Positions 1-64,000 of a stretch of 64,000 nucleotides of DNA are shown here, piece after piece. Where the stretch lies: assembly GCA_000961765.1 (NCBI GenBank), contig LADT01000005.1, positions 1 through 64,000 on the forward strand, in the 5' to 3' direction. Positions within the stretch are counted from its first letter, which is position 1; every line of letters starts with the position of its first letter. Both the position numbers and the translations under genes were made by a program. This stretch comes from Clostridiaceae bacterium BRH_c20a. GTDB lineage: Bacteria; Bacillota; Peptococcia; Peptococcales; BICA1-8. The notes beneath the pieces are model-generated. The model ran no database searches. It saw only the letters and a program-made list of their open reading frames with translations, and was not told the origin of the DNA.

Positions 1-36
1 CTTAAGATCCTTCGGTCGTTCCTCCCTCAGGATGAC
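1..36. repeat. Partial dispersed inverted-repeat element (family A)
   Basis: One arm of the family A element, cut off by the window start. The same arm (AAGATCCTTCGGTCGTTCC, then CTCAGGATGAC) recurs at 3996-4072, 12288-12366 and 18075-18152, where both arms are present. Confidence 0.8.
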
Positions 37-109
37 ACAGCAATCACCAGCAGCTTTCATAACAATTGACACGGAACTGGACTTTTTCAGTGGTCTCTAA
101 AATAGGACA

Positions 110-220
110 GGGGACACGCCTCGTATAAGATGCAGGAGGCAGGAGACAGGATACAGGAAAAAGTTCATGCCTCTTGCTTCTTGCGTCTTGCGTCTTGCCT
201 CCTGAATGGGGAATGTCCCC
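110..220. repeat. GGGGACA...TGTCCCC bracketed repeat (family F)
   Basis: Begins GGGGACACGCCT and ends GGGAATGTCCCC. Inside are degenerate short tandem tracts (GGCAGGAGACAGG type, and CTTGCGT repeats) that are roughly inverted copies of one another. The same boundaries occur at 14484-14534 with different filler. No coding potential is convincing here. Confidence 0.6.
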
Positions 221-222
221 AA

Positions 223-261
223 CAAAAAAATGCGACATGGGATGCTCCCTGTCGCATTTTT
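223..261 (-). terminator. Rho-independent terminator of the ABC cassette
   Basis: A 12-bp stem (AAAAATGCGACA / TGTCGCATTTTT) lies just beyond the ATPase stop codon. On the minus strand it is followed by a T-run, as expected for the end of the 271-3741 transcript. Confidence 0.85.
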
Positions 262-270
262 ATATAAAAA

Positions 271-936
271 TTAATTTACAATTTTACCATCTCTGATTAA
301 TACGGTCCTCTTAACATGCTCTAAATTTTCTTTATTGTGGGTTACCATTAAAATGGTATGTCCATCTTCATTTAAGGCTTTAAATATTTCTATTATCTCC
401 TGCCCTGTCTTAGTATCTAGACTGCCTGTCGGTTCGTCAGCTAGGATTATAGGGGGCTGGTTGACTATGGCCCTGGCTATGGCCACCCGCCCTTGCTCTC
501 CTCCCGATAATTGATGGGGCAGCCGGTGCAGTTTACTTTCAAGCCCGATCTTAGCTAAAACTTTTCCTGCCATTTGCAACTTTTCCTTTTTACTAATTTG
601 TGCCACCGTAAGAGGCAGCATTACATTTTCTACAGCTGTAAGATAAGGAAGTAACTGAAACTGCTGAAAAATAAACCCCAAGTATTCTCTGCGGAAATCA
701 GCCTGTTTTTCATTTGCTAATTTAAAAACATCAATATCATCAACAATTAGATTACCCTCAGTGGGAGGATTGAGCACACCTAAAATACTTAACAAGGTGC
801 TCTTGCCGGAACCGGAAGGACCCATAATAGCAATAAATTCACCTTGGTTTATTTTAAGTGTAACATTATCCAAAGCTTTTAGTTCACTAGTAATTTCATA
901 TTTTTTTGAAACATTATTTACAGAAATAAAAGTCAT
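271..936 (-). CDS. ABC transporter ATP-binding protein, MacB/LolD type
   Basis: A 221-residue nucleotide-binding subunit that would energise the two adjacent FtsX-like permeases. Visible are Walker A (GPSGSGKST, about residues 39-47), the Q-loop, the signature [14 protein letters not shown] (about 143-156; the usual second Q is G), Walker B with ILADEPTG, and the H-switch (VTHN). Length is normal for LolD/MacB-type ATPases. The start is supported by GGAGG 7 nt upstream. It lies 14 bp downstream of the second permease and is the last gene before a strong terminator. Family knowledge: these proteins power mechanotransmission or extrusion rather than classical import. In FtrD (DUF2318)-linked cassettes the same trio accompanies iron acquisition, so a role in metal or redox handling at the membrane is likely. 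The substrate is unknown. Confidence 0.93.
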
Positions 937-950
937 CGGTCAACCTCCAA

Positions 951-2102
951 TCACAGATATCTAAGTGCGTCCTGCGGGTCTAGTTGGGCAGCTTTGACAG
1001 CTGGAAATAAGCTGGCTATTAAGCCAATAATTATTGCCATGGTTATCATGCTTATAAATAATCCAAGATTCCAGCTGATAAATAGCTCAGTTTCGATCAG
1101 AGGGGCTGCCCCTTTGGCAGCGAGTACTCCCAACACATAACCGAAAAATCCCCCTACCCCACAAGCTACAGCTGCTTCCAAAGTAATAATGTACATAATA
1201 TCCTTTTTTCTAAACCCTATAGCTCTAAAAATACCGATTTCCTTAATTCGTTCATTAACAGCGCCTAGCATTGTTGTTACAACGATTAATCCCGCAATTG
1301 CAAGCACAATGACCGATACTAAAAAAGCAAAATTTTCATATCTGTCTATTACTTCTTTTCTAGATTCCATTACTTCTCTAACGGTTGTTACCTTAACATC
1401 TGGAATTAAACTTTTAAGAGAATTAATATCAGCATCTAATTGGGGAGTATTATTAAAAACTAATTCTACTATACTTAAACTTGTATCCCCGCTTAAGCTT
1501 TCTGCTAAAGCCAGGGGTGCCAAAATGATATTGTCCTCTTGATCTCCAGTTTCATCTAAGACTCCCGTGATAGTTAAATTCAAGTTATTGATAGTTAGAG
1601 TGTCACCTGGCCTTTTTGCCAATTGCTCTGCTAAGCTATTGCCTAATAAAACTTTATTTTCACCATCGGGCAAGCTCCCGCTATACTTTAACCAGGGTTT
1701 TAGCTTAAACTCACTATTAATATTGCCCCCTACCAAAAGATTAGGGTTTCCTTCAAAATACACCTCATGAACTTTTTTGGGTGCAATATACTTAATATTT
1801 AACTCCTCGACTCTAGCTTCTAATAAAGCCAATACATCCTTGGGAATCTTTTTTATATCATAGGCTACATCTTGAGCTACAGTTATTCCGCCATAGGTAA
1901 AAGAGGTTGTTTCCGACCGGGGAGCGAGCAAGACCCTGGTCCCTATTTCTTCTAAATCCTCAACCATTTTATTATTCATTGCCGTTGTTAAAGAAAACAA
2001 AGTAACTATAGTAGCAATACCAATTGTAATACCGGTAATAATAAACAGCACTTTCCCTTTCCGTCTTTTGAGGTTATTGATAACAATATCCCATATTCCC
2101 AT
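951..2102 (-). CDS. ABC transporter permease, FtsX/MacB family (second of two)
   Basis: A 383-residue permease with MacB topology: one N-terminal membrane helix (about residues 16-40), a large extracytoplasmic MacB_PCD-like domain (about 45-240), then three C-terminal helices of an FtsX domain (about 256-370). The tail contains FPAVKAAQLDPQDALRYL, the hallmark end of FtsX-family permeases (PxxAAxLxPxxALR). AGGGGG precedes the ATG. It is 11 bp from its paralogue (2114-3271) and 14 bp from the ATPase, so the three are translationally linked and probably form a heterodimeric transporter. The cargo cannot be read from the sequence. Confidence 0.92.
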   Translation of the reverse strand: MGIWDIVINNLKRRKGKVLFIITGITIGIATIVTLFSLTTAMNNKMVEDLEEIGTRVLLAPRSETTSFTYGGITVAQDVAYDIKKIPKDVLALLEARVEELNIKYIAPKKVHEVYFEGNPNLLVGGNINSEFKLKPWLKYSGSLPDGENKVLLGNSLAEQLAKRPGDTLTINNLNLTITGVLDETGDQEDNIILAPLALAESLSGDTSLSIVELVFNNTPQLDADINSLKSLIPDVKVTTVREVMESRKEVIDRYENFAFLVSVIVLAIAGLIVVTTMLGAVNERIKEIGIFRAIGFRKKDIMYIITLEAAVACGVGGFFGYVLGVLAAKGAAPLIETELFISWNLGLFISMITMAIIIGLIASLFPAVKAAQLDPQDALRYL

Positions 2103-2113
2103 TCTAATTCCCC

Positions 2114-3271
2114 CTAAATTACCCCCATGGAATCGGCAGGGTCCTGCTTAACAGCCCTAAAAACCGGTATTATGCTTGCAAAAATTCCAACTGTGATTGC
2201 CAATATCAGGGAAACTAATCCCAGCTTCCAATCCCATGTAATTAATACCTCCATTTGTGCAATTAGGGGAGCTAACCACTTAGCCAGAAGAGTTCCTAAA
2301 AGATATCCTGTTATGCCCCCAAATAAACTGACAACAATACCTTCAAAAATAATTACTATCGCTACATGAATTCTTTTAAAGCCCAAGGACCTTAAAATTC
2401 CGATTTCTTTTTTCCTGCCATTTATAGCAGCTAGAAAAGAATTGGTAACAATCAGAAATCCAATAAATAATACGATTATAGCTACGGTACGGGCTAATGC
2501 ACTAAATTTATCAACAATGACTTTTCTGGCTTCTACCGCCTCTAGTACAGCAGTTACCTTGGCCTCAGGCAGCTTATTTGTAATCTGCATTACAATATCT
2601 TCGATTGGGCAGGTATAACACAAAGCACTGACTTCAATTAAGCTTAAGCTACCTTCTTTATTAAGCAAATTCTGGAGTAAAGGCAGGTTTAGATATAATG
2701 CTTCATCCTCCTCTGACCCCATTTCAGCTAAAATTCCGGAAACAACAAGCTCAGTATCTCCAAGGACAATTTTGGAACCAACCTTTTTATTTAATATACT
2801 GCTGGCATTGCTGCCTAAGATGACTTCATTATTAACGGCAGGCTGTTTACCCTCAAGCTTCCACCATTTTTTCATCATAAATTCGGCAGCAAAATCCACA
2901 CCCACCGCCAGTGCCTTACCCCCATCTGTTTCTAGTGTTCCGAGAAGTTTAGGGGCCATGACCGCAATATTCTCCGAATTTTTGATACTCATGATTCTAT
3001 CAAGAGCATCCTCGGAGAGTTCAACCATTTTTTGTGCTTCACCCTGAATAGTAACACCACTATAGTTCAAAAATAAGCTTTCCGAGTTAGGTACTATTAT
3101 CATATTTGAGCCAATTTGGTCAAATTTATCACTAATTTCCTGCTCCATGGAAAAGGTGATAGTGTAGAGGGTAACGATAGTAGTCACCCCAATAATAATG
3201 CCCCAAAGCAGAAATATAACCTTATTTTTGTTACGCCATAGGTGTTTAAGTGATAGTTCAAAAAGCCCCAT
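2114..3271 (-). CDS. ABC transporter permease, FtsX/MacB family (first of two)
   Basis: A 385-residue paralogue of the downstream permease with the same layout: N-terminal helix, periplasmic-type domain, and three helices at the C-terminus ending FRAVKQDPADSMGVI. A CYTC pair in the extracytoplasmic domain (about residues 218-221, CYTCPIEDI) is absent from the second permease. It could form a disulfide or a metal/redox contact with the Cys-rich neighbour. The start is preceded by AGGTGA at a good distance. The gene lies 8 bp downstream of the Cys-rich protein gene, in the same operon. Confidence 0.92.
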   Translation of the reverse strand: MGLFELSLKHLWRNKNKVIFLLWGIIIGVTTIVTLYTITFSMEQEISDKFDQIGSNMIIVPNSESLFLNYSGVTIQGEAQKMVELSEDALDRIMSIKNSENIAVMAPKLLGTLETDGGKALAVGVDFAAEFMMKKWWKLEGKQPAVNNEVILGSNASSILNKKVGSKIVLGDTELVVSGILAEMGSEEDEALYLNLPLLQNLLNKEGSLSLIEVSALCYTCPIEDIVMQITNKLPEAKVTAVLEAVEARKVIVDKFSALARTVAIIVLFIGFLIVTNSFLAAINGRKKEIGILRSLGFKRIHVAIVIIFEGIVVSLFGGITGYLLGTLLAKWLAPLIAQMEVLITWDWKLGLVSLILAITVGIFASIIPVFRAVKQDPADSMGVI

Positions 3272-3279
3272 AAAATCAC

Positions 3280-3741
3280 CTACTCAATCGAGTAGAACTG
3301 ACCAGACCCGCTATAACCGAGGCTTTTTACCAGAATTCCGTCTTGGTAAATATCCGCCTGAATATGACAGCCGTAATCAGTTACAACCGCTTTTATATTA
3401 TCGCCACCATAGTTTTGGACATAATATTTTACTGCCTCTTTCTTTATAACCTCTTGATCAGCTGTAACTGCTGAACTAGCATTGATCCCACACCCACTAG
3501 TACCTTGACCACAGGTTGTCGTATTCCTGTTTTGACTTTGTTGACCTGTGTTACAGCACCCTCCTCCTAAAGAAAATGGTGCTCTGTTACCTATAATATC
3601 AGCCCTTGCTGTAGGCTGCTGAAAAAACCAGACAGCACCAACAACTAAAGTTACTATTAAAAAAGCCCCCAACCAATCAGTTGTTTTCTTCCTTTTATTA
3701 ACCTCATTCAATTGGCTTTTAATTTCCGTATGTTTATCCAT
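3280..3741 (-). CDS. Cys-rich single-pass membrane protein of the FtrD/ABC cassette
   Basis: 153 residues, family not recognised. I chose the internal ATG because GAGGAGG sits 5 nt upstream of it; a longer reading from 3762 would place that site inside the gene. Layout: charged cytoplasmic N-terminus, one membrane helix (about residues 23-40), then a secreted domain. The secreted part has a Cys cluster (GGGCCNTG, TTTCGQGTSGC) separated by a Gln/Asn/Thr-rich linker, and a C-terminal folded segment with one more Cys (DYGCHIQADIYQDG). The Cys arrangement suggests metal or thiol chemistry on the outer face. It is co-transcribed with the FtsX permeases. In Campylobacter-like P19/Ftr operons a thioredoxin-like partner fills the same niche; whether this protein is its counterpart is inference. 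Confidence 0.75.
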   Translation of the reverse strand: MDKHTEIKSQLNEVNKRKKTTDWLGAFLIVTLVVGAVWFFQQPTARADIIGNRAPFSLGGGCCNTGQQSQNRNTTTCGQGTSGCGINASSAVTADQEVIKKEAVKYYVQNYGGDNIKAVVTDYGCHIQADIYQDGILVKSLGYSGSGQFYSIE

Positions 3742-3780
3742 TTTTTCCTCCTCAATTTTCATTCAGAAAATGGCGCTCAG

Positions 3781-3850
3781 GGTTCAGGGACCAGGGACCA
3801 GTGTAAAGTGCTGAGTCCTCAGTGACCGGTTGCCAGTGTAAAGTGCGTGA
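3781..3850. repeat. CACTGG/CAGTG-type short-repeat tract (family D)
   Basis: Degenerate units built from GACCAGGGACCAGTG and AGTGACCGG. Similar tracts lie at 7051-7100, 8587-8614, 16698-16728, 17852-17931, 23869-23930 and 31896-31919, always intergenic. Confidence 0.6.
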
Positions 3851-3904
3851 CCGTGAGCGATAAAAGATACTTAATACTAATATGAGACCTTTGGGAGATT
3901 TTCT

Positions 3905-4072
3905 GTCATCGCGAGCGTAGCGTGGCGATCTCAAACCCGAGAGATTGCCATAGGCAAAGCCTTGCAATTATCACGGGTTGCACACACTACGTCCCGTCAT
4001 CCTGAGCGGTAGCGAAGGATCTTATCTAGTGAGGAATTTTAAGATCCTTCGATCGTTCCTCCTCAGGATGAC
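3905..4072. repeat. Composite dispersed repeat (family B + family A)
   Basis: Family B (GTCATCGCGAGCGTAGCG, GATCTC..GAGATTGCCA, 3905-3950) is followed by a complete family A element. Family A has the arms GTCATCCTGAG and CTCAGGATGAC around AAGGATCTTA / TAAGATCCTT (3996-4072). The same B-then-A order recurs at 17991-18152. The whole is palindromic and non-coding. It separates the FtrD gene from the rest of its cassette. Confidence 0.85.
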
Positions 4073-4089
4073 ACCCATCAAATAATCTT

Positions 4090-4117
4090 AACCACGGCAC
4101 CTTCGGGGCACACGGAT
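4090..4117. repeat. ATCCGTGTGCCCC..CCGTGGTT repeat (family G)
   Basis: The reverse complement reads ATCCGTGTGCCCCGAAGG then GCCGTGGTT. It closely matches 58947-58974 and more loosely 8540-8568. Confidence 0.65.
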
Positions 4118-4120
4118 ATC

Positions 4121-4690
4121 CTATAATTTTCGGGGCACCCAGGAAGCTACTTCCAGTTCATCTAGTATTATCTTCGTACCTGACTGATCAATCTCATAGC
4201 TTAATGCCTCAGGCGGGTATTTTAAACAACCTCCCCAAGTTCCTTTTAGACCATCAAGGGTCCAGCGGGTACCACAGGCATTGCAAACCAATTCCTGCCC
4301 TTTAAGATGGAATCTAGTTCCCCTGCAAGGCTCACACATACTTACAGCAGCAATTACATTGCCGGTAGGTGTAATAAAAGCAGTAAGGGGAACAATTTTA
4401 TCAGCTTTAATATATTCGGTATAAATAATGCTGCTCTCTTTAACTTTTTGTAAAGGGATAACTATTTTCCCGTCTTCGACACTATTCTCTAGCTCAGTCA
4501 TTTGAATAGTTTTTCCCTCATAGCTTACTGCTCCAACATTATAAAGCTCAAGCTCAGCTTTACCTTCTTTTTGTAAAAAAAACGTAACACCAAAAGCAAT
4601 ACCAACTAATAAAACAGCTGCAACTATAAAAATCCCATTTTTTCCTTTCTTTACAGTCTTAAATTGCTGTTTTCTCTCCTGCGAATTCAT
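4121..4690 (-). CDS. FtrD-like membrane protein (DUF2318)
   Basis: 189 residues. The start is the ATG with GGAGGGG 6 nt upstream; an in-frame ATT/ATG reading further up has no such site. Layout: Arg/Lys-rich N-terminus, one membrane helix (about residues 20-40), then a secreted DUF2318 domain. Two Cys pairs, MCEPCRG (about 118-124) and CNACGTRW (about 137-144), and a later Cys in WGGCLKYPP fit the metal or Fe-S site known for this family. In characterised Gram-negative systems DUF2318/FtrD works with the Ftr1 permease, P19 and an FtsX-type ABC transporter in ferrous/ferric iron uptake. Here the ABC part is present, but no Ftr1 or P19 gene is in the window. A BlaI-type operator lies 18 nt upstream of the start. 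Confidence 0.85.
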   Translation of the reverse strand: MNSQERKQQFKTVKKGKNGIFIVAAVLLVGIAFGVTFFLQKEGKAELELYNVGAVSYEGKTIQMTELENSVEDGKIVIPLQKVKESSIIYTEYIKADKIVPLTAFITPTGNVIAAVSMCEPCRGTRFHLKGQELVCNACGTRWTLDGLKGTWGGCLKYPPEALSYEIDQSGTKIILDELEVASWVPRKL

Positions 4691-4707
4691 ATAAAACCCC
4701 TCCCGTC

Positions 4708-4724
4708 TACTAATCATTGTAGTA
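4708..4724. promoter_or_regulatory. Putative BlaI-type operator upstream of the FtrD-like gene
   Basis: The minus strand reads TACTACAATGATTAGTA, a TACTA-N7-TAGTA palindrome. The identical half-sites and spacing occur at 6191-6207 over the blaI promoter. It lies between the M56 stop codon and the FtrD start. No clear -35 element was found next to it, so whether it marks a separate promoter is uncertain. Confidence 0.55.
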
Positions 4725-4741
4725 GTTTAGTTTAAAAAAAA

Positions 4742-5710
4742 TTAGCAAATGAATGCTAAAATTATTAACGTTACCAAAATAATAAAACCATTTAAATACC
4801 GTACATAAATTCTATTAGCTGAAGTTTTACTATTATTAAAAATTAGGATATTTTCTACTCTATCTTTTAAAACACTTGTCCCGGCAAAAAAGCTGGGATA
4901 AGGGTTGACACTTGCCAATAGGTAATCAGAGAAAGTTGTCCGAGCCTTTATTTTATAAAGTTTTATTAACGTTAGAGCATAGTCGCTAGGATTGTTGTAC
5001 AGCTCTAAAGCATCATTATCAGCCCTTTTTTCAATTTCTGCTAAATATCTATTAAATAGCCAGTACACTAAGGGGTTAAAAAACATAATATCCCTAAAGA
5101 AAACACTAAGCCAATTTTTCAAAAAGTCCTTTCTTTTAAGATGGCTAATTTCATGGGCTAAAACCATTAGTAATTCGTCCTCAGTTAAGGACTCTATTAA
5201 GCCCTGAGACAAAACAAGATAATGACTCCGAAAGCCAAACACAAAAGCCTTAATAGAAGTTTTAGGAATAATTATCAATTGAGGTATTTTAATATTACAC
5301 TTATCACACAAAGTTTCCACTGAATTCATTACCGTAGGATAAATATTTTTGTCTACTATCGTATACCTCTTTATTAGAGTTCTTGCATACCAAGCACTTA
5401 TTAAGGTTTTTAACAATACTAAAATTAAAATATGGACCAAGATGGGAATCAGATAATCCAAAAACCAATAGCCAATAGCACAAAGCCTACTTAAAAATGA
5501 ATCATTGTGTAAAAGCTCAACAGTACATGGCTTTTTTATTACCCATATGTAGCCTATATATATTAATACAGGCAAAAAAAGAGTTAATAAATACAATTTA
5601 GCTTTATCTCCGGCTTGAGATACAAAGCCTAATTTTATGAATATTGTTATTAAAATGATCCCTAAAACACTGCCAGCAAAGGAGTAAATAATATAAGTAT
5701 GGTTAATCAT
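4742..5710 (-). CDS. M56-family (BlaR1-like) membrane metallopeptidase without sensor domain
   Basis: 322 residues. Several N-terminal membrane helices surround a cytoplasmic zinc-peptidase segment containing VLAHEISHLKRKD (HExxH, about residues 185-197), followed by conserved FFNPLVYW and a final C-terminal helix. BlaR1 and MecR1 are about 585-600 residues because they carry a penicillin-binding sensor domain. That domain is missing here, so this is not a beta-lactam sensor. Family knowledge: M56 peptidases cleave the cognate BlaI-type repressor on signal. The gene overlaps the blaI-like gene by 8 bp and precedes the FtrD/ABC cassette, so it probably senses a membrane or metal signal for that cassette. 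Confidence 0.88.
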   Translation of the reverse strand: MINHTYIIYSFAGSVLGIILITIFIKLGFVSQAGDKAKLYLLTLFLPVLIYIGYIWVIKKPCTVELLHNDSFLSRLCAIGYWFLDYLIPILVHILILVLLKTLISAWYARTLIKRYTIVDKNIYPTVMNSVETLCDKCNIKIPQLIIIPKTSIKAFVFGFRSHYLVLSQGLIESLTEDELLMVLAHEISHLKRKDFLKNWLSVFFRDIMFFNPLVYWLFNRYLAEIEKRADNDALELYNNPSDYALTLIKLYKIKARTTFSDYLLASVNPYPSFFAGTSVLKDRVENILIFNNSKTSANRIYVRYLNGFIILVTLIILAFIC

Positions 5711-6140
5711 TATTTTCCTCCTGTATTTTGTACTGACGAATTAATTCCTCAAGCTTTTCAATCTGCCCAGAATCCTCTTTGCCAATTCTTTTCATAAAAT
5801 GGGCAAAGGCTGCATCTGCATAATCCTCCATTAAACCATCAATTACATTACCCACCATCTTACCTGTAAATTCCTCTTTAGATAATATAGGGGAATAAAG
5901 GTAAGCATTTCCCTTAGATTCCTTTTTCAATATATTCTTATCAGCTAATCTGCCCATAATAGTCATTACAGTTGTATATGCTATTTCCCTTTCAAGTACC
6001 AGCAGTTCATAAACTTCTCTGACTGAAACCTTATCCTTATGCCAAATTATCTCCATAATATCTGCCTCTAAATGACCCAAAACCTTAGCAATTCCATGGG
6101 AAAAAGGCTTAAAATCAGAAAAAAGCTTTTTAATCGTCAT
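5703..6140 (-). CDS. BlaI/MecI-family transcriptional repressor
   Basis: 145 residues with the BlaI winged helix: LGHLEADIMEIIWHKDKVSVREVYELL and YTTVMTIMGRLADKNILKKE (shown here as two separate blocks, about residues 22-48 and 55-75), then a C-terminal dimerisation helix region. GGGGAGGTG precedes the ATG. Family knowledge: dimers bind palindromic operators and are inactivated by proteolysis by the partner M56 peptidase, encoded immediately downstream with overlapping stop/start. A palindrome over its own promoter suggests autoregulation. The same palindrome before the FtrD gene suggests that cassette is the target. No beta-lactamase is nearby. Confidence 0.92.
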   Translation of the reverse strand: MTIKKLFSDFKPFSHGIAKVLGHLEADIMEIIWHKDKVSVREVYELLVLEREIAYTTVMTIMGRLADKNILKKESKGNAYLYSPILSKEEFTGKMVGNVIDGLMEDYADAAFAHFMKRIGKEDSGQIEKLEELIRQYKIQEENND

Positions 6141-6173
6141 CTTTTTTCACCTCCCCACAGCACTTTCAAAACA

Positions 6174-6207
6174 ATTATACTAAATATGGATACTACATAC
6201 AATAGTA
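6174..6207 (-). promoter_or_regulatory. blaI-like gene promoter overlapped by its operator
   Basis: On the minus strand a -35 TTGTAT (6202-6197) and -10 TATAAT (6179-6174) are separated by exactly 17 nt. The palindrome TACTATTGTATGTAGTA (6191-6207) covers the -35 box, so a bound repressor would block RNA polymerase. Confidence 0.75.
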
Positions 6208-6239
6208 GCTATTACTGTTTTCGTAGCATAGAAAACATA

Positions 6240-6269
6240 AAACCAAGAGATAGAAAATCTCTCGGTTTT
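6240..6269 (-). terminator. Terminator after the DUF2680 gene
   Basis: A 12-bp stem, AAACCAAGAGAT / ATCTCTCGGTTT (one G-T pair), lies 14 nt beyond the stop codon, with T-rich sequence on the minus strand. Confidence 0.7.
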
Positions 6270-6282
6270 ATAGTAGCAAAAT

Positions 6283-6777
6283 TTATCTTGTTACTGTCCT
6301 TCCAAAACCCATTCCTTGACCCATTTGGCCCATTCCTCTACCAAAGCCGCCACCTTGGCCTCCACCAAAGCCGCCACCTTGGCCTCCACCAAACTTCATA
6401 CCACCACCAAATTGTTGACCTAATCTTTCTTGATTAGTTCCAGGGGTTCCTGTGCACGAGGCTATTCTTTCATCCATAGCCTTTTTCAATGCTTCGCCAT
6501 TTTCCGCTGAAATAATACCAGCTTTAACTCTTTCATCAATTATGGCTTTTTTGTACTCCTGCATCTGACTTCTGAACTCATCCAGCTGTCCGTTATCTTC
6601 AGCAATCTGTCCAAAGGTTTTACCTTGGCTCCGTTCAGTATAAATCTCCGCTTCGGACTTACCAGTTAGACCGGAAACAATCTCACCAGGATTTGCATAG
6701 CTTGCTGCAAAAGCAACAGTTGAAAGTACAAGAGTTAGTACAGCGACGGCAATTAAGACAAGAGTTTTCTTCTTCAC
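6283..6777 (-). CDS. Secreted DUF2680-like protein with Gly-rich tail
   Basis: 164 residues from a GTG start with GGAGG 8 nt upstream. A signal peptide (KKK, hydrophobic core, AFAAS cleavage region about residues 23-26) is followed by a helical DUF2680-like segment (EIYTERSQGKTFGQIAEDNG ... RVKAGIISAENGEALKKAMD). The C-terminus is a low-complexity Gly/Met/Phe/Gln tail with repeated GGGQGGGFG units (about residues 123-160). Proteins of this family are common in sporulating anaerobes and have no established function. The tail repeats are near-identical at DNA level (GCCGCCACCTTGGCCTCC), so copy-number slippage is likely among strains. The gene stands alone with its own terminator. Confidence 0.8.
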   Translation of the reverse strand: MKKKTLVLIAVAVLTLVLSTVAFAASYANPGEIVSGLTGKSEAEIYTERSQGKTFGQIAEDNGQLDEFRSQMQEYKKAIIDERVKAGIISAENGEALKKAMDERIASCTGTPGTNQERLGQQFGGGMKFGGGQGGGFGGGQGGGFGRGMGQMGQGMGFGRTVTR

Positions 6778-7224
6778 AAGACATTCCTCCTTTAAATTTT
6801 TTATTTATTTTTTCTTGCTGTGGTTTTATTATAACCGGGTAATATTTATATAGTTTCTAGAAGATGTCAAGATATTGTTAAGATTATAAGGAAAAACCTG
6901 TTTCGCAGGTTTTTGTGATACAGTGCTACAGTGCTACAGTGCTACAGAAAAATTCCTAGGTTAAGGTTTCGCTTCGCTAGGCTAAGGTGAGAAATAATCC
7001 AAACATCAAAACACCTGCTTAACCTTAACCTGTCCCTTTAGGGACTATCTGGACACTGGGCACTGGACACTGGTCACTGAGCAACTGAGCAACTGAGCAC
7101 GAATCTCACCCTTTCATTTTTCCACTGCTCATTGAGATTTGTAATTTATTTCAATTAAAAACTAATTCTATAGCATGTATTTTCATGCTAAAATTAAAAA
7201 TGTGAGTAATTTCGACATAGAAAT
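6778..7224. other. Repeat-filled intergenic region
   Basis: No gene seen. Contents: a terminator-like hairpin (6892-6915, AAAACCTG / CAGGTTTT) with no obvious upstream gene, an 8-nt CTACAGTG tandem tract (6918-6947), a family E fragment (6957-6990), a CACTGG-type tract (7051-7100), and the inverted repeat TAGCATG / CATGCTA (7171-7190) about 35 nt before the next gene, which could be an operator. Confidence 0.7.
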
Positions 7225-15812: not shown

Positions 15813-16463
15813 TTATAGAAAACCATTTGCCGCTAAAAATTCTACGGAAATATCTTTACCCTTATCCTTAACTATTTTCTTATTTATAAAACTCTCTACA
15901 TACCTTGCTAGCATATCTACCTCTAAATTAACTATTTCCCCTACATTTTTTATACCTAACGTAGTCAACGACATAGTATGGGGAATTATTGATACAGTAA
16001 AATCTTTACTATCAACATCCACAACAGTAAGACTAATACCATCTATAGCAACAGATCCTTTATTAATGAGATAATGCAAAATAGTTTCCGGGGCCTCAAT
16101 TCGAATTACTATTGCTATATCGTGCCGTCTTTTCTCTACTATCCTGCCAACTCCATCAACATGGCCGCTTACTAAATGCCCCCCTAACCTATCATTCATT
16201 CTTAGAGCCCTTTCCAGATTGACCTTGTCACCAATTTTTAATTCCAGTAAATTAGTCTTCTTTAAGGTTTCCGCCATTACTTGAGCTTGAAAATCATCTT
16301 TGTTAAAATCTACAACTGTCAGACAAACCCCATTGACAGCTACACTGTCCCCAAGCTTTATATCCTCCCCGATAATTCCTCCAGCTATTTTTATTCGCGA
16401 AGAATCAGGCCCATTATATACTGCTTTTATAATACCCAATTCTTCAACAAGTCCTGTAAACAA
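15813..16463 (-). CDS. ribE: Riboflavin synthase, alpha chain
   Basis: 216 residues. I chose the TTG at 16463 because it gives the family N-terminus MFTGLVEELG and has AGGTGG 6 nt upstream; a longer reading to 16490 adds nine unlikely residues. Two homologous lumazine-binding domains are visible: the first with VNGVCLTVVDF and GGHLVSGHVDGVGRI, the second with DGISLTVVDV and IPHTMSLTTLG. The enzyme dismutates lumazine to riboflavin. It sits 21 bp upstream of ribBA and 272 bp downstream of ribD, a gap filled with repeats. Confidence 0.96.
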   Translation of the reverse strand: MFTGLVEELGIIKAVYNGPDSSRIKIAGGIIGEDIKLGDSVAVNGVCLTVVDFNKDDFQAQVMAETLKKTNLLELKIGDKVNLERALRMNDRLGGHLVSGHVDGVGRIVEKRRHDIAIVIRIEAPETILHYLINKGSVAIDGISLTVVDVDSKDFTVSIIPHTMSLTTLGIKNVGEIVNLEVDMLARYVESFINKKIVKDKGKDISVEFLAANGFL

Positions 16464-16735
16464 ATAATCACCACCTCTCGCTAAGAACAATAGTGCAGTG
16501 CTACAGTTCTACAGTTCTACAGTTCTACAGTGCTACAGAACAAATGAGTAGGTTAAGGTTAAGAAGAACCTACAAAGATAAAACATGCAATGATTGTGTC
16601 AGACGCACAATATTCACCCGCAAGTATTGTCAGACGAAGCATCTTATCCCGTTAGTAGTTTTCCGACGCAAAAGCTATCCTAATAGAATTGTCAATTCTG
16701 GGCACTGGTCACTGAGCACTGAGCACGGGTTTTTC
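16464..16735. repeat. Repeat-filled gap between ribD and ribE
   Basis: Holds a CTACAGTG/CTACAGTT tandem tract (16495-16538), a family E fragment (GTAGGTTAAGGTTAAG, 16547-16566) and a CACTGG-type tract (16698-16728). No ORF or promoter is convincing. The central 16570-16690 stretch looks like decayed unique sequence. Confidence 0.65.
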
Positions 16736-17836
16736 TCACTCTTCCACTGTTTCACTATAATATGGGTATGCTGTAACTAAAATATCCTCACCTATTTTTC
16801 TGATAGCTACATCCTTTAGCTTTAATGCATCCTCCAGTCGGGCAGGGCCTAAACCCCCTGCAAAACCGGGAGCAGACGATCCCCTTATAATTAAAGGGGC
16901 ATAAAATAGGTAAAACTTGTCTATCAGCTTTTCTTCTATAAGACTCCCACTCAAGGTTGCACCACCTTCTACTAGAATACTGGTTATTTCCCTGTCGCCT
17001 AGAATTTTAATAAGTTGTTTTAAATCTACCCTATCCCCACTATTCACTTCTAAGATTTCCGCCTTAGAAACCAACCTCTGATATTTTTCCCGAGGAGCAT
17101 CTTTGGTTGTAGCTATTATCGTGGGTGCTGTGGATTTTAAATTAAGGACCTTAGCCTCCGGTGAAATTGATAATTTACTATCAACTATTATCCTTATGGG
17201 ATCCTTCCCATTTTCTAGGCGGCAGGTAAGCTGAGGATCATCAACTAAAACTGTACCACTGCCGACCATAATAGCGTCGTACATATTTCTTAGCTTATGA
17301 CCGAAATTTCTAGCCTTCTCACCGGTAATCCACTGTGAATGCCCTTCTCGAGTAGCAATTTTTCCATCCAGGGATGATGCTGATTTCAATACTACATAAG
17401 GTAACTTGGTGATTATATATTTAAAAAAGACTTCGTTTAACCTTCTCGCCTCCTGCTCCTTAATCCCTGTCACTACATTTAAGCCCATATTCCTTAGCCT
17501 CATAATTCCTTGTCCAGCAACTAAAGGGTTAGGGTCCAAGACAGCCACATAGACATTTTTTAGCTTAGCTGCAATTATTGCCTCAGTACAGGGCGGAGTT
17601 CGTCCAAAATGATTACAGGGTTCTAATGTCACGTAAAGGTCTGCATCTTGAGCCTTTTCTCCAGCCTCTAATAAAGCAATCCTTTCGGCATGGGGTGTCC
17701 CCGCCTTTTTATGATAACCCTGTCCAATAATTTTATTATCCTTTACTATCACCGCACCAACTAAAGGGTTTGGGCTTGTCCTTCCCGCTGCTTTTTGGGC
17801 TAATTCCAAAGCTAACTCCATATACTTTTCATCCAT
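16736..17836 (-). CDS. ribD: Bifunctional riboflavin deaminase/reductase
   Basis: 366 residues from the ATG at 17836 (AGGAGG 6 nt upstream); the open frame upstream is repeat-derived. The N-terminal deaminase carries HAERIALLEAG (HAE zinc motif) and LEPCNHFGRTPPCTEAI (PCxxxGxxxxC). The C-terminal reductase carries SSLDGKIATREGHSQWITG and the NADPH-binding ILVEGGATLSGS. It catalyses the second and third steps after GTP opening. First gene of the operon, about 500 bp downstream of the FMN riboswitch. The 3-prime end lies in CACTGTTTCACT-type sequence near the repeats. Confidence 0.96.
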   Translation of the reverse strand: MDEKYMELALELAQKAAGRTSPNPLVGAVIVKDNKIIGQGYHKKAGTPHAERIALLEAGEKAQDADLYVTLEPCNHFGRTPPCTEAIIAAKLKNVYVAVLDPNPLVAGQGIMRLRNMGLNVVTGIKEQEARRLNEVFFKYIITKLPYVVLKSASSLDGKIATREGHSQWITGEKARNFGHKLRNMYDAIMVGSGTVLVDDPQLTCRLENGKDPIRIIVDSKLSISPEAKVLNLKSTAPTIIATTKDAPREKYQRLVSKAEILEVNSGDRVDLKQLIKILGDREITSILVEGGATLSGSLIEEKLIDKFYLFYAPLIIRGSSAPGFAGGLGPARLEDALKLKDVAIRKIGEDILVTAYPYYSETVEE

Positions 17837-18254
17837 GGTTGACCTCCTGATATTAGTGACTGGTGACTGGTGACTAGTTATAGGCAATTTTGCGGGTTTC
17901 GTGCCCAGTGACCAGTGTCCAGTGCCCAGAAAAATCATTTTAATAACTACGTCCTTTTATACATTCACTTATTTCTTTCTTTTCTCCCCTGTCATCGCGA
18001 GCGTAGTGTGGCGGTCTCCTACCCAAGAGATTGCCACAGGCGTTACACTCACCACGATATACGTAATCATACCAGTCATCCTGAGCGATAGCGAAGGATC
18101 TTACGCAGTGAAGAATCTTAAGATCCTTCGGTCGTTCCTCCCTCAGGATGACACAGCAACAATCAGTAGAGAAATGACAAGATATTATACTATTTTTTCA
18201 TATTTTGTTGGTGAGCTTGCATCATGTATGTCTATCGACTATCTTCTATGGACT
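17837..18254. repeat. Composite repeat block between riboswitch and ribD
   Basis: A GTGACTGGTGACTGG tract (17852-17931), then family B (17991-18037, GTCATCGCGAGCGTAGTG) and a complete family A element (18075-18152). This is the same B-A composite as 3905-4072. It lies inside the transcribed leader of the rib operon. The 135-codon plus-strand frame here is not a gene. Confidence 0.8.
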
Positions 18255-18293
18255 AAAAAAAGGCTCCTGAAGAATAGTTTCTTCAGGAGCTTA
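18255..18293 (-). terminator. Riboswitch-controlled intrinsic terminator
   Basis: A perfect 12-bp stem, GCTCCTGAAGAA / TTCTTCAGGAGC with a 4-nt loop, followed on the minus strand by CTTTTTTT. It sits 55 nt downstream of the FMN aptamer and is its probable expression platform. Confidence 0.9.
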
Positions 18294-18345
18294 AATGTAC
18301 ATAAGTAAAGACATTTATCCCATTAGAATATAGTGGAATAAAAAT

Positions 18346-18473
18346 CCGTCTTCTCCCATCCAGACTATACTGTCGGCACTGGAATCACACCAGTTCATGC
18401 CAAAAAAATGGCTCGCGGGCTATACCGCCGGTCAGGAATTGAAAGCCTTAGCTTTCTCACCATGCCCCGAAGA
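18346..18473 (-). ncRNA. FMN riboswitch (RFN element)
   Basis: The minus strand carries the conserved RFN blocks in order: CTTCGGGGCATGGTGA, CCTGACCGGCGGTATAGCCC, GAGCC, GATTCCAGTGCCGACAGTA and TAGTCTGGATGGGAGAAG. Family knowledge: FMN binding favours the terminator and shuts off riboflavin synthesis. It precedes ribD, but a repeat block of about 420 bp separates its terminator from the first codon. Confidence 0.95.
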
Positions 18474-18608
18474 AAAATATTAAGTTAGAATTAAAAAAAC
18501 ATATCTTAGCCACAGATAAACACAGATCTCGACTATAGACTATCGACCATTGACCATTAACCATATACACATATAATACCCTAAGAAAAGGATCAATTCA
18601 AGTTTTCA

Positions 18609-18649
18609 ATTCTACATTCTACATTCTACATTCTACATTCTACATTCTA
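18609..18649. repeat. ATTCTAC tandem repeat
   Basis: Six near-perfect copies of the 7-nt unit TTCTACA, just beyond the fetB stop codon. Confidence 0.85.
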
Positions 18650-18664
18650 AATTTATTTTCTAGT

Positions 18665-19444
18665 TTAGCTAATGAGCTGACTGTACTTATTAAAAAAAGT
18701 CTTATAAGCCAGCTGGACGAAGATAAAGACAGTTAAGGATACACAGCCCACTATTCCTAGCATAATAGCTATTTGATATTCAATGGCAATTAAGGGGGAA
18801 ATTCCTGATAAAATCTGTCCTGTCATCATTCCAGGCAGGAAAACTATACCCATTCCAACCATAGAATTTAATGTTGGTAAAATAGCTGCATCAAAGGAAT
18901 TGTTAACTATATCCTTACAGGCCATCTGGGGAGTAGCCCCTAGCATTAGAGCTCCCTCTAGCAGGTGTTTTTTAGAATACATTCCGTCAACCAGACGATC
19001 TACGCCGAGGGCAATACCTGTCATGGAATTACCAATCATCATCCCTGCTATTGTTATAAAGTATCGGGGCTCATACCAAGGCGACAGTCCTAAAACAACC
19101 AGAACAAAATAAAACTGTCCTATTAGGGTACCGGTTACCAGTGATAAGGCAATAACCTTTTTCAAATCAACGGAAAGGTCCCTTTTTACTCTTTGGAAAA
19201 TATTTATTATGGCGAATATCTCCATAACAATTATTATTACTACCGTATATATTACATGACTATTTTCAAAAACATAGGCAAGGAGATAGCCTACTAATAC
19301 TAGTTGGAGAGTCATCCGAATGCTACCTACTAATATTTCTTTTTCCCTGGGAATTCCCTTAATTTTAACTATGATAAAAAGTATTAATACAAATATATAA
19401 GCTGATATTAACTGGATTAGGGTCAGGTCAATAATATTTTCCAT
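18665..19444 (-). CDS. fetB: FetB-like ABC permease (UPF0014)
   Basis: 259 residues and about seven hydrophobic segments, the usual FetB size. Family signatures: RMTLQLVLVGYLL near residue 43, GMMIGNSMTGIALGVDRL (about 134-151), and VGMGIVFLPGMMTGQILSG. Role: with FetA it forms an ABC transporter linked in Escherichia coli to iron export and peroxide tolerance. It starts 3 bp after the fetA stop, with AAAGGAG upstream. Its role as exporter in this anaerobe is inferred from the family. Confidence 0.92.
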   Translation of the reverse strand: MENIIDLTLIQLISAYIFVLILFIIVKIKGIPREKEILVGSIRMTLQLVLVGYLLAYVFENSHVIYTVVIIIVMEIFAIINIFQRVKRDLSVDLKKVIALSLVTGTLIGQFYFVLVVLGLSPWYEPRYFITIAGMMIGNSMTGIALGVDRLVDGMYSKKHLLEGALMLGATPQMACKDIVNNSFDAAILPTLNSMVGMGIVFLPGMMTGQILSGISPLIAIEYQIAIMLGIVGCVSLTVFIFVQLAYKTFFNKYSQLIS

Positions 19445-19447
19445 TTT

Positions 19448-20086
19448 TTATAACTCCTTTGCTGATAAAACCAAACCATTTTTAAGTTCAATCAAATAAT
19501 CACCATATTTTCGGGCAATTTTCTTGGCATGGGTAATCATCACAAGGGTTTTTTTATTTTTCCTGACATCTTTAACCATGCTCTCAATTACTAACTCCTC
19601 AGTTTCTTCATCCATAGCAGAAGAGGGCTCATCTAATAAAAAAACCTCAGGATTCATCAATAATACCCGCCCTAAGGCCAAGCGCTGCTTTTCTCCGCCT
19701 GATAATTGCTCTGCAAGATTTGCAAGGGGTTTTCTCAGATTAACCTGTTCTAATACTTCTTGTAACTTTTCATCATCAACTAGGGGCTTTTCGGCAAATT
19801 TTAAACCTATTAATAAATTATCCTTTACTGTTCCCGAAAATATGGCAGGATCTTGAGCCAGCATTATAACCTTACGCCTTAATTCAACCGGATCTATATT
19901 ATATATAGAATGACTTTTATAGAGGATATCCCCCTCATCACAAGAGATCAAGTTATTTAACAACTTTAATAAGGTTGTTTTCCCGCTGCCGCTTTCTCCC
20001 ACAATGCAGGTAATCTTTTCTTGGGGTATATCTAATTTTTTTATATTTAAAATGTTTTTATATTTTACATTTTCTAAGGAAAACAC
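19448..20086 (-). CDS. fetA: FetA-like ABC transporter ATP-binding protein
   Basis: 212 residues from the GTG at 20086, chosen for GGAGG 6 nt upstream; the TTG at 20113 would add nine Arg/Lys-rich residues without a site. Walker A GESGSGKTT, signature LSGGEKQRLALGR, and Walker B VFLLDEPSSAMDEETE are all present. It is paired with FetB downstream. A TGATAAT half-site (20116-20122) in the short promoter region resembles half of a Fur box, but the other half is degenerate. Confidence 0.92.
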   Translation of the reverse strand: MFSLENVKYKNILNIKKLDIPQEKITCIVGESGSGKTTLLKLLNNLISCDEGDILYKSHSIYNIDPVELRRKVIMLAQDPAIFSGTVKDNLLIGLKFAEKPLVDDEKLQEVLEQVNLRKPLANLAEQLSGGEKQRLALGRVLLMNPEVFLLDEPSSAMDEETEELVIESMVKDVRKNKKTLVMITHAKKIARKYGDYLIELKNGLVLSAKEL

Positions 20087-20141
20087 AGCCAGCCTCCTAC
20101 ATCTCTTCTTCAATTAATGATAATAATACCACATAATTGCG

Positions 20142-20168
20142 AAAAAAAGATACCTGAATCAGGTATCT
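20142..20168 (-). terminator. Terminator of the 41-residue zinc-ribbon gene
   Basis: Stem AGATACCTG / CAGGTATCT with a 3-nt loop, then TTTTTTT on the minus strand, abutting the stop codon. Confidence 0.85.
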
Positions 20169-20294
20169 CTAACCGTGTATTAAGGCTGGCAGGCATTTAA
20201 CGCAAACTCTTTCTTCTTTACCATCTACTTCAATTTTTACTAGCGGTCTATCTTTACTACCTGCTTCACAGTTCATACATTTACCTTCAGACAT
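20169..20294 (-). CDS. 41-residue zinc-ribbon-like protein
   Basis: A small gene below the usual ORF cut-off. It encodes 41 residues with two CxxC pairs, CMNC (residues 6-9) and CVKC (31-34), around a basic strand KDRPLVKIEVDGKEERV, and ends LPALIHG. AAAGGAGA lies 6 nt before the ATG, and the stop abuts a strong terminator; both support a real, separately ended transcript. The CxxC-x21-CxxC pattern predicts one bound zinc (or a rubredoxin-like iron). I do not recognise a named family. It lies between fetA and the molybdopterin oxidoreductase on the same strand, but the terminator separates it from fetA. Confidence 0.82.
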   Translation of the reverse strand: MSEGKCMNCEAGSKDRPLVKIEVDGKEERVCVKCLPALIHG

Positions 20295-20359
20295 AATAAA
20301 GTCTCCTTTCCAACTTGGAAATCTATAACCTTATCATTTGCGTAATGCTTAAAAATTAT

Positions 20360-22360
20360 TTATTCTAAACTCTCTACATCCACTTTTGTATCATAGAAAG
20401 TACTACCTTGAGCCTGGTCAGTTAACCGTTGGGAGGTTAAAGCATTAACTGACCTGTCCCCGGGGCAGTCCCTAAGCCAAAAGACTCCTTCAGATACTAC
20501 TATACCGGCAGGAACTTGAGGAGTTATTTTTAAAATAAAAGCTACCTTTCCCCGTTCATTAAAAGCTGACACCTTTTCGCCATCAGAAAATCCTTTTACC
20601 CCAGCATCCTCCGGATGCATCAGCAAATACATATTTTCCTTTTTCTCCACTAACTCCTTTTGTTCGTTAAAGGATGAGTTTAAGGAGTAGATACTAGGGG
20701 AATTAACAAACCAGTATTGAGCATTATCACCATGGGGTTTGAGATATTTAGGTAATGGCTCTTCCTCCTTGTTATTAAAGATTACAATTTTACCGGAAGG
20801 TGTCTTAAACTTAGTCTTATAGTTCTCCGGCAGCGGCAGCTCAACAGGATATCCTGCCGACAGTTTCTCTAAATCCACTTGGGCAAGCCAAGGTGTTGGT
20901 GATTCTAGAAGTTGTTTTATCATATCACCTGCGGTCTGATTAAAATAAGGCTCATCAAAATTTTGAGCCTGGGCTAGTAACGCAAATACTTCCCAGTTAG
21001 ATTTGGCCTCCCCTAATGCTTCAATAACAGCATCCGCCTTTTGCACACAATAATGACCATATGAGCGATAGATATCAGGCTGCTCCAATGATGTAGTAGC
21101 TGGAAGTATAAGATCGGCATAAATTGCTGTATCTGTCATAAATCTTTCATGGACAACGGTAAATAAATCTTTCCGCATGAGCCCTTTAATCACCATATTT
21201 TGATCAGGTGTTACCGCTACGGGATTGGACTGATAAACATAAAGACTCATCACAGGCGGGGCTACAGTTTTATTCAAGGCATCCCCTAACTGGTTCATAT
21301 TGATTTTTCTAGTTGTTTCTTTCGAGAAATCTTCTCTAGTAACTTTCCTGGTATCTAAAGCGGAGGAAGTAGAAAGATTGGCCAAAAGCCCGCCACCCGG
21401 CTTAGCCCAGGCACCGACTAAAGCCGGCAAACAGGTGATAGAACGAACTGTCATCGCACCATTACAGTAACGGGATAGACCACTTCCTAAGCTGATAAAG
21501 GGCGCCTTTGACTTAGCATAAAGGTGAGCCATTTCTTCAATTAAGCTACTTTTTAATCCTGTAAGCTCACTCACCTTTTCTGGGGTATATTCCTCTAGTC
21601 TTTCTTGAAATTCAGTAAAACCTTGCACATGCTCATTAATAAACTGCTCATCAATTAATCCATCTCGAACTATCACGTGCATCATACCTAAGGCTAAAGC
21701 CCCGTCACTACCCGGCTTCACGAGCATAACCCGATCGCTAACCTTTGCTGTAGGAGTTTCATAAGTTTCAATTAACCACACTTTTGCTCCCTTTTTCTTT
21801 GCAACCCGAACATTTTGAAGGAAATGAATATTTGTTGCCATAGCATTTGTTCCCCAAAGGATAATCAGATCACTATGTAAGACTTGGTCAGGATGGGGGG
21901 CCAGTGTAGAGCCCATTACAGCAGCCCAGCCATAGCCTTTAGCTGAAGCACAAATAGTCCTCTCAAGACGGGAAGCCCCCAGACGGTTGAAAAAAGCTTC
22001 ACCACAGTTGCGCTGAACAATTCCCATAGTTCCGGCATAGGAATACGGGAGAATAGCTTCAGCACCATATTCTGAAATAATGTGCTGCCACCGTTCGTTT
22101 ATGATTTGGATAGCCTCATCCCAGGTTATCGGCTCAAAGTTATCGCTTCCCTTAGGGCCTTTTTGCAATAATGGGCGTGTTAGCCTTTCTGGGGAATACA
22201 CAGTTTTTTCATAATGAACCATTTTCGGGCATAAAGTACCCCGGGTATAGGGATGGTCTGGGTCTCCTTTAACCTTAATCACTTTTTTGTTAACTACTTC
22301 TATTAGAAGACCGCAGGTATCGGGGCAATCATAGGGACAAACTGACCTTTTAATTTCCAT
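20360..22360 (-). CDS. Molybdopterin-dependent oxidoreductase (DMSO reductase family, YoaE-like)
   Basis: 666 residues. An N-terminal [4Fe-4S] motif CPYDCPDTCG with a fourth Cys in RGTLCPKMV is followed by the molybdopterin domains (ITWDEAIQIINERW, WGTNAMATNIHF, KPGSDGALALGMMH). The C-terminal molydop_binding barrel contains LLMHPEDAGVKGFSDGEKV. Length and layout fit the single-subunit YoaE-like group. No Fe-S or membrane subunit gene is adjacent, so the electron partner and substrate are unknown. I chose the ATG at 22360 (AAGGTG upstream); reading to 22384 would overlap the preceding gene. It follows the DUF4129 gene by 17 bp, though the functions look unrelated. Confidence 0.9.
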   Translation of the reverse strand: MEIKRSVCPYDCPDTCGLLIEVVNKKVIKVKGDPDHPYTRGTLCPKMVHYEKTVYSPERLTRPLLQKGPKGSDNFEPITWDEAIQIINERWQHIISEYGAEAILPYSYAGTMGIVQRNCGEAFFNRLGASRLERTICASAKGYGWAAVMGSTLAPHPDQVLHSDLIILWGTNAMATNIHFLQNVRVAKKKGAKVWLIETYETPTAKVSDRVMLVKPGSDGALALGMMHVIVRDGLIDEQFINEHVQGFTEFQERLEEYTPEKVSELTGLKSSLIEEMAHLYAKSKAPFISLGSGLSRYCNGAMTVRSITCLPALVGAWAKPGGGLLANLSTSSALDTRKVTREDFSKETTRKINMNQLGDALNKTVAPPVMSLYVYQSNPVAVTPDQNMVIKGLMRKDLFTVVHERFMTDTAIYADLILPATTSLEQPDIYRSYGHYCVQKADAVIEALGEAKSNWEVFALLAQAQNFDEPYFNQTAGDMIKQLLESPTPWLAQVDLEKLSAGYPVELPLPENYKTKFKTPSGKIVIFNNKEEEPLPKYLKPHGDNAQYWFVNSPSIYSLNSSFNEQKELVEKKENMYLLMHPEDAGVKGFSDGEKVSAFNERGKVAFILKITPQVPAGIVVSEGVFWLRDCPGDRSVNALTSQRLTDQAQGSTFYDTKVDVESLE

Positions 22361-22377
22361 ATTCACCTTATTTCCCC

Positions 22378-23700
22378 CTAACATAATTTTAGTAAGCCAG
22401 ACAAATATAATTCTCTCAAGGAATTTTTTAATTGTTTATAGGTTTCCTGACCAGGGTTTTTATTACCATATTTATAAGCAACATAGCAATCAGTAATTAC
22501 TTTAAGATTAATTTTTTGTTGTGGAAAATGCTTCGATAAACGCTGACAATATTCATAAGGAGTCTCCTGCTTCTCCCGGGGATATTTCCGGAAAGCACCC
22601 CAATATAGTAGAGCATTATAAGACTCAAACACACTTATTTTATGGGGGAGAAAAATGAGTATAAATACCCCCACTTTAACTAAGTATTCTCTAAAACTAT
22701 TTAGTATGCTCTTTAGCCAGGACGTAAAATTTTCTTCGACATGTTTTCCTTTTTGGTTGGCATTTTCTACTTTCAGAAGTTTTAAAAGTATCTTCTTTAT
22801 TAAATACAAAATAAGTAGAGCTACTATTATTAAGATTACGCCAATTATAGCCCAACCTATTATTCTAAAAATATATTCCAACCACATAGGCATAACACCG
22901 GCTTTATAAGTAAGGGAATCTTGAGTGTTGTTGACTGCTGGCAAAGAAGTTCCTCGATCGCGAATTAAATTAGTCCTTTTAAACAGGAAAATTAAAATTC
23001 TTGCTAATATATCTCTAGCGAAGATAAGTACTGGGGTAGCAATCTTATATATTATTCCTGCTACATGTTTCATAAAGGGGAGCAATAAACTTACCGTCAA
23101 GGCTAAGGGAATTAGAACTATAGCTGCAAATACTAAACCTGACCAAGAAGATGCTAATCTTTCTTCTTCCCATTTAGTTAGCGATAAAGTCCCGGCACTA
23201 CAAAGAAAAAATAAAATTAAACTGAATATTCCATTGGATATAGAAGTAGCTAAAAGGGAGTCCAGTAAAAAAATTATAAAGATTAGAGCTAAACCCAATT
23301 CAAAACGGCTAACTGCCACAGAATAATTGGGTATTTTTCTAGTTATCAGCATAGTTCTAGTCCAAATCCATAAAACTAACAGCACTAAATTCCATTTTTG
23401 CAATAGACTCTTTAAGCCGTCTTCAAGAGAAAAAAGCAAGGGCAACCAAACTAGCCAGAGGATTATAGCCCCAACTATTAATGCATAAACTATAATTTTG
23501 GTTAATATCCGCATTTTTTTGTTATATAGGATTTTATTTACTAAAACCGATGAAATAGCTATTATGGCTACAATCCAAATTGGGATTATTGCCATTGAAG
23601 GTGTTTCTAAACCAACAGCTATTAAATAGTATAAAGGATAAAGATAACCAATCTCAGCCATTACAGTTAGTAGTACATATTGAAATTTGCTATATCCCAT
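22378..23700 (-). CDS. Membrane protein with C-terminal DUF4129
   Basis: 440 residues. About nine hydrophobic segments fill residues 1-345. A cytoplasmic C-terminal DUF4129 domain (about 365-435) has the typical KYPREKQETPYEYCQRLSKHF core. In most genomes DUF4129 is the tail of a TgpA-type transglutaminase encoded beside MoxR and DUF58 genes. Here no transglutaminase core (Cys-His-Asp) is visible, so this is a core-less version or a separate partner. GGAGGTG precedes the ATG. A repeat-filled gap of 296 bp separates it from the DUF58 gene. Confidence 0.78.
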   Translation of the reverse strand: MGYSKFQYVLLTVMAEIGYLYPLYYLIAVGLETPSMAIIPIWIVAIIAISSVLVNKILYNKKMRILTKIIVYALIVGAIILWLVWLPLLFSLEDGLKSLLQKWNLVLLVLWIWTRTMLITRKIPNYSVAVSRFELGLALIFIIFLLDSLLATSISNGIFSLILFFLCSAGTLSLTKWEEERLASSWSGLVFAAIVLIPLALTVSLLLPFMKHVAGIIYKIATPVLIFARDILARILIFLFKRTNLIRDRGTSLPAVNNTQDSLTYKAGVMPMWLEYIFRIIGWAIIGVILIIVALLILYLIKKILLKLLKVENANQKGKHVEENFTSWLKSILNSFREYLVKVGVFILIFLPHKISVFESYNALLYWGAFRKYPREKQETPYEYCQRLSKHFPQQKINLKVITDCYVAYKYGNKNPGQETYKQLKNSLRELYLSGLLKLC

Positions 23701-23996
23701 TGAACACCTCCGATCTCTAAGGTTGAGGCTGAGGTTGAGGTTGAGGTTAAGGTTAAGGTTGAGGCTAAGATTAGAATTAAAGATTTCGCCCCTACGTTCG
23801 CTAGCTTCTGCTTCGCTAGATTTAACTGCAAAATCTAACTTTTCTCAACCTTAACCTTAAATCCCTGGTCCCTGGGCACCGAGCACTGGGCACTGGGCAC
23901 TGGTCCCTGGTCCCTGGTCCCTGATCACGATACCGCGAAAATTGCCCTCACACAACCAGTAACCAGTCACTTCCTACAGACGCGCACTGCGCGCCC
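23701..23996. repeat. Repeat-filled gap in the MoxR/DUF58 cluster
   Basis: GGTTGAGG/GGTTAAGG hexamer-like tandem units (23716-23772), a CTTCGCTAG family E fragment (23787-23822), a CACTGGGCACTGGTCCCTGG tract (23869-23930), and GCGCACTGCGCGC just before the DUF58 stop codon. No gene. Confidence 0.7.
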
Positions 23997-25076
23997 CTAC
24001 AAATATACCACATGCCTTATCCCAACTGGTGCTGGAATGGAAGGGGATTTGCTAATTATTATTAGGGTAGTCCCCCATGTAATACTGTTCCTTTCGACTT
24101 GGAGCATTTCCCTTAGTTCACCTAGAGGATTAAACTCCAATCGAGCCAACTTTTCTAAAACTAAGGTAGTCTGACTGGGGCCCTGGTTTATCGGTATTGA
24201 TACTCCACCAAGTAATCCCTTTTGCGAAGCATTTACCACTAAACCAAAGGGAACTCTATTTTCATCTGCCCAAACTGCCAAAGAAGCAGCTTTTGAAAGG
24301 GCCTTTTCAAACCCTATCTCATCCTCTTGGGCGAAAAAGTCGACCGCATCTACCGCTACTAACAATTTTATATCCGCTGAAGGTTCCAATAATTTAGCTA
24401 ACAAATGGTCTTTATTGATGCTGGCCTTCCAATGAATAAGCCGAGCAGGCATTTCAGGTGTATAATCACGTAATCCTGCCACCCGCAAAGGATCTGGAAG
24501 AATAGGCCGTCGATCTGCCCGTTCTCCTATTAAATCTGCTGCTTTAATTCCTAAGCCCTCTAAAGGTACAATCTCCGGATAGATAAAAAGTTCCTCAGAC
24601 TCCCTTAAAATAAATTGGGAATAATAAAGACCTAACCCGTCCCTGGAATTAATCTCTAGCTCTGGCAGAGGGTAATATCCCCTTTTAAGACCTGGTATCT
24701 CCGATGTTTCCCTTTTAGAAGCATAACCCTTCAAAGCTACTGTTTTAGTAATATCTTGGCTTAATTCCTGGGGTAGTTTTTGCTTATATTGGATAATGAT
24801 GGGTAGCATTTTGTTATTGTTAATTTTTATGTGGAGGTTGGCCTTTTCACCAGGGAAAAGGCGTCTAGGAGTAAGTTCCCTGGTCACAGTGAGCTTTTTT
24901 AATCCCAGCTTGCTCCACCACCAGGCGCTCTCTGTAATTATCAATAAAAATAAGATTATAACCGCTGGAAACCAGATCGAATTATATAAAAGTATTACTA
25001 AGATTATGAATAGAATAACCCTGATAAAACCAATGGCAAATATCGAGGTAAATGGTAAATACGGCCCGTTGTTCAC
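23997..25076 (-). CDS. DUF58 domain protein
   Basis: 359 residues. Two N-terminal membrane helices (about 14-45) are followed by a beta-rich region and the DUF58 core: GERADRRPILPDPLRVAGLR, DYTPEMPARLIHWKAS (the RxIxW motif) and LLVAVDAVD (vWA-like strand). DUF58 proteins are encoded with MoxR ATPases and are thought to act in assembly or remodelling of surface or secreted complexes. It begins with GTG overlapping the MoxR stop region. The stop codon lies in repeat-like GC-rich sequence, so the natural C-terminus may have been altered, although the length is typical. Confidence 0.88.
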   Translation of the reverse strand: MNNGPYLPFTSIFAIGFIRVILFIILVILLYNSIWFPAVIILFLLIITESAWWWSKLGLKKLTVTRELTPRRLFPGEKANLHIKINNNKMLPIIIQYKQKLPQELSQDITKTVALKGYASKRETSEIPGLKRGYYPLPELEINSRDGLGLYYSQFILRESEELFIYPEIVPLEGLGIKAADLIGERADRRPILPDPLRVAGLRDYTPEMPARLIHWKASINKDHLLAKLLEPSADIKLLVAVDAVDFFAQEDEIGFEKALSKAASLAVWADENRVPFGLVVNASQKGLLGGVSIPINQGPSQTTLVLEKLARLEFNPLGELREMLQVERNSITWGTTLIIISKSPSIPAPVGIRHVVYL

Positions 25077-25077
25077 T

Positions 25078-26022
25078 TTAACTTTCCCCTTCTACTACCG
25101 GAGCAGCAACAGTATTTAAAATATCCGCTATTATACTATTAGCATTAAATCCCCGCAAATGGTCTTCACGCTTTAATATAATGCGATGGGTTAAAACCGG
25201 CTCTGCAAGGTATTTAACATCATCAGGAATCACATACTGTCGACCCCGTAGTAGTGCAAAAGCCCGACTAGCTTTAAATAGTGCTAAAGCTGCTCTGGGA
25301 CTAGCCCCTAATGCTACCCTTTGATGGTTTCTGCTAGCACGAACCAAGGCAACAATATATTCTTGAATAGAAGAATGTACTTCCACCTGACGTGACATAT
25401 CCTGCCAGGTTAGAATTTCATCAATAGTAAGTACTGGTTCTAAATTCATTAAGGGATTTTCTTTACCATGGGTTAATAAGATTTTTTCCTCTTCACCAGC
25501 TGTAGGATAACCAATACTAATTTTTAATAAGAAGCGGTCCAACTGAGCTTCTGGTAACAGAAAAGTACCTTCTTGTTCGATAGGGTTCTGCGTTGATAAG
25601 ACTAAAAAAGGCTTTGGTAAAGAAAAGGTTTGCCCATCAACTGTAATCTGTCGTTCTTCCATGGCTTCAAGTAAGCTGGATTGAGTCCTGGGAACTGTTC
25701 GGTTAATTTCATCAGCAAGAAGAATATTAGTAAGTACTGGACCGGGACGGAAAATAAAATCATTAGTACGCCGATCATAAATAAAAAACCCTGTTATATC
25801 CGTTGGTGTGAGATCAGGGGTGAATTGGATTCTTTTAAATTGACAATTCAATAAAGCAGCCAGGGTTTTTGCCATCAAAGTCTTCCCCACACCGGGAACA
25901 TCCTCGATAAGAATATGGCCCTCACTCAATAGACCTACCAACATTAATTCGGTAACTTCTTCTTTTCCTATTACTACCCTGGACATACTTTCCTTTAGTT
26001 TATTAATATTTTTCAAAAGCAT
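25078..26022 (-). CDS. MoxR-family AAA+ ATPase
   Basis: 314 residues, standard for MoxR. Walker A-like EDVPGVGKT (about residues 38-46), Walker B LLADEINRTVP, sensor 1 STQNPIEQEGTF, and the RAVL-subfamily block PEAQLDRFLLK. The C-terminal lid contains GASPRAALALFKASRA. It probably acts as a chaperone for maturation of the DUF58/DUF4129 partners encoded downstream. It is the first gene of the minus-strand cluster and precedes DUF58 by 1 bp. Confidence 0.94.
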   Translation of the reverse strand: MLLKNINKLKESMSRVVIGKEEVTELMLVGLLSEGHILIEDVPGVGKTLMAKTLAALLNCQFKRIQFTPDLTPTDITGFFIYDRRTNDFIFRPGPVLTNILLADEINRTVPRTQSSLLEAMEERQITVDGQTFSLPKPFLVLSTQNPIEQEGTFLLPEAQLDRFLLKISIGYPTAGEEEKILLTHGKENPLMNLEPVLTIDEILTWQDMSRQVEVHSSIQEYIVALVRASRNHQRVALGASPRAALALFKASRAFALLRGRQYVIPDDVKYLAEPVLTHRIILKREDHLRGFNANSIIADILNTVAAPVVEGES

Positions 26023-26283
26023 AGCTAAACCTCACAAATCTAAGATATTTTCTAAATGTCATATACTTAATTTATCAAATATCCACAGAAATGAAAACAA
26101 TAAATACCCCCATTTTCAGTACTTCTCACTTTGTTTAATATTTTTATCAATATTTCAGCTGCCCTAAAAATTGTTTTAACTTTATGCTATCAGGGTAAAA
26201 TACAGGAGGGAATACTAATAATACATAAAGAACATATTCGGTTAAGAGCACTTTACTTAAAGTAACTAAAGGAGGAAATTACA

Positions 26284-26820
26284 ATGAAGGATTTAAAAGG
26301 AACACAAACTGAAAAAAACCTCTGGGAAGCCTTTGCTGGTGAGTCCCAAGCCCGCAACAAATATACCTATTGGGCAGCTGCCGCCAAAAAAGAAGGATAT
26401 GAGCAAATTTCAGCTTTATTCTTGGAAACAGCTGATAATGAAAAGGAGCATGCTAAACGGGCCTTTAAATTTCTAAATGGCATCGGGACAACAGCGGAAA
26501 ATTTAGAAGAAGCCGCCGGTGGGGAAAACTTTGAATGGACTGATATGTACAAGCGTATGGAAAAGGAAGCAAGAAAAGAGGGCTTTGATGAAATTGCTGA
26601 TTTCTTTAGAGAAACTGGGGAAGTTGAGGAAGAGCATGAAAAACGTTATAGAGCATTATTAGAAAATATCCAAAAGGGTCGAGTATTTAAGCGGGATACA
26701 GAAGTAAAATGGCGCTGCCGTAATTGCGGCTATGTACATACAGGTAAAGAGGCACCTGAAGTTTGCCCAGCCTGTGTCCATCCTCAAGCCTTCTATGAGC
26801 TGTTAGCTGAAAATTACTGA
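26284..26820 (+). CDS. rbr: Rubrerythrin
   Basis: 178 residues. An N-terminal ferritin-like domain carries di-iron ligands in [20 protein letters not shown] (ExxH) and [11 protein letters not shown]. The C-terminal rubredoxin domain has CRNCGY (about 144-149) and CPACVHPQ (about 161-168). Role: NADH- or rubredoxin-linked reduction of hydrogen peroxide in anaerobes. AAAGGAGG is well placed before the ATG. A 260-bp upstream region separates it from moxR; I saw no clear PerR box. It ends at a strong terminator. Confidence 0.96.
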
Positions 26821-26826
26821 TTACTT

Positions 26827-26855
26827 AAAAACGGGACTGTACTGGTCCCGTTTTT
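26827..26855 (+). terminator. Rubrerythrin terminator
   Basis: AAAACGGGAC / GTCCCGTTTTT, a 10-bp stem 7 nt past the stop. It is followed by a short CTACAGTG tract (26858-26880). Confidence 0.88.
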
Positions 26856-26911
26856 GCGCTACTGTTCTACAGTGCTACAGAAAATGGAGTTTTCAAATCC
26901 TAAACAGGGAA

Positions 26912-26936
26912 AGAACGGGCATAATAGCCCGTTTTT
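26912..26936. terminator. Terminator-like hairpin before trkH end
   Basis: AACGGGC-ATAATA-GCCCGTTTTT. The T-run is on the plus strand, so it is a second stop for rubrerythrin read-through. It may also bound the convergent trkH transcript. Confidence 0.65.
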
Positions 26937-26967
26937 ACCTGTTTACTTGTATAGATAGCAATAAAGC

Positions 26968-28422
26968 TCAATTTTTTTTATTTAATGGTGTTGAATAAAA
27001 AAGAACTAAAATAGTAAAAAATTCTAATCTACCAATTAACATTAATAAGCTTAAAAAGTATTTACTCCAAATGGGGAAATCAGAAAAATTGGCAGCCGGT
27101 CCTACATTGGCTAATCCAGGCCCTATGACACCTATACATGCCAAAACCGCAGTTAGTGAAGTCTCTAGGTCATAATCTGCAAAAGAGAGTATTAGTGTAC
27201 TAATACTGACTATTCCCAAATATACAAAGAAAAAAACGAAAGTATTTGAGATTACTTTTTCCGTTATAGGTATTTTATTTATCTTTATACCTGTAACTAA
27301 TCTCGGATGCAAAAAACGCTTTATTTCCGCACCAGTTGCTTTTAGAAGTATTAGAAACCTAGCCATCTTTATTCCGCCAGCTGTAGAACCTAGACTGCCC
27401 CCAACAAATAAGAGAAGAAACATAATATTTCTCGCTAGGTTAGGCCATGCATCGTAGTCAACAGTTGCAAAACCTGTAGTAGTTGTAATTGAAACTACTT
27501 GAAACAAAGCTGTTACTGGTAAGATGCCGTGTTTTTCAGGATTACCTAGGTATAAGCTGAGTAGTATAATTGATGTCGCAACTAATACAACTTTAAAATA
27601 AAGTTTAAATTCCTCATTTCGCCAAAAAACCTTAAAGCTTTTTTCTTTATACAAATAATAAAAAAGCGCAAAGTTTGTTCCACCTAGAAACATAAAAAGT
27701 GTAATAACGATTTGTATCGCTGTATTATCCATGAAATAGCCAATACTGGTATTCTTTGTAGAAAACCCACCTGTAGCTATCGTGGTAAAGGTATGGGCCA
27801 TCGAGTCAAAAAAATTCATGCCTGCTAAATATAAAGAAATAATCTGTAATACTGTAAAAATCATATATATGGACCAAAAACTCCTAGCCGTATCACTTAT
27901 ACGAGGAGTTACTTTTTCAACAACAGTTCCTGGAGCCTCAGCGGCAAAAATTTTATTTGCACCAACTCCAAATTGGGAAACTAAAGCCACGAATAATACA
28001 ATTACACCCATTCCTCCCAGCCATTGAGTCAAAGCACGCCACATTAATATTCCTTTAGGTAATGATTCAATATCACTTAAAATACTTGCACCAGTTGTAG
28101 TAAAACCTGAAACTGTTTCGAAAAAAGCATCAGTAAAATTCATTACCCCTGAAAACAAATAGGGAAGAGTACCAAAAAGAGATATTGCAAGCCAGCTAAT
28201 AGTTACTATTAAATAACCCTCAATATATGTAATTTGTCTGATTTTAAGTGGGAAAAAGTAAAATAAAGACAATGCTACAGCAATGATAGTAAAAATTGAA
28301 TATAATATTGCCTTTGCTGAACCATCTCCATAAAAAAAGGACCACAGCAAAGGGATTATCATAGATATACCCACTACTATCAATATCCGGGAGATTGATG
28401 CTAAGATTAAATCGTATTTCAT
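26968..28422 (-). CDS. trkH: TrkH-family potassium uptake protein
   Basis: 484 residues from the ATG at 28422 (TGGAG 8 nt upstream; an upstream TTG at 28434 is less likely). About ten membrane helices and four P-loop selectivity segments with TTTGAS (after ETVSGF), TIATGGFST, TTTGFAT and CIGVIGPGL, the pattern of TrkH/KtrB K+ channels. In Ktr/Trk systems a TrkA/KtrA regulatory protein gates the pore; none is encoded next to it. It diverges from a K+ channel gene at 28635, so both directions of K+ flow map to this locus. Confidence 0.93.
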   Translation of the reverse strand: MKYDLILASISRILIVVGISMIIPLLWSFFYGDGSAKAILYSIFTIIAVALSLFYFFPLKIRQITYIEGYLIVTISWLAISLFGTLPYLFSGVMNFTDAFFETVSGFTTTGASILSDIESLPKGILMWRALTQWLGGMGVIVLFVALVSQFGVGANKIFAAEAPGTVVEKVTPRISDTARSFWSIYMIFTVLQIISLYLAGMNFFDSMAHTFTTIATGGFSTKNTSIGYFMDNTAIQIVITLFMFLGGTNFALFYYLYKEKSFKVFWRNEEFKLYFKVVLVATSIILLSLYLGNPEKHGILPVTALFQVVSITTTTGFATVDYDAWPNLARNIMFLLLFVGGSLGSTAGGIKMARFLILLKATGAEIKRFLHPRLVTGIKINKIPITEKVISNTFVFFFVYLGIVSISTLILSFADYDLETSLTAVLACIGVIGPGLANVGPAANFSDFPIWSKYFLSLLMLIGRLEFFTILVLFYSTPLNKKN

Positions 28423-28634
28423 ATTAAACTCCAAAAGAATAAGTTTATTCTATTATAATAATTTACTTCTTTAATGTCCAACTTCTCTATAGGTTAAATT
28501 ACTATTTATGAGCTTTATAATATAAATAACTAATATAATACACTCTATAATGACTCATTTTTTTGATTAGCTTACGACTTGCTTTTCCTTTATATAAAAA
28601 GTTATACTTTATTTATCTCGAAAAAGGGGAATTT

Positions 28635-29471
28635 ATGCAAATGGCTAATAAGGAAAAAAATAACCATTTCAAAGATTGGCGACATCGTTTATATGTCATT
28701 ATTTTTCGGGCTGATACACCTGCAGGTAAGGCCTTTGATGTTGCCCTTATTATCTCTATTATTTTAAGCACTTTGGTGGTGCTGTTGGAAAGTATAGAAA
28801 CCTATAAAACTGACTATAATTACATCTTTTTAACCCTGGAATGGTTTTTTACCATTCTTTTCACTATTGAATTCATCTTACGAATAGTATCTGCAAATGT
28901 ACCCAAAAGATATGTTGCCAGTTTTTTTGGCATTGTTGATTTTGCTTCAATTTTACCTACCTATATAAGTTTATTTATCCCTGGAGCCCATATTTTTATA
29001 GTAATCAGAATCTTACGCTTACTGAGGTTATTCAGGATTTTTAAGATGGTCCGCTACGTACAGGAATCAGCTATACTTCTTACCGCCATTAAAGCCAGCA
29101 AACCTAAGATTACCGTGTTTATACTTACTATATTAACTGTTTGTGTGATTGTCGGTTCCTTGATGTATATTATTGAAGGGCCGGAAAATGGATATTTAAA
29201 TATTCCAGTATCCATGTACTGGGTTATTGTAACTATTACTACTGTAGGCTATGGTGACATTTCTCCCCAAACCCCTTTAGGACAAATTATCGCCAGTGCC
29301 CTGATGATACTGGCTTATGGGGTGCTAGCTGTGCCCACCGGGATTATTTCCTATGAGATTGCCAGAGCTTCAATGCCCGATAAGGTAGCTACTAAAGTAT
29401 GTCAAAACTGTAGTGTAGAAGGTCATGACCCTGATGCATCATTCTGTAATAGATGTGGGGATAAGCTTTAG
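28635..29471 (+). CDS. Voltage-gated-type potassium channel with C-terminal zinc ribbon
   Basis: 278 residues from the ATG at 28635 (GGGGA upstream). Six membrane helices: S1-S3, an S4 with repeated Arg (VIRILRLLRLFRIFKMVR), then S5, the filter TTVGYGDIS (about residues 196-204) and S6 (GVLAVPTGII). The C-terminus has CQNCSVEGHDPDASFCNRCG, a two-CxxC zinc ribbon, in place of an RCK domain. Ion_trans/Kch family. The zinc-ribbon tail could mediate assembly or sensing. It is divergent from trkH. Confidence 0.92.
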   Translation: MQMANKEKNNHFKDWRHRLYVIIFRADTPAGKAFDVALIISIILSTLVVLLESIETYKTDYNYIFLTLEWFFTILFTIEFILRIVSANVPKRYVASFFGIVDFASILPTYISLFIPGAHIFIVIRILRLLRLFRIFKMVRYVQESAILLTAIKASKPKITVFILTILTVCVIVGSLMYIIEGPENGYLNIPVSMYWVIVTITTVGYGDISPQTPLGQIIASALMILAYGVLAVPTGIISYEIARASMPDKVATKVCQNCSVEGHDPDASFCNRCGDKL

Positions 29472-29515
29472 CTTTTCCTTACAATTAAGCTTGGTACTTT
29501 TATTTCTAACTATCC

Positions 29516-30196
29516 TTATTCCAATATTTCTAGGGGTTTCCCCTCCTGAAGAATTTTTCCTTTTTCCAAAATAACTATATAGTCGGCCAGAGCTTTAGCA
29601 TCTGACTGGTCATGGGTTACGAAAATAGCCGTTATCCCGGTGGCTTTCAGTATCCCTTTTAATTCTTCTCTTATCTTCAACTGCAAATCTTTATCTAAAT
29701 TACTAAAAGGTTCATCAAGGAGCAATAAGGACGGTTGCGGCGCTAAAGCCCGTGCCAGGGCTGCCCGCTGCTGCTGTCCGCCGCTTAATTCATAAGGATA
29801 GCGTTTTGAGAACTCTTTTAAATTGACAAGTGCCAATACTTCTCCGACCCTTACCTTCTTCGCTTTCCTATCTATTTTCTTTAAACCAAACATAACATTT
29901 TCTTCTACAGTCAGATGAGGAAATAAAGCATAATCCTGAAAAACCATGCCAACTCCTCTTTTTTCCGGTAAAACAAAGTTATTATCATCTACCATAACAA
30001 CATTATTAATAATTATTGACCCGCTGCCAGGCATCTCTAGCCCTGCAACAAGTCTTAATACAGTACTTTTCCCGCTTCCGCTTTGTCCTAGAATTGAAAC
30101 TATCTCACCTTTATTAATCCGCAGATGGAAATCATTGATTGTTTCTTCTTTAGCATTTTTATATCTAAAGTTTAGCCCCTTAATTTTTACAAACAT
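29516..30196 (-). CDS. fbpC: Iron(III) ABC transporter ATP-binding protein
   Basis: 226 residues. Walker A GQSGSGKST, signature LSGGQQQRAALARALAP, Walker B LLLLDEPFSNLD, H-loop FVTHDQ. At 226 residues it lacks the C-terminal TOBE-type regulatory domain of long FbpC proteins (about 350), so it is a short-form ATPase. Its ATG overlaps the permease stop (TAATG), with AGGAGG upstream. It energises FbpB with FbpA as binding protein. The Fur box upstream of fbpA makes iron the likely cargo. Confidence 0.92.
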   Translation of the reverse strand: MFVKIKGLNFRYKNAKEETINDFHLRINKGEIVSILGQSGSGKSTVLRLVAGLEMPGSGSIIINNVVMVDDNNFVLPEKRGVGMVFQDYALFPHLTVEENVMFGLKKIDRKAKKVRVGEVLALVNLKEFSKRYPYELSGGQQQRAALARALAPQPSLLLLDEPFSNLDKDLQLKIREELKGILKATGITAIFVTHDQSDAKALADYIVILEKGKILQEGKPLEILE

Positions 30197-31842
30197 TATT
30201 TCGCCTCCTTATCTCCTGTTTTATAGAAGAAATATATTGCGATAATACTTACGGCTATGATAAAAAGTGAAGCAATGCTGGCTTCGTGAATCATCTCATC
30301 ATTGGCATACTCAAAAGCCTTAGTGGCTAATGTATCAAAATTAAAAGGCCGGAGAATTAAAGTTAGGGGTAATTCCTTTAAAATATCCACAAATACCAAA
30401 AGGAAACCGCTAATGACCGCTGGCTTAATCATAGGTAAATCTATTTTCCAAAAGGTTTCTGTAATATTCATCCCTAAAGTACGGGATGCCTCAAAAAAAC
30501 CTACCCCATTTTTCTCAAAGCCAGATTCTATAGAATTAAAGCCTATGGCTAAAAATCTTATAACATAGGCAAAAGTCAGCATCACCAGGCTGGTACTTAA
30601 AATTAGCTTTCCTGTCTCAGGGTTGAGAAATTTATAAAGCCAGTATAATCTATGATCTAAGTTTATAAAAAACACTATAACTGCAATAGCAATTACCGCA
30701 CCGGGTATGGAATAACCTAAAGTGGTAACCTTTGAGTAGATTTTTGCAGCTGTGCCGCCGCTAATCCGGCAGTAGTTAGCAATTACTACAGCTATTATGA
30801 CAATTAGCCCAGCTGCAAGTAAAGAAATAAATACGGTATTGGCCAATAAACTTAAAAATTTTGCATTAAGTATTTTTTCATAAGTTAATAAGCTCCAATA
30901 TATTAACTGCAGGGTAGGGATTAAGAACCCAAGACTAAAAACTATTAGGCAATAGCTAAATGCTATCATACCTTTGATACCTATCAGCTTTTGCCGAGTA
31001 ATAGGTCTAATCTTGGTGGTGGTAAAGCTGAATTTTTTTCTGCCCCGCAAAATTTTCTCCAAAAATAAAATTACAAAAACCATGAGTAATAAAACGGCTG
31101 AAAGCCGGATTGCGGAATCTATATCCCCAAAAGCAAACCAGGTTTGAAAGATAGCCGTGCTAAAAGTCGGTATCCCAAAATATTTAACCACACCGTAGTC
31201 ATTTAAAACCTCTAATATTACTAAGCTTGTCCCACCAACAATAGCAGCCCTTGAAACTGGTATTATTATATAGAAGAAAATTTCCAGGGGACTTCTGCCT
31301 AAAATCCTGGCATTTTCAATCAAAGCCGCTGACTGTTTTTCTAAGAATGCTTGGGTAATTGTGTAGACATAGGGAAACAGACACATTGTAAAAATAAATA
31401 TTGCACCTTTTTCTGACATAATATCAAAATATTTTTGATTTATTTGAAGGTGCAATGTACTCCGCAAAAATGTCTGGATTATACCGGTATAATTTAATAA
31501 TCCATTATAGGTATATGCCGCTATATATGGCGGTATAGCCAAAGATAAAACTAATGACCACTTGAAAAAGTTCCTCAAAGGAAAATCAAAAGCAGAGATT
31601 AGCCAGGATAGGCTTGTCCCTAAAAGAATTGTAAATATCCCAGCAAAGACTACCAGCTTTAGGGTGTTAATTATATAATCCTGGAGAAGAAATGTTTTAA
31701 TATGCTGCCAGTTTTCATTGGCAGGAGAAAATATGCCTCCTAATATATTTAGGTTTGGCAAAATTATTAACATTATGAAAATAAAGCTTAAAACTGACCA
31801 GGCATTTAAATTTTGCTTGACTTTATTATTTATTTTAATCAT
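30196..31842 (-). CDS. fbpB: Iron(III) ABC transporter permease (fused dimer type)
   Basis: 548 residues with about twelve helices in two homologous halves, each with a binding-protein-dependent permease EAA-type loop: ENARILGRSPLEIFFYIIIP (about 177-196) and FEASRTLGMNITETFWKIDLP (about 440-460). This is the FbpB/SfuB arrangement. It is separated from fbpA by a hairpin (31946-31967) and a GTGACTGG tract, so translation relative to FbpA is probably reduced by partial termination. Confidence 0.93.
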   Translation of the reverse strand: MIKINNKVKQNLNAWSVLSFIFIMLIILPNLNILGGIFSPANENWQHIKTFLLQDYIINTLKLVVFAGIFTILLGTSLSWLISAFDFPLRNFFKWSLVLSLAIPPYIAAYTYNGLLNYTGIIQTFLRSTLHLQINQKYFDIMSEKGAIFIFTMCLFPYVYTITQAFLEKQSAALIENARILGRSPLEIFFYIIIPVSRAAIVGGTSLVILEVLNDYGVVKYFGIPTFSTAIFQTWFAFGDIDSAIRLSAVLLLMVFVILFLEKILRGRKKFSFTTTKIRPITRQKLIGIKGMIAFSYCLIVFSLGFLIPTLQLIYWSLLTYEKILNAKFLSLLANTVFISLLAAGLIVIIAVVIANYCRISGGTAAKIYSKVTTLGYSIPGAVIAIAVIVFFINLDHRLYWLYKFLNPETGKLILSTSLVMLTFAYVIRFLAIGFNSIESGFEKNGVGFFEASRTLGMNITETFWKIDLPMIKPAVISGFLLVFVDILKELPLTLILRPFNFDTLATKAFEYANDEMIHEASIASLFIIAVSIIAIYFFYKTGDKEAK

Positions 31843-31895
31843 TTTTGCACTTCCTTTTAAAAAAGGGCTACGCCTGTTTAAGTTATTAGTAAATA

Positions 31896-31967
31896 GTGAC
31901 TGGTGACTGGTGACTGGTTAAAAATTATAACAAATTATGTTATGGAAAGGGCCCTAATGGGCCCTTT
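31896..31967 (-). terminator. fbpA-fbpB intercistronic hairpin and short repeat tract
   Basis: Stem AAAGGGCCC / GGGCCCTTT with a 4-nt loop (31946-31967), directly after the fbpA stop. It probably stabilises fbpA mRNA or partly terminates it. It is followed by GTGACTGG tandem units (31896-31919). Confidence 0.7.
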
Positions 31968-31968
31968 A

Positions 31969-33051
31969 TTATTTCCAACCAACTTCATTGAATATTTCTA
32001 CCGCTCTATTGTTATATTCACCTAGCTGGGATAGGTTGATTTTTTGAGGTTTAAAATCTCCCCAGGATTTTAACAGTTCAGAAGGCTCTACCTTAGGATT
32101 CACAGGATATTCAAAATTGGCCTGTGCAAACTGTTCTTGTGCCTTTGCATCTGATAAAAACTCCATAAGCTTAACAGCATTTTCTTTATTCTTGCTATAG
32201 TTAGTAATACCTATCCCGCTAACATTTATATGGGTCCCTGTTCCATCCTTGTCTGGGAAAAATACTCCTACATTTTGGGCTACCTTTACTTCTTCCGGAT
32301 TAGAAGATTCTAACATTTTACCTAGGTAATAAGTATTCATGATTGCTAAATCACCTTCTCCGGCCACAACCGCCGTAGCCTGATCCCGGTCATTACCTTT
32401 AGGCTCTCTGGCCAAATTAGCTACCATCCCCTTAGCCCATTCTTTTGCCTTATCCTCACCATGAATAGCAATAAATGAAGCTAGAAGTGACTGATTATAG
32501 ATATTTGATGATGATCTGGTTAGGATTTTACCCTGCCATTTAGAACTTGTTAAATCTTCATAAGTAGATAAACTAGCTGGATTTACTCTGTCTTTCGAGT
32601 ACACAATTACTCTGGCCCGTACAGTTAACCCAAACCATTTATTATCCTTGTCCTTTAAATTCTCGGGAATATTCTGCACTAATACATCACTTTCTACAGA
32701 CTGCAGTAAGCCCTGTTCCTTGGCTCTATGTAGCCTTCCTGCATCAGCTGTCATCAAAAGATCAGCTTCTGTATCTTTACCCTCTCTTGCTAATCTCTCT
32801 ATTAATTCATCAGAATTTCCTTTAACAACATTCACCTGAATTCCTGTTTCCTTAGTAAATAACTGGAATAACTGTTCATCAGTATCATAGTGCCTGTCCG
32901 TATAGAGATTTACAGCTTGTTTTGTTGTAGCTACCTTAACTTCCTCTGCTGCCTTAGTTTCTTTTTCCGAACTGGTACAACCTACAGTAAACAATAGGGA
33001 GAAAACTAACAGGAAACTAAGACCGATACTTTTCATACTTCTTTTCTTCAT
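31969..33051 (-). CDS. fbpA: Iron(III) ABC transporter substrate-binding lipoprotein
   Basis: 360 residues. A lipoprotein signal peptide (LLFTVGCTSSE, Cys about residue 25) is followed by a type II periplasmic-binding fold of the Fbp/FutA class: VNLYTDRHYDTDEQLFQLF, ADLLMTADAGRL, the Tyr-rich hinge region VARARVIVYSKD-like (TVRARVIVYSKD) and NTYYLGKML. Paired Tyr residues (MNTYYLG) match the ferric ligands of this class. AGGAGG precedes the ATG. A perfect Fur box covers the transcription start, so it is iron-repressed. Confidence 0.93.
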   Translation of the reverse strand: MKKRSMKSIGLSFLLVFSLLFTVGCTSSEKETKAAEEVKVATTKQAVNLYTDRHYDTDEQLFQLFTKETGIQVNVVKGNSDELIERLAREGKDTEADLLMTADAGRLHRAKEQGLLQSVESDVLVQNIPENLKDKDNKWFGLTVRARVIVYSKDRVNPASLSTYEDLTSSKWQGKILTRSSSNIYNQSLLASFIAIHGEDKAKEWAKGMVANLAREPKGNDRDQATAVVAGEGDLAIMNTYYLGKMLESSNPEEVKVAQNVGVFFPDKDGTGTHINVSGIGITNYSKNKENAVKLMEFLSDAKAQEQFAQANFEYPVNPKVEPSELLKSWGDFKPQKINLSQLGEYNNRAVEIFNEVGWK

Positions 33052-33080
33052 AATTTCTGCCTCCTAGATAAGTGGTTAAT

Positions 33081-33133
33081 TGATAATTATTATCATCTAT
33101 ATGTATTTTAACTATTCCTATTAGTTTACTCAA
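33081..33133 (-). promoter_or_regulatory. fbp promoter with perfect Fur box
   Basis: -35 TTGAGT (33133-33128), 17-nt spacer, -10 TAAAAT (33110-33105). The 7-1-7 palindrome TGATAATTATTATCA lies at 33081-33095 around the start site and matches the Bacillus Fur consensus TGATAAT-N-ATTATCA at every position. Confidence 0.92.
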
Positions 33134-33261
33134 CTATCTGTTGTTACTATCTTTTGAGCTCCTTTCACTGATATATTAGTCTAAAATCAAAAAAATAGTA
33201 CCTTTGTACTATTGAAAACAGTTATTAATTGTCAGATGGGAGTAATTGGGTGATATGATGA

Positions 33262-33303
33262 ATAAAAAAAATTACAGGTTCCCAAGGTAATTAGGTAACC
33301 TGT
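33262..33303 (-). terminator. Terminator of the catabolic island
   Basis: ACAGGTT / AACCTGT with additional internal pairing, followed on the minus strand by AATTTTTTTT. It lies 24 bp past the AOR stop codon. Confidence 0.75.
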
Positions 33304-33326
33304 ATAAAAAAAGGGGGGTTAGCATA

Positions 33327-35198
33327 TTAAATCTGAAATAATTCATCAATCACAAAATCTAACTCTAATCTTTCTAAAGTTTCCTTAGTTGGAATGCCTG
33401 ATTTTATATCCCAACCACGTAGATGATAATATTCATTTAACATTTTTTCTAATTCTTCTGGTTTTGCAATCATTCCCGCTGATGGCCCTTCCGGTATTGG
33501 TTCATTCATAAAACGTGGTGGCAGAGTGTCTTCCTCCCTACCTTTTCCCTCACGAACATTAAAAGCTCGTTCTAAATTCCAAATACGATCTGCCAGTAGT
33601 TGTAAGCTGTCTTTATCAAAGTTTATTCCTGTTACCCCATTTAGCACTTCAATCATTGCATCACTAATTCCCACTCGACCAAAAGCACTTTCGATAACTG
33701 TACAATATCCTAAAGTATCTCTAATAACAGTAGATGACTGGATATTATAATTCAACTCAGGCTTTCCATCTATAGACTTTCTATCGAATTTTCCACTGCG
33801 TTCCTCAACATGACGCATATCCATATGGCTTCCGCCACGATTACTGACAGCATAACCTAATGTCATGCCCTTATAGCCTCTAGCGCTATGACCTGCTAAT
33901 TCGAGCCCTTTAACATGTATTGCAAAGTCCTCTGAACCCTGCCCAATTTTAGCTGCTGCCTTTTTTACACCATTTGCAAGTAACTCACCAATATCCTGCC
34001 TTAAAGCGATCTTACTTATTAGTTCAAGGAGTGCTTCCTTATTACCAAATTTCGGCTCTGCGTTAATACCAAATTCAGCACGAGGAACTAATTCTTTTTC
34101 ATAACACTCCATGGCAAATGCTATAGTAACTCCCGCAGAAATAGTATCCAAGCCTAAATCATTACACATGTTATTAGCGGCCATAATTACTGCAGGGTCA
34201 TCATTTTCACACAAAGATCCAAAACTATAAATAGTCTCATATTGTGGGCCTACCGATTCTAATCTTTTATATTTACCTTTTTTTATACTGCTTTTTTGTA
34301 GACATTTAACCGGACAGCCATAACATGCAAGATTTTTGTCAAAAACATTATCAGCAAAAGCATCCCCACCAATTTTATCTGCATTATCAAAAGTTTCCTG
34401 CTGCCAGTTTTTAGTACCAAGTATACCCGAAGCAGCATTACTACTGGTCGCTCCTGCTGTACCATACCTTTTCTGCTTAAGCATTAAAGTTTTATCATTA
34501 GTAACTTCTCTATAAAGGTTTTCTGCAACACCAGTAAGGAGATCGATATTATATATTTTTGGCGAATACTGTGTCCCGCGGACTGCAATAGCTTTTAGAT
34601 TTTTGGAACCCATTACTGCTCCAATTCCGCCGCGGCCTGCAGCATGAAAATTTTCTACTATAATAGCTGCATAGTTTACTAAGTTCTCTCCCCCTGGACC
34701 AATGACAGCAATTTTATATTGATCGTCTCCTAACTCCTCTTTAATTTTCCTTGTTGTTTCAAAAGTCCCTAACCCCCATAGGTTTTCTGCATCACGAATT
34801 TTAGCTATACCATTGTTAATATCTAGAAATACTGGTTTTGAGGAAAAGCCTTCAATAATTACCCCATCATACCCTGCAAATTTTAATTCTGCAGATAAAT
34901 GACCGCCAGAATAACTATCCATAAACCCCCCTGTTAGGGGCGATTTAGCAAAAAACCCTATTTTAGGAGAGGAAATAATAGGCGTGCCTGATAGGGGCCC
35001 GGTTGCTAATATTACCTTATTTTCAGGCCCCAAAGGATCAATACCCCCAGGTAACTCTTTAAACAAATATGCTGCCCCAAAGCCATTTCCTCCAACAAAT
35101 TTTTCGATAAACTTATCTTCTAGTTGTTCCTCAACAATTTTATTTTCCGTTAGATTAACTCTGAGAAATTTCCCAAGATAACCTCCATATCTTGTCAT
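33327..35198 (-). CDS. aor: Aldehyde:ferredoxin oxidoreductase (tungsten-type)
   Basis: 623 residues, full AOR length. The N-terminal pterin-binding domain begins YGGYLGKFLRVNLTENKIVE and contains SPLTGGFMDSYSGG and AGRGGIGAVMGSKNLKAIAV (second pterin contact). The [4Fe-4S] ligands are in CYGCPVKC (about residue 291) and a later Cys in LGYCTV. The family block LGLDTISAGVTIAFAMECYE is intact. Role: oxidation of aldehydes to acids with ferredoxin as acceptor, cytoplasmic, using a W- or Mo-bispterin. It is encoded with its own polyferredoxin and MoaD-like protein at the end of the sigma54-controlled island. It would therefore oxidise the semialdehyde from the GabT-like step. The substrate is inferred, not shown. 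Confidence 0.93.
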   Translation of the reverse strand: MTRYGGYLGKFLRVNLTENKIVEEQLEDKFIEKFVGGNGFGAAYLFKELPGGIDPLGPENKVILATGPLSGTPIISSPKIGFFAKSPLTGGFMDSYSGGHLSAELKFAGYDGVIIEGFSSKPVFLDINNGIAKIRDAENLWGLGTFETTRKIKEELGDDQYKIAVIGPGGENLVNYAAIIVENFHAAGRGGIGAVMGSKNLKAIAVRGTQYSPKIYNIDLLTGVAENLYREVTNDKTLMLKQKRYGTAGATSSNAASGILGTKNWQQETFDNADKIGGDAFADNVFDKNLACYGCPVKCLQKSSIKKGKYKRLESVGPQYETIYSFGSLCENDDPAVIMAANNMCNDLGLDTISAGVTIAFAMECYEKELVPRAEFGINAEPKFGNKEALLELISKIALRQDIGELLANGVKKAAAKIGQGSEDFAIHVKGLELAGHSARGYKGMTLGYAVSNRGGSHMDMRHVEERSGKFDRKSIDGKPELNYNIQSSTVIRDTLGYCTVIESAFGRVGISDAMIEVLNGVTGINFDKDSLQLLADRIWNLERAFNVREGKGREEDTLPPRFMNEPIPEGPSAGMIAKPEELEKMLNEYYHLRGWDIKSGIPTKETLERLELDFVIDELFQI

Positions 35199-35216
35199 TT
35201 ACAAGTCTCCACCCTT

Positions 35217-35522
35217 TCAGCCGCCAACTCCAGGCAAAATTAACATAATTTCACTATTATCTTCAACAGGAAAACTCTTGTAATTTTGTGAATTCAACTC
35301 CACGCTGTTATTGTAAACTAAAAGGAATGATGTATATTTTCCATCTTCGTTCACAAGTAGATTTTTCACCTCAGGATAAGAATTAAATAAAAGTTGAATC
35401 ACGTCCTCTAATGAGGTATTTAACGGAATATCAAAAATTATCTCTTTCTTACCCGCTAAATTGGCCAATAAGTCGAAAAGTTTAATCTTTACCTTAATGT
35501 TCACAGCCATATCCTTCACCAT
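35217..35522 (-). CDS. MoaD/ThiS-like protein linked to AOR
   Basis: 101 residues at most, ending LPGVGG, the Gly-Gly tail needed for sulfur-carrier adenylation. The ubiquitin-like fold is suggested by VKIKLFDLLANLAGKKEIIFDIP at the start and NDNSEIMLILPGVGG-like end. MoaD supplies sulfur for molybdopterin; AOR-linked copies are thought to serve the tungsten enzyme specifically. The start is uncertain: the ATG at 35522 abuts the ferredoxin stop, but GTG at 35504 has AAGGA 7 nt upstream. A paralogue sits beside the second AOR at 62433. Confidence 0.85.
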   Translation of the reverse strand: MVKDMAVNIKVKIKLFDLLANLAGKKEIIFDIPLNTSLEDVIQLLFNSYPEVKNLLVNEDGKYTSFLLVYNNSVELNSQNYKSFPVEDNSEIMLILPGVGG

Positions 35523-35921
35523 TTAAACAAGATAAATGGCTTTTGCATCACATTTCTGCGAACAACTAAAATTCCCATTACATGTATCACATTTAAAAGC
35601 AACCTGTGTTTCAGGGTGGATTATTACTGCTTCAAATTTGCAAGCATCTACACATAGACCACACCCAATGCATAAATCCTCTTTCACTAAAATGGTTTCG
35701 GTATTAAGATCTTTATACATGGCACCCGTTGGGCAAGCATCAACACATTCCGGTTCTTTACAATGAAGACAAACAGTAATATTTGGTAAAGCCCATTTAC
35801 CAATATGACAAATAGTAATACGTGAATAATTAGGAGAAGTCAAACCCTTATGGTAGAATGCACATGTATTTTCACATAATCTACATCCGCTACATAGATC
35901 TTGGTTAATATTTAATTTCAT
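35523..35921 (-). CDS. Polyferredoxin (HycB-like) electron-transfer subunit of AOR
   Basis: 132 residues with 16 Cys in four groups: CSGCRLCENTC, CLHCKEPECVDACP, CIGCGLCVDAC and CDTCNGNFSCSQKC. This is the pattern of HycB/DmsB-type four-cluster proteins. It would pass electrons from the AOR to soluble ferredoxin or another acceptor. It overlaps or abuts the MoaD-like gene and lies directly upstream of the AOR pair. GGAAGGTG precedes the ATG. Confidence 0.9.
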   Translation of the reverse strand: MKLNINQDLCSGCRLCENTCAFYHKGLTSPNYSRITICHIGKWALPNITVCLHCKEPECVDACPTGAMYKDLNTETILVKEDLCIGCGLCVDACKFEAVIIHPETQVAFKCDTCNGNFSCSQKCDAKAIYLV

Positions 35922-35972
35922 AAGATTAACACCTTCCTTAACACAGAGGCCATCTATGTTTTCACTCTTTTC

Positions 35973-36599
35973 CTATTTTTTTAGATTCTTGTTTAATATT
36001 TGCTTTGCTCGCTCCACATTAAAAATTCCACAATGGCACGGTTTAGCTATCTCTACAGCAGCTTTATCTATATCCCAAGTCCCTTTTTTTACCCGTTCAA
36101 CAGCTTGTTTAACTAACCTTTCCGAAACCATACCATGTCCACACATTGTTACAAGATTTAATACTGATTCATCAGGTAATGCCTCAACTTTTCCATAAAC
36201 ACCAATTGAAAGATTTATTGAGTGTGGTTTAATGTCATTTTCTCTGGAGAGTTTCACAATATTATCTATCAAACCACTTATAGTCACAGATAAACCATAG
36301 TCCCTCTTTTTCAACTCTGCCACTAAAAGTTTTACTTTTTCATAACTATCAAAAACACACCGGACCCTTGGTGTTTCTGAAAGAGTATTTTGAATCTTTT
36401 CTATAGTAGCTCCTCTAAAGATATTGCCACAATCATAGGAACCAATATTAACTGGACCTATTTCTTTAACAATATCCAAAATTTCTATCAATTTGCTTTT
36501 GGATTCTTTATGGTTAATATTCACAGCCGGAGTAATAAGTACAACGTAATCATTTTGCAATGAATCTATAGAACCCCTACGATGAAGTGAATGGGTCAT
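35973..36599 (-). CDS. Unrecognised CGH/CxCG protein, copy 1 (protein A)
   Basis: 208 residues, no family recognised. It is a clear paralogue of 42650-43288. Shared blocks: MTHSLHRRG start, GLSVTISG / GISVTVTG, KPHSINLSIGVYGK / KPHTVNLSLGYFGK, LPDES, VTMCGHGMV, and the C-terminal KPCHCGIFNVERA. The invariant Cys/His set (MCGH, then PCxCG) looks like a metal or cofactor site. It is cytoplasmic, with no signal or helix. AGGAGG precedes the ATG. In both copies it is paired with a two-cluster ferredoxin-domain protein, on its 5-prime side here and its 3-prime side in the other copy, suggesting an A-B complex. The reaction is unknown. Confidence 0.85.
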   Translation of the reverse strand: MTHSLHRRGSIDSLQNDYVVLITPAVNINHKESKSKLIEILDIVKEIGPVNIGSYDCGNIFRGATIEKIQNTLSETPRVRCVFDSYEKVKLLVAELKKRDYGLSVTISGLIDNIVKLSRENDIKPHSINLSIGVYGKVEALPDESVLNLVTMCGHGMVSERLVKQAVERVKKGTWDIDKAAVEIAKPCHCGIFNVERAKQILNKNLKK

Positions 36600-36621
36600 C
36601 TTTTTTTAATCCTCCTATCCA

Positions 36622-37338
36622 CTAGCTTATTTTTCTACCTAAACCCAAATTGATTTTAGCATTTGGTCGATAGTCGATCCCTAACTCTTTTAATGAATTT
36701 TTAATTGGAATTGTTCCATCTTCTTGTAAGGTTGTAATCATCCCTAATGAAAAAACTGTATCTATTTCCTTTGCTATTTCTAGAATTTTTAGCATGACAT
36801 CCTTTAAATCATCTTGAGGTATGGTAAACTCTACAATAGCTGAAATAACCCTTTGTAGTTTTACCTCATCTTTTATAGTTCCTTTTGTCTTATCCTCCAT
36901 TAGGTAAGTGAGAGGGTTATCTTTTTCATAGACTATCCCTAATTCTACTAATGCCATTGTGACTTTTTCGACTTCTGTGAAAGTTGAGCCACAACAAGGT
37001 CTTCCCATCTCTATGCAAATCCCTACTTCACCATCTTTAACTCTATTTGTAACATCATTGGTTTTAACTTCCTCTGTTCCACGCCCAGGAACTAGGGTAT
37101 CTTTGTGATAAGCCATTGGATCACTAAAATAGGTGCGAACGGAACGGGGATATTCATAAGCTACAGTATCTTGTTTTATTGCGCCTTTAGGACAGTCTGC
37201 AATTTTATAACAGATATTACACTCCTGGCAACTACTCTGATCAATTTCCGCCTTTTTACCATTTAAAGATATTGCCCCTCCCGGACAATACCATAAGCAC
37301 AAACCACAACCACTGCATAAATCTTTATCTATCTGCAT
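36622..37338 (-). CDS. Two-[4Fe-4S] ferredoxin-domain protein, copy 1 (protein B)
   Basis: 238 residues from the ATG at 37338 (GGAGGTG upstream). Two N-terminal ferredoxin motifs, CSGCGLCLWYCP and CQECNICYKIADCP (residues 8-51), then a unique C-terminal domain of about 180 residues. That domain has RSVRTYFSDPM, GRGTEEVKTNDVTNR, MGRPCCGSTFTEVEK and NAKINLGLGRKIS. The last three blocks are also in the paralogue 41935-42648. I do not recognise the C-terminal domain. The conserved GRGTEE-KTND motif suggests substrate or cofactor binding. It lies between the A protein and the GabT-like aminotransferase. Confidence 0.87.
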   Translation of the reverse strand: MQIDKDLCSGCGLCLWYCPGGAISLNGKKAEIDQSSCQECNICYKIADCPKGAIKQDTVAYEYPRSVRTYFSDPMAYHKDTLVPGRGTEEVKTNDVTNRVKDGEVGICIEMGRPCCGSTFTEVEKVTMALVELGIVYEKDNPLTYLMEDKTKGTIKDEVKLQRVISAIVEFTIPQDDLKDVMLKILEIAKEIDTVFSLGMITTLQEDGTIPIKNSLKELGIDYRPNAKINLGLGRKIS

Positions 37339-37382
37339 AAAGCACCTCCGGGTAAATATCATATTTCATATGTGTTTTATAA

Positions 37383-38729
37383 CTAAGCATTAAATACTAA
37401 TGCAATTGATTCTTCAAAGATATCTAAACCCTTCACCAGTTGTTCATCTTTTATGACCAGCGGTGGAAGAAAACGAATAACATTATTATATGTGCCTGCT
37501 TTTATTACGATTAATCCCCGTTGCAAACATAATTCCATTATTTTAGATATCTCGTTAGTTACCGGCTCCTTTGCCGCTTTGTCTTTGACAAATTCAACAG
37601 CATACATTGCTCCTCTACCCCTTACGTCACCTATAAAGGGGTATTTTTCCTTAATAACAGATAGTCTATTTAATAATATCTCCTCCAAATGATTTGCCCT
37701 TTGTGGGAGATTATACTTTTCCATCATCTCCATTACTTTAAGTGCAGCTGCACAGGCTACGGGATTTCCGGAGTATGTACTACCTATTCCTCCTTTATGC
37801 ACCGAATCTATTACATCGGCTTTAGCTACGACAGCAGAAAGAGGAAGCCCTGCAGCAATTGATTTAGCCGTAGTTAAAATATCTGGTTCAATACCGGAAT
37901 ACTCTATTGCAAAGAGCTTACCCGAGCGGCCCCAACCTGACTGAATTTCATCAGCAATAAGTACAAATCCATGTTCTTCACACAATTCTTTTACATATCT
38001 CAAATACTCATTGGGTAATACAATAAAGCCACCTTCACCCTGAATAGGTTCTAGAATAATCGCAGCAACATCTTCCGGAGCAACTTCAGTATCTAAAATC
38101 TTCTTAAGTGCCTTAGCGCACTCTAATGTACACCCAGGATATGTTTGCCCAAAGGAACAGCGGTAGCAGTATGGACTAGGAACCCGATAAATATCGGTTG
38201 CTAAAGGTCCAAAACCAACTTTATAGGGTTTTGCTTTACTAGTTAGTGTAGATGTTAACATAGTTCTGCCATGAAAAGAGTTCTCTAATGCTATAACACC
38301 CCTTCTGCCAGTATACTTCCTGGCAATTTTGACAGCATTTTCAACGGCTTCTGCCCCACTATTAACCAAGAAAGCTTTTTTAGGGGTATCCCCAGGTGTT
38401 ATTGTGCAAAGCTTCTCTGCAACTCTAACATAGGGTTCATGCAGCATGACAGATGATGTATGAATAAGTCTTTCGACCTGGTCTTTAATTGCATTGACTA
38501 CCTCAATTGGACAGCTTCCTACATTGAGAACTCCAATTCCTCCGGCAAAGTCTATAAATTCATTACCATCCACATCAGTAATTATTGCTCCCTTGGCCTC
38601 GGCAGCAAATAGTGGTGTAGCATTTGAAACTGACTCAGGTAAATATTTCTTTCTAAGTTCCATTAGCTCTTTACTTTTTGGACCGGGAATATCTCTGCTA
38701 GAGCTATCCGGGACAAGTGTTAAGGCCAT
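37383..38729 (-). CDS. gabT: Class III aminotransferase, GabT-like
   Basis: 448 residues from the ATG at 38729 (GGGGAG upstream). PLP enzyme: NSGAEAVENAVKIARKYTGR, FHGRTMLTSTLT, ADEIQSGWGRSGKLFA (Asp to PLP N1), TTAKSIAAGLPLSAV (Schiff-base Lys) and GGIGSTYSGNPVACAA. A Cys-rich insert PYCYRCSFGQTYPGCTLEC is typical of clostridial GabT. Expected reaction: 4-aminobutyrate (or another omega-amino acid) plus 2-oxoglutarate to semialdehyde plus glutamate. In this island it would sit between the ureohydrolase and the AOR. Confidence 0.9.
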   Translation of the reverse strand: MALTLVPDSSSRDIPGPKSKELMELRKKYLPESVSNATPLFAAEAKGAIITDVDGNEFIDFAGGIGVLNVGSCPIEVVNAIKDQVERLIHTSSVMLHEPYVRVAEKLCTITPGDTPKKAFLVNSGAEAVENAVKIARKYTGRRGVIALENSFHGRTMLTSTLTSKAKPYKVGFGPLATDIYRVPSPYCYRCSFGQTYPGCTLECAKALKKILDTEVAPEDVAAIILEPIQGEGGFIVLPNEYLRYVKELCEEHGFVLIADEIQSGWGRSGKLFAIEYSGIEPDILTTAKSIAAGLPLSAVVAKADVIDSVHKGGIGSTYSGNPVACAAALKVMEMMEKYNLPQRANHLEEILLNRLSVIKEKYPFIGDVRGRGAMYAVEFVKDKAAKEPVTNEISKIMELCLQRGLIVIKAGTYNNVIRFLPPLVIKDEQLVKGLDIFEESIALVFNA

Positions 38730-38805
38730 ATATGTCTCCCCTTTCATTTAATATATTCTAGGGCAATTATTTCTACACGCCTCAAGTACAGCTTGATTTT
38801 CATTA

Positions 38806-40314
38806 TTAATGGCCTGGGAAATTGCTTGTTTTATCTTTAGCAAATGAGATTAATTTTCCAATCCAGGGTGCAAGTAAAGATATTAATGCTAGTCCCAATA
38901 AAACAGCAGTTATTGGCCTTGTTAATAAATCAATAAAGTTATACTCAGTCATCATTAAAGCTCTTCTTAATGAAGTCTCCAAAATAGGACCTAATACTAA
39001 CCCTAGAATTACCGGAGTCGTAGGATATTTGTAATGACCCATGAAAAAACCTACTACTGCAAATACAAACATTAATAAAACACCGTTTACATCACCTAAG
39101 GCTAAAGACCCTATAATACAAAAAGACATGATTGATGTAGCCATGATGGGGTAGGGGATTTTTACAAGTTTAACAAAAAATCTAACAGCGAAAAGACCTC
39201 CTAAAACTACTACAAAGTTAGCAATAAACATACCTCCGAAAATTGAATAAACCAAATCACTATTATTAATAAACAGGAGGGGCCCTACTTTTAAACCATG
39301 AATTAAAAATGCACCGATTAAAACAGCAGTTGTTCCACTTCCGGGAATACCTAAACTCAATAGTGGAATCATTGCTGCTACTGCGGCAGCATTATTAGCT
39401 GCTTCAGGTGCAGCGATACCTTCTTGGATACCAGTACCAAACTTCTCCGGATGTTTGGAAAACCTTACTTCCTGGGTATAGCTAATAATTGATGCTGTAG
39501 TTGCACCTACACCAGGTAAAATGCCTATCCAGGTACCTATAACCGAACCGCGTAATATCGTCCATTTTAAAGCTAAAATCTCCTTAAGGCTCATTAATTT
39601 AGTTTTAACTTTTTCTGTATCGACATTTTCAACTGCTTCCAGCTCTTGCTTTTGTGAAACCTTATTAAATACTTCAGATGCCGCAAATAATCCTATTATA
39701 GCAGGTACAAAGGCTATACCACTTAACAAGGACTTGGATCCAAAGGTAAATCTTGTGACACCGGTTATGGCATCTATTCCAACTGTGGCAAGCAATAGAC
39801 CCACACAGGCTCCAATAAGGGATTTGATTTGGGAGTTAGTCCCGATACTGGACACACAGCTTAAACCTAGAACTGCCAATGCGAAGTATTCCGCTGGTCC
39901 GAACTGAAGTGCAACCTTTGCAAGCTGGGTGGAAAGGACAATAGTCACAATTACCGCTAATGTTCCTCCGATACTTGAGCTCATTATCGCGATACCAAGA
40001 GCTTTTCCTGCTTCTCCCCTCTGGGTCATGGGATAGCCATCAAGGGAAGTCATAACGGCCTCCGATGAACCCGGAACCTTAAATAAAATTGCAGTAATTG
40101 AACCACCAAAAACACCGCCAAGATAAAGCGAGGTTAAAAAGAGTAAAGCTTGCACGGGTGAAAAAGCATAAGTAATAGGTATCAATAAGGCCGTACCGGT
40201 AGTAGGGTCTAATCCTGGAACTGCACCAAAACAAATACCCACAAATACACCCATTAGTACAAAAATAAGGTTACTAGGGTCTAAGGCATTTGCAAAGCCT
40301 GATAATATCTCCAT
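38806..40314 (-). CDS. tctA: Tripartite tricarboxylate transporter, large membrane subunit TctA
   Basis: 502 residues, about twelve helices. Family motifs: GVFVGICFGAVPGLDPTTGTA at the N-terminus, GGVFGGSITAILFKVPGSSEAVMT (about 67-90), GILPGVGATTASIISY and GIPGSGTTAVLIGAF. Imports a carboxylate with the binding protein TctC and small subunit TctB, driven by an ion gradient. Order in the operon is tctC-tctB-tctA. Members of the family carry many organic acids, so the substrate is not predictable from sequence. The context suggests an amino or guanidino acid. Confidence 0.95.
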   Translation of the reverse strand: MEILSGFANALDPSNLIFVLMGVFVGICFGAVPGLDPTTGTALLIPITYAFSPVQALLFLTSLYLGGVFGGSITAILFKVPGSSEAVMTSLDGYPMTQRGEAGKALGIAIMSSSIGGTLAVIVTIVLSTQLAKVALQFGPAEYFALAVLGLSCVSSIGTNSQIKSLIGACVGLLLATVGIDAITGVTRFTFGSKSLLSGIAFVPAIIGLFAASEVFNKVSQKQELEAVENVDTEKVKTKLMSLKEILALKWTILRGSVIGTWIGILPGVGATTASIISYTQEVRFSKHPEKFGTGIQEGIAAPEAANNAAAVAAMIPLLSLGIPGSGTTAVLIGAFLIHGLKVGPLLFINNSDLVYSIFGGMFIANFVVVLGGLFAVRFFVKLVKIPYPIMATSIMSFCIIGSLALGDVNGVLLMFVFAVVGFFMGHYKYPTTPVILGLVLGPILETSLRRALMMTEYNFIDLLTRPITAVLLGLALISLLAPWIGKLISFAKDKTSNFPGH

Positions 40315-40331
40315 TTCCTCATCCCCTTAAA

Positions 40332-40817
40332 TTAATATAATAAAAGACTAAAGCTTCTAAATATTCCTATCCCCTTTGGTAATGGTAAGTACATTAATTT
40401 AATAAACAATATAAATAAAAGAAGTGTTAAAACCGAGGGAGTAAGTATTAAAATTTTCACTTGTCTCACACCCTGAACAAATAAAAACATACCTTGAAAA
40501 ACCAGTGTTGCTATAACAAAACCTACATATCTCATAATGAAGAAATACCCAAAGGAAACTACAAGAGCAAAGATAAACTTTTTATAGGATATTTTCTGGT
40601 TTTTATCTTCTTCCTGACTTACTTTCTTGATCATTTTTCTTATTTCAATTACTATGGCAAAAATTATTAAACCCATGAGAAATACCAAAACTATACGAGG
40701 CCAAAAGCCTGGCCCCATTACGTCATACTTAGAAATTTGTTTAAAGGAATAAGTCAGCTTATAGAAATATCCTGCTAATAAAAGCAGAAAAACATTTATA
40801 ACCAAATCTCCCCTCAA
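40332..40817 (-). CDS. tctB: Tripartite tricarboxylate transporter, small membrane subunit TctB
   Basis: 161 residues with four predicted helices and the family lead GPGFWPRIVLVFLM (about residues 35-48). The start is a TTG with GGGGGTG 5 nt upstream. It is located between tctC and tctA with short gaps, as is usual. Confidence 0.88.
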   Translation of the reverse strand: MRGDLVINVFLLLLAGYFYKLTYSFKQISKYDVMGPGFWPRIVLVFLMGLIIFAIVIEIRKMIKKVSQEEDKNQKISYKKFIFALVVSFGYFFIMRYVGFVIATLVFQGMFLFVQGVRQVKILILTPSVLTLLLFILFIKLMYLPLPKGIGIFRSFSLLLY

Positions 40818-40868
40818 TTCGTCACCCCCAATTTTAAAAGGTAGGCCGACTTATGCCGGCCACCCTAT

Positions 40869-41918
40869 TTATTTTACATGTCCTAACTTTTTCATTATTT
40901 CTTCATAAATTTTGTATTCTTTTTCCATTAACTTGTCAAAACCTTCAGAATTTAAATAGCCTGGTACTAAATCAAGCATCCTATCTTTGGCAAAGCTCTT
41001 ATATACTGAACTTTCTAATGCCTTTGTATATTCCTCTTCTAATTTCTTAACAATCTCTACCGGAGTCCCCTTTTTAACAGCTATACCTCTCCACATCATT
41101 GGCGGCATTTCATATCCTATATCACTTACACACTGAACATCCTTCAGGGCTTCAACCCTTTCTTCAGCAACAACCAATAGTGGCTGAATTTTCCCTTCTT
41201 GAATCATGGGGATAATAACTCCGGGTTCTTCATACATAACATCTATGTGACCGCCCAATAAAGCAGCATGCATTTCACTAGAACCTTCGAATGGAATATA
41301 TTTTACTTCTAATCCAGCTTGAGTCCAGAGATGGGCAGAAGCTACTTCATCAAAACTTGCAGCACCAGTACCTCCAAAGTTTACTTTACCAGGATTAGCC
41401 TTGGCATAATCCACAAATTCCTGCCAAGTCTTATAAGGAGCACCTGCCCTTGCCGAGATACCTCCTACATCAATATGAGCTTGAATAATTCCGGTTAGGT
41501 CTTTATAAGAAGTCTCAGTTCTACCAAGGATGGTATTTGTTAGGATGTCCGGAGTAATTCCAAATACTGTATACCCATCAGCAGGCTGCTGGAGAACATG
41601 TTCCATCGCAGTTACCGACGAACCTCCTGGCATATTGATTTCGATAATCTGGGCTTCCAAGGCCCTTCTTGCCGGCATATTGATGGTTCTACCGAAAATA
41701 TCACTACCACCGCCTGCACCCCAGCCAATAATATATTCTATTGTCCGGGAAGGATATTTTTCATCAACTTTAGGTTTTTCTTCTGTTTTTGGTTCTTCAG
41801 CCTTTGGTTCTTCAGCGGGCTTAGGGGTCTCTTGTTTAGCCTGCTGTCCGCAACCAACTATAAGTATGCTAATTGTTAATAAGATAATTAAAACCAGGGA
41901 TATGTTTCTTTTCATCAT
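40869..41918 (-). CDS. tctC: Tripartite tricarboxylate transporter substrate-binding lipoprotein TctC
   Basis: About 349 residues from tandem ATG codons at 41918/41915 (AAAGGAGG upstream); the reading to 41951 would overlap the previous gene. Lipoprotein signal with ILIVGCGQQAK, a Pro/Glu/Lys-rich linker of repeated EEPKAEEPK units, then the Bug/TctC fold: YPSRTIEYIIGWGAGGGSD, GINMPG-type loop (EINMPGGSSVTA) and FGGTGAASFDE. A family Asp binding the ligand amino group is not discernible by eye, so the ligand is open. Confidence 0.92.
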   Translation of the reverse strand: MMKRNISLVLIILLTISILIVGCGQQAKQETPKPAEEPKAEEPKTEEKPKVDEKYPSRTIEYIIGWGAGGGSDIFGRTINMPARRALEAQIIEINMPGGSSVTAMEHVLQQPADGYTVFGITPDILTNTILGRTETSYKDLTGIIQAHIDVGGISARAGAPYKTWQEFVDYAKANPGKVNFGGTGAASFDEVASAHLWTQAGLEVKYIPFEGSSEMHAALLGGHIDVMYEEPGVIIPMIQEGKIQPLLVVAEERVEALKDVQCVSDIGYEMPPMMWRGIAVKKGTPVEIVKKLEEEYTKALESSVYKSFAKDRMLDLVPGYLNSEGFDKLMEKEYKIYEEIMKKLGHVK

Positions 41919-41934
41919 TTCTACCTCCTTTAAA

Positions 41935-42648
41935 TTAGATCCTTTTCCCAAGACCTATATTAGTTTTGGCGCTTGGTTTAACAAAGTAACCTCGCTGTTC
42001 TAAAATAGGAATAACAGGTATACTTAAATCCTTTTCTACCTTGCAGATAATCCCAATAGAGAAAACAGTGTCAATATCCTTTGCTACTTCTTTAAGTTCA
42101 TCAACTACCTCTGGTACATTGGCAATCGGCACTAAAACCTCAATTACACAAGAAATTACTTTTTCATCTAACACCTCCTCTATTAAATCGCCTGTATTAA
42201 AGTCCTTCATTAAGTAACTTATTGGATTAAGCTTCTCAAACTCTACTCCCAATAAAGCTAATACCCGGGTTATTTTTTCTACATCTTTAAGACTACAGCC
42301 AACATTTGGTCTACCCACATCAACTGCAATACCTACATACTTAGTATCTTTAAAACGGTTTGTTACATCATTTGTTTTCATTTCTTCAGTACCGCGCCCT
42401 GAACACCCCGTCTCCTGAAAAATTGTTACCGGGTCACTAAAAATGCTACGGAGAGACCGAGGCCAAGGCAACTCAACGCATGGAATGAAAGCATTAGTCT
42501 CACAGACAGCCAAACGATGGCAAACTCCACATTCAGCACATAATGTTTGATTAATTATTGCCTTTTTATTTTCCATCTCTATTGCCTTCATAGGACAGAA
42601 TTTTATACACTTTGCACATCCTAAACACAATTCACTATTAATTTGCAT
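41935..42648 (-). CDS. Two-[4Fe-4S] ferredoxin-domain protein, copy 2 (protein B')
   Basis: 237 residues. Ferredoxin motifs CLGCAKCIKFCP and CAECGVCHRLAVCE (the second lacks the Pro) precede the same unknown domain as 36622-37338. Shared blocks: RSLRSIFSDP, GRGTEEMKTNDVTNR, VGRPNVGCSLKDVEKIT, NPISYLMKD and KTNIGLGKRI. Differences lie mainly in the linker and in MGRPCCGS versus VGRPNVGC. It follows the A' protein by 1 bp with AAGGAGG inside the end of that gene, so the two are tightly coupled. Confidence 0.87.
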   Translation of the reverse strand: MQINSELCLGCAKCIKFCPMKAIEMENKKAIINQTLCAECGVCHRLAVCETNAFIPCVELPWPRSLRSIFSDPVTIFQETGCSGRGTEEMKTNDVTNRFKDTKYVGIAVDVGRPNVGCSLKDVEKITRVLALLGVEFEKLNPISYLMKDFNTGDLIEEVLDEKVISCVIEVLVPIANVPEVVDELKEVAKDIDTVFSIGIICKVEKDLSIPVIPILEQRGYFVKPSAKTNIGLGKRI

Positions 42649-42649
42649 G

Positions 42650-43288
42650 TCAAGCTTCCTCCTTCCCCCTATAGCATCTTTCTAAAATACCTTCAGCCCT
42701 TTTAACATTAAAAATTCCACAGGTACAAGGTCTTGCTAAGTCTTGTGCAGCTTCCTTAGTGGTCATGATACCCTTTTCTACCCGTTTCATTATGTACTGT
42801 ACATGGTCTTTGCAAACCATACTATGTCCACACATTGTTACAATTTCTAATATGTCTTCGTCGGGCAACAATTCCTTTTTACCAAAATAGCCTAGGGAAA
42901 GGTTAACAGTATGAGGCTTAAGCTCAACATCCTGCATTACTTCAAATACATCATCCATATCCCCGGTTACAGTTACTGATATCCCCAAATCTGCTTCCTT
43001 CAGCTTATTTAATACAGCACCCAGACTATCTTTACTGGAAAAAACCGAATCCATATAGGCCTTATCAGTTGCATTTTCAATGATTTCTTCTATTTTTTTA
43101 CCAGTATAAATACCACCTTGGTTGTCATCACCAATATTATCCGGGTTTTCCGAGTACATTATCTTAAAAACTTCAACTAGTTTTTCTCTGGCATTTATAC
43201 TGTTGAATCCCTGTGCAGCCATGGACAATAGGACATAATCATCAGCCTTTTCATTATTTTTTCTATAGCGATGTAACGTATGTGTCAT
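42650..43288 (-). CDS. Unrecognised CGH/CxCG protein, copy 2 (protein A')
   Basis: 212 residues, paralogue of 35973-36599 with the same invariant MCGHSMV and RPCTCGIFNVKRA. It starts MTHTLHRYR, with GGGGGG 7 nt upstream. It lies between the U32-like gene and its B' partner. Whether A/B and A'/B' act on sequential intermediates or form one heterotetramer cannot be told. Confidence 0.85.
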   Translation of the reverse strand: MTHTLHRYRKNNEKADDYVLLSMAAQGFNSINAREKLVEVFKIMYSENPDNIGDDNQGGIYTGKKIEEIIENATDKAYMDSVFSSKDSLGAVLNKLKEADLGISVTVTGDMDDVFEVMQDVELKPHTVNLSLGYFGKKELLPDEDILEIVTMCGHSMVCKDHVQYIMKRVEKGIMTTKEAAQDLARPCTCGIFNVKRAEGILERCYRGKEEA

Positions 43289-43302
43289 TATCTAACCCCC
43301 CC

Positions 43303-44235
43303 TTATGGTTGCGGTATTGCTAAGTCGATGCCCCCAACAGGTGAGCATTTTATTTCCGGATTTTCTTTCTGGACCAGCTCCATAATTACACTTGCATTAC
43401 GCACCCTTTCCTTAATCTGATTTGCATGATATTCTTTTGAATTCCACGGCGCATAAATTTCATCTTCAGAAAAGCCTGGCTCAATCTTAAAGTAACAGGG
43501 TGAACAGATTCTAGCAATTTCTTCTGCTTCATAAAACCTGGCAAATCCACCCATGGCATTAACAATAGACATATATATATCAAGGGGTAATTTTACTGCA
43601 CTTCGTATTCCCGAGAGCATTGGTAATGTTAAGTCTGCTAGAGGATTAAAGCTATTGGCTCCTAGACTTTCAATAACCTTTGCACCTGCAGGATTAGCAT
43701 GTCCTGCAAAAACTGACACTTTAAATATTACATCTTTTGGAATTACCCCTTTATCCCTCAGATTATTCACAAGCCACATCAAACCTTCATCAGCTACTAA
43801 GAAACCCCTAATACCAGCATCTAGACACCTTTCAAGATCTTTAAGCCAATGCCGAATAGAATCAAATCCCCTAAGTCGCATACCTGATACTATCCCTTCA
43901 CGGGTAGCGATCTGCCTGCCAGTATCCCATGCTCTTCTGGGTCCTAGTGTCATAATAACTTCTATTTTAGCTTCATTAGCCAGCTTGGAAAACTGCCGCA
44001 ACTCTTCCTTTGTTAAAAAAGTAGCACCACCTACAGTTGCAATAATCCGGTGCACCGGAACCTCAAGCTTTTGTGATTCCTCCAATAATGTTTCTAGAGC
44101 AGATAATCTTTCTACACCTGCAATTTCAATACGGTAATGTCCCCCATCAGAAAATCGCAAAGGTGAGGATGGCAATTCATAATTATCCCGTAGAGGTAAT
44201 CCTAATTCTTCTAACGCCTTTTCTAAACCTTGCAT
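43303..44235 (-). CDS. TIM-barrel protein, tentatively peptidase U32-like
   Basis: 310 residues from the ATG at 44235 (GGAGTGA upstream). Alternating beta/alpha units run from YRIEIAGVERLSALETLLEE through VHRIIATVGGATFLTKEELR, GLMWLVNNLRDKG, IFKVSVFAGHANPAGAKVIE, SFNPLADLTLPMLSGIR to PCYFKIEPGF. Repeated Gly/His/Asp at strand ends (AGHANPAG) suggests an active barrel. I recall similar proteins being labelled U32 peptidase, but the classical U32 signature is not visible, so proteolysis is doubtful. It is the second gene of the sigma54 operon, 19 bp after the ureohydrolase. Confidence 0.7.
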   Translation of the reverse strand: MQGLEKALEELGLPLRDNYELPSSPLRFSDGGHYRIEIAGVERLSALETLLEESQKLEVPVHRIIATVGGATFLTKEELRQFSKLANEAKIEVIMTLGPRRAWDTGRQIATREGIVSGMRLRGFDSIRHWLKDLERCLDAGIRGFLVADEGLMWLVNNLRDKGVIPKDVIFKVSVFAGHANPAGAKVIESLGANSFNPLADLTLPMLSGIRSAVKLPLDIYMSIVNAMGGFARFYEAEEIARICSPCYFKIEPGFSEDEIYAPWNSKEYHANQIKERVRNASVIMELVQKENPEIKCSPVGGIDLAIPQP

Positions 44236-44254
44236 TAAAATCACTCCATTTCTT

Positions 44255-45196
44255 TTATTTAATAATAGCTCCCAAAAACTCAATTATTAGCCGTGATGCA
44301 GCCAGTGACGTGATACCAGTAGGGTCAAATAATGGATTGACCTCAACTAAATCAAAACCGACAATTTTTTTTGTGCTAGCTAATCCCTGTAATAATTTTT
44401 TAAGTTCTGTATAAGTAAGACCTTCAGCCTCCGGTGTCCCGGTACCAGGAGCTTCACTAACATTAAGTACATCAATATCAATTGTCACATAACAGTTATT
44501 CTTCATATAATCTAGGGAAGCCAAAACACTCTCTAAGCCTGCTTGTTTAAATTCCCCATAGCTTATGATTTGATTTCCTTGCTCTTTTGCCCAATAGTAA
44601 TCATCCTCAGAGGTACGAAGACCACGAATACCAACTGAAGCTACCTTTTCAACGTGCTCCATTTCCATAGCACGGCGAATAACACTACTGTGTCCGTGCT
44701 TAGCTCCCAATAAGGAGTCACGTAAATCTAGATGGGCATCCAGGTGAACAATATCTAAAGGGCCTTGGTTTTTAAACCCCTCAATACAGGGTATTGAAAT
44801 TGAATGGTCTCCGCCTAGAGCCACTGGAATTGCACCTTTCTTAATAATTTTTTCAACTATCTTAACTGTTTCCTTAAATGTGTATTCCGAGTTTACCGAA
44901 ATAACATCCACATCGCCACAATCCACTAAAACAGCATTTTCCAAAAACCTCTTTTTCAGATCAATATCCCAGTATCCCTTTTTAAGTAGGCTGGACTCAA
45001 AAAAACACAGCCTTGTTGATAAATCTCTAATAGACCTGGGTCCGAAACGTGCACCTGGACGATATCCCGCACTTGCATCAAATGGTACACCAAAGACTGC
45101 TGCATTAGCCTCCCAGACACCGTCTACATCCACAATTGGCACTTTGGCAAATGAAGATATACCAAAAAATGAGGTATTATGCTTTTGTTGCTCCAA
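44255..45196 (-). CDS. Ureohydrolase (agmatinase/guanidinobutyrase family)
   Basis: 313 residues starting at a TTG with GGAGGT 8 nt upstream. Di-manganese ligands are visible: GGDHSIS (His), DAHLDLRDS (Asp-x-His-x3-Asp) and TIDIDVLN (Asp-x-Asp). The third block reads DIDVLNVSEAPGTGTPEAEG; the usual family text is DIDxxDPxxAPGTGTP, so LN replaces the common LD. Role: hydrolysis of a guanidino compound (agmatine, guanidinobutyrate, guanidinopropionate or similar) to urea plus amine. First gene after the sigma54 promoter. With a GabT-like enzyme and AOR downstream, guanidinobutyrate or another guanidino acid is a better guess than agmatine. Confidence 0.9.
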   Translation of the reverse strand: MEQQKHNTSFFGISSFAKVPIVDVDGVWEANAAVFGVPFDASAGYRPGARFGPRSIRDLSTRLCFFESSLLKKGYWDIDLKKRFLENAVLVDCGDVDVISVNSEYTFKETVKIVEKIIKKGAIPVALGGDHSISIPCIEGFKNQGPLDIVHLDAHLDLRDSLLGAKHGHSSVIRRAMEMEHVEKVASVGIRGLRTSEDDYYWAKEQGNQIISYGEFKQAGLESVLASLDYMKNNCYVTIDIDVLNVSEAPGTGTPEAEGLTYTELKKLLQGLASTKKIVGFDLVEVNPLFDPTGITSLAASRLIIEFLGAIIK

Positions 45197-45233
45197 TATA
45201 TTACACCTCCAATGTTATATGCTTTTTATAGTT

Positions 45234-45248
45234 GCAATTTCCATGCCA
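45234..45248 (-). promoter_or_regulatory. Sigma54 (-24/-12) promoter of the catabolic island
   Basis: Minus strand TGGCATGGAAATTGC: -24 element TGGCATG and -12 element TTGC with the fixed 4-nt separation, matching the consensus TGGCAYR-N4-TTGCW. It ends 38 nt upstream of the ureohydrolase TTG and follows a sigma54 activator gene. Confidence 0.85.
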
Positions 45249-45278
45249 TCGATAAAATCAATAGAACTGGTATAAAGC

Positions 45279-45383
45279 AAAGATTGGCATTCGCAAAATG
45301 CAAATGCCAATCTTTAAAACTGGTTATATTTAGTATATTAAAACTATTCGCAAAATTAGAATTATTATTCTCAAATTGCAAAT
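45279..45383. promoter_or_regulatory. Putative upstream activator sites of the sigma54 operon
   Basis: Three related 17-bp sites: ATTCGCAAAATGCAAAT (45289-45305), ATTCGCAAAATTAGAAT (45346-45362) and ATTCTCAAATTGCAAAT (45367-45383). The pattern ATTYGCA-N3-TGCRAAT is palindromic. Sites 2 and 3 are 21 bp apart, two helical turns. Site 1 is the centre of a 37-bp palindrome (45279-45315, arms AAAGATTGGCATTCGCA and TGCAAATGCCAATCTTT), which might also terminate the regulator transcript. Confidence 0.65.
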
Positions 45384-45440
45384 GTTTTTATGCTAACGGT
45401 CTTATAAATGCTTTGGATAAAAAACCCTTATACCCATCTT

Positions 45441-47249
45441 TCAATTATCTTTGTATAGGATTGCTTTAGCATTTTTTCTTTTTTGTTTTAATTTTCTATA
45501 AAGTGTTGATAAATCTATACCTAATGCAGCAGCAGCATTTTTTTTACCTGCTAAGGAATCACCGTAAATTTTTAAAGCTTTTTCAATCATTGTTTCTTCT
45601 ATTTGGGCTAAAGGTAATATTTTACTATTTAACAATATGCCTGTCTCCACATTTTTCGAGTAATTAAGGATACGGTGCGGCAGGCTAGAGGCTTCTATTT
45701 TGACCTTAGTCTCCATGTTTATTGCATACTCTACTGCATTTTCTAATTCCCTTATATTTCCTGTCCAATTATACTCTTTTAAAAAATTTACGGCTTGACT
45801 AGTAAATCCTATGATTTGTTCTTTGTTTAAAACAAACTTATACTTATTAAGAAAATGTTCCACCAAAGGTTCAATATCCTCAATTCTTTCCCGCAAAGGG
45901 GGTATGAAAAGGGGAATAACATTTAGTCTAAAAAAGAGATCTTCTCTAAATTCCTTATTTTTAACCATTTCTTCAAGATTCCGGTTAGTTGCAGCAATAA
46001 TACGAACATCGATAGAAACTGGTTTAATCCCCCCCACTCTTTCGACTTCCCTTTCTTGCAAAACCCTTAAAAGCTTTGCTTGTAAATACAGATGCATATC
46101 TCCAATTTCATCAAGAAATATTGTTCCTCCATTGGCTAATTCAAACTTCCCAGGTTTGCCTTTTTTCTTGGCACCAGTAAATGCTCCCTCTTCATAACCG
46201 AATAATTCACTTTCTAAAAGAGCCTCCGGTATTGCAGAACAATTTATTGTAATAAATGGTCCTTCCTTCCTCGTCCCCTCAAAGTGGAGAGCACGGGCTA
46301 TCAGCTCCTTCCCTGTTCCACTTTCGCCTTGAATTAGTACTGTAGAACTGCTTTTAGATAAAACACGAAGCTTATTTTTCAAATGTTTCATAATAGTATT
46401 ACTTGTAATAATTTCATCAAGGGAGTGCTGGCCCTGATAAGAGCTTATTTCATACACAAATTTATTAACATCCCGCATATCCCTAAAACTTATAACAGCC
46501 CCTATAACTTTTCCTTCTTTTTTCATCGTTCTAGCTGAACTCATCACATAAATTGTTTTTCCCGCAATTTCTAAGGGTATTTCTCGATCCGTATATCCAT
46601 TTCCTGAAATCAAGACTTCTTTTATGGGAATATTAGCAATAATGTCCTCAATTTTAGTGGTATCTGATTGGGAATAGTAAACTTCGAATAATTTTGCAGC
46701 AGTTTTATTGTACTGCAAAACTTTTCCATTATTATCTACTGCAATTAACCCTTCATTAACACAATCCAAGATATTCTCTAATTTATTTACCAAAGCAGAT
46801 AATTGTTGAACTAATTCGTGTTCAGCTAATTTACTCTTTACTAAATCAGATATTTTTTCAAGAAAGGTTTGAAGACCTGGGAGATTTCTCAAGAGGGATT
46901 CACGCTGTGATTCACTAAAAGCAGTAAGACCAATTACCCCTAACACCTGATTATTTAGGATAATAGGACAGTTAATATTTGCTTGTTCAGGGCAAGTACC
47001 ACAAAGATGACATGGCTGGCATAAGTCATGATATCCTGGTCTATCATTTACAATTACACACTTCTTTTCCATTGCCTCCTTGATAACATAACCTCTGACC
47101 TTTTGCCCGATTGAGTTATGAACTCCTCCCCCAGTTGTAGCAACCACAACTAAATCATTATCATAGATAATCACTTCGATATCAAGTACAGCAGCTATTG
47201 CATCCGCAATTTTTTGGATATCTTCTCTGCTTTCACTTAGATAAGACAT
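45441..47249 (-). CDS. Sigma54-dependent enhancer-binding activator with Cys-rich sensor
   Basis: 602 residues. The N-terminal sensor (about 1-140) contains CQPCHLCGTCPEQANINCP, five Cys close together that could bind metal or an Fe-S cluster. A PAS domain follows (about 158-270, ILDCVNEGLIAVDNNGKVLQ). The AAA+ domain (about 285-520) has GESGTGKELIARALH, GAFTGA (sigma54 contact) and GGTIFLDEIGDMH. A Fis-type HTH (KKNAAAALGIDLSTLYRKL) ends the protein. GGAGG precedes the ATG. It lies directly upstream of the operon it most probably activates. The signal may be the substrate or the redox state. Confidence 0.95.
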   Translation of the reverse strand: MSYLSESREDIQKIADAIAAVLDIEVIIYDNDLVVVATTGGGVHNSIGQKVRGYVIKEAMEKKCVIVNDRPGYHDLCQPCHLCGTCPEQANINCPIILNNQVLGVIGLTAFSESQRESLLRNLPGLQTFLEKISDLVKSKLAEHELVQQLSALVNKLENILDCVNEGLIAVDNNGKVLQYNKTAAKLFEVYYSQSDTTKIEDIIANIPIKEVLISGNGYTDREIPLEIAGKTIYVMSSARTMKKEGKVIGAVISFRDMRDVNKFVYEISSYQGQHSLDEIITSNTIMKHLKNKLRVLSKSSSTVLIQGESGTGKELIARALHFEGTRKEGPFITINCSAIPEALLESELFGYEEGAFTGAKKKGKPGKFELANGGTIFLDEIGDMHLYLQAKLLRVLQEREVERVGGIKPVSIDVRIIAATNRNLEEMVKNKEFREDLFFRLNVIPLFIPPLRERIEDIEPLVEHFLNKYKFVLNKEQIIGFTSQAVNFLKEYNWTGNIRELENAVEYAINMETKVKIEASSLPHRILNYSKNVETGILLNSKILPLAQIEETMIEKALKIYGDSLAGKKNAAAALGIDLSTLYRKLKQKRKNAKAILYKDN

Positions 47250-47368
47250 ATAATTCCTCCGAGAAAAGAAATTTTATCAAGTATTCTAAACTCTATTTCT
47301 TTTATTTTATAAAAATTCCTCTAAATACCTTCGGGAAATTACCAATTACCTCTTATGTTGTAAAACCC

Positions 47369-47398
47369 TTTACAAATTAACTGAAAATAAAGTAATAT
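47369..47398 (+). promoter_or_regulatory. Probable promoter of the RlpA-like gene
   Basis: -35 TTTACA (47369-47374), 18-nt spacer, -10 TAATAT (47393-47398). Transcription would begin near 47405, only about 16 nt before the proposed start codon. Confidence 0.5.
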
Positions 47399-47420
47399 AG
47401 AACAAAAAGGAGGGATAATT

Positions 47421-48233
47421 ATCAGATTTTTAAGAACAACGTTGTTTATTCTACTTTTTTTAATTCTTTTAGCACCACAAGCTGTATTTGCAAATAATAT
47501 GGATGTAGACAATTTAAATGCAGATACTTTTCGTGTAATAATTGACAAGCAAGTTTTTAGGTTTATGCAGCCCGCTGTCCAAGAGAATCAAGAAGTATAT
47601 TTTCCGATGCGATCATTTTTAAGCATTTTTGGGGCTCAGATTGCTTGGAATCAAAAAGAAAGCAGCACTACGATTTTAGCTGACAACAAAGAATATCTAA
47701 TAGATATGGATCTTACAAACTCATATATTAATCTCCCTGATAGCTTAGTAGTACCAATTAAGATTATTAACTCCCATACATATATACCTATGAGTTTTTT
47801 GAAAGAAACCTTGAATTTTCATTTTTCCTGGGACTCGGAAAGTAACTCCTTATATGCCGTTAGAATACCTGATTCAGCTACAATCTTTAAAAATTTACCC
47901 GAAGCCCCTGAATATGAAGTTGTTGAGACTTTTTCTGGAGTTGCATCTTGGTATGGAGGTAAATTTCACGGAAGAGAAACTACTAGCGGGGAGATATTTG
48001 ATGAAAATGGTTTAACCGCAGCCCATAGGACACTCCCTTTTAATACATACTTACGGGTTACATTTATAGAAACAAATGCAAGTACAATAGTAAAGGTTAA
48101 TGATCGCGGTCCCCATATAGCCGGCAGGATATTGGATTTATCCAAGGGTGCAGCCGAAGAAATCGGACTCAGACCCCATGGATTAGGTGAAGTAAAAGTT
48201 GAGGTATTAAATAATTATGAAGTAGAAGCTTAA
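47421..48233 (+). CDS. RlpA-like double-psi beta-barrel protein with copper-amine-oxidase-like N-domain
   Basis: 270 residues if read from the ATC at 47421. The first standard start codon in frame (TTG, 47442) removes the basic part of the signal peptide (RFLRTT) and lies 28 nt from the only ribosome site (AAAGGAGG, 47406-47413). ATC, or the ATT just before it, is ideally placed 4-7 nt from that site, so a non-AUG start or a point error is likely. Domains: signal peptide, a stalk/CuAO_N1-like domain (about residues 35-140), and the RlpA barrel with GVASWYGGKFHGRETTSGE and VKVNDRGPHIAGRILDLSKGA. The catalytic Asp is in NDRGP. Family role: lytic transglycosylase or glycan binding at septum or spore cortex. 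Confidence 0.85.
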   Translation: MRFLRTTLFILLFLILLAPQAVFANNMDVDNLNADTFRVIIDKQVFRFMQPAVQENQEVYFPMRSFLSIFGAQIAWNQKESSTTILADNKEYLIDMDLTNSYINLPDSLVVPIKIINSHTYIPMSFLKETLNFHFSWDSESNSLYAVRIPDSATIFKNLPEAPEYEVVETFSGVASWYGGKFHGRETTSGEIFDENGLTAAHRTLPFNTYLRVTFIETNASTIVKVNDRGPHIAGRILDLSKGAAEEIGLRPHGLGEVKVEVLNNYEVEA

Positions 48234-48240
48234 CAAGCTA

Positions 48241-48280
48241 AAGAGCTGGCTCTCACTGGAGCCAGCTCTTCTGTTTTCTT
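48241..48280. terminator. Terminator between RlpA-like gene and NCS2 permease
   Basis: A 12-bp stem, AAGAGCTGGCTC / GAGCCAGCTCTT, followed by T-rich sequence on the plus strand. It also serves the convergent permease gene. Confidence 0.8.
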
Positions 48281-48283
48281 TTA

Positions 48284-49603
48284 TCATTCCTCTATTTTAG
48301 GTATCAAAAGATGTTCTAATATAATGCATAAAAGCATCCCTGTTACAAAGCCATTTCCTAAGATATATTGTAAAAATGTAGGCAGCTCTCTAAAAGCTGC
48401 TGCAGGAAGACTCAAAATACCGGTACCTATAATTATAGGTAAACCTATAACAAAAAAATCCCTTCTATCTAACTTCATATTGAGATAATCCTTCAAACCG
48501 AAGCCTAGCATTTGACAAAAGGAAACCAATAGAACAGAATAGCCAACAGGTTTAGGAATCGAGCTAAGGAAAGCACCAATAGGCGGAAATAAACCTAATA
48601 ACATCATAATCCCCGCATAAAGTAAAAAGGGTGCTCTGGCGCCTACCCCAGTTAGAGCTACTAGTCCTGCACTTGCTGAATATGGAACTACTCCAACAAT
48701 TGAACCTGACCCAGCTAAAATATCCGCTAAACCAGTAAAGATAACACCTCTATCATATGAATCCTCTGGCATTTTAATTCCTAAAGTCCTTTCCATAGCA
48801 AGTATGCTAGCTACTAAGTTTGATAAAACTAAGAGTCCCGTAAGAACTGAAATAAAAATTATTCCCACATCAAAAGTGGGTGTCCCCCAAGCAAATAGTC
48901 TTGGTAATTTAAATATAGGTATTTCTATACTTTTGCTATATATATTTGGTGCTATACCTAAAAAAAAGGCTAATAACCAACCTATACTGGCACCTAATAA
49001 TATTGCCAATGTTTTTATTAAGCCCTTCCCTTTTAAATTTAGGAAAATAACAATAATAATAACAACGGTTGAAACAAAAAGGCTAATCAAACTTATTTTA
49101 TCACCTTCAGCACTTATTCCAACCATACCCTTGATAAAAGAGCCCGAAAGCTGTAAAGTAAGTAACACTAGTACTGTACCTGTTACAGCAGGAGTAAAAA
49201 ACCTCAAGAGTTTACCAATGAGACCACTCAAACCTAACACAACTAGAGTAATCCCCGCAACAATGACCCCCAGCTCTAGGTCAGTTCTTAACACGGCTAA
49301 TTCCTTTCCCATACTAGGTGCCATAGCTGCTAAAGATATAAATATCCCCCACCACATTCCTGCAGGTCCCTCTATTATTGGTAATCGATGTCCAAAATAA
49401 ACTTGAAAAATGGAAGCTAATGATGCAAAAACCATGGTCCGTTGTGCAAGCTCACCTATTTCAAGTTGACTTAAACCAAGTGCAGTACCTACAACAACCG
49501 GAACAACTGCAATATTAACTAGGTTAAATGCTATCCATTGCAAAGAATATAAAATTGTCTTGGAAAAAGGGGGTGTTTCATTTGGTTGATATAAAATATT
49601 CAT
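48284..49603 (-). CDS. NCS2-family uracil/xanthine permease
   Basis: 439 residues from the ATG at 49603 (AAAGGA upstream). About twelve to fourteen helices. Conserved segments: PIIEGPAGMWWGIFISLA (family QxxxGxxxP-like helix), GSGSIVGVVPYSASAGLVALTGVGARAP (the glutamate-type signature region reads TGLADILAGSGS) and LPIIIGTGIL. Transports a nucleobase in symport with protons or sodium. The usual motif (Q/E/P)NxGxxxxT is replaced by PYSASAGLVALT, so the substrate may be atypical. Monocistronic. Confidence 0.85.
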   Translation of the reverse strand: MNILYQPNETPPFSKTILYSLQWIAFNLVNIAVVPVVVGTALGLSQLEIGELAQRTMVFASLASIFQVYFGHRLPIIEGPAGMWWGIFISLAAMAPSMGKELAVLRTDLELGVIVAGITLVVLGLSGLIGKLLRFFTPAVTGTVLVLLTLQLSGSFIKGMVGISAEGDKISLISLFVSTVVIIIVIFLNLKGKGLIKTLAILLGASIGWLLAFFLGIAPNIYSKSIEIPIFKLPRLFAWGTPTFDVGIIFISVLTGLLVLSNLVASILAMERTLGIKMPEDSYDRGVIFTGLADILAGSGSIVGVVPYSASAGLVALTGVGARAPFLLYAGIMMLLGLFPPIGAFLSSIPKPVGYSVLLVSFCQMLGFGLKDYLNMKLDRRDFFVIGLPIIIGTGILSLPAAAFRELPTFLQYILGNGFVTGMLLCIILEHLLIPKIEE

Positions 49604-49696
49604 ATTGATCCTTTCCTTACAAAAGATACACACTAATTAAAGCTATTACTATTCTAACTTATATATCTTATTGAAACTAGATACACATAAGCTGAA

Positions 49697-49731
49697 AAAA
49701 ATGAGCAAGGAATTTTTCCTCACCCATTTTA
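49697..49731 (-). terminator. Terminator of the glcEDF-like operon
   Basis: An imperfect stem, AAAATGAGCAAGGAA / TTCCTCACCCATTTT, with TTTTTTT on the minus strand, 8 bp past the stop codon. Confidence 0.7.
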
Positions 49732-49738
49732 GTAGCAT

Positions 49739-50956
49739 TTATTTACTATCTAAGAGCTCAATTATATGCATTACCTTTTGTGGCATTTTGTTAATCTCTA
49801 GGCTTCCTTTTATGCGCTGATAACAGGCAGGGCAGTTGGTAACAACATAATCAGCATTGGTTTTTTTAATATTCTCTACCTTTTTATTACTGATAGCTGT
49901 TGCTTCCTCTGGATAAAAATACTGGAACATGCCACTAGCACCACAGCATTTACTAGCCCCAGGCATCTCTACATATTCATCACCCTTTAGGCCCTGTAGT
50001 ATTTTTCTGGGCTGCTCAGTAATGTTCTGTCCCCGGACTAAATGGCAGGGGTCATGGTAGGTTACTTTTCCTTTTAAGGAGCTTTGTTTATTATCAAGGG
50101 ATATCTTTAGATCATCCACTAAAAATTGAGTAATATCTCTTACCTTTTTGGAAAATCCCTCTATTAGTTCTCTTTCCTTACTATCTTCTGGAAATAGTTT
50201 ACCATAACTTTTCAACATATTTCCACATGAGGCACATCCCGTCACAACAACATCAACATCTTTAAATATATCAAGATTATGGAGTGCTGATTCCCGGGTT
50301 ACCTTGGAATGTCCATACACATAGGCAGGTGTACCACAACAGCGCTGTTCTGTGGGAACTACTACTTCACAGCCTTCTTTAGTCAATACTCCGACAATAG
50401 AATTGGCTACTTGTGCCATAGTATGATTCATCATACATCCCACAAAGAAACCAACCTTTAAATTTGGGTTTTCTGGTTTTTGAATAGGCTTATAACTAGA
50501 GAGAAAATCCACTTTCTCAATATTTAAAGATTTAATATTAATCCCTTTAATTGTTTGCGGGATAATATTTTTACCCAACCTGAAAGAGTGAAAGGATAGC
50601 TTCCTCAAGTTATTATTAGGCAGCACTTTCTCCAAAGGAAATTTTTTGACAAAGGGTAATCCCTTTTCCCGGACTAAATCTTCCCGAGCCATTTGTACTA
50701 AGAGATGGCCCTGTACTCCACTTGGGCAGTTTTTTGAGCATTCTTCACACATCAGGCAGCTGTTTATTATTTTTTCATAAAGAGGGGTTCTTTCTAATTC
50801 ACCATTGGCTACCGCCTTGATTAACCTAATTCTCCCCCTCGTACCATATGCTTCGTTAAAATGTTCTTTATATACGCTACAGCCCTGCACACAGAAGCCA
50901 CATTTATTACAGGTATTTAATAGTTCGTAGTTTTTTCCTTCTTTTAAAATACTCAT
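49739..50956 (-). CDS. glcF: Iron-sulfur subunit of a 2-hydroxyacid dehydrogenase (GlcF-like)
   Basis: 405 residues. Two ferredoxin motifs CNKCGFCVQGC and CLMCEECSKNCPSG (residues about 16-80), then two CCG domains: GCMMNHTMAQVANSIVG ... RCCGTPAYVYG and DPCHLVRGQN ... KCCGASGMFQYF. These bind further Fe-S or a heterodisulfide-type centre. It receives electrons from the FAD subunits GlcD and GlcE encoded upstream. The start codon directly abuts the glcD stop. Last gene of the operon. Confidence 0.92.
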   Translation of the reverse strand: MSILKEGKNYELLNTCNKCGFCVQGCSVYKEHFNEAYGTRGRIRLIKAVANGELERTPLYEKIINSCLMCEECSKNCPSGVQGHLLVQMAREDLVREKGLPFVKKFPLEKVLPNNNLRKLSFHSFRLGKNIIPQTIKGINIKSLNIEKVDFLSSYKPIQKPENPNLKVGFFVGCMMNHTMAQVANSIVGVLTKEGCEVVVPTEQRCCGTPAYVYGHSKVTRESALHNLDIFKDVDVVVTGCASCGNMLKSYGKLFPEDSKERELIEGFSKKVRDITQFLVDDLKISLDNKQSSLKGKVTYHDPCHLVRGQNITEQPRKILQGLKGDEYVEMPGASKCCGASGMFQYFYPEEATAISNKKVENIKKTNADYVVTNCPACYQRIKGSLEINKMPQKVMHIIELLDSK

Positions 50957-52338
50957 TATTTACCCACCTCCAGTATTTTGTCTGGATTTAGGATATTTCC
51001 GGAGTCAAAAGCCAGCATTATTTGTCTTTTCAAACTTAGTACTTCAGGAGCAAACTCCTGATCTAAAAATGGTTTTTTCAAAAGACCAATCCCATGTTCA
51101 CCACTTAATGTACCTCCCAAGCTAAGGGCCTTTTTGCAAATAAGGAATTCTGCCTCATGTACTTTTTCAACTTCTTCCTGATTCCGCTCATCAAATAACA
51201 CCAATGGATGCAGGTTGCCGTCACCGGCATGGGCTAAAACACCAATGGGCAAATTATATTTTTCTGAAATATTAACAATTTCCTCAACAATATCAGGTAA
51301 TTTGTTACGGGGTACGGTAACATCCTGCATTGAATAAGAGGGGCGTTTTCTAGCTACAGCACCAATAACTGTTCTGCGTGCGGTCCAGAGCTGGTCAACT
51401 TCTTTTGCCGACTGTGCGATTTTAAAGCCTTTTACATTATTTTTCTCACATACTTTTTTAATAACCTCAACCTGACCATCCAGTTCTTCTTTTAAACCAT
51501 CCACTTCAATCAATAAAAGTGCATCGGCAGTTCTATCTAAGCCTAAGCCAATAAAATCTTCAGCACAATTAATTAAGAGGTTATCCATCAACTCTAAAGT
51601 AGTTGGTACTATCCCTTCACGGACAATATTGGCTACTGTCCTGCTGGCATCTTTAACACTATTAAAGGTACACAGCATCGTTTTCTTCGCTTCAGAAATT
51701 TTCTTAATTTTTAAAAACAGTTTGGTGAAAACACCTAGGGTACCTTCTGATCCCACCATGAACTTTACTATATCTAAAGGATCAGGATTAACCTGCTGCT
51801 TAGAGCCAATTGCTACAACCTCTCCGGTGCTTAAAACCATTTCCATCCCTAAAATATAATCTCTAGTGACACCATATTTTAAACAGCGGGGTCCACCAGA
51901 GCACTCACCAACATTGCCGCCAATGGTACAAGCCTTCATACTAGCTGGATCCGGCGGATAGTAGTAACCGTGGGGGGTAAGCATATCCTGCAGCTCTTGA
52001 TTGATTGTTCCCGGTTCAACAACTACAACCCTATTTTCAAAGTCTATTTCCAGGACTTTATTCATTTTTGTCAAGACTAAGGCTATACCGCCTTGATCAG
52101 GTATAGTACCTCCGCTTAAATTAGTTCCTGCACCTCTGGTAGTGACGGGAATATTCTCTTGATAAGCATAGGCTAGGATAAGGGATACCTGTCCAGTTGT
52201 TTCCGGAAAAACAATTACTTCCGGAGCACCTTTTAAAAGGGTGGCATCATATTCATATACTAATAATTCTTCTTTTGTAGTACAGATATTTTTGGGGTCA
52301 ACAATAGTCTTAAAATAATTTATTTGTTTACTATTCAT
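50956..52338 (-). CDS. glcD: FAD-linked 2-hydroxyacid dehydrogenase catalytic subunit (GlcD-like)
   Basis: 460 residues, VAO/PCMH flavoprotein. FAD-binding segments TTRGAGTNLSGGTIPDQGGI and CTIGGNVGECSGGPRCLKYG (about 85-160), and the C-terminal metal/substrate region LAHAGDGNLHPLVLFD (His) and GGTLSGEHGIGLLKK. Oxidises glycolate, D-lactate or another D-2-hydroxyacid. Overlaps glcE by 4 bp and glcF by 1 bp. The T-box upstream of the operon hints at an amino-acid-related substrate. Confidence 0.93.
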   Translation of the reverse strand: MNSKQINYFKTIVDPKNICTTKEELLVYEYDATLLKGAPEVIVFPETTGQVSLILAYAYQENIPVTTRGAGTNLSGGTIPDQGGIALVLTKMNKVLEIDFENRVVVVEPGTINQELQDMLTPHGYYYPPDPASMKACTIGGNVGECSGGPRCLKYGVTRDYILGMEMVLSTGEVVAIGSKQQVNPDPLDIVKFMVGSEGTLGVFTKLFLKIKKISEAKKTMLCTFNSVKDASRTVANIVREGIVPTTLELMDNLLINCAEDFIGLGLDRTADALLLIEVDGLKEELDGQVEVIKKVCEKNNVKGFKIAQSAKEVDQLWTARRTVIGAVARKRPSYSMQDVTVPRNKLPDIVEEIVNISEKYNLPIGVLAHAGDGNLHPLVLFDERNQEEVEKVHEAEFLICKKALSLGGTLSGEHGIGLLKKPFLDQEFAPEVLSLKRQIMLAFDSGNILNPDKILEVGK

Positions 52339-53516
52339 ACTTTTTCACCCCCAAAAAAAGATATATTTGCAGGGTCAAAGGCTGCTTTTAGTTTTTCTTG
52401 AACTATGCCCATTCCAGGTTCTTTAAAGCTCTTTTTATCTAAGATCCTTCCTTGATATTTATCCACAATTTTGCCAACCTCTTCATACCAATCAGTTCCG
52501 GCCTTTTCAGAAGGTATTATCATACCACTACCGATGAGGCAATTTATTATAATGGTAAAGTCTGAGCAGCACTTTACTAACTCATTATCTAATTGTGTTA
52601 CCATTTCCGGAAGTTTGGTATAAAAACCACTAAAAGAAACTGAATCAACAGTTTTAGCCAGTAGCTGATACTGGTTTTCTCTAAAAATAGTCCATAAGTC
52701 CCTGCTCTCAATATTATCTGAAATAATTAAACATGTGGCATCATATTGTGCGACAGTTTCTTGTAAAATACTAATTTTCCGCTGCATAGATGCTTTAAAA
52801 CCTTCGAGCTCAACTATAAGAAGCGGGGACTTTGTTATCTTTGTATTATTTTCTAATAATTGTGCCCCAGATGTATTAACAACCAGTAATTTTGCAGGGC
52901 TAATGCCCTTATTAGTTAACTGGAAAGCAGCCTCTTGGGCAGTTTTAATATCTTTAAAATTGCAGATAACAACTTGCTTTTCCTCCGGTAAAGGAAGTAA
53001 GCGCAAGGTAAAATTATTAATAATTCCAAAATACTCTTGTGAACCAATCATTAAGCCAATAATATCTAAACCGGAAACATTCTTGATATTTTTTCCGCCA
53101 ATCTTAATAAGGTCACCATTAAATAAAACTGCCTCAATACCAAGAACATATTCACGATAATTACCGTACTCACCTAAAGAATAAGAAGGGAGTGCGTGAA
53201 GCACATTGTAAGAGAGGCTAGTATGCCCGCTGGCATAGGTATCCATGGGAAAGTAAAAACCCTTTTCTGCTAGTAGTGTTTGGAACTCAAGAAAGTTAAT
53301 ACCACCTTCAACTGTTATTGTGAAGTTATCCTTATCCAATTCAATAACTTTATTTAGATGAGCAAGGTCTATAACTACTGTTTTTTCATCTACAGTTGGT
53401 GCCTTTAACTCCAAATTTTCTTTTAACAGAAGCTTTTGGTTTTGACTAATAGCCTTACTAATTATTTCCTGCAGTTCTTTATTATCTTTCGGGTCCACAA
53501 TGTTGTTAACTACCAA
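52335..53516 (-). CDS. glcE: FAD-binding subunit of a 2-hydroxyacid dehydrogenase (GlcE-like)
   Basis: 393 residues beginning at a TTG (GGAGG 9 nt upstream). A PCMH-type FAD domain (ITVEGGINFLEFQTLLAEKG, TSLSYNVLHALPSYSLGEYG) and a shortened C-terminal region ending AAFDPANISFFGG. It is a degenerate paralogue of GlcD and probably non-catalytic, as in GlcE. First gene of the operon, about 190 nt downstream of the T-box terminator. Confidence 0.87.
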   Translation of the reverse strand: MVVNNIVDPKDNKELQEIISKAISQNQKLLLKENLELKAPTVDEKTVVIDLAHLNKVIELDKDNFTITVEGGINFLEFQTLLAEKGFYFPMDTYASGHTSLSYNVLHALPSYSLGEYGNYREYVLGIEAVLFNGDLIKIGGKNIKNVSGLDIIGLMIGSQEYFGIINNFTLRLLPLPEEKQVVICNFKDIKTAQEAAFQLTNKGISPAKLLVVNTSGAQLLENNTKITKSPLLIVELEGFKASMQRKISILQETVAQYDATCLIISDNIESRDLWTIFRENQYQLLAKTVDSVSFSGFYTKLPEMVTQLDNELVKCCSDFTIIINCLIGSGMIIPSEKAGTDWYEEVGKIVDKYQGRILDKKSFKEPGMGIVQEKLKAAFDPANISFFGGEKV

Positions 53517-53704
53517 AGCACTCCACCTCCAAAGATTAGTTTTGCTACTTTATCCTCCCTATTTTCATAATTATCCTGAAATAATTTATTATTAGGAATA
53601 TTGTATATTTTGTGCATAATTATTGCAAATATAATTTAACTGCATAAATTAATTTTATATTTATTATAAAGTAGGACGTATCTGCAGGTTTAACTTTAAA
53701 TATT

Positions 53705-53961
53705 AAAAAAGCTCGTCCCTGTGTATATATACAGGGACGAGCTATAAACCCGCGTTACCACCCAAATTGACCAGAAAAAAATATTAATAGTCCTCTTAGA
53801 GCACGATAACAGCCATGCTAACCGGTGGTATTCATCATACCCCACTCCAGGGCGGAATTTCTTTTAAAACTAATGTTGGTTTACACCTACCACCAACTCT
53901 CTGAAAACTAGCCTTAAAGTACTTGTTCCCCTTCACTGTGTTTTAGTTAAATATTAAATTT
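53705..53961 (-). ncRNA. T-box leader upstream of the glcEDF-like operon
   Basis: The minus strand contains an AGTAC/GAAA-bounded specifier region, an AGAGAG...GGTGGTAGGTG...AACC Stem I apex, the T-box TTGGGTGGTAACGCGGG (53765-53749), and a terminator with the 12-bp stem GCTCGTCCCTGT / ACAGGGACGAGC plus T-run (53742-53705). The UGGU bulge would pair with a tRNA whose discriminator base is A. By alignment with the Bacillus glyQS arrangement (GAAA-codon), the specifier could be TTC (Phe), but ATT or CCG are not excluded. Confidence 0.88.
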
Positions 53962-53967
53962 AGTATG

Positions 53968-53997
53968 ATTTTACTATAGAACATCATTCTAATTCAA
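53968..53997 (-). promoter_or_regulatory. Promoter of the T-box/glc operon
   Basis: -35 TTGAAT (53997-53992), 18-nt spacer, -10 TAAAAT (53973-53968). Placed correctly to start the T-box transcript near 53961. Confidence 0.6.
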
Positions 53998-54168
53998 GAA
54001 GTAAAATTTATTTTATTATTAAAATGTTTGACTTCTTTAAATACGGAAAGCTATTGTAATTCGAATGCTAATAATAAGTAAATATTACCTTTTCTAAAGG
54101 AATTAATAGAAATTTGTCGAATTTTAAAACATGCATGCAAGTTATGACTAAATTTTTTTGGAGGTTTT

Positions 54169-55179
54169 ATGGTTAAGAATGAACATCCATTAGAAAATGT
54201 CCCAATCAGGATTGACCAAGGTAAGGCCTCAACAATACAAAAAATTATAGATGCCTTACCTTTTTATGTAATTTTGATAGACCATGATCACAGAATATTG
54301 CTTGGCAACAAGGCTGTGCAAACTAATTTAGGAATTGATGCCCAGAGTTTAATTGGAGGTTTTTGCCCTAGAGTAATTCATGACTCAGAATGCGCCATCC
54401 CCGAATGCCCTTTAGAAGAAGTAGTAGAGAAAGGTACAGGTATTGAACGGGAATATTATGATATACGCTATGGACGGTGGCTATCCTCTGCAATTTATCC
54501 TACAGAAATTAAAACCTTGGATAACAAAACAGTTTATTTCCATATGACTAGAGATATTACAGATAGGGTTGAAGCTGAACAAAAAATGGCCAAAAGCCTT
54601 GCTCAATTACAAAGGACTACAGAGTCAATAATAAAAGCCATAACTATTACAATGGATAAAAGAGACCCTTATACTGCCGGTCACCAACAACGGGTAACCA
54701 AGCTAGCGGAGGAAATCGCCAAAGAAATGGAACTGAGTCCAGAACAAATCAAAAATGTGCATATAGCCAGCCTTATTCATGATATAGGAAAAATTGCAGT
54801 GCCCATAGAAATACTAAGCAAACCAGGGAAAATAAGTTCCCATGAATTTAATATTATAAAAGAACATCCTCTCATAGGTTACGAAATTATTAAAGAAATA
54901 GATTTCCCTGGGCCTGTAAGCAAAATTGTCTTGCAGCATCATGAGAGAATTGACGGTTCCGGGTACCCATATGGTTTGAAAAGAGATGAAATTATTTTAG
55001 AAGCAAACATACTAAGTGTAGCTGATGTAGTTGAAGCAATGAGTTCCCACCGTCCCTATAGACAAGCACTTGGTAAAGAAAAGGCTTTTGAAGAGCTAAA
55101 ATCAAAAAGAGGAATTCTTTATGATAAAGATGTTGTTGATGCCTGCCTACAGGTATTTGCCCGGGGTTTTGACTTTTAA
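54169..55179 (+). CDS. PAS / HD-GYP cyclic-di-GMP phosphodiesterase
   Basis: 336 residues. An N-terminal PAS domain (about residues 20-135, DALPFYVILIDHDHRILLGN; a CPRVIHDSECAIPECP segment contains three Cys) is followed by an HD-GYP domain. That domain has TAGHQQRVTKLAEEIA, HDIGKIAVP, HPLIGYEIIKEI, HHERIDGSGYPYGL (the GYP motif) and ADVVEAMSSHRPYR. Degrades cyclic di-GMP (inferred from family). Cytoplasmic, with no membrane helix. GGAGG precedes the ATG. The Cys in PAS could bind a cofactor such as haem or Fe-S. Confidence 0.94.
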   Translation: MVKNEHPLENVPIRIDQGKASTIQKIIDALPFYVILIDHDHRILLGNKAVQTNLGIDAQSLIGGFCPRVIHDSECAIPECPLEEVVEKGTGIEREYYDIRYGRWLSSAIYPTEIKTLDNKTVYFHMTRDITDRVEAEQKMAKSLAQLQRTTESIIKAITITMDKRDPYTAGHQQRVTKLAEEIAKEMELSPEQIKNVHIASLIHDIGKIAVPIEILSKPGKISSHEFNIIKEHPLIGYEIIKEIDFPGPVSKIVLQHHERIDGSGYPYGLKRDEIILEANILSVADVVEAMSSHRPYRQALGKEKAFEELKSKRGILYDKDVVDACLQVFARGFDF

Positions 55180-55191
55180 AAAAGGAACTTA

Positions 55192-55245
55192 AAAAGGGGA
55201 CGGAGCATTTGACATAAACTAATGTCAAATGCTCCGTCCCTTTGA
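55192..55245. terminator. Perfect 19-bp hairpin after the HD-GYP gene
   Basis: GGGACGGAGCATTTGACAT / ATGTCAAATGCTCCGTCCC with a 6-nt loop (arms 55197-55215 and 55222-55240), then TTT and two more TTTGACATT copies. It probably acts as a terminator between the convergent genes. The length and repeated TTGACAT suggest a repeat-derived origin. Confidence 0.75.
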
Positions 55246-55259
55246 CATTCCCTTTGACA

Positions 55260-55457
55260 TTACTCAAACATATCTTCAACCAAGCTTTTCACTTTTTTCT
55301 TCCTTTCTTTGGTAGCCTCTTTATCCATTGTAAAACTCACATTAATTGCATCTCCCTCTTTCGCGGTAGATGGCAATATTTCCTGGGGAATGTTAAATGT
55401 TTTACCATTATATTCAATTACAGCCCAATCACCTTCAAACCTGTCAATAATAAACAT
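55260..55457 (-). CDS. DUF3006 protein
   Basis: 65 residues: an N-terminal beta segment FIIDRFEGDWAVIEYNGKTF, a middle DAINVSFTMDKEAT, and a basic helical tail RKKKVKSLVEDMFE. It fits DUF3006. Family members are usually encoded next to secreted ComEC-like metallo-beta-lactamases; here such a gene (59004-60248) is present but the SNF2 helicase lies between. Function unknown. Confidence 0.85.
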   Translation of the reverse strand: MFIIDRFEGDWAVIEYNGKTFNIPQEILPSTAKEGDAINVSFTMDKEATKERKKKVKSLVEDMFE

Positions 55458-55488
55458 TAGCTAACCCCCCCACCTTTACACAAATTTT

Positions 55489-58400
55489 CTAATGATTTAA
55501 CTCCAATAACTGATAAAGCTCTTCCTGGTCTAATACCTTTGCAAAATCTTCACCTGGCTTTACGAGTTTGTCAATAAGCTCCTTTTTCTTTTCCTGCAGC
55601 TGATAGATTTTCTCCTCGATGGTTCCCTTAGAAACAAACTTCATCACCTGAACCACCTTTTTTTGTCCAATACGGTGGGCTCGGTCTGAGGCTTGTTCCT
55701 CTACTGCCGGGTTCCACCAGGGGTCAAAATGAATTACCACATCGGCCCCAGTCAAATTTAGACCAGTACCACCGGCTTTTAAGGATATTAAAAATACTTC
55801 CCCTTCACCATTATTGAAATCATTAACCATTTTTAGCCGTTCTTTGGAATTGATACTGCCATCTAAATAAAAATATCGATATTTTTCCTCATCCAGCATT
55901 TTTTGAATTATTGCCAGCATCTTGGTGAATTGGGAGAAAAGTAAAACTCGATGCCCGGAATCAATTACTTCCCTCAAAACCTCCTGCAGCTGTATAAGCT
56001 TGCCACTCTCACCCTGGAAATTCTCTAAAAACATTCCGGGATGACAGCATATTTGTCTTAAACGGGTCAGTCCAGCTAAAACCTTGATCCGACTTCTTGC
56101 AAAACCCTTCTCGTTGATTTCTTCTGTCAATTCACTGCGAATCTGGGCATGATATGCCAGATAGCATTTTTTCTGTTCATCAGTTAATTCAGAAACCATT
56201 TTGTTTTCAATCTTTGGCGGTAGCTCTGGCAAAACATCCTCTTTTACCCGTCTTAAAATAAAAGGTCGTACCAGTCGGGAAAACTCCCGAGTTGCTGCTG
56301 GATCCTGATCCTTTTCAATAGGACTCAAATATTTCTTTTGAAAATTGGTATATGAAGGAAGATAACCCGGCATTAGGAACTCGAAAATTGACCATAACTC
56401 CAGCACAGAGTTTTCGATGGGTGTACCTGTTAAAGCAAAACGTTTTTCCGTTCTAATTAGCTTGGTAGCCTGTGCCGTCTGGGACTGGAAATTTTTTATA
56501 TACTGGGCTTCATCCAAAATACAACAACTAAACTCCATAGACTGATACTCCTCAATATCCCTCCGTAACAAGGGGTAGGATGTCAGTACCAAATCCACCC
56601 CAGCCAAATCCTCTAATAACTTCTCCCGCTCACCCTTTGCCCCGTCAATAATCTTGATCTTTAAACCTGGGGCAAAGCGCTCCAGTTCGGCCTGCCAGTT
56701 ATAAATAAGCGAGGTAGGAGCAATAATCAAAGCCGGTTTGATTTTTTCTTTTCTTTCGGAAAGTATAAAAGCAATGGCTTGCAAGGTTTTCCCAAGCCCC
56801 ATATCATCAGCCAATATTCCACCAAAACCATAATATGCTAATGATTTCAGCCAGTAGAAACCTTGTTTTTGGTATTCCCGCAGTATTTTCTCTAAACCCT
56901 CGGGAATAGTAAAATCTAATTCCTCCGGGTCCTTGACCGCCTGTGTTAGCTTTTTAAACGCTTTATCCCTTTGAAAGAAAGACAGCTCTTTTTCTTGGAA
57001 TAACTGGTCCAAATACATTGCCCGGTATTTAGGCAATTTCAAGATGTCCTTTTGAAGATCTGCTTTTTTGATATTTAAAGCAGACATCAAACTATCCAAC
57101 TCAGCAAATTCCCTATCTTCCAAAGGAAGAAAAGAACCATTTTTCAAGCGAAAATACTTCTTCTTTTCCTTGTAGGACTTTAAAATATTAAAAATCTCGT
57201 CTTTTTCCACTCCCTCAATTTGAAAAGAAAAATCAAGCATATCACTTTCCTGATTTAAGGCAATACGTCCCTTAAACTTAGGTAAATAGATAAAAGATTT
57301 CCTTTTAATTTTTTCACCATAATAAATTTCTGTATTTTCTTGAATTTGAGGTAAGAGTCTATAGATAAAATCAAAAATCTGTTCTTCATCATCAAGGTAA
57401 ATTTTACCATTACCAACTTTAAATTCTGATTGTTCTAGCATGGCCATAATCAGTTTTTCCTGTTCCACATCCCTCAAGAGAATGCGACCATTGATATTAG
57501 GCACTTGGGCACGAAAAGGATTAATATCCCTTTCTCCGTAAAGGAAATGCAGTTCCCCCACCAGAATATCATCTTCTAAGTCTAAATAAAACTGAGCCTT
57601 TAGGGGAATCTCATCTATTTCTTCTGTTAATGCAGGATTAAGTTGGACAGTACCTGCCTTTTTAAACCTTGGTAAAATTTCCGAAATGAATCTTTCCTTA
57701 TATTCGGGCAGAATGTTGAGATCGGCACCACCAAGCCCGGTAACACTTCTATAGTACGGACCAATAAACTCCTGTTGTTCCAAAGAAGGCTGATAAATCT
57801 TTCCGTTATAATAGTAATAGCTACCACACTTGGTTAAGGGTATTAAATCAGCACCAATGATATCCTCGATAACAATATTCTCCCCATCTTTTGAAAGCTT
57901 AAAAGCGAGGGGCACATCCCCCTTTATTATATTAACCTCCTGTAGCCCACCATTAATTGATAACAAAAGAGGCCTATTCTCAAATAAAATCAATAAACGT
58001 TTTAGTTGCTGACCGGAAAGCTGAAAACTTTTGCCAGAAAATACAGAAGAAATATGGCTGCTGTCATAACTAATTTCCTGTATCAATTCCTCTACTTGAT
58101 ATGTTTCCCAAAGCATCTCCAGGATTTTTGCATCTTCGTCTTTAAATTGGTGACTAGTTGGGTCATAAGCAAATTTTTTACCGAAAGCCAGCTCTCGAGA
58201 ATAATAAACTGCTTCCAAAAAACTTTTAATCTCTTTGACAACATATAATTTATCTAAACCCACCTTAATCTCGAGACTAGACTCACTGTTACCCCTTATG
58301 GCAGAGAAATTAAGGTTTATTTCCAAATTCAATTCCTGCTTAACAGAAGGAATATTTAAACCAGAAAAATGTGCAAAAAGGTTCTCCGTAATCTCTTTAG

Positions 58401-58713
58401 TGTGCCAAAGCCGGGGGTCGAAATTATTTTTTTCAATATATAATAAAACAGCTACCAAGTGCTTGCAAAGGTAACCGGGATAATTAGCATAGTCTGGACA
58501 GGTACAATAACTCTGTTCTAAATTGCCGTTTTTTGAGAATCTGGCCCTAACCATATAACTGCGAATCCCTTTGACAGAACCATGAACGGTATGTTGTTCT
58601 GGGGAATATTTCAGACTTTCAATGGCTCCCCCGTGAAAATATTGTACACCCCTTTCATAAGAAGTAGCTTTATAGCAGCCATTTGCAATTATTCTTTTAG
58701 TTAAATTAAACAT
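55489..58713 (-). CDS. SNF2/Rad54-type helicase with SWIM zinc finger
   Basis: 1074 residues from the ATG at 58713 (AAGGGGAT upstream). A SWIM finger near the N-terminus (CTCPDYANYPGYLCKHLVA, CxC-x9-CxH). A long middle region (about 120-590) is a bacterial SNF2-associated domain. The helicase core has ADDMGLGKTLQAIAFIL (motif I), LDEAQYIKN (motif II), TGTPIENS (III), FILRRVKEDVLPELPPK, LLFSQFTKML, LISLKAGGTGLNLTGAD (V) and QASDRAHRIGQKKVV (VI). ATP-driven DNA translocation or remodelling. Bacterial members are often called HepA/RapA-like, but the SWIM domain marks a separate clade. Confidence 0.95.
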   Translation of the reverse strand: MFNLTKRIIANGCYKATSYERGVQYFHGGAIESLKYSPEQHTVHGSVKGIRSYMVRARFSKNGNLEQSYCTCPDYANYPGYLCKHLVAVLLYIEKNNFDPRLWHTKEITENLFAHFSGLNIPSVKQELNLEINLNFSAIRGNSESSLEIKVGLDKLYVVKEIKSFLEAVYYSRELAFGKKFAYDPTSHQFKDEDAKILEMLWETYQVEELIQEISYDSSHISSVFSGKSFQLSGQQLKRLLILFENRPLLLSINGGLQEVNIIKGDVPLAFKLSKDGENIVIEDIIGADLIPLTKCGSYYYYNGKIYQPSLEQQEFIGPYYRSVTGLGGADLNILPEYKERFISEILPRFKKAGTVQLNPALTEEIDEIPLKAQFYLDLEDDILVGELHFLYGERDINPFRAQVPNINGRILLRDVEQEKLIMAMLEQSEFKVGNGKIYLDDEEQIFDFIYRLLPQIQENTEIYYGEKIKRKSFIYLPKFKGRIALNQESDMLDFSFQIEGVEKDEIFNILKSYKEKKKYFRLKNGSFLPLEDREFAELDSLMSALNIKKADLQKDILKLPKYRAMYLDQLFQEKELSFFQRDKAFKKLTQAVKDPEELDFTIPEGLEKILREYQKQGFYWLKSLAYYGFGGILADDMGLGKTLQAIAFILSERKEKIKPALIIAPTSLIYNWQAELERFAPGLKIKIIDGAKGEREKLLEDLAGVDLVLTSYPLLRRDIEEYQSMEFSCCILDEAQYIKNFQSQTAQATKLIRTEKRFALTGTPIENSVLELWSIFEFLMPGYLPSYTNFQKKYLSPIEKDQDPAATREFSRLVRPFILRRVKEDVLPELPPKIENKMVSELTDEQKKCYLAYHAQIRSELTEEINEKGFARSRIKVLAGLTRLRQICCHPGMFLENFQGESGKLIQLQEVLREVIDSGHRVLLFSQFTKMLAIIQKMLDEEKYRYFYLDGSINSKERLKMVNDFNNGEGEVFLISLKAGGTGLNLTGADVVIHFDPWWNPAVEEQASDRAHRIGQKKVVQVMKFVSKGTIEEKIYQLQEKKKELIDKLVKPGEDFAKVLDQEELYQLLELNH

Positions 58714-59003
58714 AACTATCCCCTTATTAAAAGATCCCATCTTTTTATTAAACAATAAATAAACATTTTAGTAAAGCCCTGCTATTTTTATAAAAGAATA
58801 AAGGATTGTACCCTTGGTCTTTATTTTAAAAATACACAGTAAAAAACCCAGGATTTGAAGCTTTAACAGCTAAAAACCCAGGGCCATTATATTAATATTT
58901 ATGGCTTATGGCTATCTACAATACCATAAGTTTTTTTACCGTGTTCATCCGTGTGCCCCGAAGGGACCCGTGGTTTGTATAAGTTTTTAAGGTTTGATTT
59001 ATT
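58714..59003. other. Intergenic region with family G repeat
   Basis: An AAAAACCCAGG direct repeat (58849-58861, 58872-58884) and a family G repeat ATCCGTGTGCCCCGAAGG / ACCCGTGGTT (58947-58974). No gene seen. Confidence 0.6.
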
Positions 59004-60248
59004 TTACGGTAAACTTGATACAACCCTACCTAGAGCATCATATAGAACCCCAGGATCACCATCATTATTCCAGATATTTTTATTAGTCCAAACAATTGCG
59101 TTTTCCTTTTCGGAAGCAGCAGGACCACTTGCTATTTTTATTGCCTGAGCGGATTTTAGAATAAAGTTCTCAGGGAAAAGAAATTCATCATTTCCTTTGG
59201 CACTGACCAGCCTCCAACCACCCATATCTACCTCATTATTTCCTATGTTTTTTATTTCCACTAACTCTTCTTTTAAGTCAATTGAAATAATCCTGATATC
59301 TTTTGGAATTTTCTCTTCAATACTTTTTTCTTCAATTCCCGCTACATTAAAACTAATATCTTTGCCATTACTTTGCACAATAATTGGCCCTTGGAGATCA
59401 GTGCGAAAATACTGAACACCTTTTTCCTCTAGTCTTTTTATTATCTCCTGATGGGGATGCCCGTAGTCATTCTCTTTGCCAACTGAGATTACAGCATACT
59501 TAGGTGCTACTATGTCTAAAAAAGGCTGGCTAGTCGAGGTGCTGCTGCCGTGGTGACCAACCTTTAAAATATCTATCTTTAACTGTGTTCGGGATTGGAG
59601 AAGAATTTCCCCTTCCGACTTTTCCTCGGCATCACCGGTAAATAAAAAGCTATTATCACCATAGATTAACTTTACCACAGCACTATAATTATTTAAGTCT
59701 GGGTAGTTGCTACTATTAGGTGCAACAAAAACCGCAGTAGCCCTGTCACCTATATTGAGGGCTATTCCCCCCTTGGCTTCAGTTACTTTTAGGCCTTTAT
59801 TCTTTATTGCCAAAAGGAGATCTTCAAATGACTTTGATGTATGACTAACCTTAGGCAGATAAACCTTACCGATATTAAAGCTATTAATTACTACATCTAA
59901 ACCGCCTATATGATCCTCATGGGGATGGGTCCCGATAACATGATCAACTAGTTTGATGTCCAATTTTTTTAAATAGTCTACAACACCCTTGCCAGCACTA
60001 TTGCAACCAGCATCAATAAGGATAGTTTGACCATCGGGTAACATAATCAATGTAGAATCACCCTGTCCCACATCAAGATAGTGAACTTCCAAATAATCCG
60101 TGGAAGTACTAATCTCTTTAGCGCCGCTCCGTTCCAAATTATTTTGAGTAGTTTCCTCAATTGTTCCCCGTTCGGCTGTACAACCTATAAAGAAAAATAT
60201 AATAAAAATACTTATTAATAGTAAAAGAGGCTTTTTTCTCTTAAACAA
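59004..60248 (-). CDS. Secreted ComEC/Rec2-like metallo-beta-lactamase-fold hydrolase with lamin-tail domain
   Basis: 414 residues starting at a TTG (GGGGG 7 nt upstream). Lipobox FFFIGCTAE (Cys about residue 23). The hydrolase domain (about 50-290) has LDVGQGDSTLIM, GTHPHEDHIGG (HxxxHxDH-like metal site), LFTGDAEEKSE and KVGHHGSSTSTSQPFLD, as in the ComEC C-terminal domain. A C-terminal lamin-tail domain (about 312-412) contains DLKEELVEIKNIGNNEVDMGGWRLVS. Probably extracellular and membrane-anchored, acting on DNA or nucleotides. The LTD may bind DNA. Possible partner: DUF3006 protein at 55260. Confidence 0.88.
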   Translation of the reverse strand: MFKRKKPLLLLISIFIIFFFIGCTAERGTIEETTQNNLERSGAKEISTSTDYLEVHYLDVGQGDSTLIMLPDGQTILIDAGCNSAGKGVVDYLKKLDIKLVDHVIGTHPHEDHIGGLDVVINSFNIGKVYLPKVSHTSKSFEDLLLAIKNKGLKVTEAKGGIALNIGDRATAVFVAPNSSNYPDLNNYSAVVKLIYGDNSFLFTGDAEEKSEGEILLQSRTQLKIDILKVGHHGSSTSTSQPFLDIVAPKYAVISVGKENDYGHPHQEIIKRLEEKGVQYFRTDLQGPIIVQSNGKDISFNVAGIEEKSIEEKIPKDIRIISIDLKEELVEIKNIGNNEVDMGGWRLVSAKGNDEFLFPENFILKSAQAIKIASGPAASEKENAIVWTNKNIWNNDGDPGVLYDALGRVVSSLP

Positions 60249-60286
60249 ATTATTACCCCCATTAATTTTTCTAAATTAAATGGTTT

Positions 60287-60964
60287 TTAATTATTTGGAA
60301 TTTGCCAGTTAATATCGCTGCTTCCCATTCTTTTTAGATAATCATTTGTTCTAGAAAATGGCCTGCTACCAAAAAAACCTCGGTGTGATGAAAAGGGACT
60401 AGGATGGGGTGACTCAATGATAAAATGCTGGGTTGCATTTATAAGCTGCCGCTTATCCTGGGCATTTTTCCCCCATAGGATAAATATAACCGGCTTTTCC
60501 CTATCATTCAAAGTACTGATCACTTTGTCAGTGAAAGTCTCCCAGCCTTTACCTTTATGGGAATTAGGCATTCCTTGACGAACTGTGAGAACTGTATTTA
60601 AAAGTAAAACTCCCTGTTTTGCCCACTCTGTAAGATACCCGTTGTTAGGAATAAAACAACCTAGATCAGTATGTAGTTCCTTAAATATATTTTGCAAGGA
60701 TGGGGGCGGGTTGACCCCTGGTTTAACCGAAAAGCTTAACCCATGGGCCTGCCCCGGACCGTGATAAGGGTCCTGTCCTAATATTACTACCTTTGTCTCG
60801 GCATAAGAAGTAAAATGTAGTGCATTAAAAATATCATATTTATTCGGATATACTTCATTATATTGATATTCTTTTATCAAGAATGCCCTTAAGTCCTTAT
60901 AATAGTCCTTTTGAAATTCCTGGTTTAGTAAATCTGCCCAATCGTTTCTCAATACTTCAGTCAT
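60287..60964 (-). CDS. ung: Uracil-DNA glycosylase (family 1)
   Basis: 225 residues from the ATG at 60964 (AGAGGAG upstream). Motifs: [18 protein letters not shown] (catalytic Asp), [22 protein letters not shown] and [11 protein letters not shown] (catalytic His). Removes uracil from DNA. Standalone gene with no DNA-repair partners nearby. Confidence 0.97.
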
Positions 60965-61031
60965 TACATAACTCCTCTTTATCAAGCTTTATTTTTCTCT
61001 TTTATTATAAAGTAAAACTCAATGATTGGAG

Positions 61032-61931
61032 TTATAAATTTTCAACTATTTCCTCTAAGCCTTCGGTTATGGAGTAAGCTGGCTCCCATTTAAGCAACTC
61101 CTTGGCTTTAGAGTTATTTAATACACTATGTAAGATATCACCTTCTTTTTTAGGTCCATATAAGCAGGTTAAGTCCTTTTTCATTATGCTTCGTATGATA
61201 GCTAAGAGGTCATTAATTGTTATGGCAGTCTTAGTACTGATATTAAATATCTCATAATCCCCAGTAGATAGTGCACAAAGATTAGCTTTTGCAACATCAC
61301 TTACATAAATAAAATCCCTTGTTTGTTCTCCCGTTCCAAAAATTGTAGGAGCCTTATTATTTAATAGATTATCAATAAATATAGCCACCACACCTCCTTC
61401 ACCGGAAAGCTTTTGATTAATCCCATAAACATTAGAGTACCGAAGTATCGTATACCTTAATCCAAAAAGTTCGGCAAACATTTTAAGATAGTATTCCGCG
61501 GTAAGCTTGGACAAACCATAAAATGCTAAAGGTACAGTATTATGCTTTTCATCTAATACTAAATATTCCGGCTTTCCATATACTGCGGCTGATGAAGAAA
61601 AAACAATTTTCCTTACCTTATGCTTGCTACAATTATCTAACACATTAATAGTTCCCAGAATATTAATCTGAGCATCTGTATGGGGGTCCGCCTGTGAGTC
61701 CTGAACACTTATTTGAGCTGCTAAATGAACTACCGCTTCAGGCCTCTCCTTTTCAAAAACCTGCTCCAAGTCTTTTGAACAAATATCCATCTGATAAAAT
61801 CCTGCTTTTTTATTTATGATTTTACCTGTTTTTAAGTTATCAACGATTATTACCTCATATCCCTCCATTATCAATAAATCAACTGTGTGGGAACCTATAA
61901 ATCCTGCGCCCCCCGTAACAAGAACCTTCAC
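61032..61931 (-). CDS. NAD-dependent sugar epimerase, GalE-like
   Basis: 299 residues beginning with GTG (AAGGGG upstream). Short-chain dehydrogenase fold: GGAGFIGSHTVDLL (NAD), SSSAAVYGKP, YGLSKLTAEYY (catalytic Tyr-x3-Lys), RYSNVYGINQ, and a C-terminal region typical of nucleotide-sugar epimerases. Converts UDP-glucose/galactose or another UDP-sugar; the exact epimer is uncertain. It is not next to other sugar genes. Confidence 0.9.
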   Translation of the reverse strand: MKVLVTGGAGFIGSHTVDLLIMEGYEVIIVDNLKTGKIINKKAGFYQMDICSKDLEQVFEKERPEAVVHLAAQISVQDSQADPHTDAQINILGTINVLDNCSKHKVRKIVFSSSAAVYGKPEYLVLDEKHNTVPLAFYGLSKLTAEYYLKMFAELFGLRYTILRYSNVYGINQKLSGEGGVVAIFIDNLLNNKAPTIFGTGEQTRDFIYVSDVAKANLCALSTGDYEIFNISTKTAITINDLLAIIRSIMKKDLTCLYGPKKEGDILHSVLNNSKAKELLKWEPAYSITEGLEEIVENL

Positions 61932-62432
61932 TTTATAACCCCTTCTCTTACATTAATTACTAGTTTATGTATATGTAAGTAAGGGGGCAAAATTTGCAAT
62001 TATTTTTAGATAAATAAAAACCCCTGGAATTTAGGGGTTGGGTAAACTTTAATTAATTTTATATGATGCTATTCACAGATTGTTACCTCTCAGCAATTGC
62101 ACTCCTACTAAAACGTATTATTCTACATTTACAAAATGCCTAATTTATACTGATGTTATTAAAAGTAAGCCCTTACGAATATAGCAAGGGCTTACCCAAA
62201 GAAGGGGGTGTGTGATAAATTTATAGTGGTTTTAAAAGCTTTGAAAAATCCTTAGTATAATTTCCTACCCAAATCGCAAGAATAATGTTTATATTTTATC
62301 AAATCGTGATTCTATCATAAATTCATAATAACCAACCAAATAGCCTTAGTGCTTCTTGGGACAATTCAATTGTTTCAACCATTGAACTTTAAAAATATTT
62401 TTAAATCTAATACAATTTCACTTTTATTAATA
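61932..62432. other. Intergenic region with two hairpins
   Basis: AT-rich and without a supported gene. A stem AACCCCT / AGGGGTT followed by TTTTTATTTA on the minus strand (62015-62039), and a 10-bp stem GTAAGCCCTT / AAGGGCTTAC with TTTTAAT on the minus strand (62157-62195), both likely terminators for transcription from the AOR2/MoaD pair. 62196-62432 shows nothing recognisable. Confidence 0.65.
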
Positions 62433-62723
62433 TCATCCACCTGATATAGGAGGAATTATGTGAATAACATCTCCTGGCCAAACTAGCTCATGCGAAAAAT
62501 CCTTTGGATAAACAGATTTATTATTTAAAATAATTAAAAGGTTACCTTCTGAACTCCAAATACTATCCATAATTAGCTTTTGAAAACAAATATTATATTT
62601 TATAGCCAATTTTAAAAACAACTCTTCTATTGTTATTTCATTTTCTAGAACTATCTCTAGCTTTCTTGATAAATTAGCAATTTCAATTCCTGGAGGTAGG
62701 TTTAATATAACTTTATCTACCAT
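62433..62723 (-). CDS. MoaD/ThiS-like protein linked to second AOR
   Basis: 96 residues ending IIPPISGG, a Gly-Gly sulfur-carrier tail. A ubiquitin-like core with IEIANLSRKLEIVLENEITI and HELVWPGDVIHI. A paralogue of 35217-35522, it follows the second AOR by 21 bp. TGGAGA precedes the ATG. It probably supplies sulfur for the pterin of that AOR. The polyferredoxin that accompanies the first AOR is not seen here; it may lie beyond the window. Confidence 0.85.
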   Translation of the reverse strand: MVDKVILNLPPGIEIANLSRKLEIVLENEITIEELFLKLAIKYNICFQKLIMDSIWSSEGNLLIILNNKSVYPKDFSHELVWPGDVIHIIPPISGG

Positions 62724-62744
62724 AATTTTTCTCCAATTAATTAT

Positions 62745-64000
62745 TTAACCATAAATTTCTTTTGCAACATCTTCGAGTCTAAGTTCTACTAATCTTTCTT
62801 TTGTTGGCCAACCAGTTTCCGGGTCAAACCCTTGAGCTTCAAAAAACTCCTTACCCAGTTCATTAATAGGTAAAGAAACCTCACCTAGTGGACCTCTACC
62901 TTGTGGTGGATGACCATAAGCTCTTCCAGGTGTATTAAATTTAGTTACTTGAACCCCCTCACGAGCATTAAATGCGTGTCGTAAAGCAGCAATACGATCA
63001 CCTATCAGCTGTAAATCGTCAATTGTGTATTTTTTCCCTGTCACAGCTGTAAGAAATTCTGGCCATGTATTAACATCCATTTTTGTTACAGCAAACATGC
63101 AGACACCTGTACTAAAAATTGCTTGTAACAAATTTGATACCTTTGCATGAAGGCGACCTTTACCTTCATATTTATACTTTTCAACTTTTTCCCCGATATC
63201 CAAACCTCGATAACCACCGCCATTATCAAAAGGAACAAGCCCTAACTGTGTATGCCTACCCGGTGTTGCATCAAATTTATAGGAAATACCCCAACTAGGC
63301 GCATATCGTGGATCATGTGCAGGTAGTTCTTGCCCTCCTACATGAATTGCAAATTCTTCTGATCCTTTTCCAATTTTCTCTACAGCCTTTAGTACTCCAT
63401 CTGCTAGTATATTACCAAATCCTTCGCGTTTTGCTAATCTTTCAGTCAAAGCAACAATAACTTCGTGATTGCCCCAATTTAGTTCTAAACCATCTGTTTC
63501 TTCTTTTGTTATTAAGCCTTTTTCGTAACATTCTATTGCAAAACCAATTGCTGCTCCTGCAGAGATTGTATCTAAGCCATAACGGTTACAAATATCATTT
63601 AGCTTAAATAACGATTCCACATTATCATTTAAAAGATTATTTCCAAACATTCCACAAGTTTCATATTCAGGTTTATGAACTTCATCTACTTTGTATGCAC
63701 CACTTTCTACTTTATATATACCCCCACATGCAATAGGACAACGCCAGCAAGCATATTTCTTCACTTCATACTTTAAAATTTCATCATCGCTAATTTTTGT
63801 TGCAGTTGGAAAATCATCTACACCTACTCCATCCCAATTTGTTACGGGCGAGTCATTACTAAAGGCGGAACTAGCTACATGATCAATCGATCCATATTTC
63901 CTGAAATGACGAATATCATCCCGGTCTATATGTTCTACCCATTTCCTTCTTAATTCTTGAGCTTCTTCTTTATTAGCTAAAGGAACTTCTATATTACCTT
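62745..64000 (-). CDS. Second aldehyde:ferredoxin oxidoreductase (partial, runs off the window)
   Basis: The frame stays open from the stop at 62745 to the window edge, giving 418 residues of the C-terminal two-thirds; the GTG at 63764 is internal. Visible: CWRCPIAC (Cys ligands), YGLDTISAGAAIGFAIECYE, GNILADGVLKAVEKIGKGSEEF, and a final Cys in TGVCMFAV. The upstream part (PVTNWDGVGVDDFP, RHFRKYGS) aligns with AOR. It differs from the first AOR (33327-35198) throughout, so this is a separate paralogue with a probably different aldehyde. Paired with MoaD2 at 62433. Confidence 0.92.
   Translation of the reverse strand, partial: GNIEVPLANKEEAQELRRKWVEHIDRDDIRHFRKYGSIDHVASSAFSNDSPVTNWDGVGVDDFPTATKISDDEILKYEVKKYACWRCPIACGGIYKVESGAYKVDEVHKPEYETCGMFGNNLLNDNVESLFKLNDICNRYGLDTISAGAAIGFAIECYEKGLITKEETDGLELNWGNHEVIVALTERLAKREGFGNILADGVLKAVEKIGKGSEEFAIHVGGQELPAHDPRYAPSWGISYKFDATPGRHTQLGLVPFDNGGGYRGLDIGEKVEKYKYEGKGRLHAKVSNLLQAIFSTGVCMFAVTKMDVNTWPEFLTAVTGKKYTIDDLQLIGDRIAALRHAFNAREGVQVTKFNTPGRAYGHPPQGRGPLGEVSLPINELGKEFFEAQGFDPETGWPTKERLVELRLEDVAKEIYG

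Follow-up and report, generated by a model that had tools for sequence, protein, structure and literature searches.

Two neighbouring gene pairs in the window, which is the whole 64,000-nucleotide stretch of DNA that was analysed, encode paralogous copies of a two-protein system, A/B, that we take to be new at the level of the protein system; the reaction may prove to be an ordinary one. A/B is an unannotated putative enzyme system, spread over hundreds of anaerobes, that recurs in the organic-acid operons of organisms as far apart as Lokiarchaeota and the Clostridia of gut and sediment. It is quite possible, though somewhat short of an even chance, that A and B together constitute a two-subunit, ferredoxin-coupled, substrate-specific Fe-S enzyme, which acts early in the anaerobic breakdown of imported carboxylates. 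These would enter through the adjacent transporter and are probably hydroxy- or dicarboxylates.

The two pairs and the genes around them are as follows.

33327-35198, minus strand: aldehyde ferredoxin oxidoreductase (AOR), the final gene of the run (PF01314/PF02730)
35217-35522, minus strand: MoaD-like small protein with a GVGG C-terminus (ORF; family assigned by eye)
35523-35921, minus strand: AOR-associated polyferredoxin-type electron carrier (Fer4 family matches)
35973-36599, minus strand: protein A of pair 1 (ORF, 208 residues)
36622-37338, minus strand: protein B of pair 1 (ORF, 238 residues)
37383-38747, minus strand: class III aminotransferase of the 4-aminobutyrate transaminase type (PF00202; TIGR00700 above cut-off)
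38806-41951, minus strand: tripartite tricarboxylate transporter (TTT), with ORFs for TctA (38806-40314), TctB (40332-40817) and TctC (40869-41951) homologous to the Tct proteins beside other A/B pairs
41935-42648, minus strand: protein B' of pair 2 (ORF, 237 residues)
42650-43288, minus strand: protein A' of pair 2 (ORF, 212 residues), transcribed ahead of B'
44255-45196, minus strand: arginase/agmatinase-family amidinohydrolase (PF00491, TIGR01230)
45441-47249, minus strand: sigma-54 activator with a PAS domain and PrdR-type resemblance (PF00158; NF041552 below cut-off)

The first-pass annotation had described two paralogous pairs that flank a transporter and an aminotransferase and are inverted in gene order, and this description holds in full. 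All four ORFs were confirmed on the minus strand; TctC, TctB, TctA and the class III aminotransferase are located between the pairs, and transcription runs from B to A in pair 1 and from A' to B' in pair 2. B and B' share 44% identity, A and A' about 38-40%. An in-frame ATG upstream could lengthen the ORF of B to 37362; the start used in relatives is 37338.

Outside the pairs, the AOR set lies on one side, and the arginase-family enzyme, a 326-residue ORF and the sigma-54 activator, which is the probable regulator of the operon, lie on the other. The AOR shares 55-56% identity (BLAST) with AORs adjoining other A/B pairs, and the set of Fe-S protein, AOR and MoaD-like protein is also found beside other pairs. 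The 326-residue ORF (43303-44283), upstream of A', exists in one copy in the host genome; nothing in Pfam, NCBIfam or the PDB matched it above noise, and a search of the other A/B loci turned up no homologue. An ABC transporter operon of the iron(III) type (29516-33051) follows downstream of the AOR set; its ATPase, permease and binding protein were assigned by eye.

Protein B is composed of an N-terminal 2[4Fe-4S] ferredoxin domain, a GRGTEEVKTNDV linker motif and a C-terminal alpha/beta domain ending in KINLGLGR (AF2 model pLDDT 88.8, pTM 0.85). Two four-Cys motifs and a significant match to a curated Fer4 model place its N-terminus among the 2[4Fe-4S] ferredoxins. Wherever they are covered in 73 sequences, the eight cluster Cys, Arg86, Thr88, Glu90, Lys92, Asn94, Gly112, Arg113, Pro114, Pro142, Ser166, Glu170 and Phe196 are invariant; Lys228, Asn230 and Gly232 are invariant in 72 sequences. 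Among the motifs noted previously for B, the eight ferredoxin Cys, GRGTxExKxN, GRP and KxNxGxG are kept family-wide, whereas the second Asn of VTNR is not universal.

Protein A consists of an alpha/beta domain (residues ~1-137) that begins with MTHSLHR, followed by a helical domain that contains Cys153-Gly-His155 and Cys188-x-Cys190 (AF2 model pLDDT 93.4, pTM 0.89). Cys153 and His155 are invariant in 66 sequences, and Cys188, Cys190 and Asn194 are present in every sequence that covers them. CGH and CxC, together with a downstream Asn and Arg, are conserved across a wide family, but the first Pro of the proposed P-C-x-C-G motif is not universal. In five Desulfosporosinus/Gracilibacter loci, the A protein of a second pair ends at residue 138-140 and has no CGH/CxC domain (A-short); a full-length A/B pair adjoins in the same region, and no separate copy of the Cys/His domain was found when looked for nearby. 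The existence of A-short indicates that the Cys/His domain is separable. It is plausible that A is a metal-dependent subunit: its three Cys and one His are invariant, but the C-terminal helical domain in which they are located is one that a conserved variant of A does without.

A always starts at the same place. All of the 116 distinct sequences (116 of 116) have a start codon (ATG in 95, GTG in 10, TTG in 5, ATA in 3, ATT in 2 and CTG in 1) immediately in front of (T/S)-H-(S/T/A)-L-(H/Y)-R, and 99% of the starts have a ribosome-site-like stretch. The second residue is Thr in 104 of these sequences and Ser in the other 12; among the 46 non-redundant representatives, 43 have Thr and 3 have Ser. 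When Thr or Ser follows the initiator Met, the Met is normally removed, leaving a free N-terminal Thr or Ser. As a control, we analysed B, which also usually starts seven residues ahead of its first Cys, with variable residues. A fixed start is therefore nothing special in itself; it is only the invariance of residues 2-7 at that start that is unusual in A. Five lokiarchaeal A genes (in L050, L058, L068, L071 and L076) apparently begin at ATA or ATT; four of the five have an in-frame stop 2-4 codons upstream and no alternative start in the interval, and a standard ORF caller has consequently shortened these genes.

Family and fold searches agree with the earlier remark that neither A nor the C-terminal domain of B belongs to a recognised family. 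For A, no Pfam or NCBIfam match was obtained in scans of the single sequence or of 66 members, and profile search gave no PDB sequence match. Matches of A members to methanogenesis marker 8/DUF2099, urocanase and SHOCT-like families were rejected as single-member or short-helix noise. For B, the Fer4-type models match only the first ~60 residues, and no family was found for the remainder. Neither model has a fold match in the PDB at E <= 1e-3, which leaves no basis for a catalytic analogy. The best Foldseek matches of B are to its ferredoxin part; other, weak ones are PII, ACT and ferredoxin-like plaits. Domain 1 of A and the C-terminal domain of B have an equal order of elements and similar endings (NLSLG and NLGLG), but profile comparison gives no support for their homology. 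Beyond the ferredoxin domain, Pfam, NCBIfam and PDB sequence and fold searches revealed no similarity to any characterised pair with an assigned function. No work on the A/B pair was found in open-licence papers; other journals may hold some.

The host genome contains ten B and ten A genes, and every B adjoins an A. Eight of the ten pairs sit with TctABC, TAXI-TRAP or DctPQM, and one copy (on contig C74) has no catabolic genes alongside. On two other host contigs, C73 (L023) and C26 (L024), the A/B pairs are 95-99% identical within different operons, with a TRAP transporter and a glycyl radical enzyme on the former and beta-oxidation genes, a TTT and PdxA on the latter; either the pair was duplicated recently, or the near-identity was produced by the assembly. 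In a 149-genome sample of the phylum, the A family is present in nine genomes, mostly in several copies, with nine copies in one closed genome. The numbers of A and B genes are equal in ten related genomes, except for one degraded B, one B that was recovered in two pieces and a surplus A fragment. At L012:1102-1488, an A fragment truncated at its N-terminus lies directly ahead of an intact B-A pair and is followed by an amidohydrolase-like gene.

A search of other, unannotated genomes with the B alignment yielded at least 483 related stretches. Given these and the ten pairs of the host genome, the pairing is not due to chance. From this search 75 loci, some of them from related genomes, were kept. 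The bacterial ones belong to Bacillota, Synergistales, Chloroflexi, Deltaproteobacteria, Bacteroidales and Aminicenantes, and the archaeal ones to Lokiarchaeota, Helarchaeota, Bathyarchaeota, Jordarchaeia and Desulfurococcaceae. A adjoins B in nearly all kept loci. The usual order is B-A, observed in 107 pairs. The gap between the two genes has a median of 5 bp and is at most 30 bp in 102 of the 107, and 22 overlap. The reversed order occurs in pair 2 of the window and, beyond the window, at least in L085 and L086; pair 2 and L085 cluster together in the tree. One B-A fusion (L040) is only apparent and results from a reading-frame slip.

The distance matrices of A and B correlate with r = 0.85 over 70 pairs, compared to a maximum of 0.13 in 1000 shuffles. 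Among the ten paralogues of the host genome r is 0.97; as all these copies reside in one genome, the species tree cannot explain the mirroring. Taken together, the matched copy number, the coupling and the mirrored trees indicate that A and B likely form a physical complex. Of the Fe-S complex suggested by the first-pass annotation, the data support a co-evolving unit, as seen in the 1:1 copies, adjacency, translational coupling and mirrored trees, and B carries both of its [4Fe-4S] motifs complete.

The gene neighbourhoods point to organic acids. Within 4.5 kb of the pairs versus further out, we counted 24 versus 0 for TctA, 15 versus 0 for TctB, 26 versus 4 for TctC, 14 versus 0 for AOR, 13 versus 0 for MFS transporters and 11 versus 0 for Ldh2; p-values for this enrichment are generous, owing to the related genomes among the 75 loci, and the neighbour clusters were named partly by eye, with spot checks in Pfam. 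A transporter, dehydrogenase or AOR of the enriched clusters is present in 55 of 72 loci. Minimal operons, with few further genes, include GntR-B-A-TctC-PdxA-TctB-TctA (L111), B-A-TctCBA (L118) and B-A with a 2HCT-family transporter (L117; PF03390, E = 9.5e-136). Other loci add DapA, HpcH/HpaI, FAH, PanB, glycerate kinase, RraA, Ldh2, HIBADH, M20, OYE, OCD or D-serine-dehydratase-type enzymes. The common theme of the loci is the uptake and breakdown of carboxylates, and the enzymes common to them are A-B. In L055, L114 and L115, the pairs adjoin a short CO-dehydrogenase/prismane-family protein (PF03063), a CooF-like Fe-S protein, an FAD oxidoreductase and a TTT. L108 carries a LarB-like gene (AIR carboxylase domain; 3165-3932) and an IlvD-like gene a few kb from two A/B pairs.

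If A/B is a ferredoxin-coupled enzyme, A and B would bind each other, and the ferredoxin domain of B would deliver low-potential electrons or remove them. The substrate site would be located where the N-terminal alpha/beta domain of A meets the C-terminal domain of B. To this site A would contribute its fixed (Thr/Ser)-His-x-Leu-His-Arg N-terminus, and the invariant Arg, Glu, Lys and Asn of B would be suited to binding a carboxylate and to acid-base chemistry. A metal or a cluster may sit in the Cys3-His domain of A and would aid most but not all versions of the enzyme. The product, a hydroxy- or keto-acid, would pass to the neighbouring HIBADH, Ldh2, PdxA or ADH, and often to an aldolase or AOR. 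As a first guess, the reaction would be a redox conversion of a (hydroxy)carboxylate coupled to ferredoxin, such as a reductive elimination or a C=C reduction, with one paralogue per substrate.

Several observations favour such an enzyme. The invariant residues are shared despite mixed substrates, which suggests one chemistry with changing specificity; the strict conservation of the ferredoxin Cys argues for electron transfer, and the alcohol dehydrogenases next door argue that A-B makes or consumes a hydroxyacid. With up to ten pairs per genome beside organic-acid genes, and with recurrence in anaerobic bacteria and archaea, the step is probably an undescribed one of organic-acid metabolism. 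However, the pairs differ widely in the types of substrate that their surroundings suggest, A-short lacks the Cys3-His domain, the copy on C74 has no catabolic neighbours, and the weak fold matches include PII/ACT regulators. In its strongest form, the proposal would make A/B a new class of ferredoxin-driven carboxylate-converting enzymes in bacteria and Asgard archaea, with about ten specificities in one cell and an active site in which a free N-terminal Thr or Ser and the next His, both held at the start of the chain in every member, lie beside an Fe-S or metal centre; this form we hold to be rather unlikely. To our knowledge, such N-terminal chemistry beside an Fe-S or metal centre occurs in no carboxylate lyase or reductase.

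A/B could instead be a redox-neutral Fe-S hydro-lyase, isomerase or epimerase, which we also regard as unlikely. The three Cys of A would then hold an open-site [4Fe-4S] cluster that binds the substrate hydroxyl, as in dehydratases of the aconitase and class I fumarase types, and the ferredoxin part would merely keep the cluster reduced or active. The exact set of three invariant Cys and one His in A would fit this role, and so would the DapA- and HpcH-type aldolases, FAH hydrolase and dehydrogenases, which normally act downstream of a sugar-acid or hydroxyacid dehydratase; a known dehydratase is often absent close to those loci. On the other hand, the eight ferredoxin Cys are kept without exception where covered, which is stricter than a maintenance role suggests, the conserved A-short has no Cys domain, and IlvD dehydratases are already present in a few loci.

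Less probable still is a regulatory module that senses ligand and redox state. B would provide a PII/ACT-like small-molecule sensor with its C-terminal domain and A another with its N-terminal domain, and these would control the adjacent transporter or enzymes much as GlnK controls AmtB. Outside the ferredoxin part, the sole fold similarities are weak ones to PII, ACT and ferredoxin-like plaits. A transporter adjoins the pair in 40 of 72 loci and is at times its only companion (L118). But these fold matches have E-values above 1e-3, many pairs have no transporter nearby, and two or three pairs per operon occur; moreover, Arg, Glu, Lys, Asn and His are strictly invariant across paralogues that would have to sense different ligands. 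It is improbable that A/B has no substrate of its own and serves solely to carry electrons, as a carrier or adaptor between the ferredoxin pool and the AORs and NAD-dependent dehydrogenases: such a role would account for the 2[4Fe-4S] domain of B and for the AOR or its Fe-S partner near the pair in 13 of 72 loci and in the window, but it leaves A and the one divergent paralogue per operon unexplained, the AOR of the window has its own Fe-S partner gene (35523-35921), and most pairs have no AOR nearby, which rules out partnership with AOR as a general function.

At present the pair is annotated as a ferredoxin and a hypothetical protein, and the pathways of these operons are consequently read with a step missing. 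The closed genome with nine pairs and the small operons of pair, regulator and transporter make the function directly testable.

Compared to known systems, A/B is similar in parts only. PII, ACT and ferredoxin-like plaits (GlnK, the ACT domain of aspartate kinase, SbtB) resemble A and B weakly in Foldseek, and their beta-alpha-beta-beta-alpha-beta order is predicted in residues 18-108 of A and 104-201 of B; however, there is no Pfam or NCBIfam match to these families, the Foldseek E-values exceed 1e-3 with TM-scores of ~0.2-0.3 on the query, and the conserved residues are different. Class I fumarase/tartrate dehydratase and aconitase are three-Cys [4Fe-4S] hydro-lyases, to which A/B is akin in having three invariant Cys in one subunit, a two-subunit layout and a hydroxycarboxylate setting. 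It differs from them in its CxC spacing and its extra ferredoxin domain, and neither homology (Pfam scans, PDB profile search) nor fold similarity of A to fumarase I, aconitase or serine dehydratase was found. The 6-hydroxynicotinate reductase of Eubacterium barkeri is ferredoxin-dependent and belongs to an anaerobic catabolic cluster with a HIBADH-type dehydrogenase; we take it as a lead only. No NCBIfam model matched A or B beyond the ferredoxin domain, and in open-licence papers we found no description of the Eubacterium enzyme under this name. Although the remaining 175 residues of B and the whole of A have no counterpart in them, the Fer4-clan 2[4Fe-4S] ferredoxin domains (HydB, RnfB, HdrA, HgcB) are like residues ~1-60 of B, with two complete four-Cys motifs, a Pfam E-value of 4e-10 and a Foldseek probability of 1.0.

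Follow-up and report, generated by a model that had tools for sequence, protein, structure and literature searches.

A putative serine T-box leader ahead of a glycolate-oxidase-like operon in Clostridiaceae bacterium BRH_c20a

T-box leaders are found almost entirely on aminoacyl-tRNA synthetase genes, amino-acid biosynthesis genes and transporters. What, then, does a T-box do ahead of an operon that encodes a glycolate-oxidase-like enzyme, which amino acid does it read, and what could that enzyme contribute to the supply of that amino acid? These questions are raised by a 64,000-nucleotide stretch of Clostridiaceae bacterium BRH_c20a DNA (contig LADT01000005.1, positions 1 to 64,000), referred to here as the window. 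The genome of this organism is designated G000 and genomes used for comparison carry similar numbers.

The leader, its terminator and the operon

A cmscan search finds one complete T-box (RF00230) at 53945-53730 on the minus strand, the strand that also carries the glc operon. The match covers model positions 1-219 with 115 bits (E 1e-24), which exceeds the gathering score of 93. A competing intrinsic terminator, with a 13-bp stem and a T-run, lies at 53743-53710 on the same strand; one such terminator was found where shuffled sequences give 0.2, and the stretch that holds antiterminator and terminator folds at -29.9 kcal/mol (z -5.0 against shuffles). The features of the locus, in window positions, are as follows.

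53730-53945, minus strand: T-box leader from stem I to antiterminator (RF00230; cmscan, 115 bits, full model)
53854-53856, minus strand: specifier UCC (Ser), followed by G and an AGGG/CCCU helix (fixed-offset rule; GAAAUUCCGCCCU is common to the serA-serS paralogue)
53757-53760, minus strand: antiterminator bulge UGGU, predicted to pair with the tRNA-Ser NCCA end by G:U wobble (UGGC in the paralogue and in G003)
53710-53743, minus strand: intrinsic terminator, 13 bp followed by T5 (terminator search and folding)
53514-53530, minus strand: Shine-Dalgarno sequence GGAGGTGGAG and TTG start of the first gene (read from the sequence)
52335-53516, minus strand: GlcE-like FAD protein, 393 aa (PF01565 and PF02913; glcD and glcE models below cut-off; 57% identical to G003)
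50956-52338, minus strand: GlcD-like FAD hydroxyacid dehydrogenase, 460 aa (TIGR00387 below cut-off; 87% identical to G003)
49739-50956, minus strand: GlcF-like Fe-S/CCG protein, 405 aa (PF13183 and PF02754, Fer4/CCG)
48284-49633, minus strand: NCS2 nucleobase permease (PF00860)

The preliminary description of this locus, which gave no strand, placed a complete T-box with terminator ahead of glcEDF-like genes, with no synthetase or other open reading frame in between, and this picture holds: the genes follow in the order glcE-D-F, and no reading frame of at least 100 aa lies on the same strand between the T-box and the first gene (start at 53516). Adjacent members of the glcE-D-F group overlap or abut, and all three subunits of a GlcDEF-type enzyme are encoded together. 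Both the GlcE-like and the GlcD-like protein have FAD_binding_4 and FAD-oxidase_C domains. GlcD reaches 470.5 bits against the TIGR00387 equivalog cut-off of 567.9, and GlcF is also below its equivalog cut-off. The NCS2 permease may be read through from the glc operon, and it is not conserved in the G003 neighbourhood. Mechanistically this is an ordinary T-box; its target is the unusual part. Elsewhere in the window, an FMN riboswitch (RF00050, 97.5 bits) lies at 18478-18344 on the minus strand.

The amino acid read by the leader

The specifier had been read as TTC (Phe) by the preliminary description, with the UGGU bulge taken to need discriminator A, as in tRNA-Phe, and an aromatic 2-hydroxyacid such as phenyllactate proposed as substrate. 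The T-box assignment withstands the Rfam covariance-model search, and the phenylalanine assignment does not withstand calibration of the specifier position. The rule used places the codon exactly one base from the basal helix and was calibrated on 27 T-boxes whose downstream genes clearly indicate an amino acid. These come from G000, a genome with 24 T-boxes in all, some on repeated contigs, and from G003, which belongs to another genus of the same family. The rule yields the expected amino acid in 25 of the 27, compared with three for the frame one base 5' and none for the frame one base 3'; the two misses are cases in which the script misplaced the basal helix. Four leaders were read by eye: in L015, L020 and L022 the script put the helix in the wrong place, and in L018 it located no helix. 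Their specifiers are ACC-A, UUC-G, UUC-G and UAC-A, respectively. At the calibrated offset the glc leader reads UCC-G, a serine codon, one base 3' of the UUC reading. That UUC stands two bases from the helix, whereas genuine Phe T-boxes of G000 and G003 have the form G-UUC-G/C-helix, with UUC one base away.

Homologous leaders point to the same amino acid. The T-box at C23:24037-23822 in the same genome agrees with the glc leader in stem I, in the entire specifier region GAAAUUCCGCCCU and in the antiterminator, and it precedes genes for a class V aminotransferase, SerA (long PGDH model TIGR01327, 698 bits) and SerS (TIGR00414, 586 bits). The glc leader is 82% identical to this leader and 85% identical to the T-box of the G003 glc operon. 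A search for the specifier motif in 398 genomes of the phylum returned ten sites in eight genomes. The sites in G000, G003, G004 and G007 have T-box features and lie before an aminotransferase gene or, for other sites in G000 and G003, before glcE, with serA next to the aminotransferase wherever the sequence piece extends that far; four sites in the remaining genomes have no T-box features. These results show, by sequence comparison, that the glc leader is a serine T-box paralogous to the leader of the serine operon. The amino acid is thus another than the one first proposed, yet it is not unrelated to hydroxyacids, to which serine can be linked.

The bulge deserves closer attention. Four tRNA-Ser genes were found in the genome, including tRNA-Ser(GGA), and all have discriminator G, so that the UGGU of the glc leader would pair with the NCCA end by G:U wobble. 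This pairing is weaker than that of UGGC with tRNA-Ser and counts against a serine reading, whereas tRNA-Phe of the same genome has discriminator A, a Watson-Crick match. UGGU nevertheless does not demand discriminator A. In this genome the T-boxes for Trp (trpB, trpE and the AOR operon) carry UGGU, yet the discriminator of tRNA-Trp is G; TBDB has the same combination in 46% of its Trp T-boxes (PMC7778990); and the Paenibacillus polymyxa serA T-box, which is serine-responsive by experiment, has UGGU (PMC8002221).

A tRNA-Phe T-box on an aromatic 2-hydroxyacid dehydrogenase, or a former serine T-box that now answers to tRNA-Phe owing to a C-to-U change in the bulge, would account for the adjacent UUC, the discriminator match and the difference between UGGU here and UGGC in the paralogue. 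We regard both variants as very improbable because the UUC offset is unlike that of 25 of the 27 calibrating T-boxes, the specifier loop and basal helix are the same as in the serS-operon leader, and the orthologous G003 leader has UGGC. C/U swaps at the same bulge base also separate the trpE and hisS T-boxes of G000 from those of G003, and drift to tRNA-Phe has nothing in its favour beyond the bulge change. The UUC specifier is rejected on the frame counts and the shared specifier region, and phenyllactate loses its support with it. The case illustrates how a wrong amino acid can arise from a one-base choice of frame combined with an over-strict bulge rule.

Several other T-boxes of G000 and G003 are recorded here as observations in their own right. 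A UGG (Trp) T-box with UGGU (L006/L028; G000:C47:39730-39483, identical at C11) precedes genes for a ferredoxin-type protein and an aldehyde:ferredoxin oxidoreductase-like protein, an unusual target that is perhaps tied to tryptophan catabolism. Phe T-boxes (UUC) precede a phenylacetate-CoA ligase-like gene in both genomes (L020, G000:C79:13710-13457; L095, G003:C30:18566-18304), which is the aromatic case that had been expected for the glc operon. Tandem T-boxes in G003 (L094 and L099, C40:12120-12932), UUC (Phe) then UAC (Tyr), stand before an apparent sodium:solute symporter gene and look like a two-amino-acid leader. The hisS T-box (L012, G000:C29; L107, G003:C14) reads AAC (Asn) rather than His, with UGGC in one genome and UGGU in the other. 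A GCC (Ala) T-box precedes an aminotransferase gene in both genomes (L004, G000:C32; L100, G003:C27), and an Lrp/AsnC-like regulator was read in G000. The valS and cysE-cysS T-boxes of G000 (L016 and L019; C42 and C17) contain inserted short repeats, e.g., AAGGCT/AAGGTT. Identical T-box loci on separate contigs of G000 (C29/C56 and C11/C47) suggest that the assembly has duplicated or redundant contigs.

Conservation of the arrangement and other leaders on orthologous operons

Orthologues were sought in 150 relatives and in the 398 genomes of the phylum. This search gave close orthologues of GlcE in G003, G077, G091 and G129, with a fragment in G194. G003 has the same serine T-box, with bulge UGGC, before glcE, and a separate serine T-box before the aminotransferase gene and serA. 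The arrangement is thus present in a relative, and the suggestion that the leader belonged to a lost synthetase is rejected because G003 keeps the glc arrangement alongside its own T-box at the serine operon. Among the genomes examined, a serine T-box before glcE occurs only in G000 and G003.

When the glc and ser leaders of these two genomes are compared, eight substitution sites support a split between glc and ser leaders and four support a split between species. The leader duplication therefore predates the two genera, and the glc leaders form their own lineage, older than the genus split, in which the association of T-box and glc operon has been retained. This history bears on whether the leader was simply inherited by duplication, with serine control of little metabolic meaning. 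T-box duplication is common (PMC3766115) and the arrangement is confined to two of the genomes examined, but the specifier, T-box and terminator are intact in the glc leaders of both genera, the glc leaders have a lineage of their own, and distant orthologues are under a different RNA related to glycine and serine. We consider a leader of little metabolic meaning improbable.

That other RNA is the glycine riboswitch (RF00504), which lies directly before glcE in G091 (L061:5200-5500) and G129 (L063:8785-8505) with 49.9 and 53.1 bits, respectively, against a gathering score of 32. By eye, both appear to have tandem aptamers followed by two successive terminator-like hairpins, the second of which is conserved; the tandem glycine model matches G091 below its gathering score. 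Like the T-box, this leader is an RNA tied to glycine/serine metabolism on an orthologous glcEDF operon; unlike it, it senses glycine itself rather than a tRNA. RNA control of the dehydrogenase by glycine/serine state may have arisen more than once. If glycine turns those operons on, a role in glycine supply would not be transferable to the G091 and G129 species. In G077 the genes ahead of glcEDF are carAB-like, and the locus gave no riboswitch match. In an Rfam scan of 13 of 80 GlcD loci, plus one G194 fragment, neither a T-box nor a glycine riboswitch stood immediately ahead of glcEDF.

The enzyme and a possible route to glycine and serine

The closest solved relatives of GlcD are Acetobacterium woodii LctD (7qh2) and a glycolate oxidase. 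In human D-2-hydroxyglutarate dehydrogenase (D2HGDH), the second carboxylate of the substrate is bound by Thr390, Lys401, Tyr432 and Asn443; GlcD and D-lactate enzymes have hydrophobic or small residues in their place (PMC7801405). The corresponding residues here are I325, M337, L368 and L379, in contrast to T/S, K, Y/F and N in D-2-hydroxyglutarate dehydrogenases; an alignment to 3pm9, an R. palustris protein of the kind used as a template for D2HGDH models, places S, K, F and N opposite them. The Lys and Asn that hold the second carboxylate are therefore absent, as are their Thr and Tyr partners, which disfavours D-2-hydroxyglutarate. A small hydroxyacid, i.e., glycolate, D-glycerate or D-lactate, is the probable substrate.

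The residue pattern matters because a D2HGDH would offer a ready explanation for serine control. SerA makes D-2-hydroxyglutarate as a by-product, and its clearance by D2HGDH drives serine synthesis in Pseudomonas, a coupling that is documented for Pseudomonas stutzeri (PMC9504171); a GlcD-family FAD enzyme controlled like SerA would suit such a role. We judge this role improbable here, considering the four replaced residues, the closest solved relatives and the match of SerA to TIGR01327, a model of long PGDH; among the PHGDH types examined in PMC9504171, those outside Type II do not have the 2-ketoglutarate reductase feature.

The class V aminotransferase encoded with serA and serS has the aspartate-glyoxylate aminotransferase BhcA as its nearest curated model, with a score far under the cut-off (367 bits, cut-off 650). 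No SerC above cut-off was found in the genome, so that the aminotransferase may also be the phosphoserine aminotransferase of this lineage and could be simply that.

The mechanism that we favour would operate as follows. When seryl-tRNA is low, tRNA-Ser would pair with the leader at two places, the anticodon at UCC (53856-53854) and the NCCA end at the UGGU bulge; the antiterminator would then form and the glc operon would be transcribed. When the tRNA is charged, the terminator at 53743-53710 would form instead. GlcEDF would oxidise a small D-2-hydroxyacid, with glycolate as the best guess and D-glycerate as a possibility, to glyoxylate or hydroxypyruvate. The class V aminotransferase, induced through the paralogous serine T-box, would then aminate the keto acid to glycine or serine. 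The routes would be glycolate to glyoxylate, glycine and serine, or glycerate to hydroxypyruvate and serine. Taken together, control by serine, the glycine riboswitch leaders of orthologous operons and the BhcA-like aminotransferase suggest a glycolate or glycerate route. The T-box and its serine specificity are shown by sequence and comparison, and the switching, substrate and metabolic route are what we infer from them; that serine starvation induces GlcEDF, and that its keto product feeds glycine and serine through the co-regulated aminotransferase, is nonetheless the reading we consider likely.

A narrower proposal is that the operon oxidises D-glycerate to hydroxypyruvate, and that direct transamination of this keto acid yields serine in a non-phosphorylated route. 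This would fit a serine signal more directly than glycolate does, and in G129 genes for glycerate kinase, a TRAP transporter and a CdaR regulator adjoin the orthologous glc operon, just upstream on the same strand. Glycerate kinase is also part of glycolate use via tartronate semialdehyde, which weakens this point, and the nearest solved homologues use lactate or glycolate. We regard a dedicated D-glycerate route as unlikely.

Known systems share parts of this arrangement. The P. polymyxa serA T-box is also transcriptional, with an intrinsic terminator and UGGU, and responds to serine and tRNA-Ser, but its specifier is AGC and its target serA (PMC8002221), in place of UCC and glcEDF. The serC T-box in Clostridia has a UCC specifier and differs in having a serine biosynthesis gene, rather than an FAD hydroxyacid dehydrogenase, as its target. 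E. coli-type GlcDEF (TIGR00387) likewise combines two FAD subunits with one Fe-S/CCG subunit and has the active-site pattern of the glycolate/lactate branch of GlcD; the enzyme described here differs in its scores below the equivalog cut-offs, its E-D-F order and its RNA leader. LctD and D2HGDH belong to the same FAD_binding_4 and FAD-oxidase_C family, although LctD works with ETF subunits and D2HGDH has the Lys and Asn that this GlcD lacks. Glycolate oxidase is elsewhere under protein regulators, e.g., GlcR in Paracoccus (PMC11323563). We found no published report that links a T-box with glycolate oxidase, glcD or glycolate, and an earlier table entry in the Vitreschak 2008 or Gutierrez-Preciado 2009 surveys is possible. 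The riboswitch is of a familiar kind; what is new is its target.

In its fullest form the proposal is more tentative. Serine starvation, acting through a duplicated tRNA-Ser T-box, might give this anaerobe an additional, C2-derived way into glycine and serine by inducing a glycolate (or glycerate) dehydrogenase. The regulon would then comprise two operons, the other encoding a glyoxylate-type aminotransferase with SerA and SerS, and RNA control by glycine/serine state would have arisen more than once, given the glycine riboswitch on the orthologous dehydrogenase in other lineages. By carrying a serine T-box, the GlcDEF-type operon connects an enzyme family that is poorly annotated with the supply of serine and points to a substrate that can be tested. 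Together with the glycine riboswitch on distant orthologues, this leader suggests that hydroxyacid oxidation feeds glycine and serine synthesis in some anaerobes.
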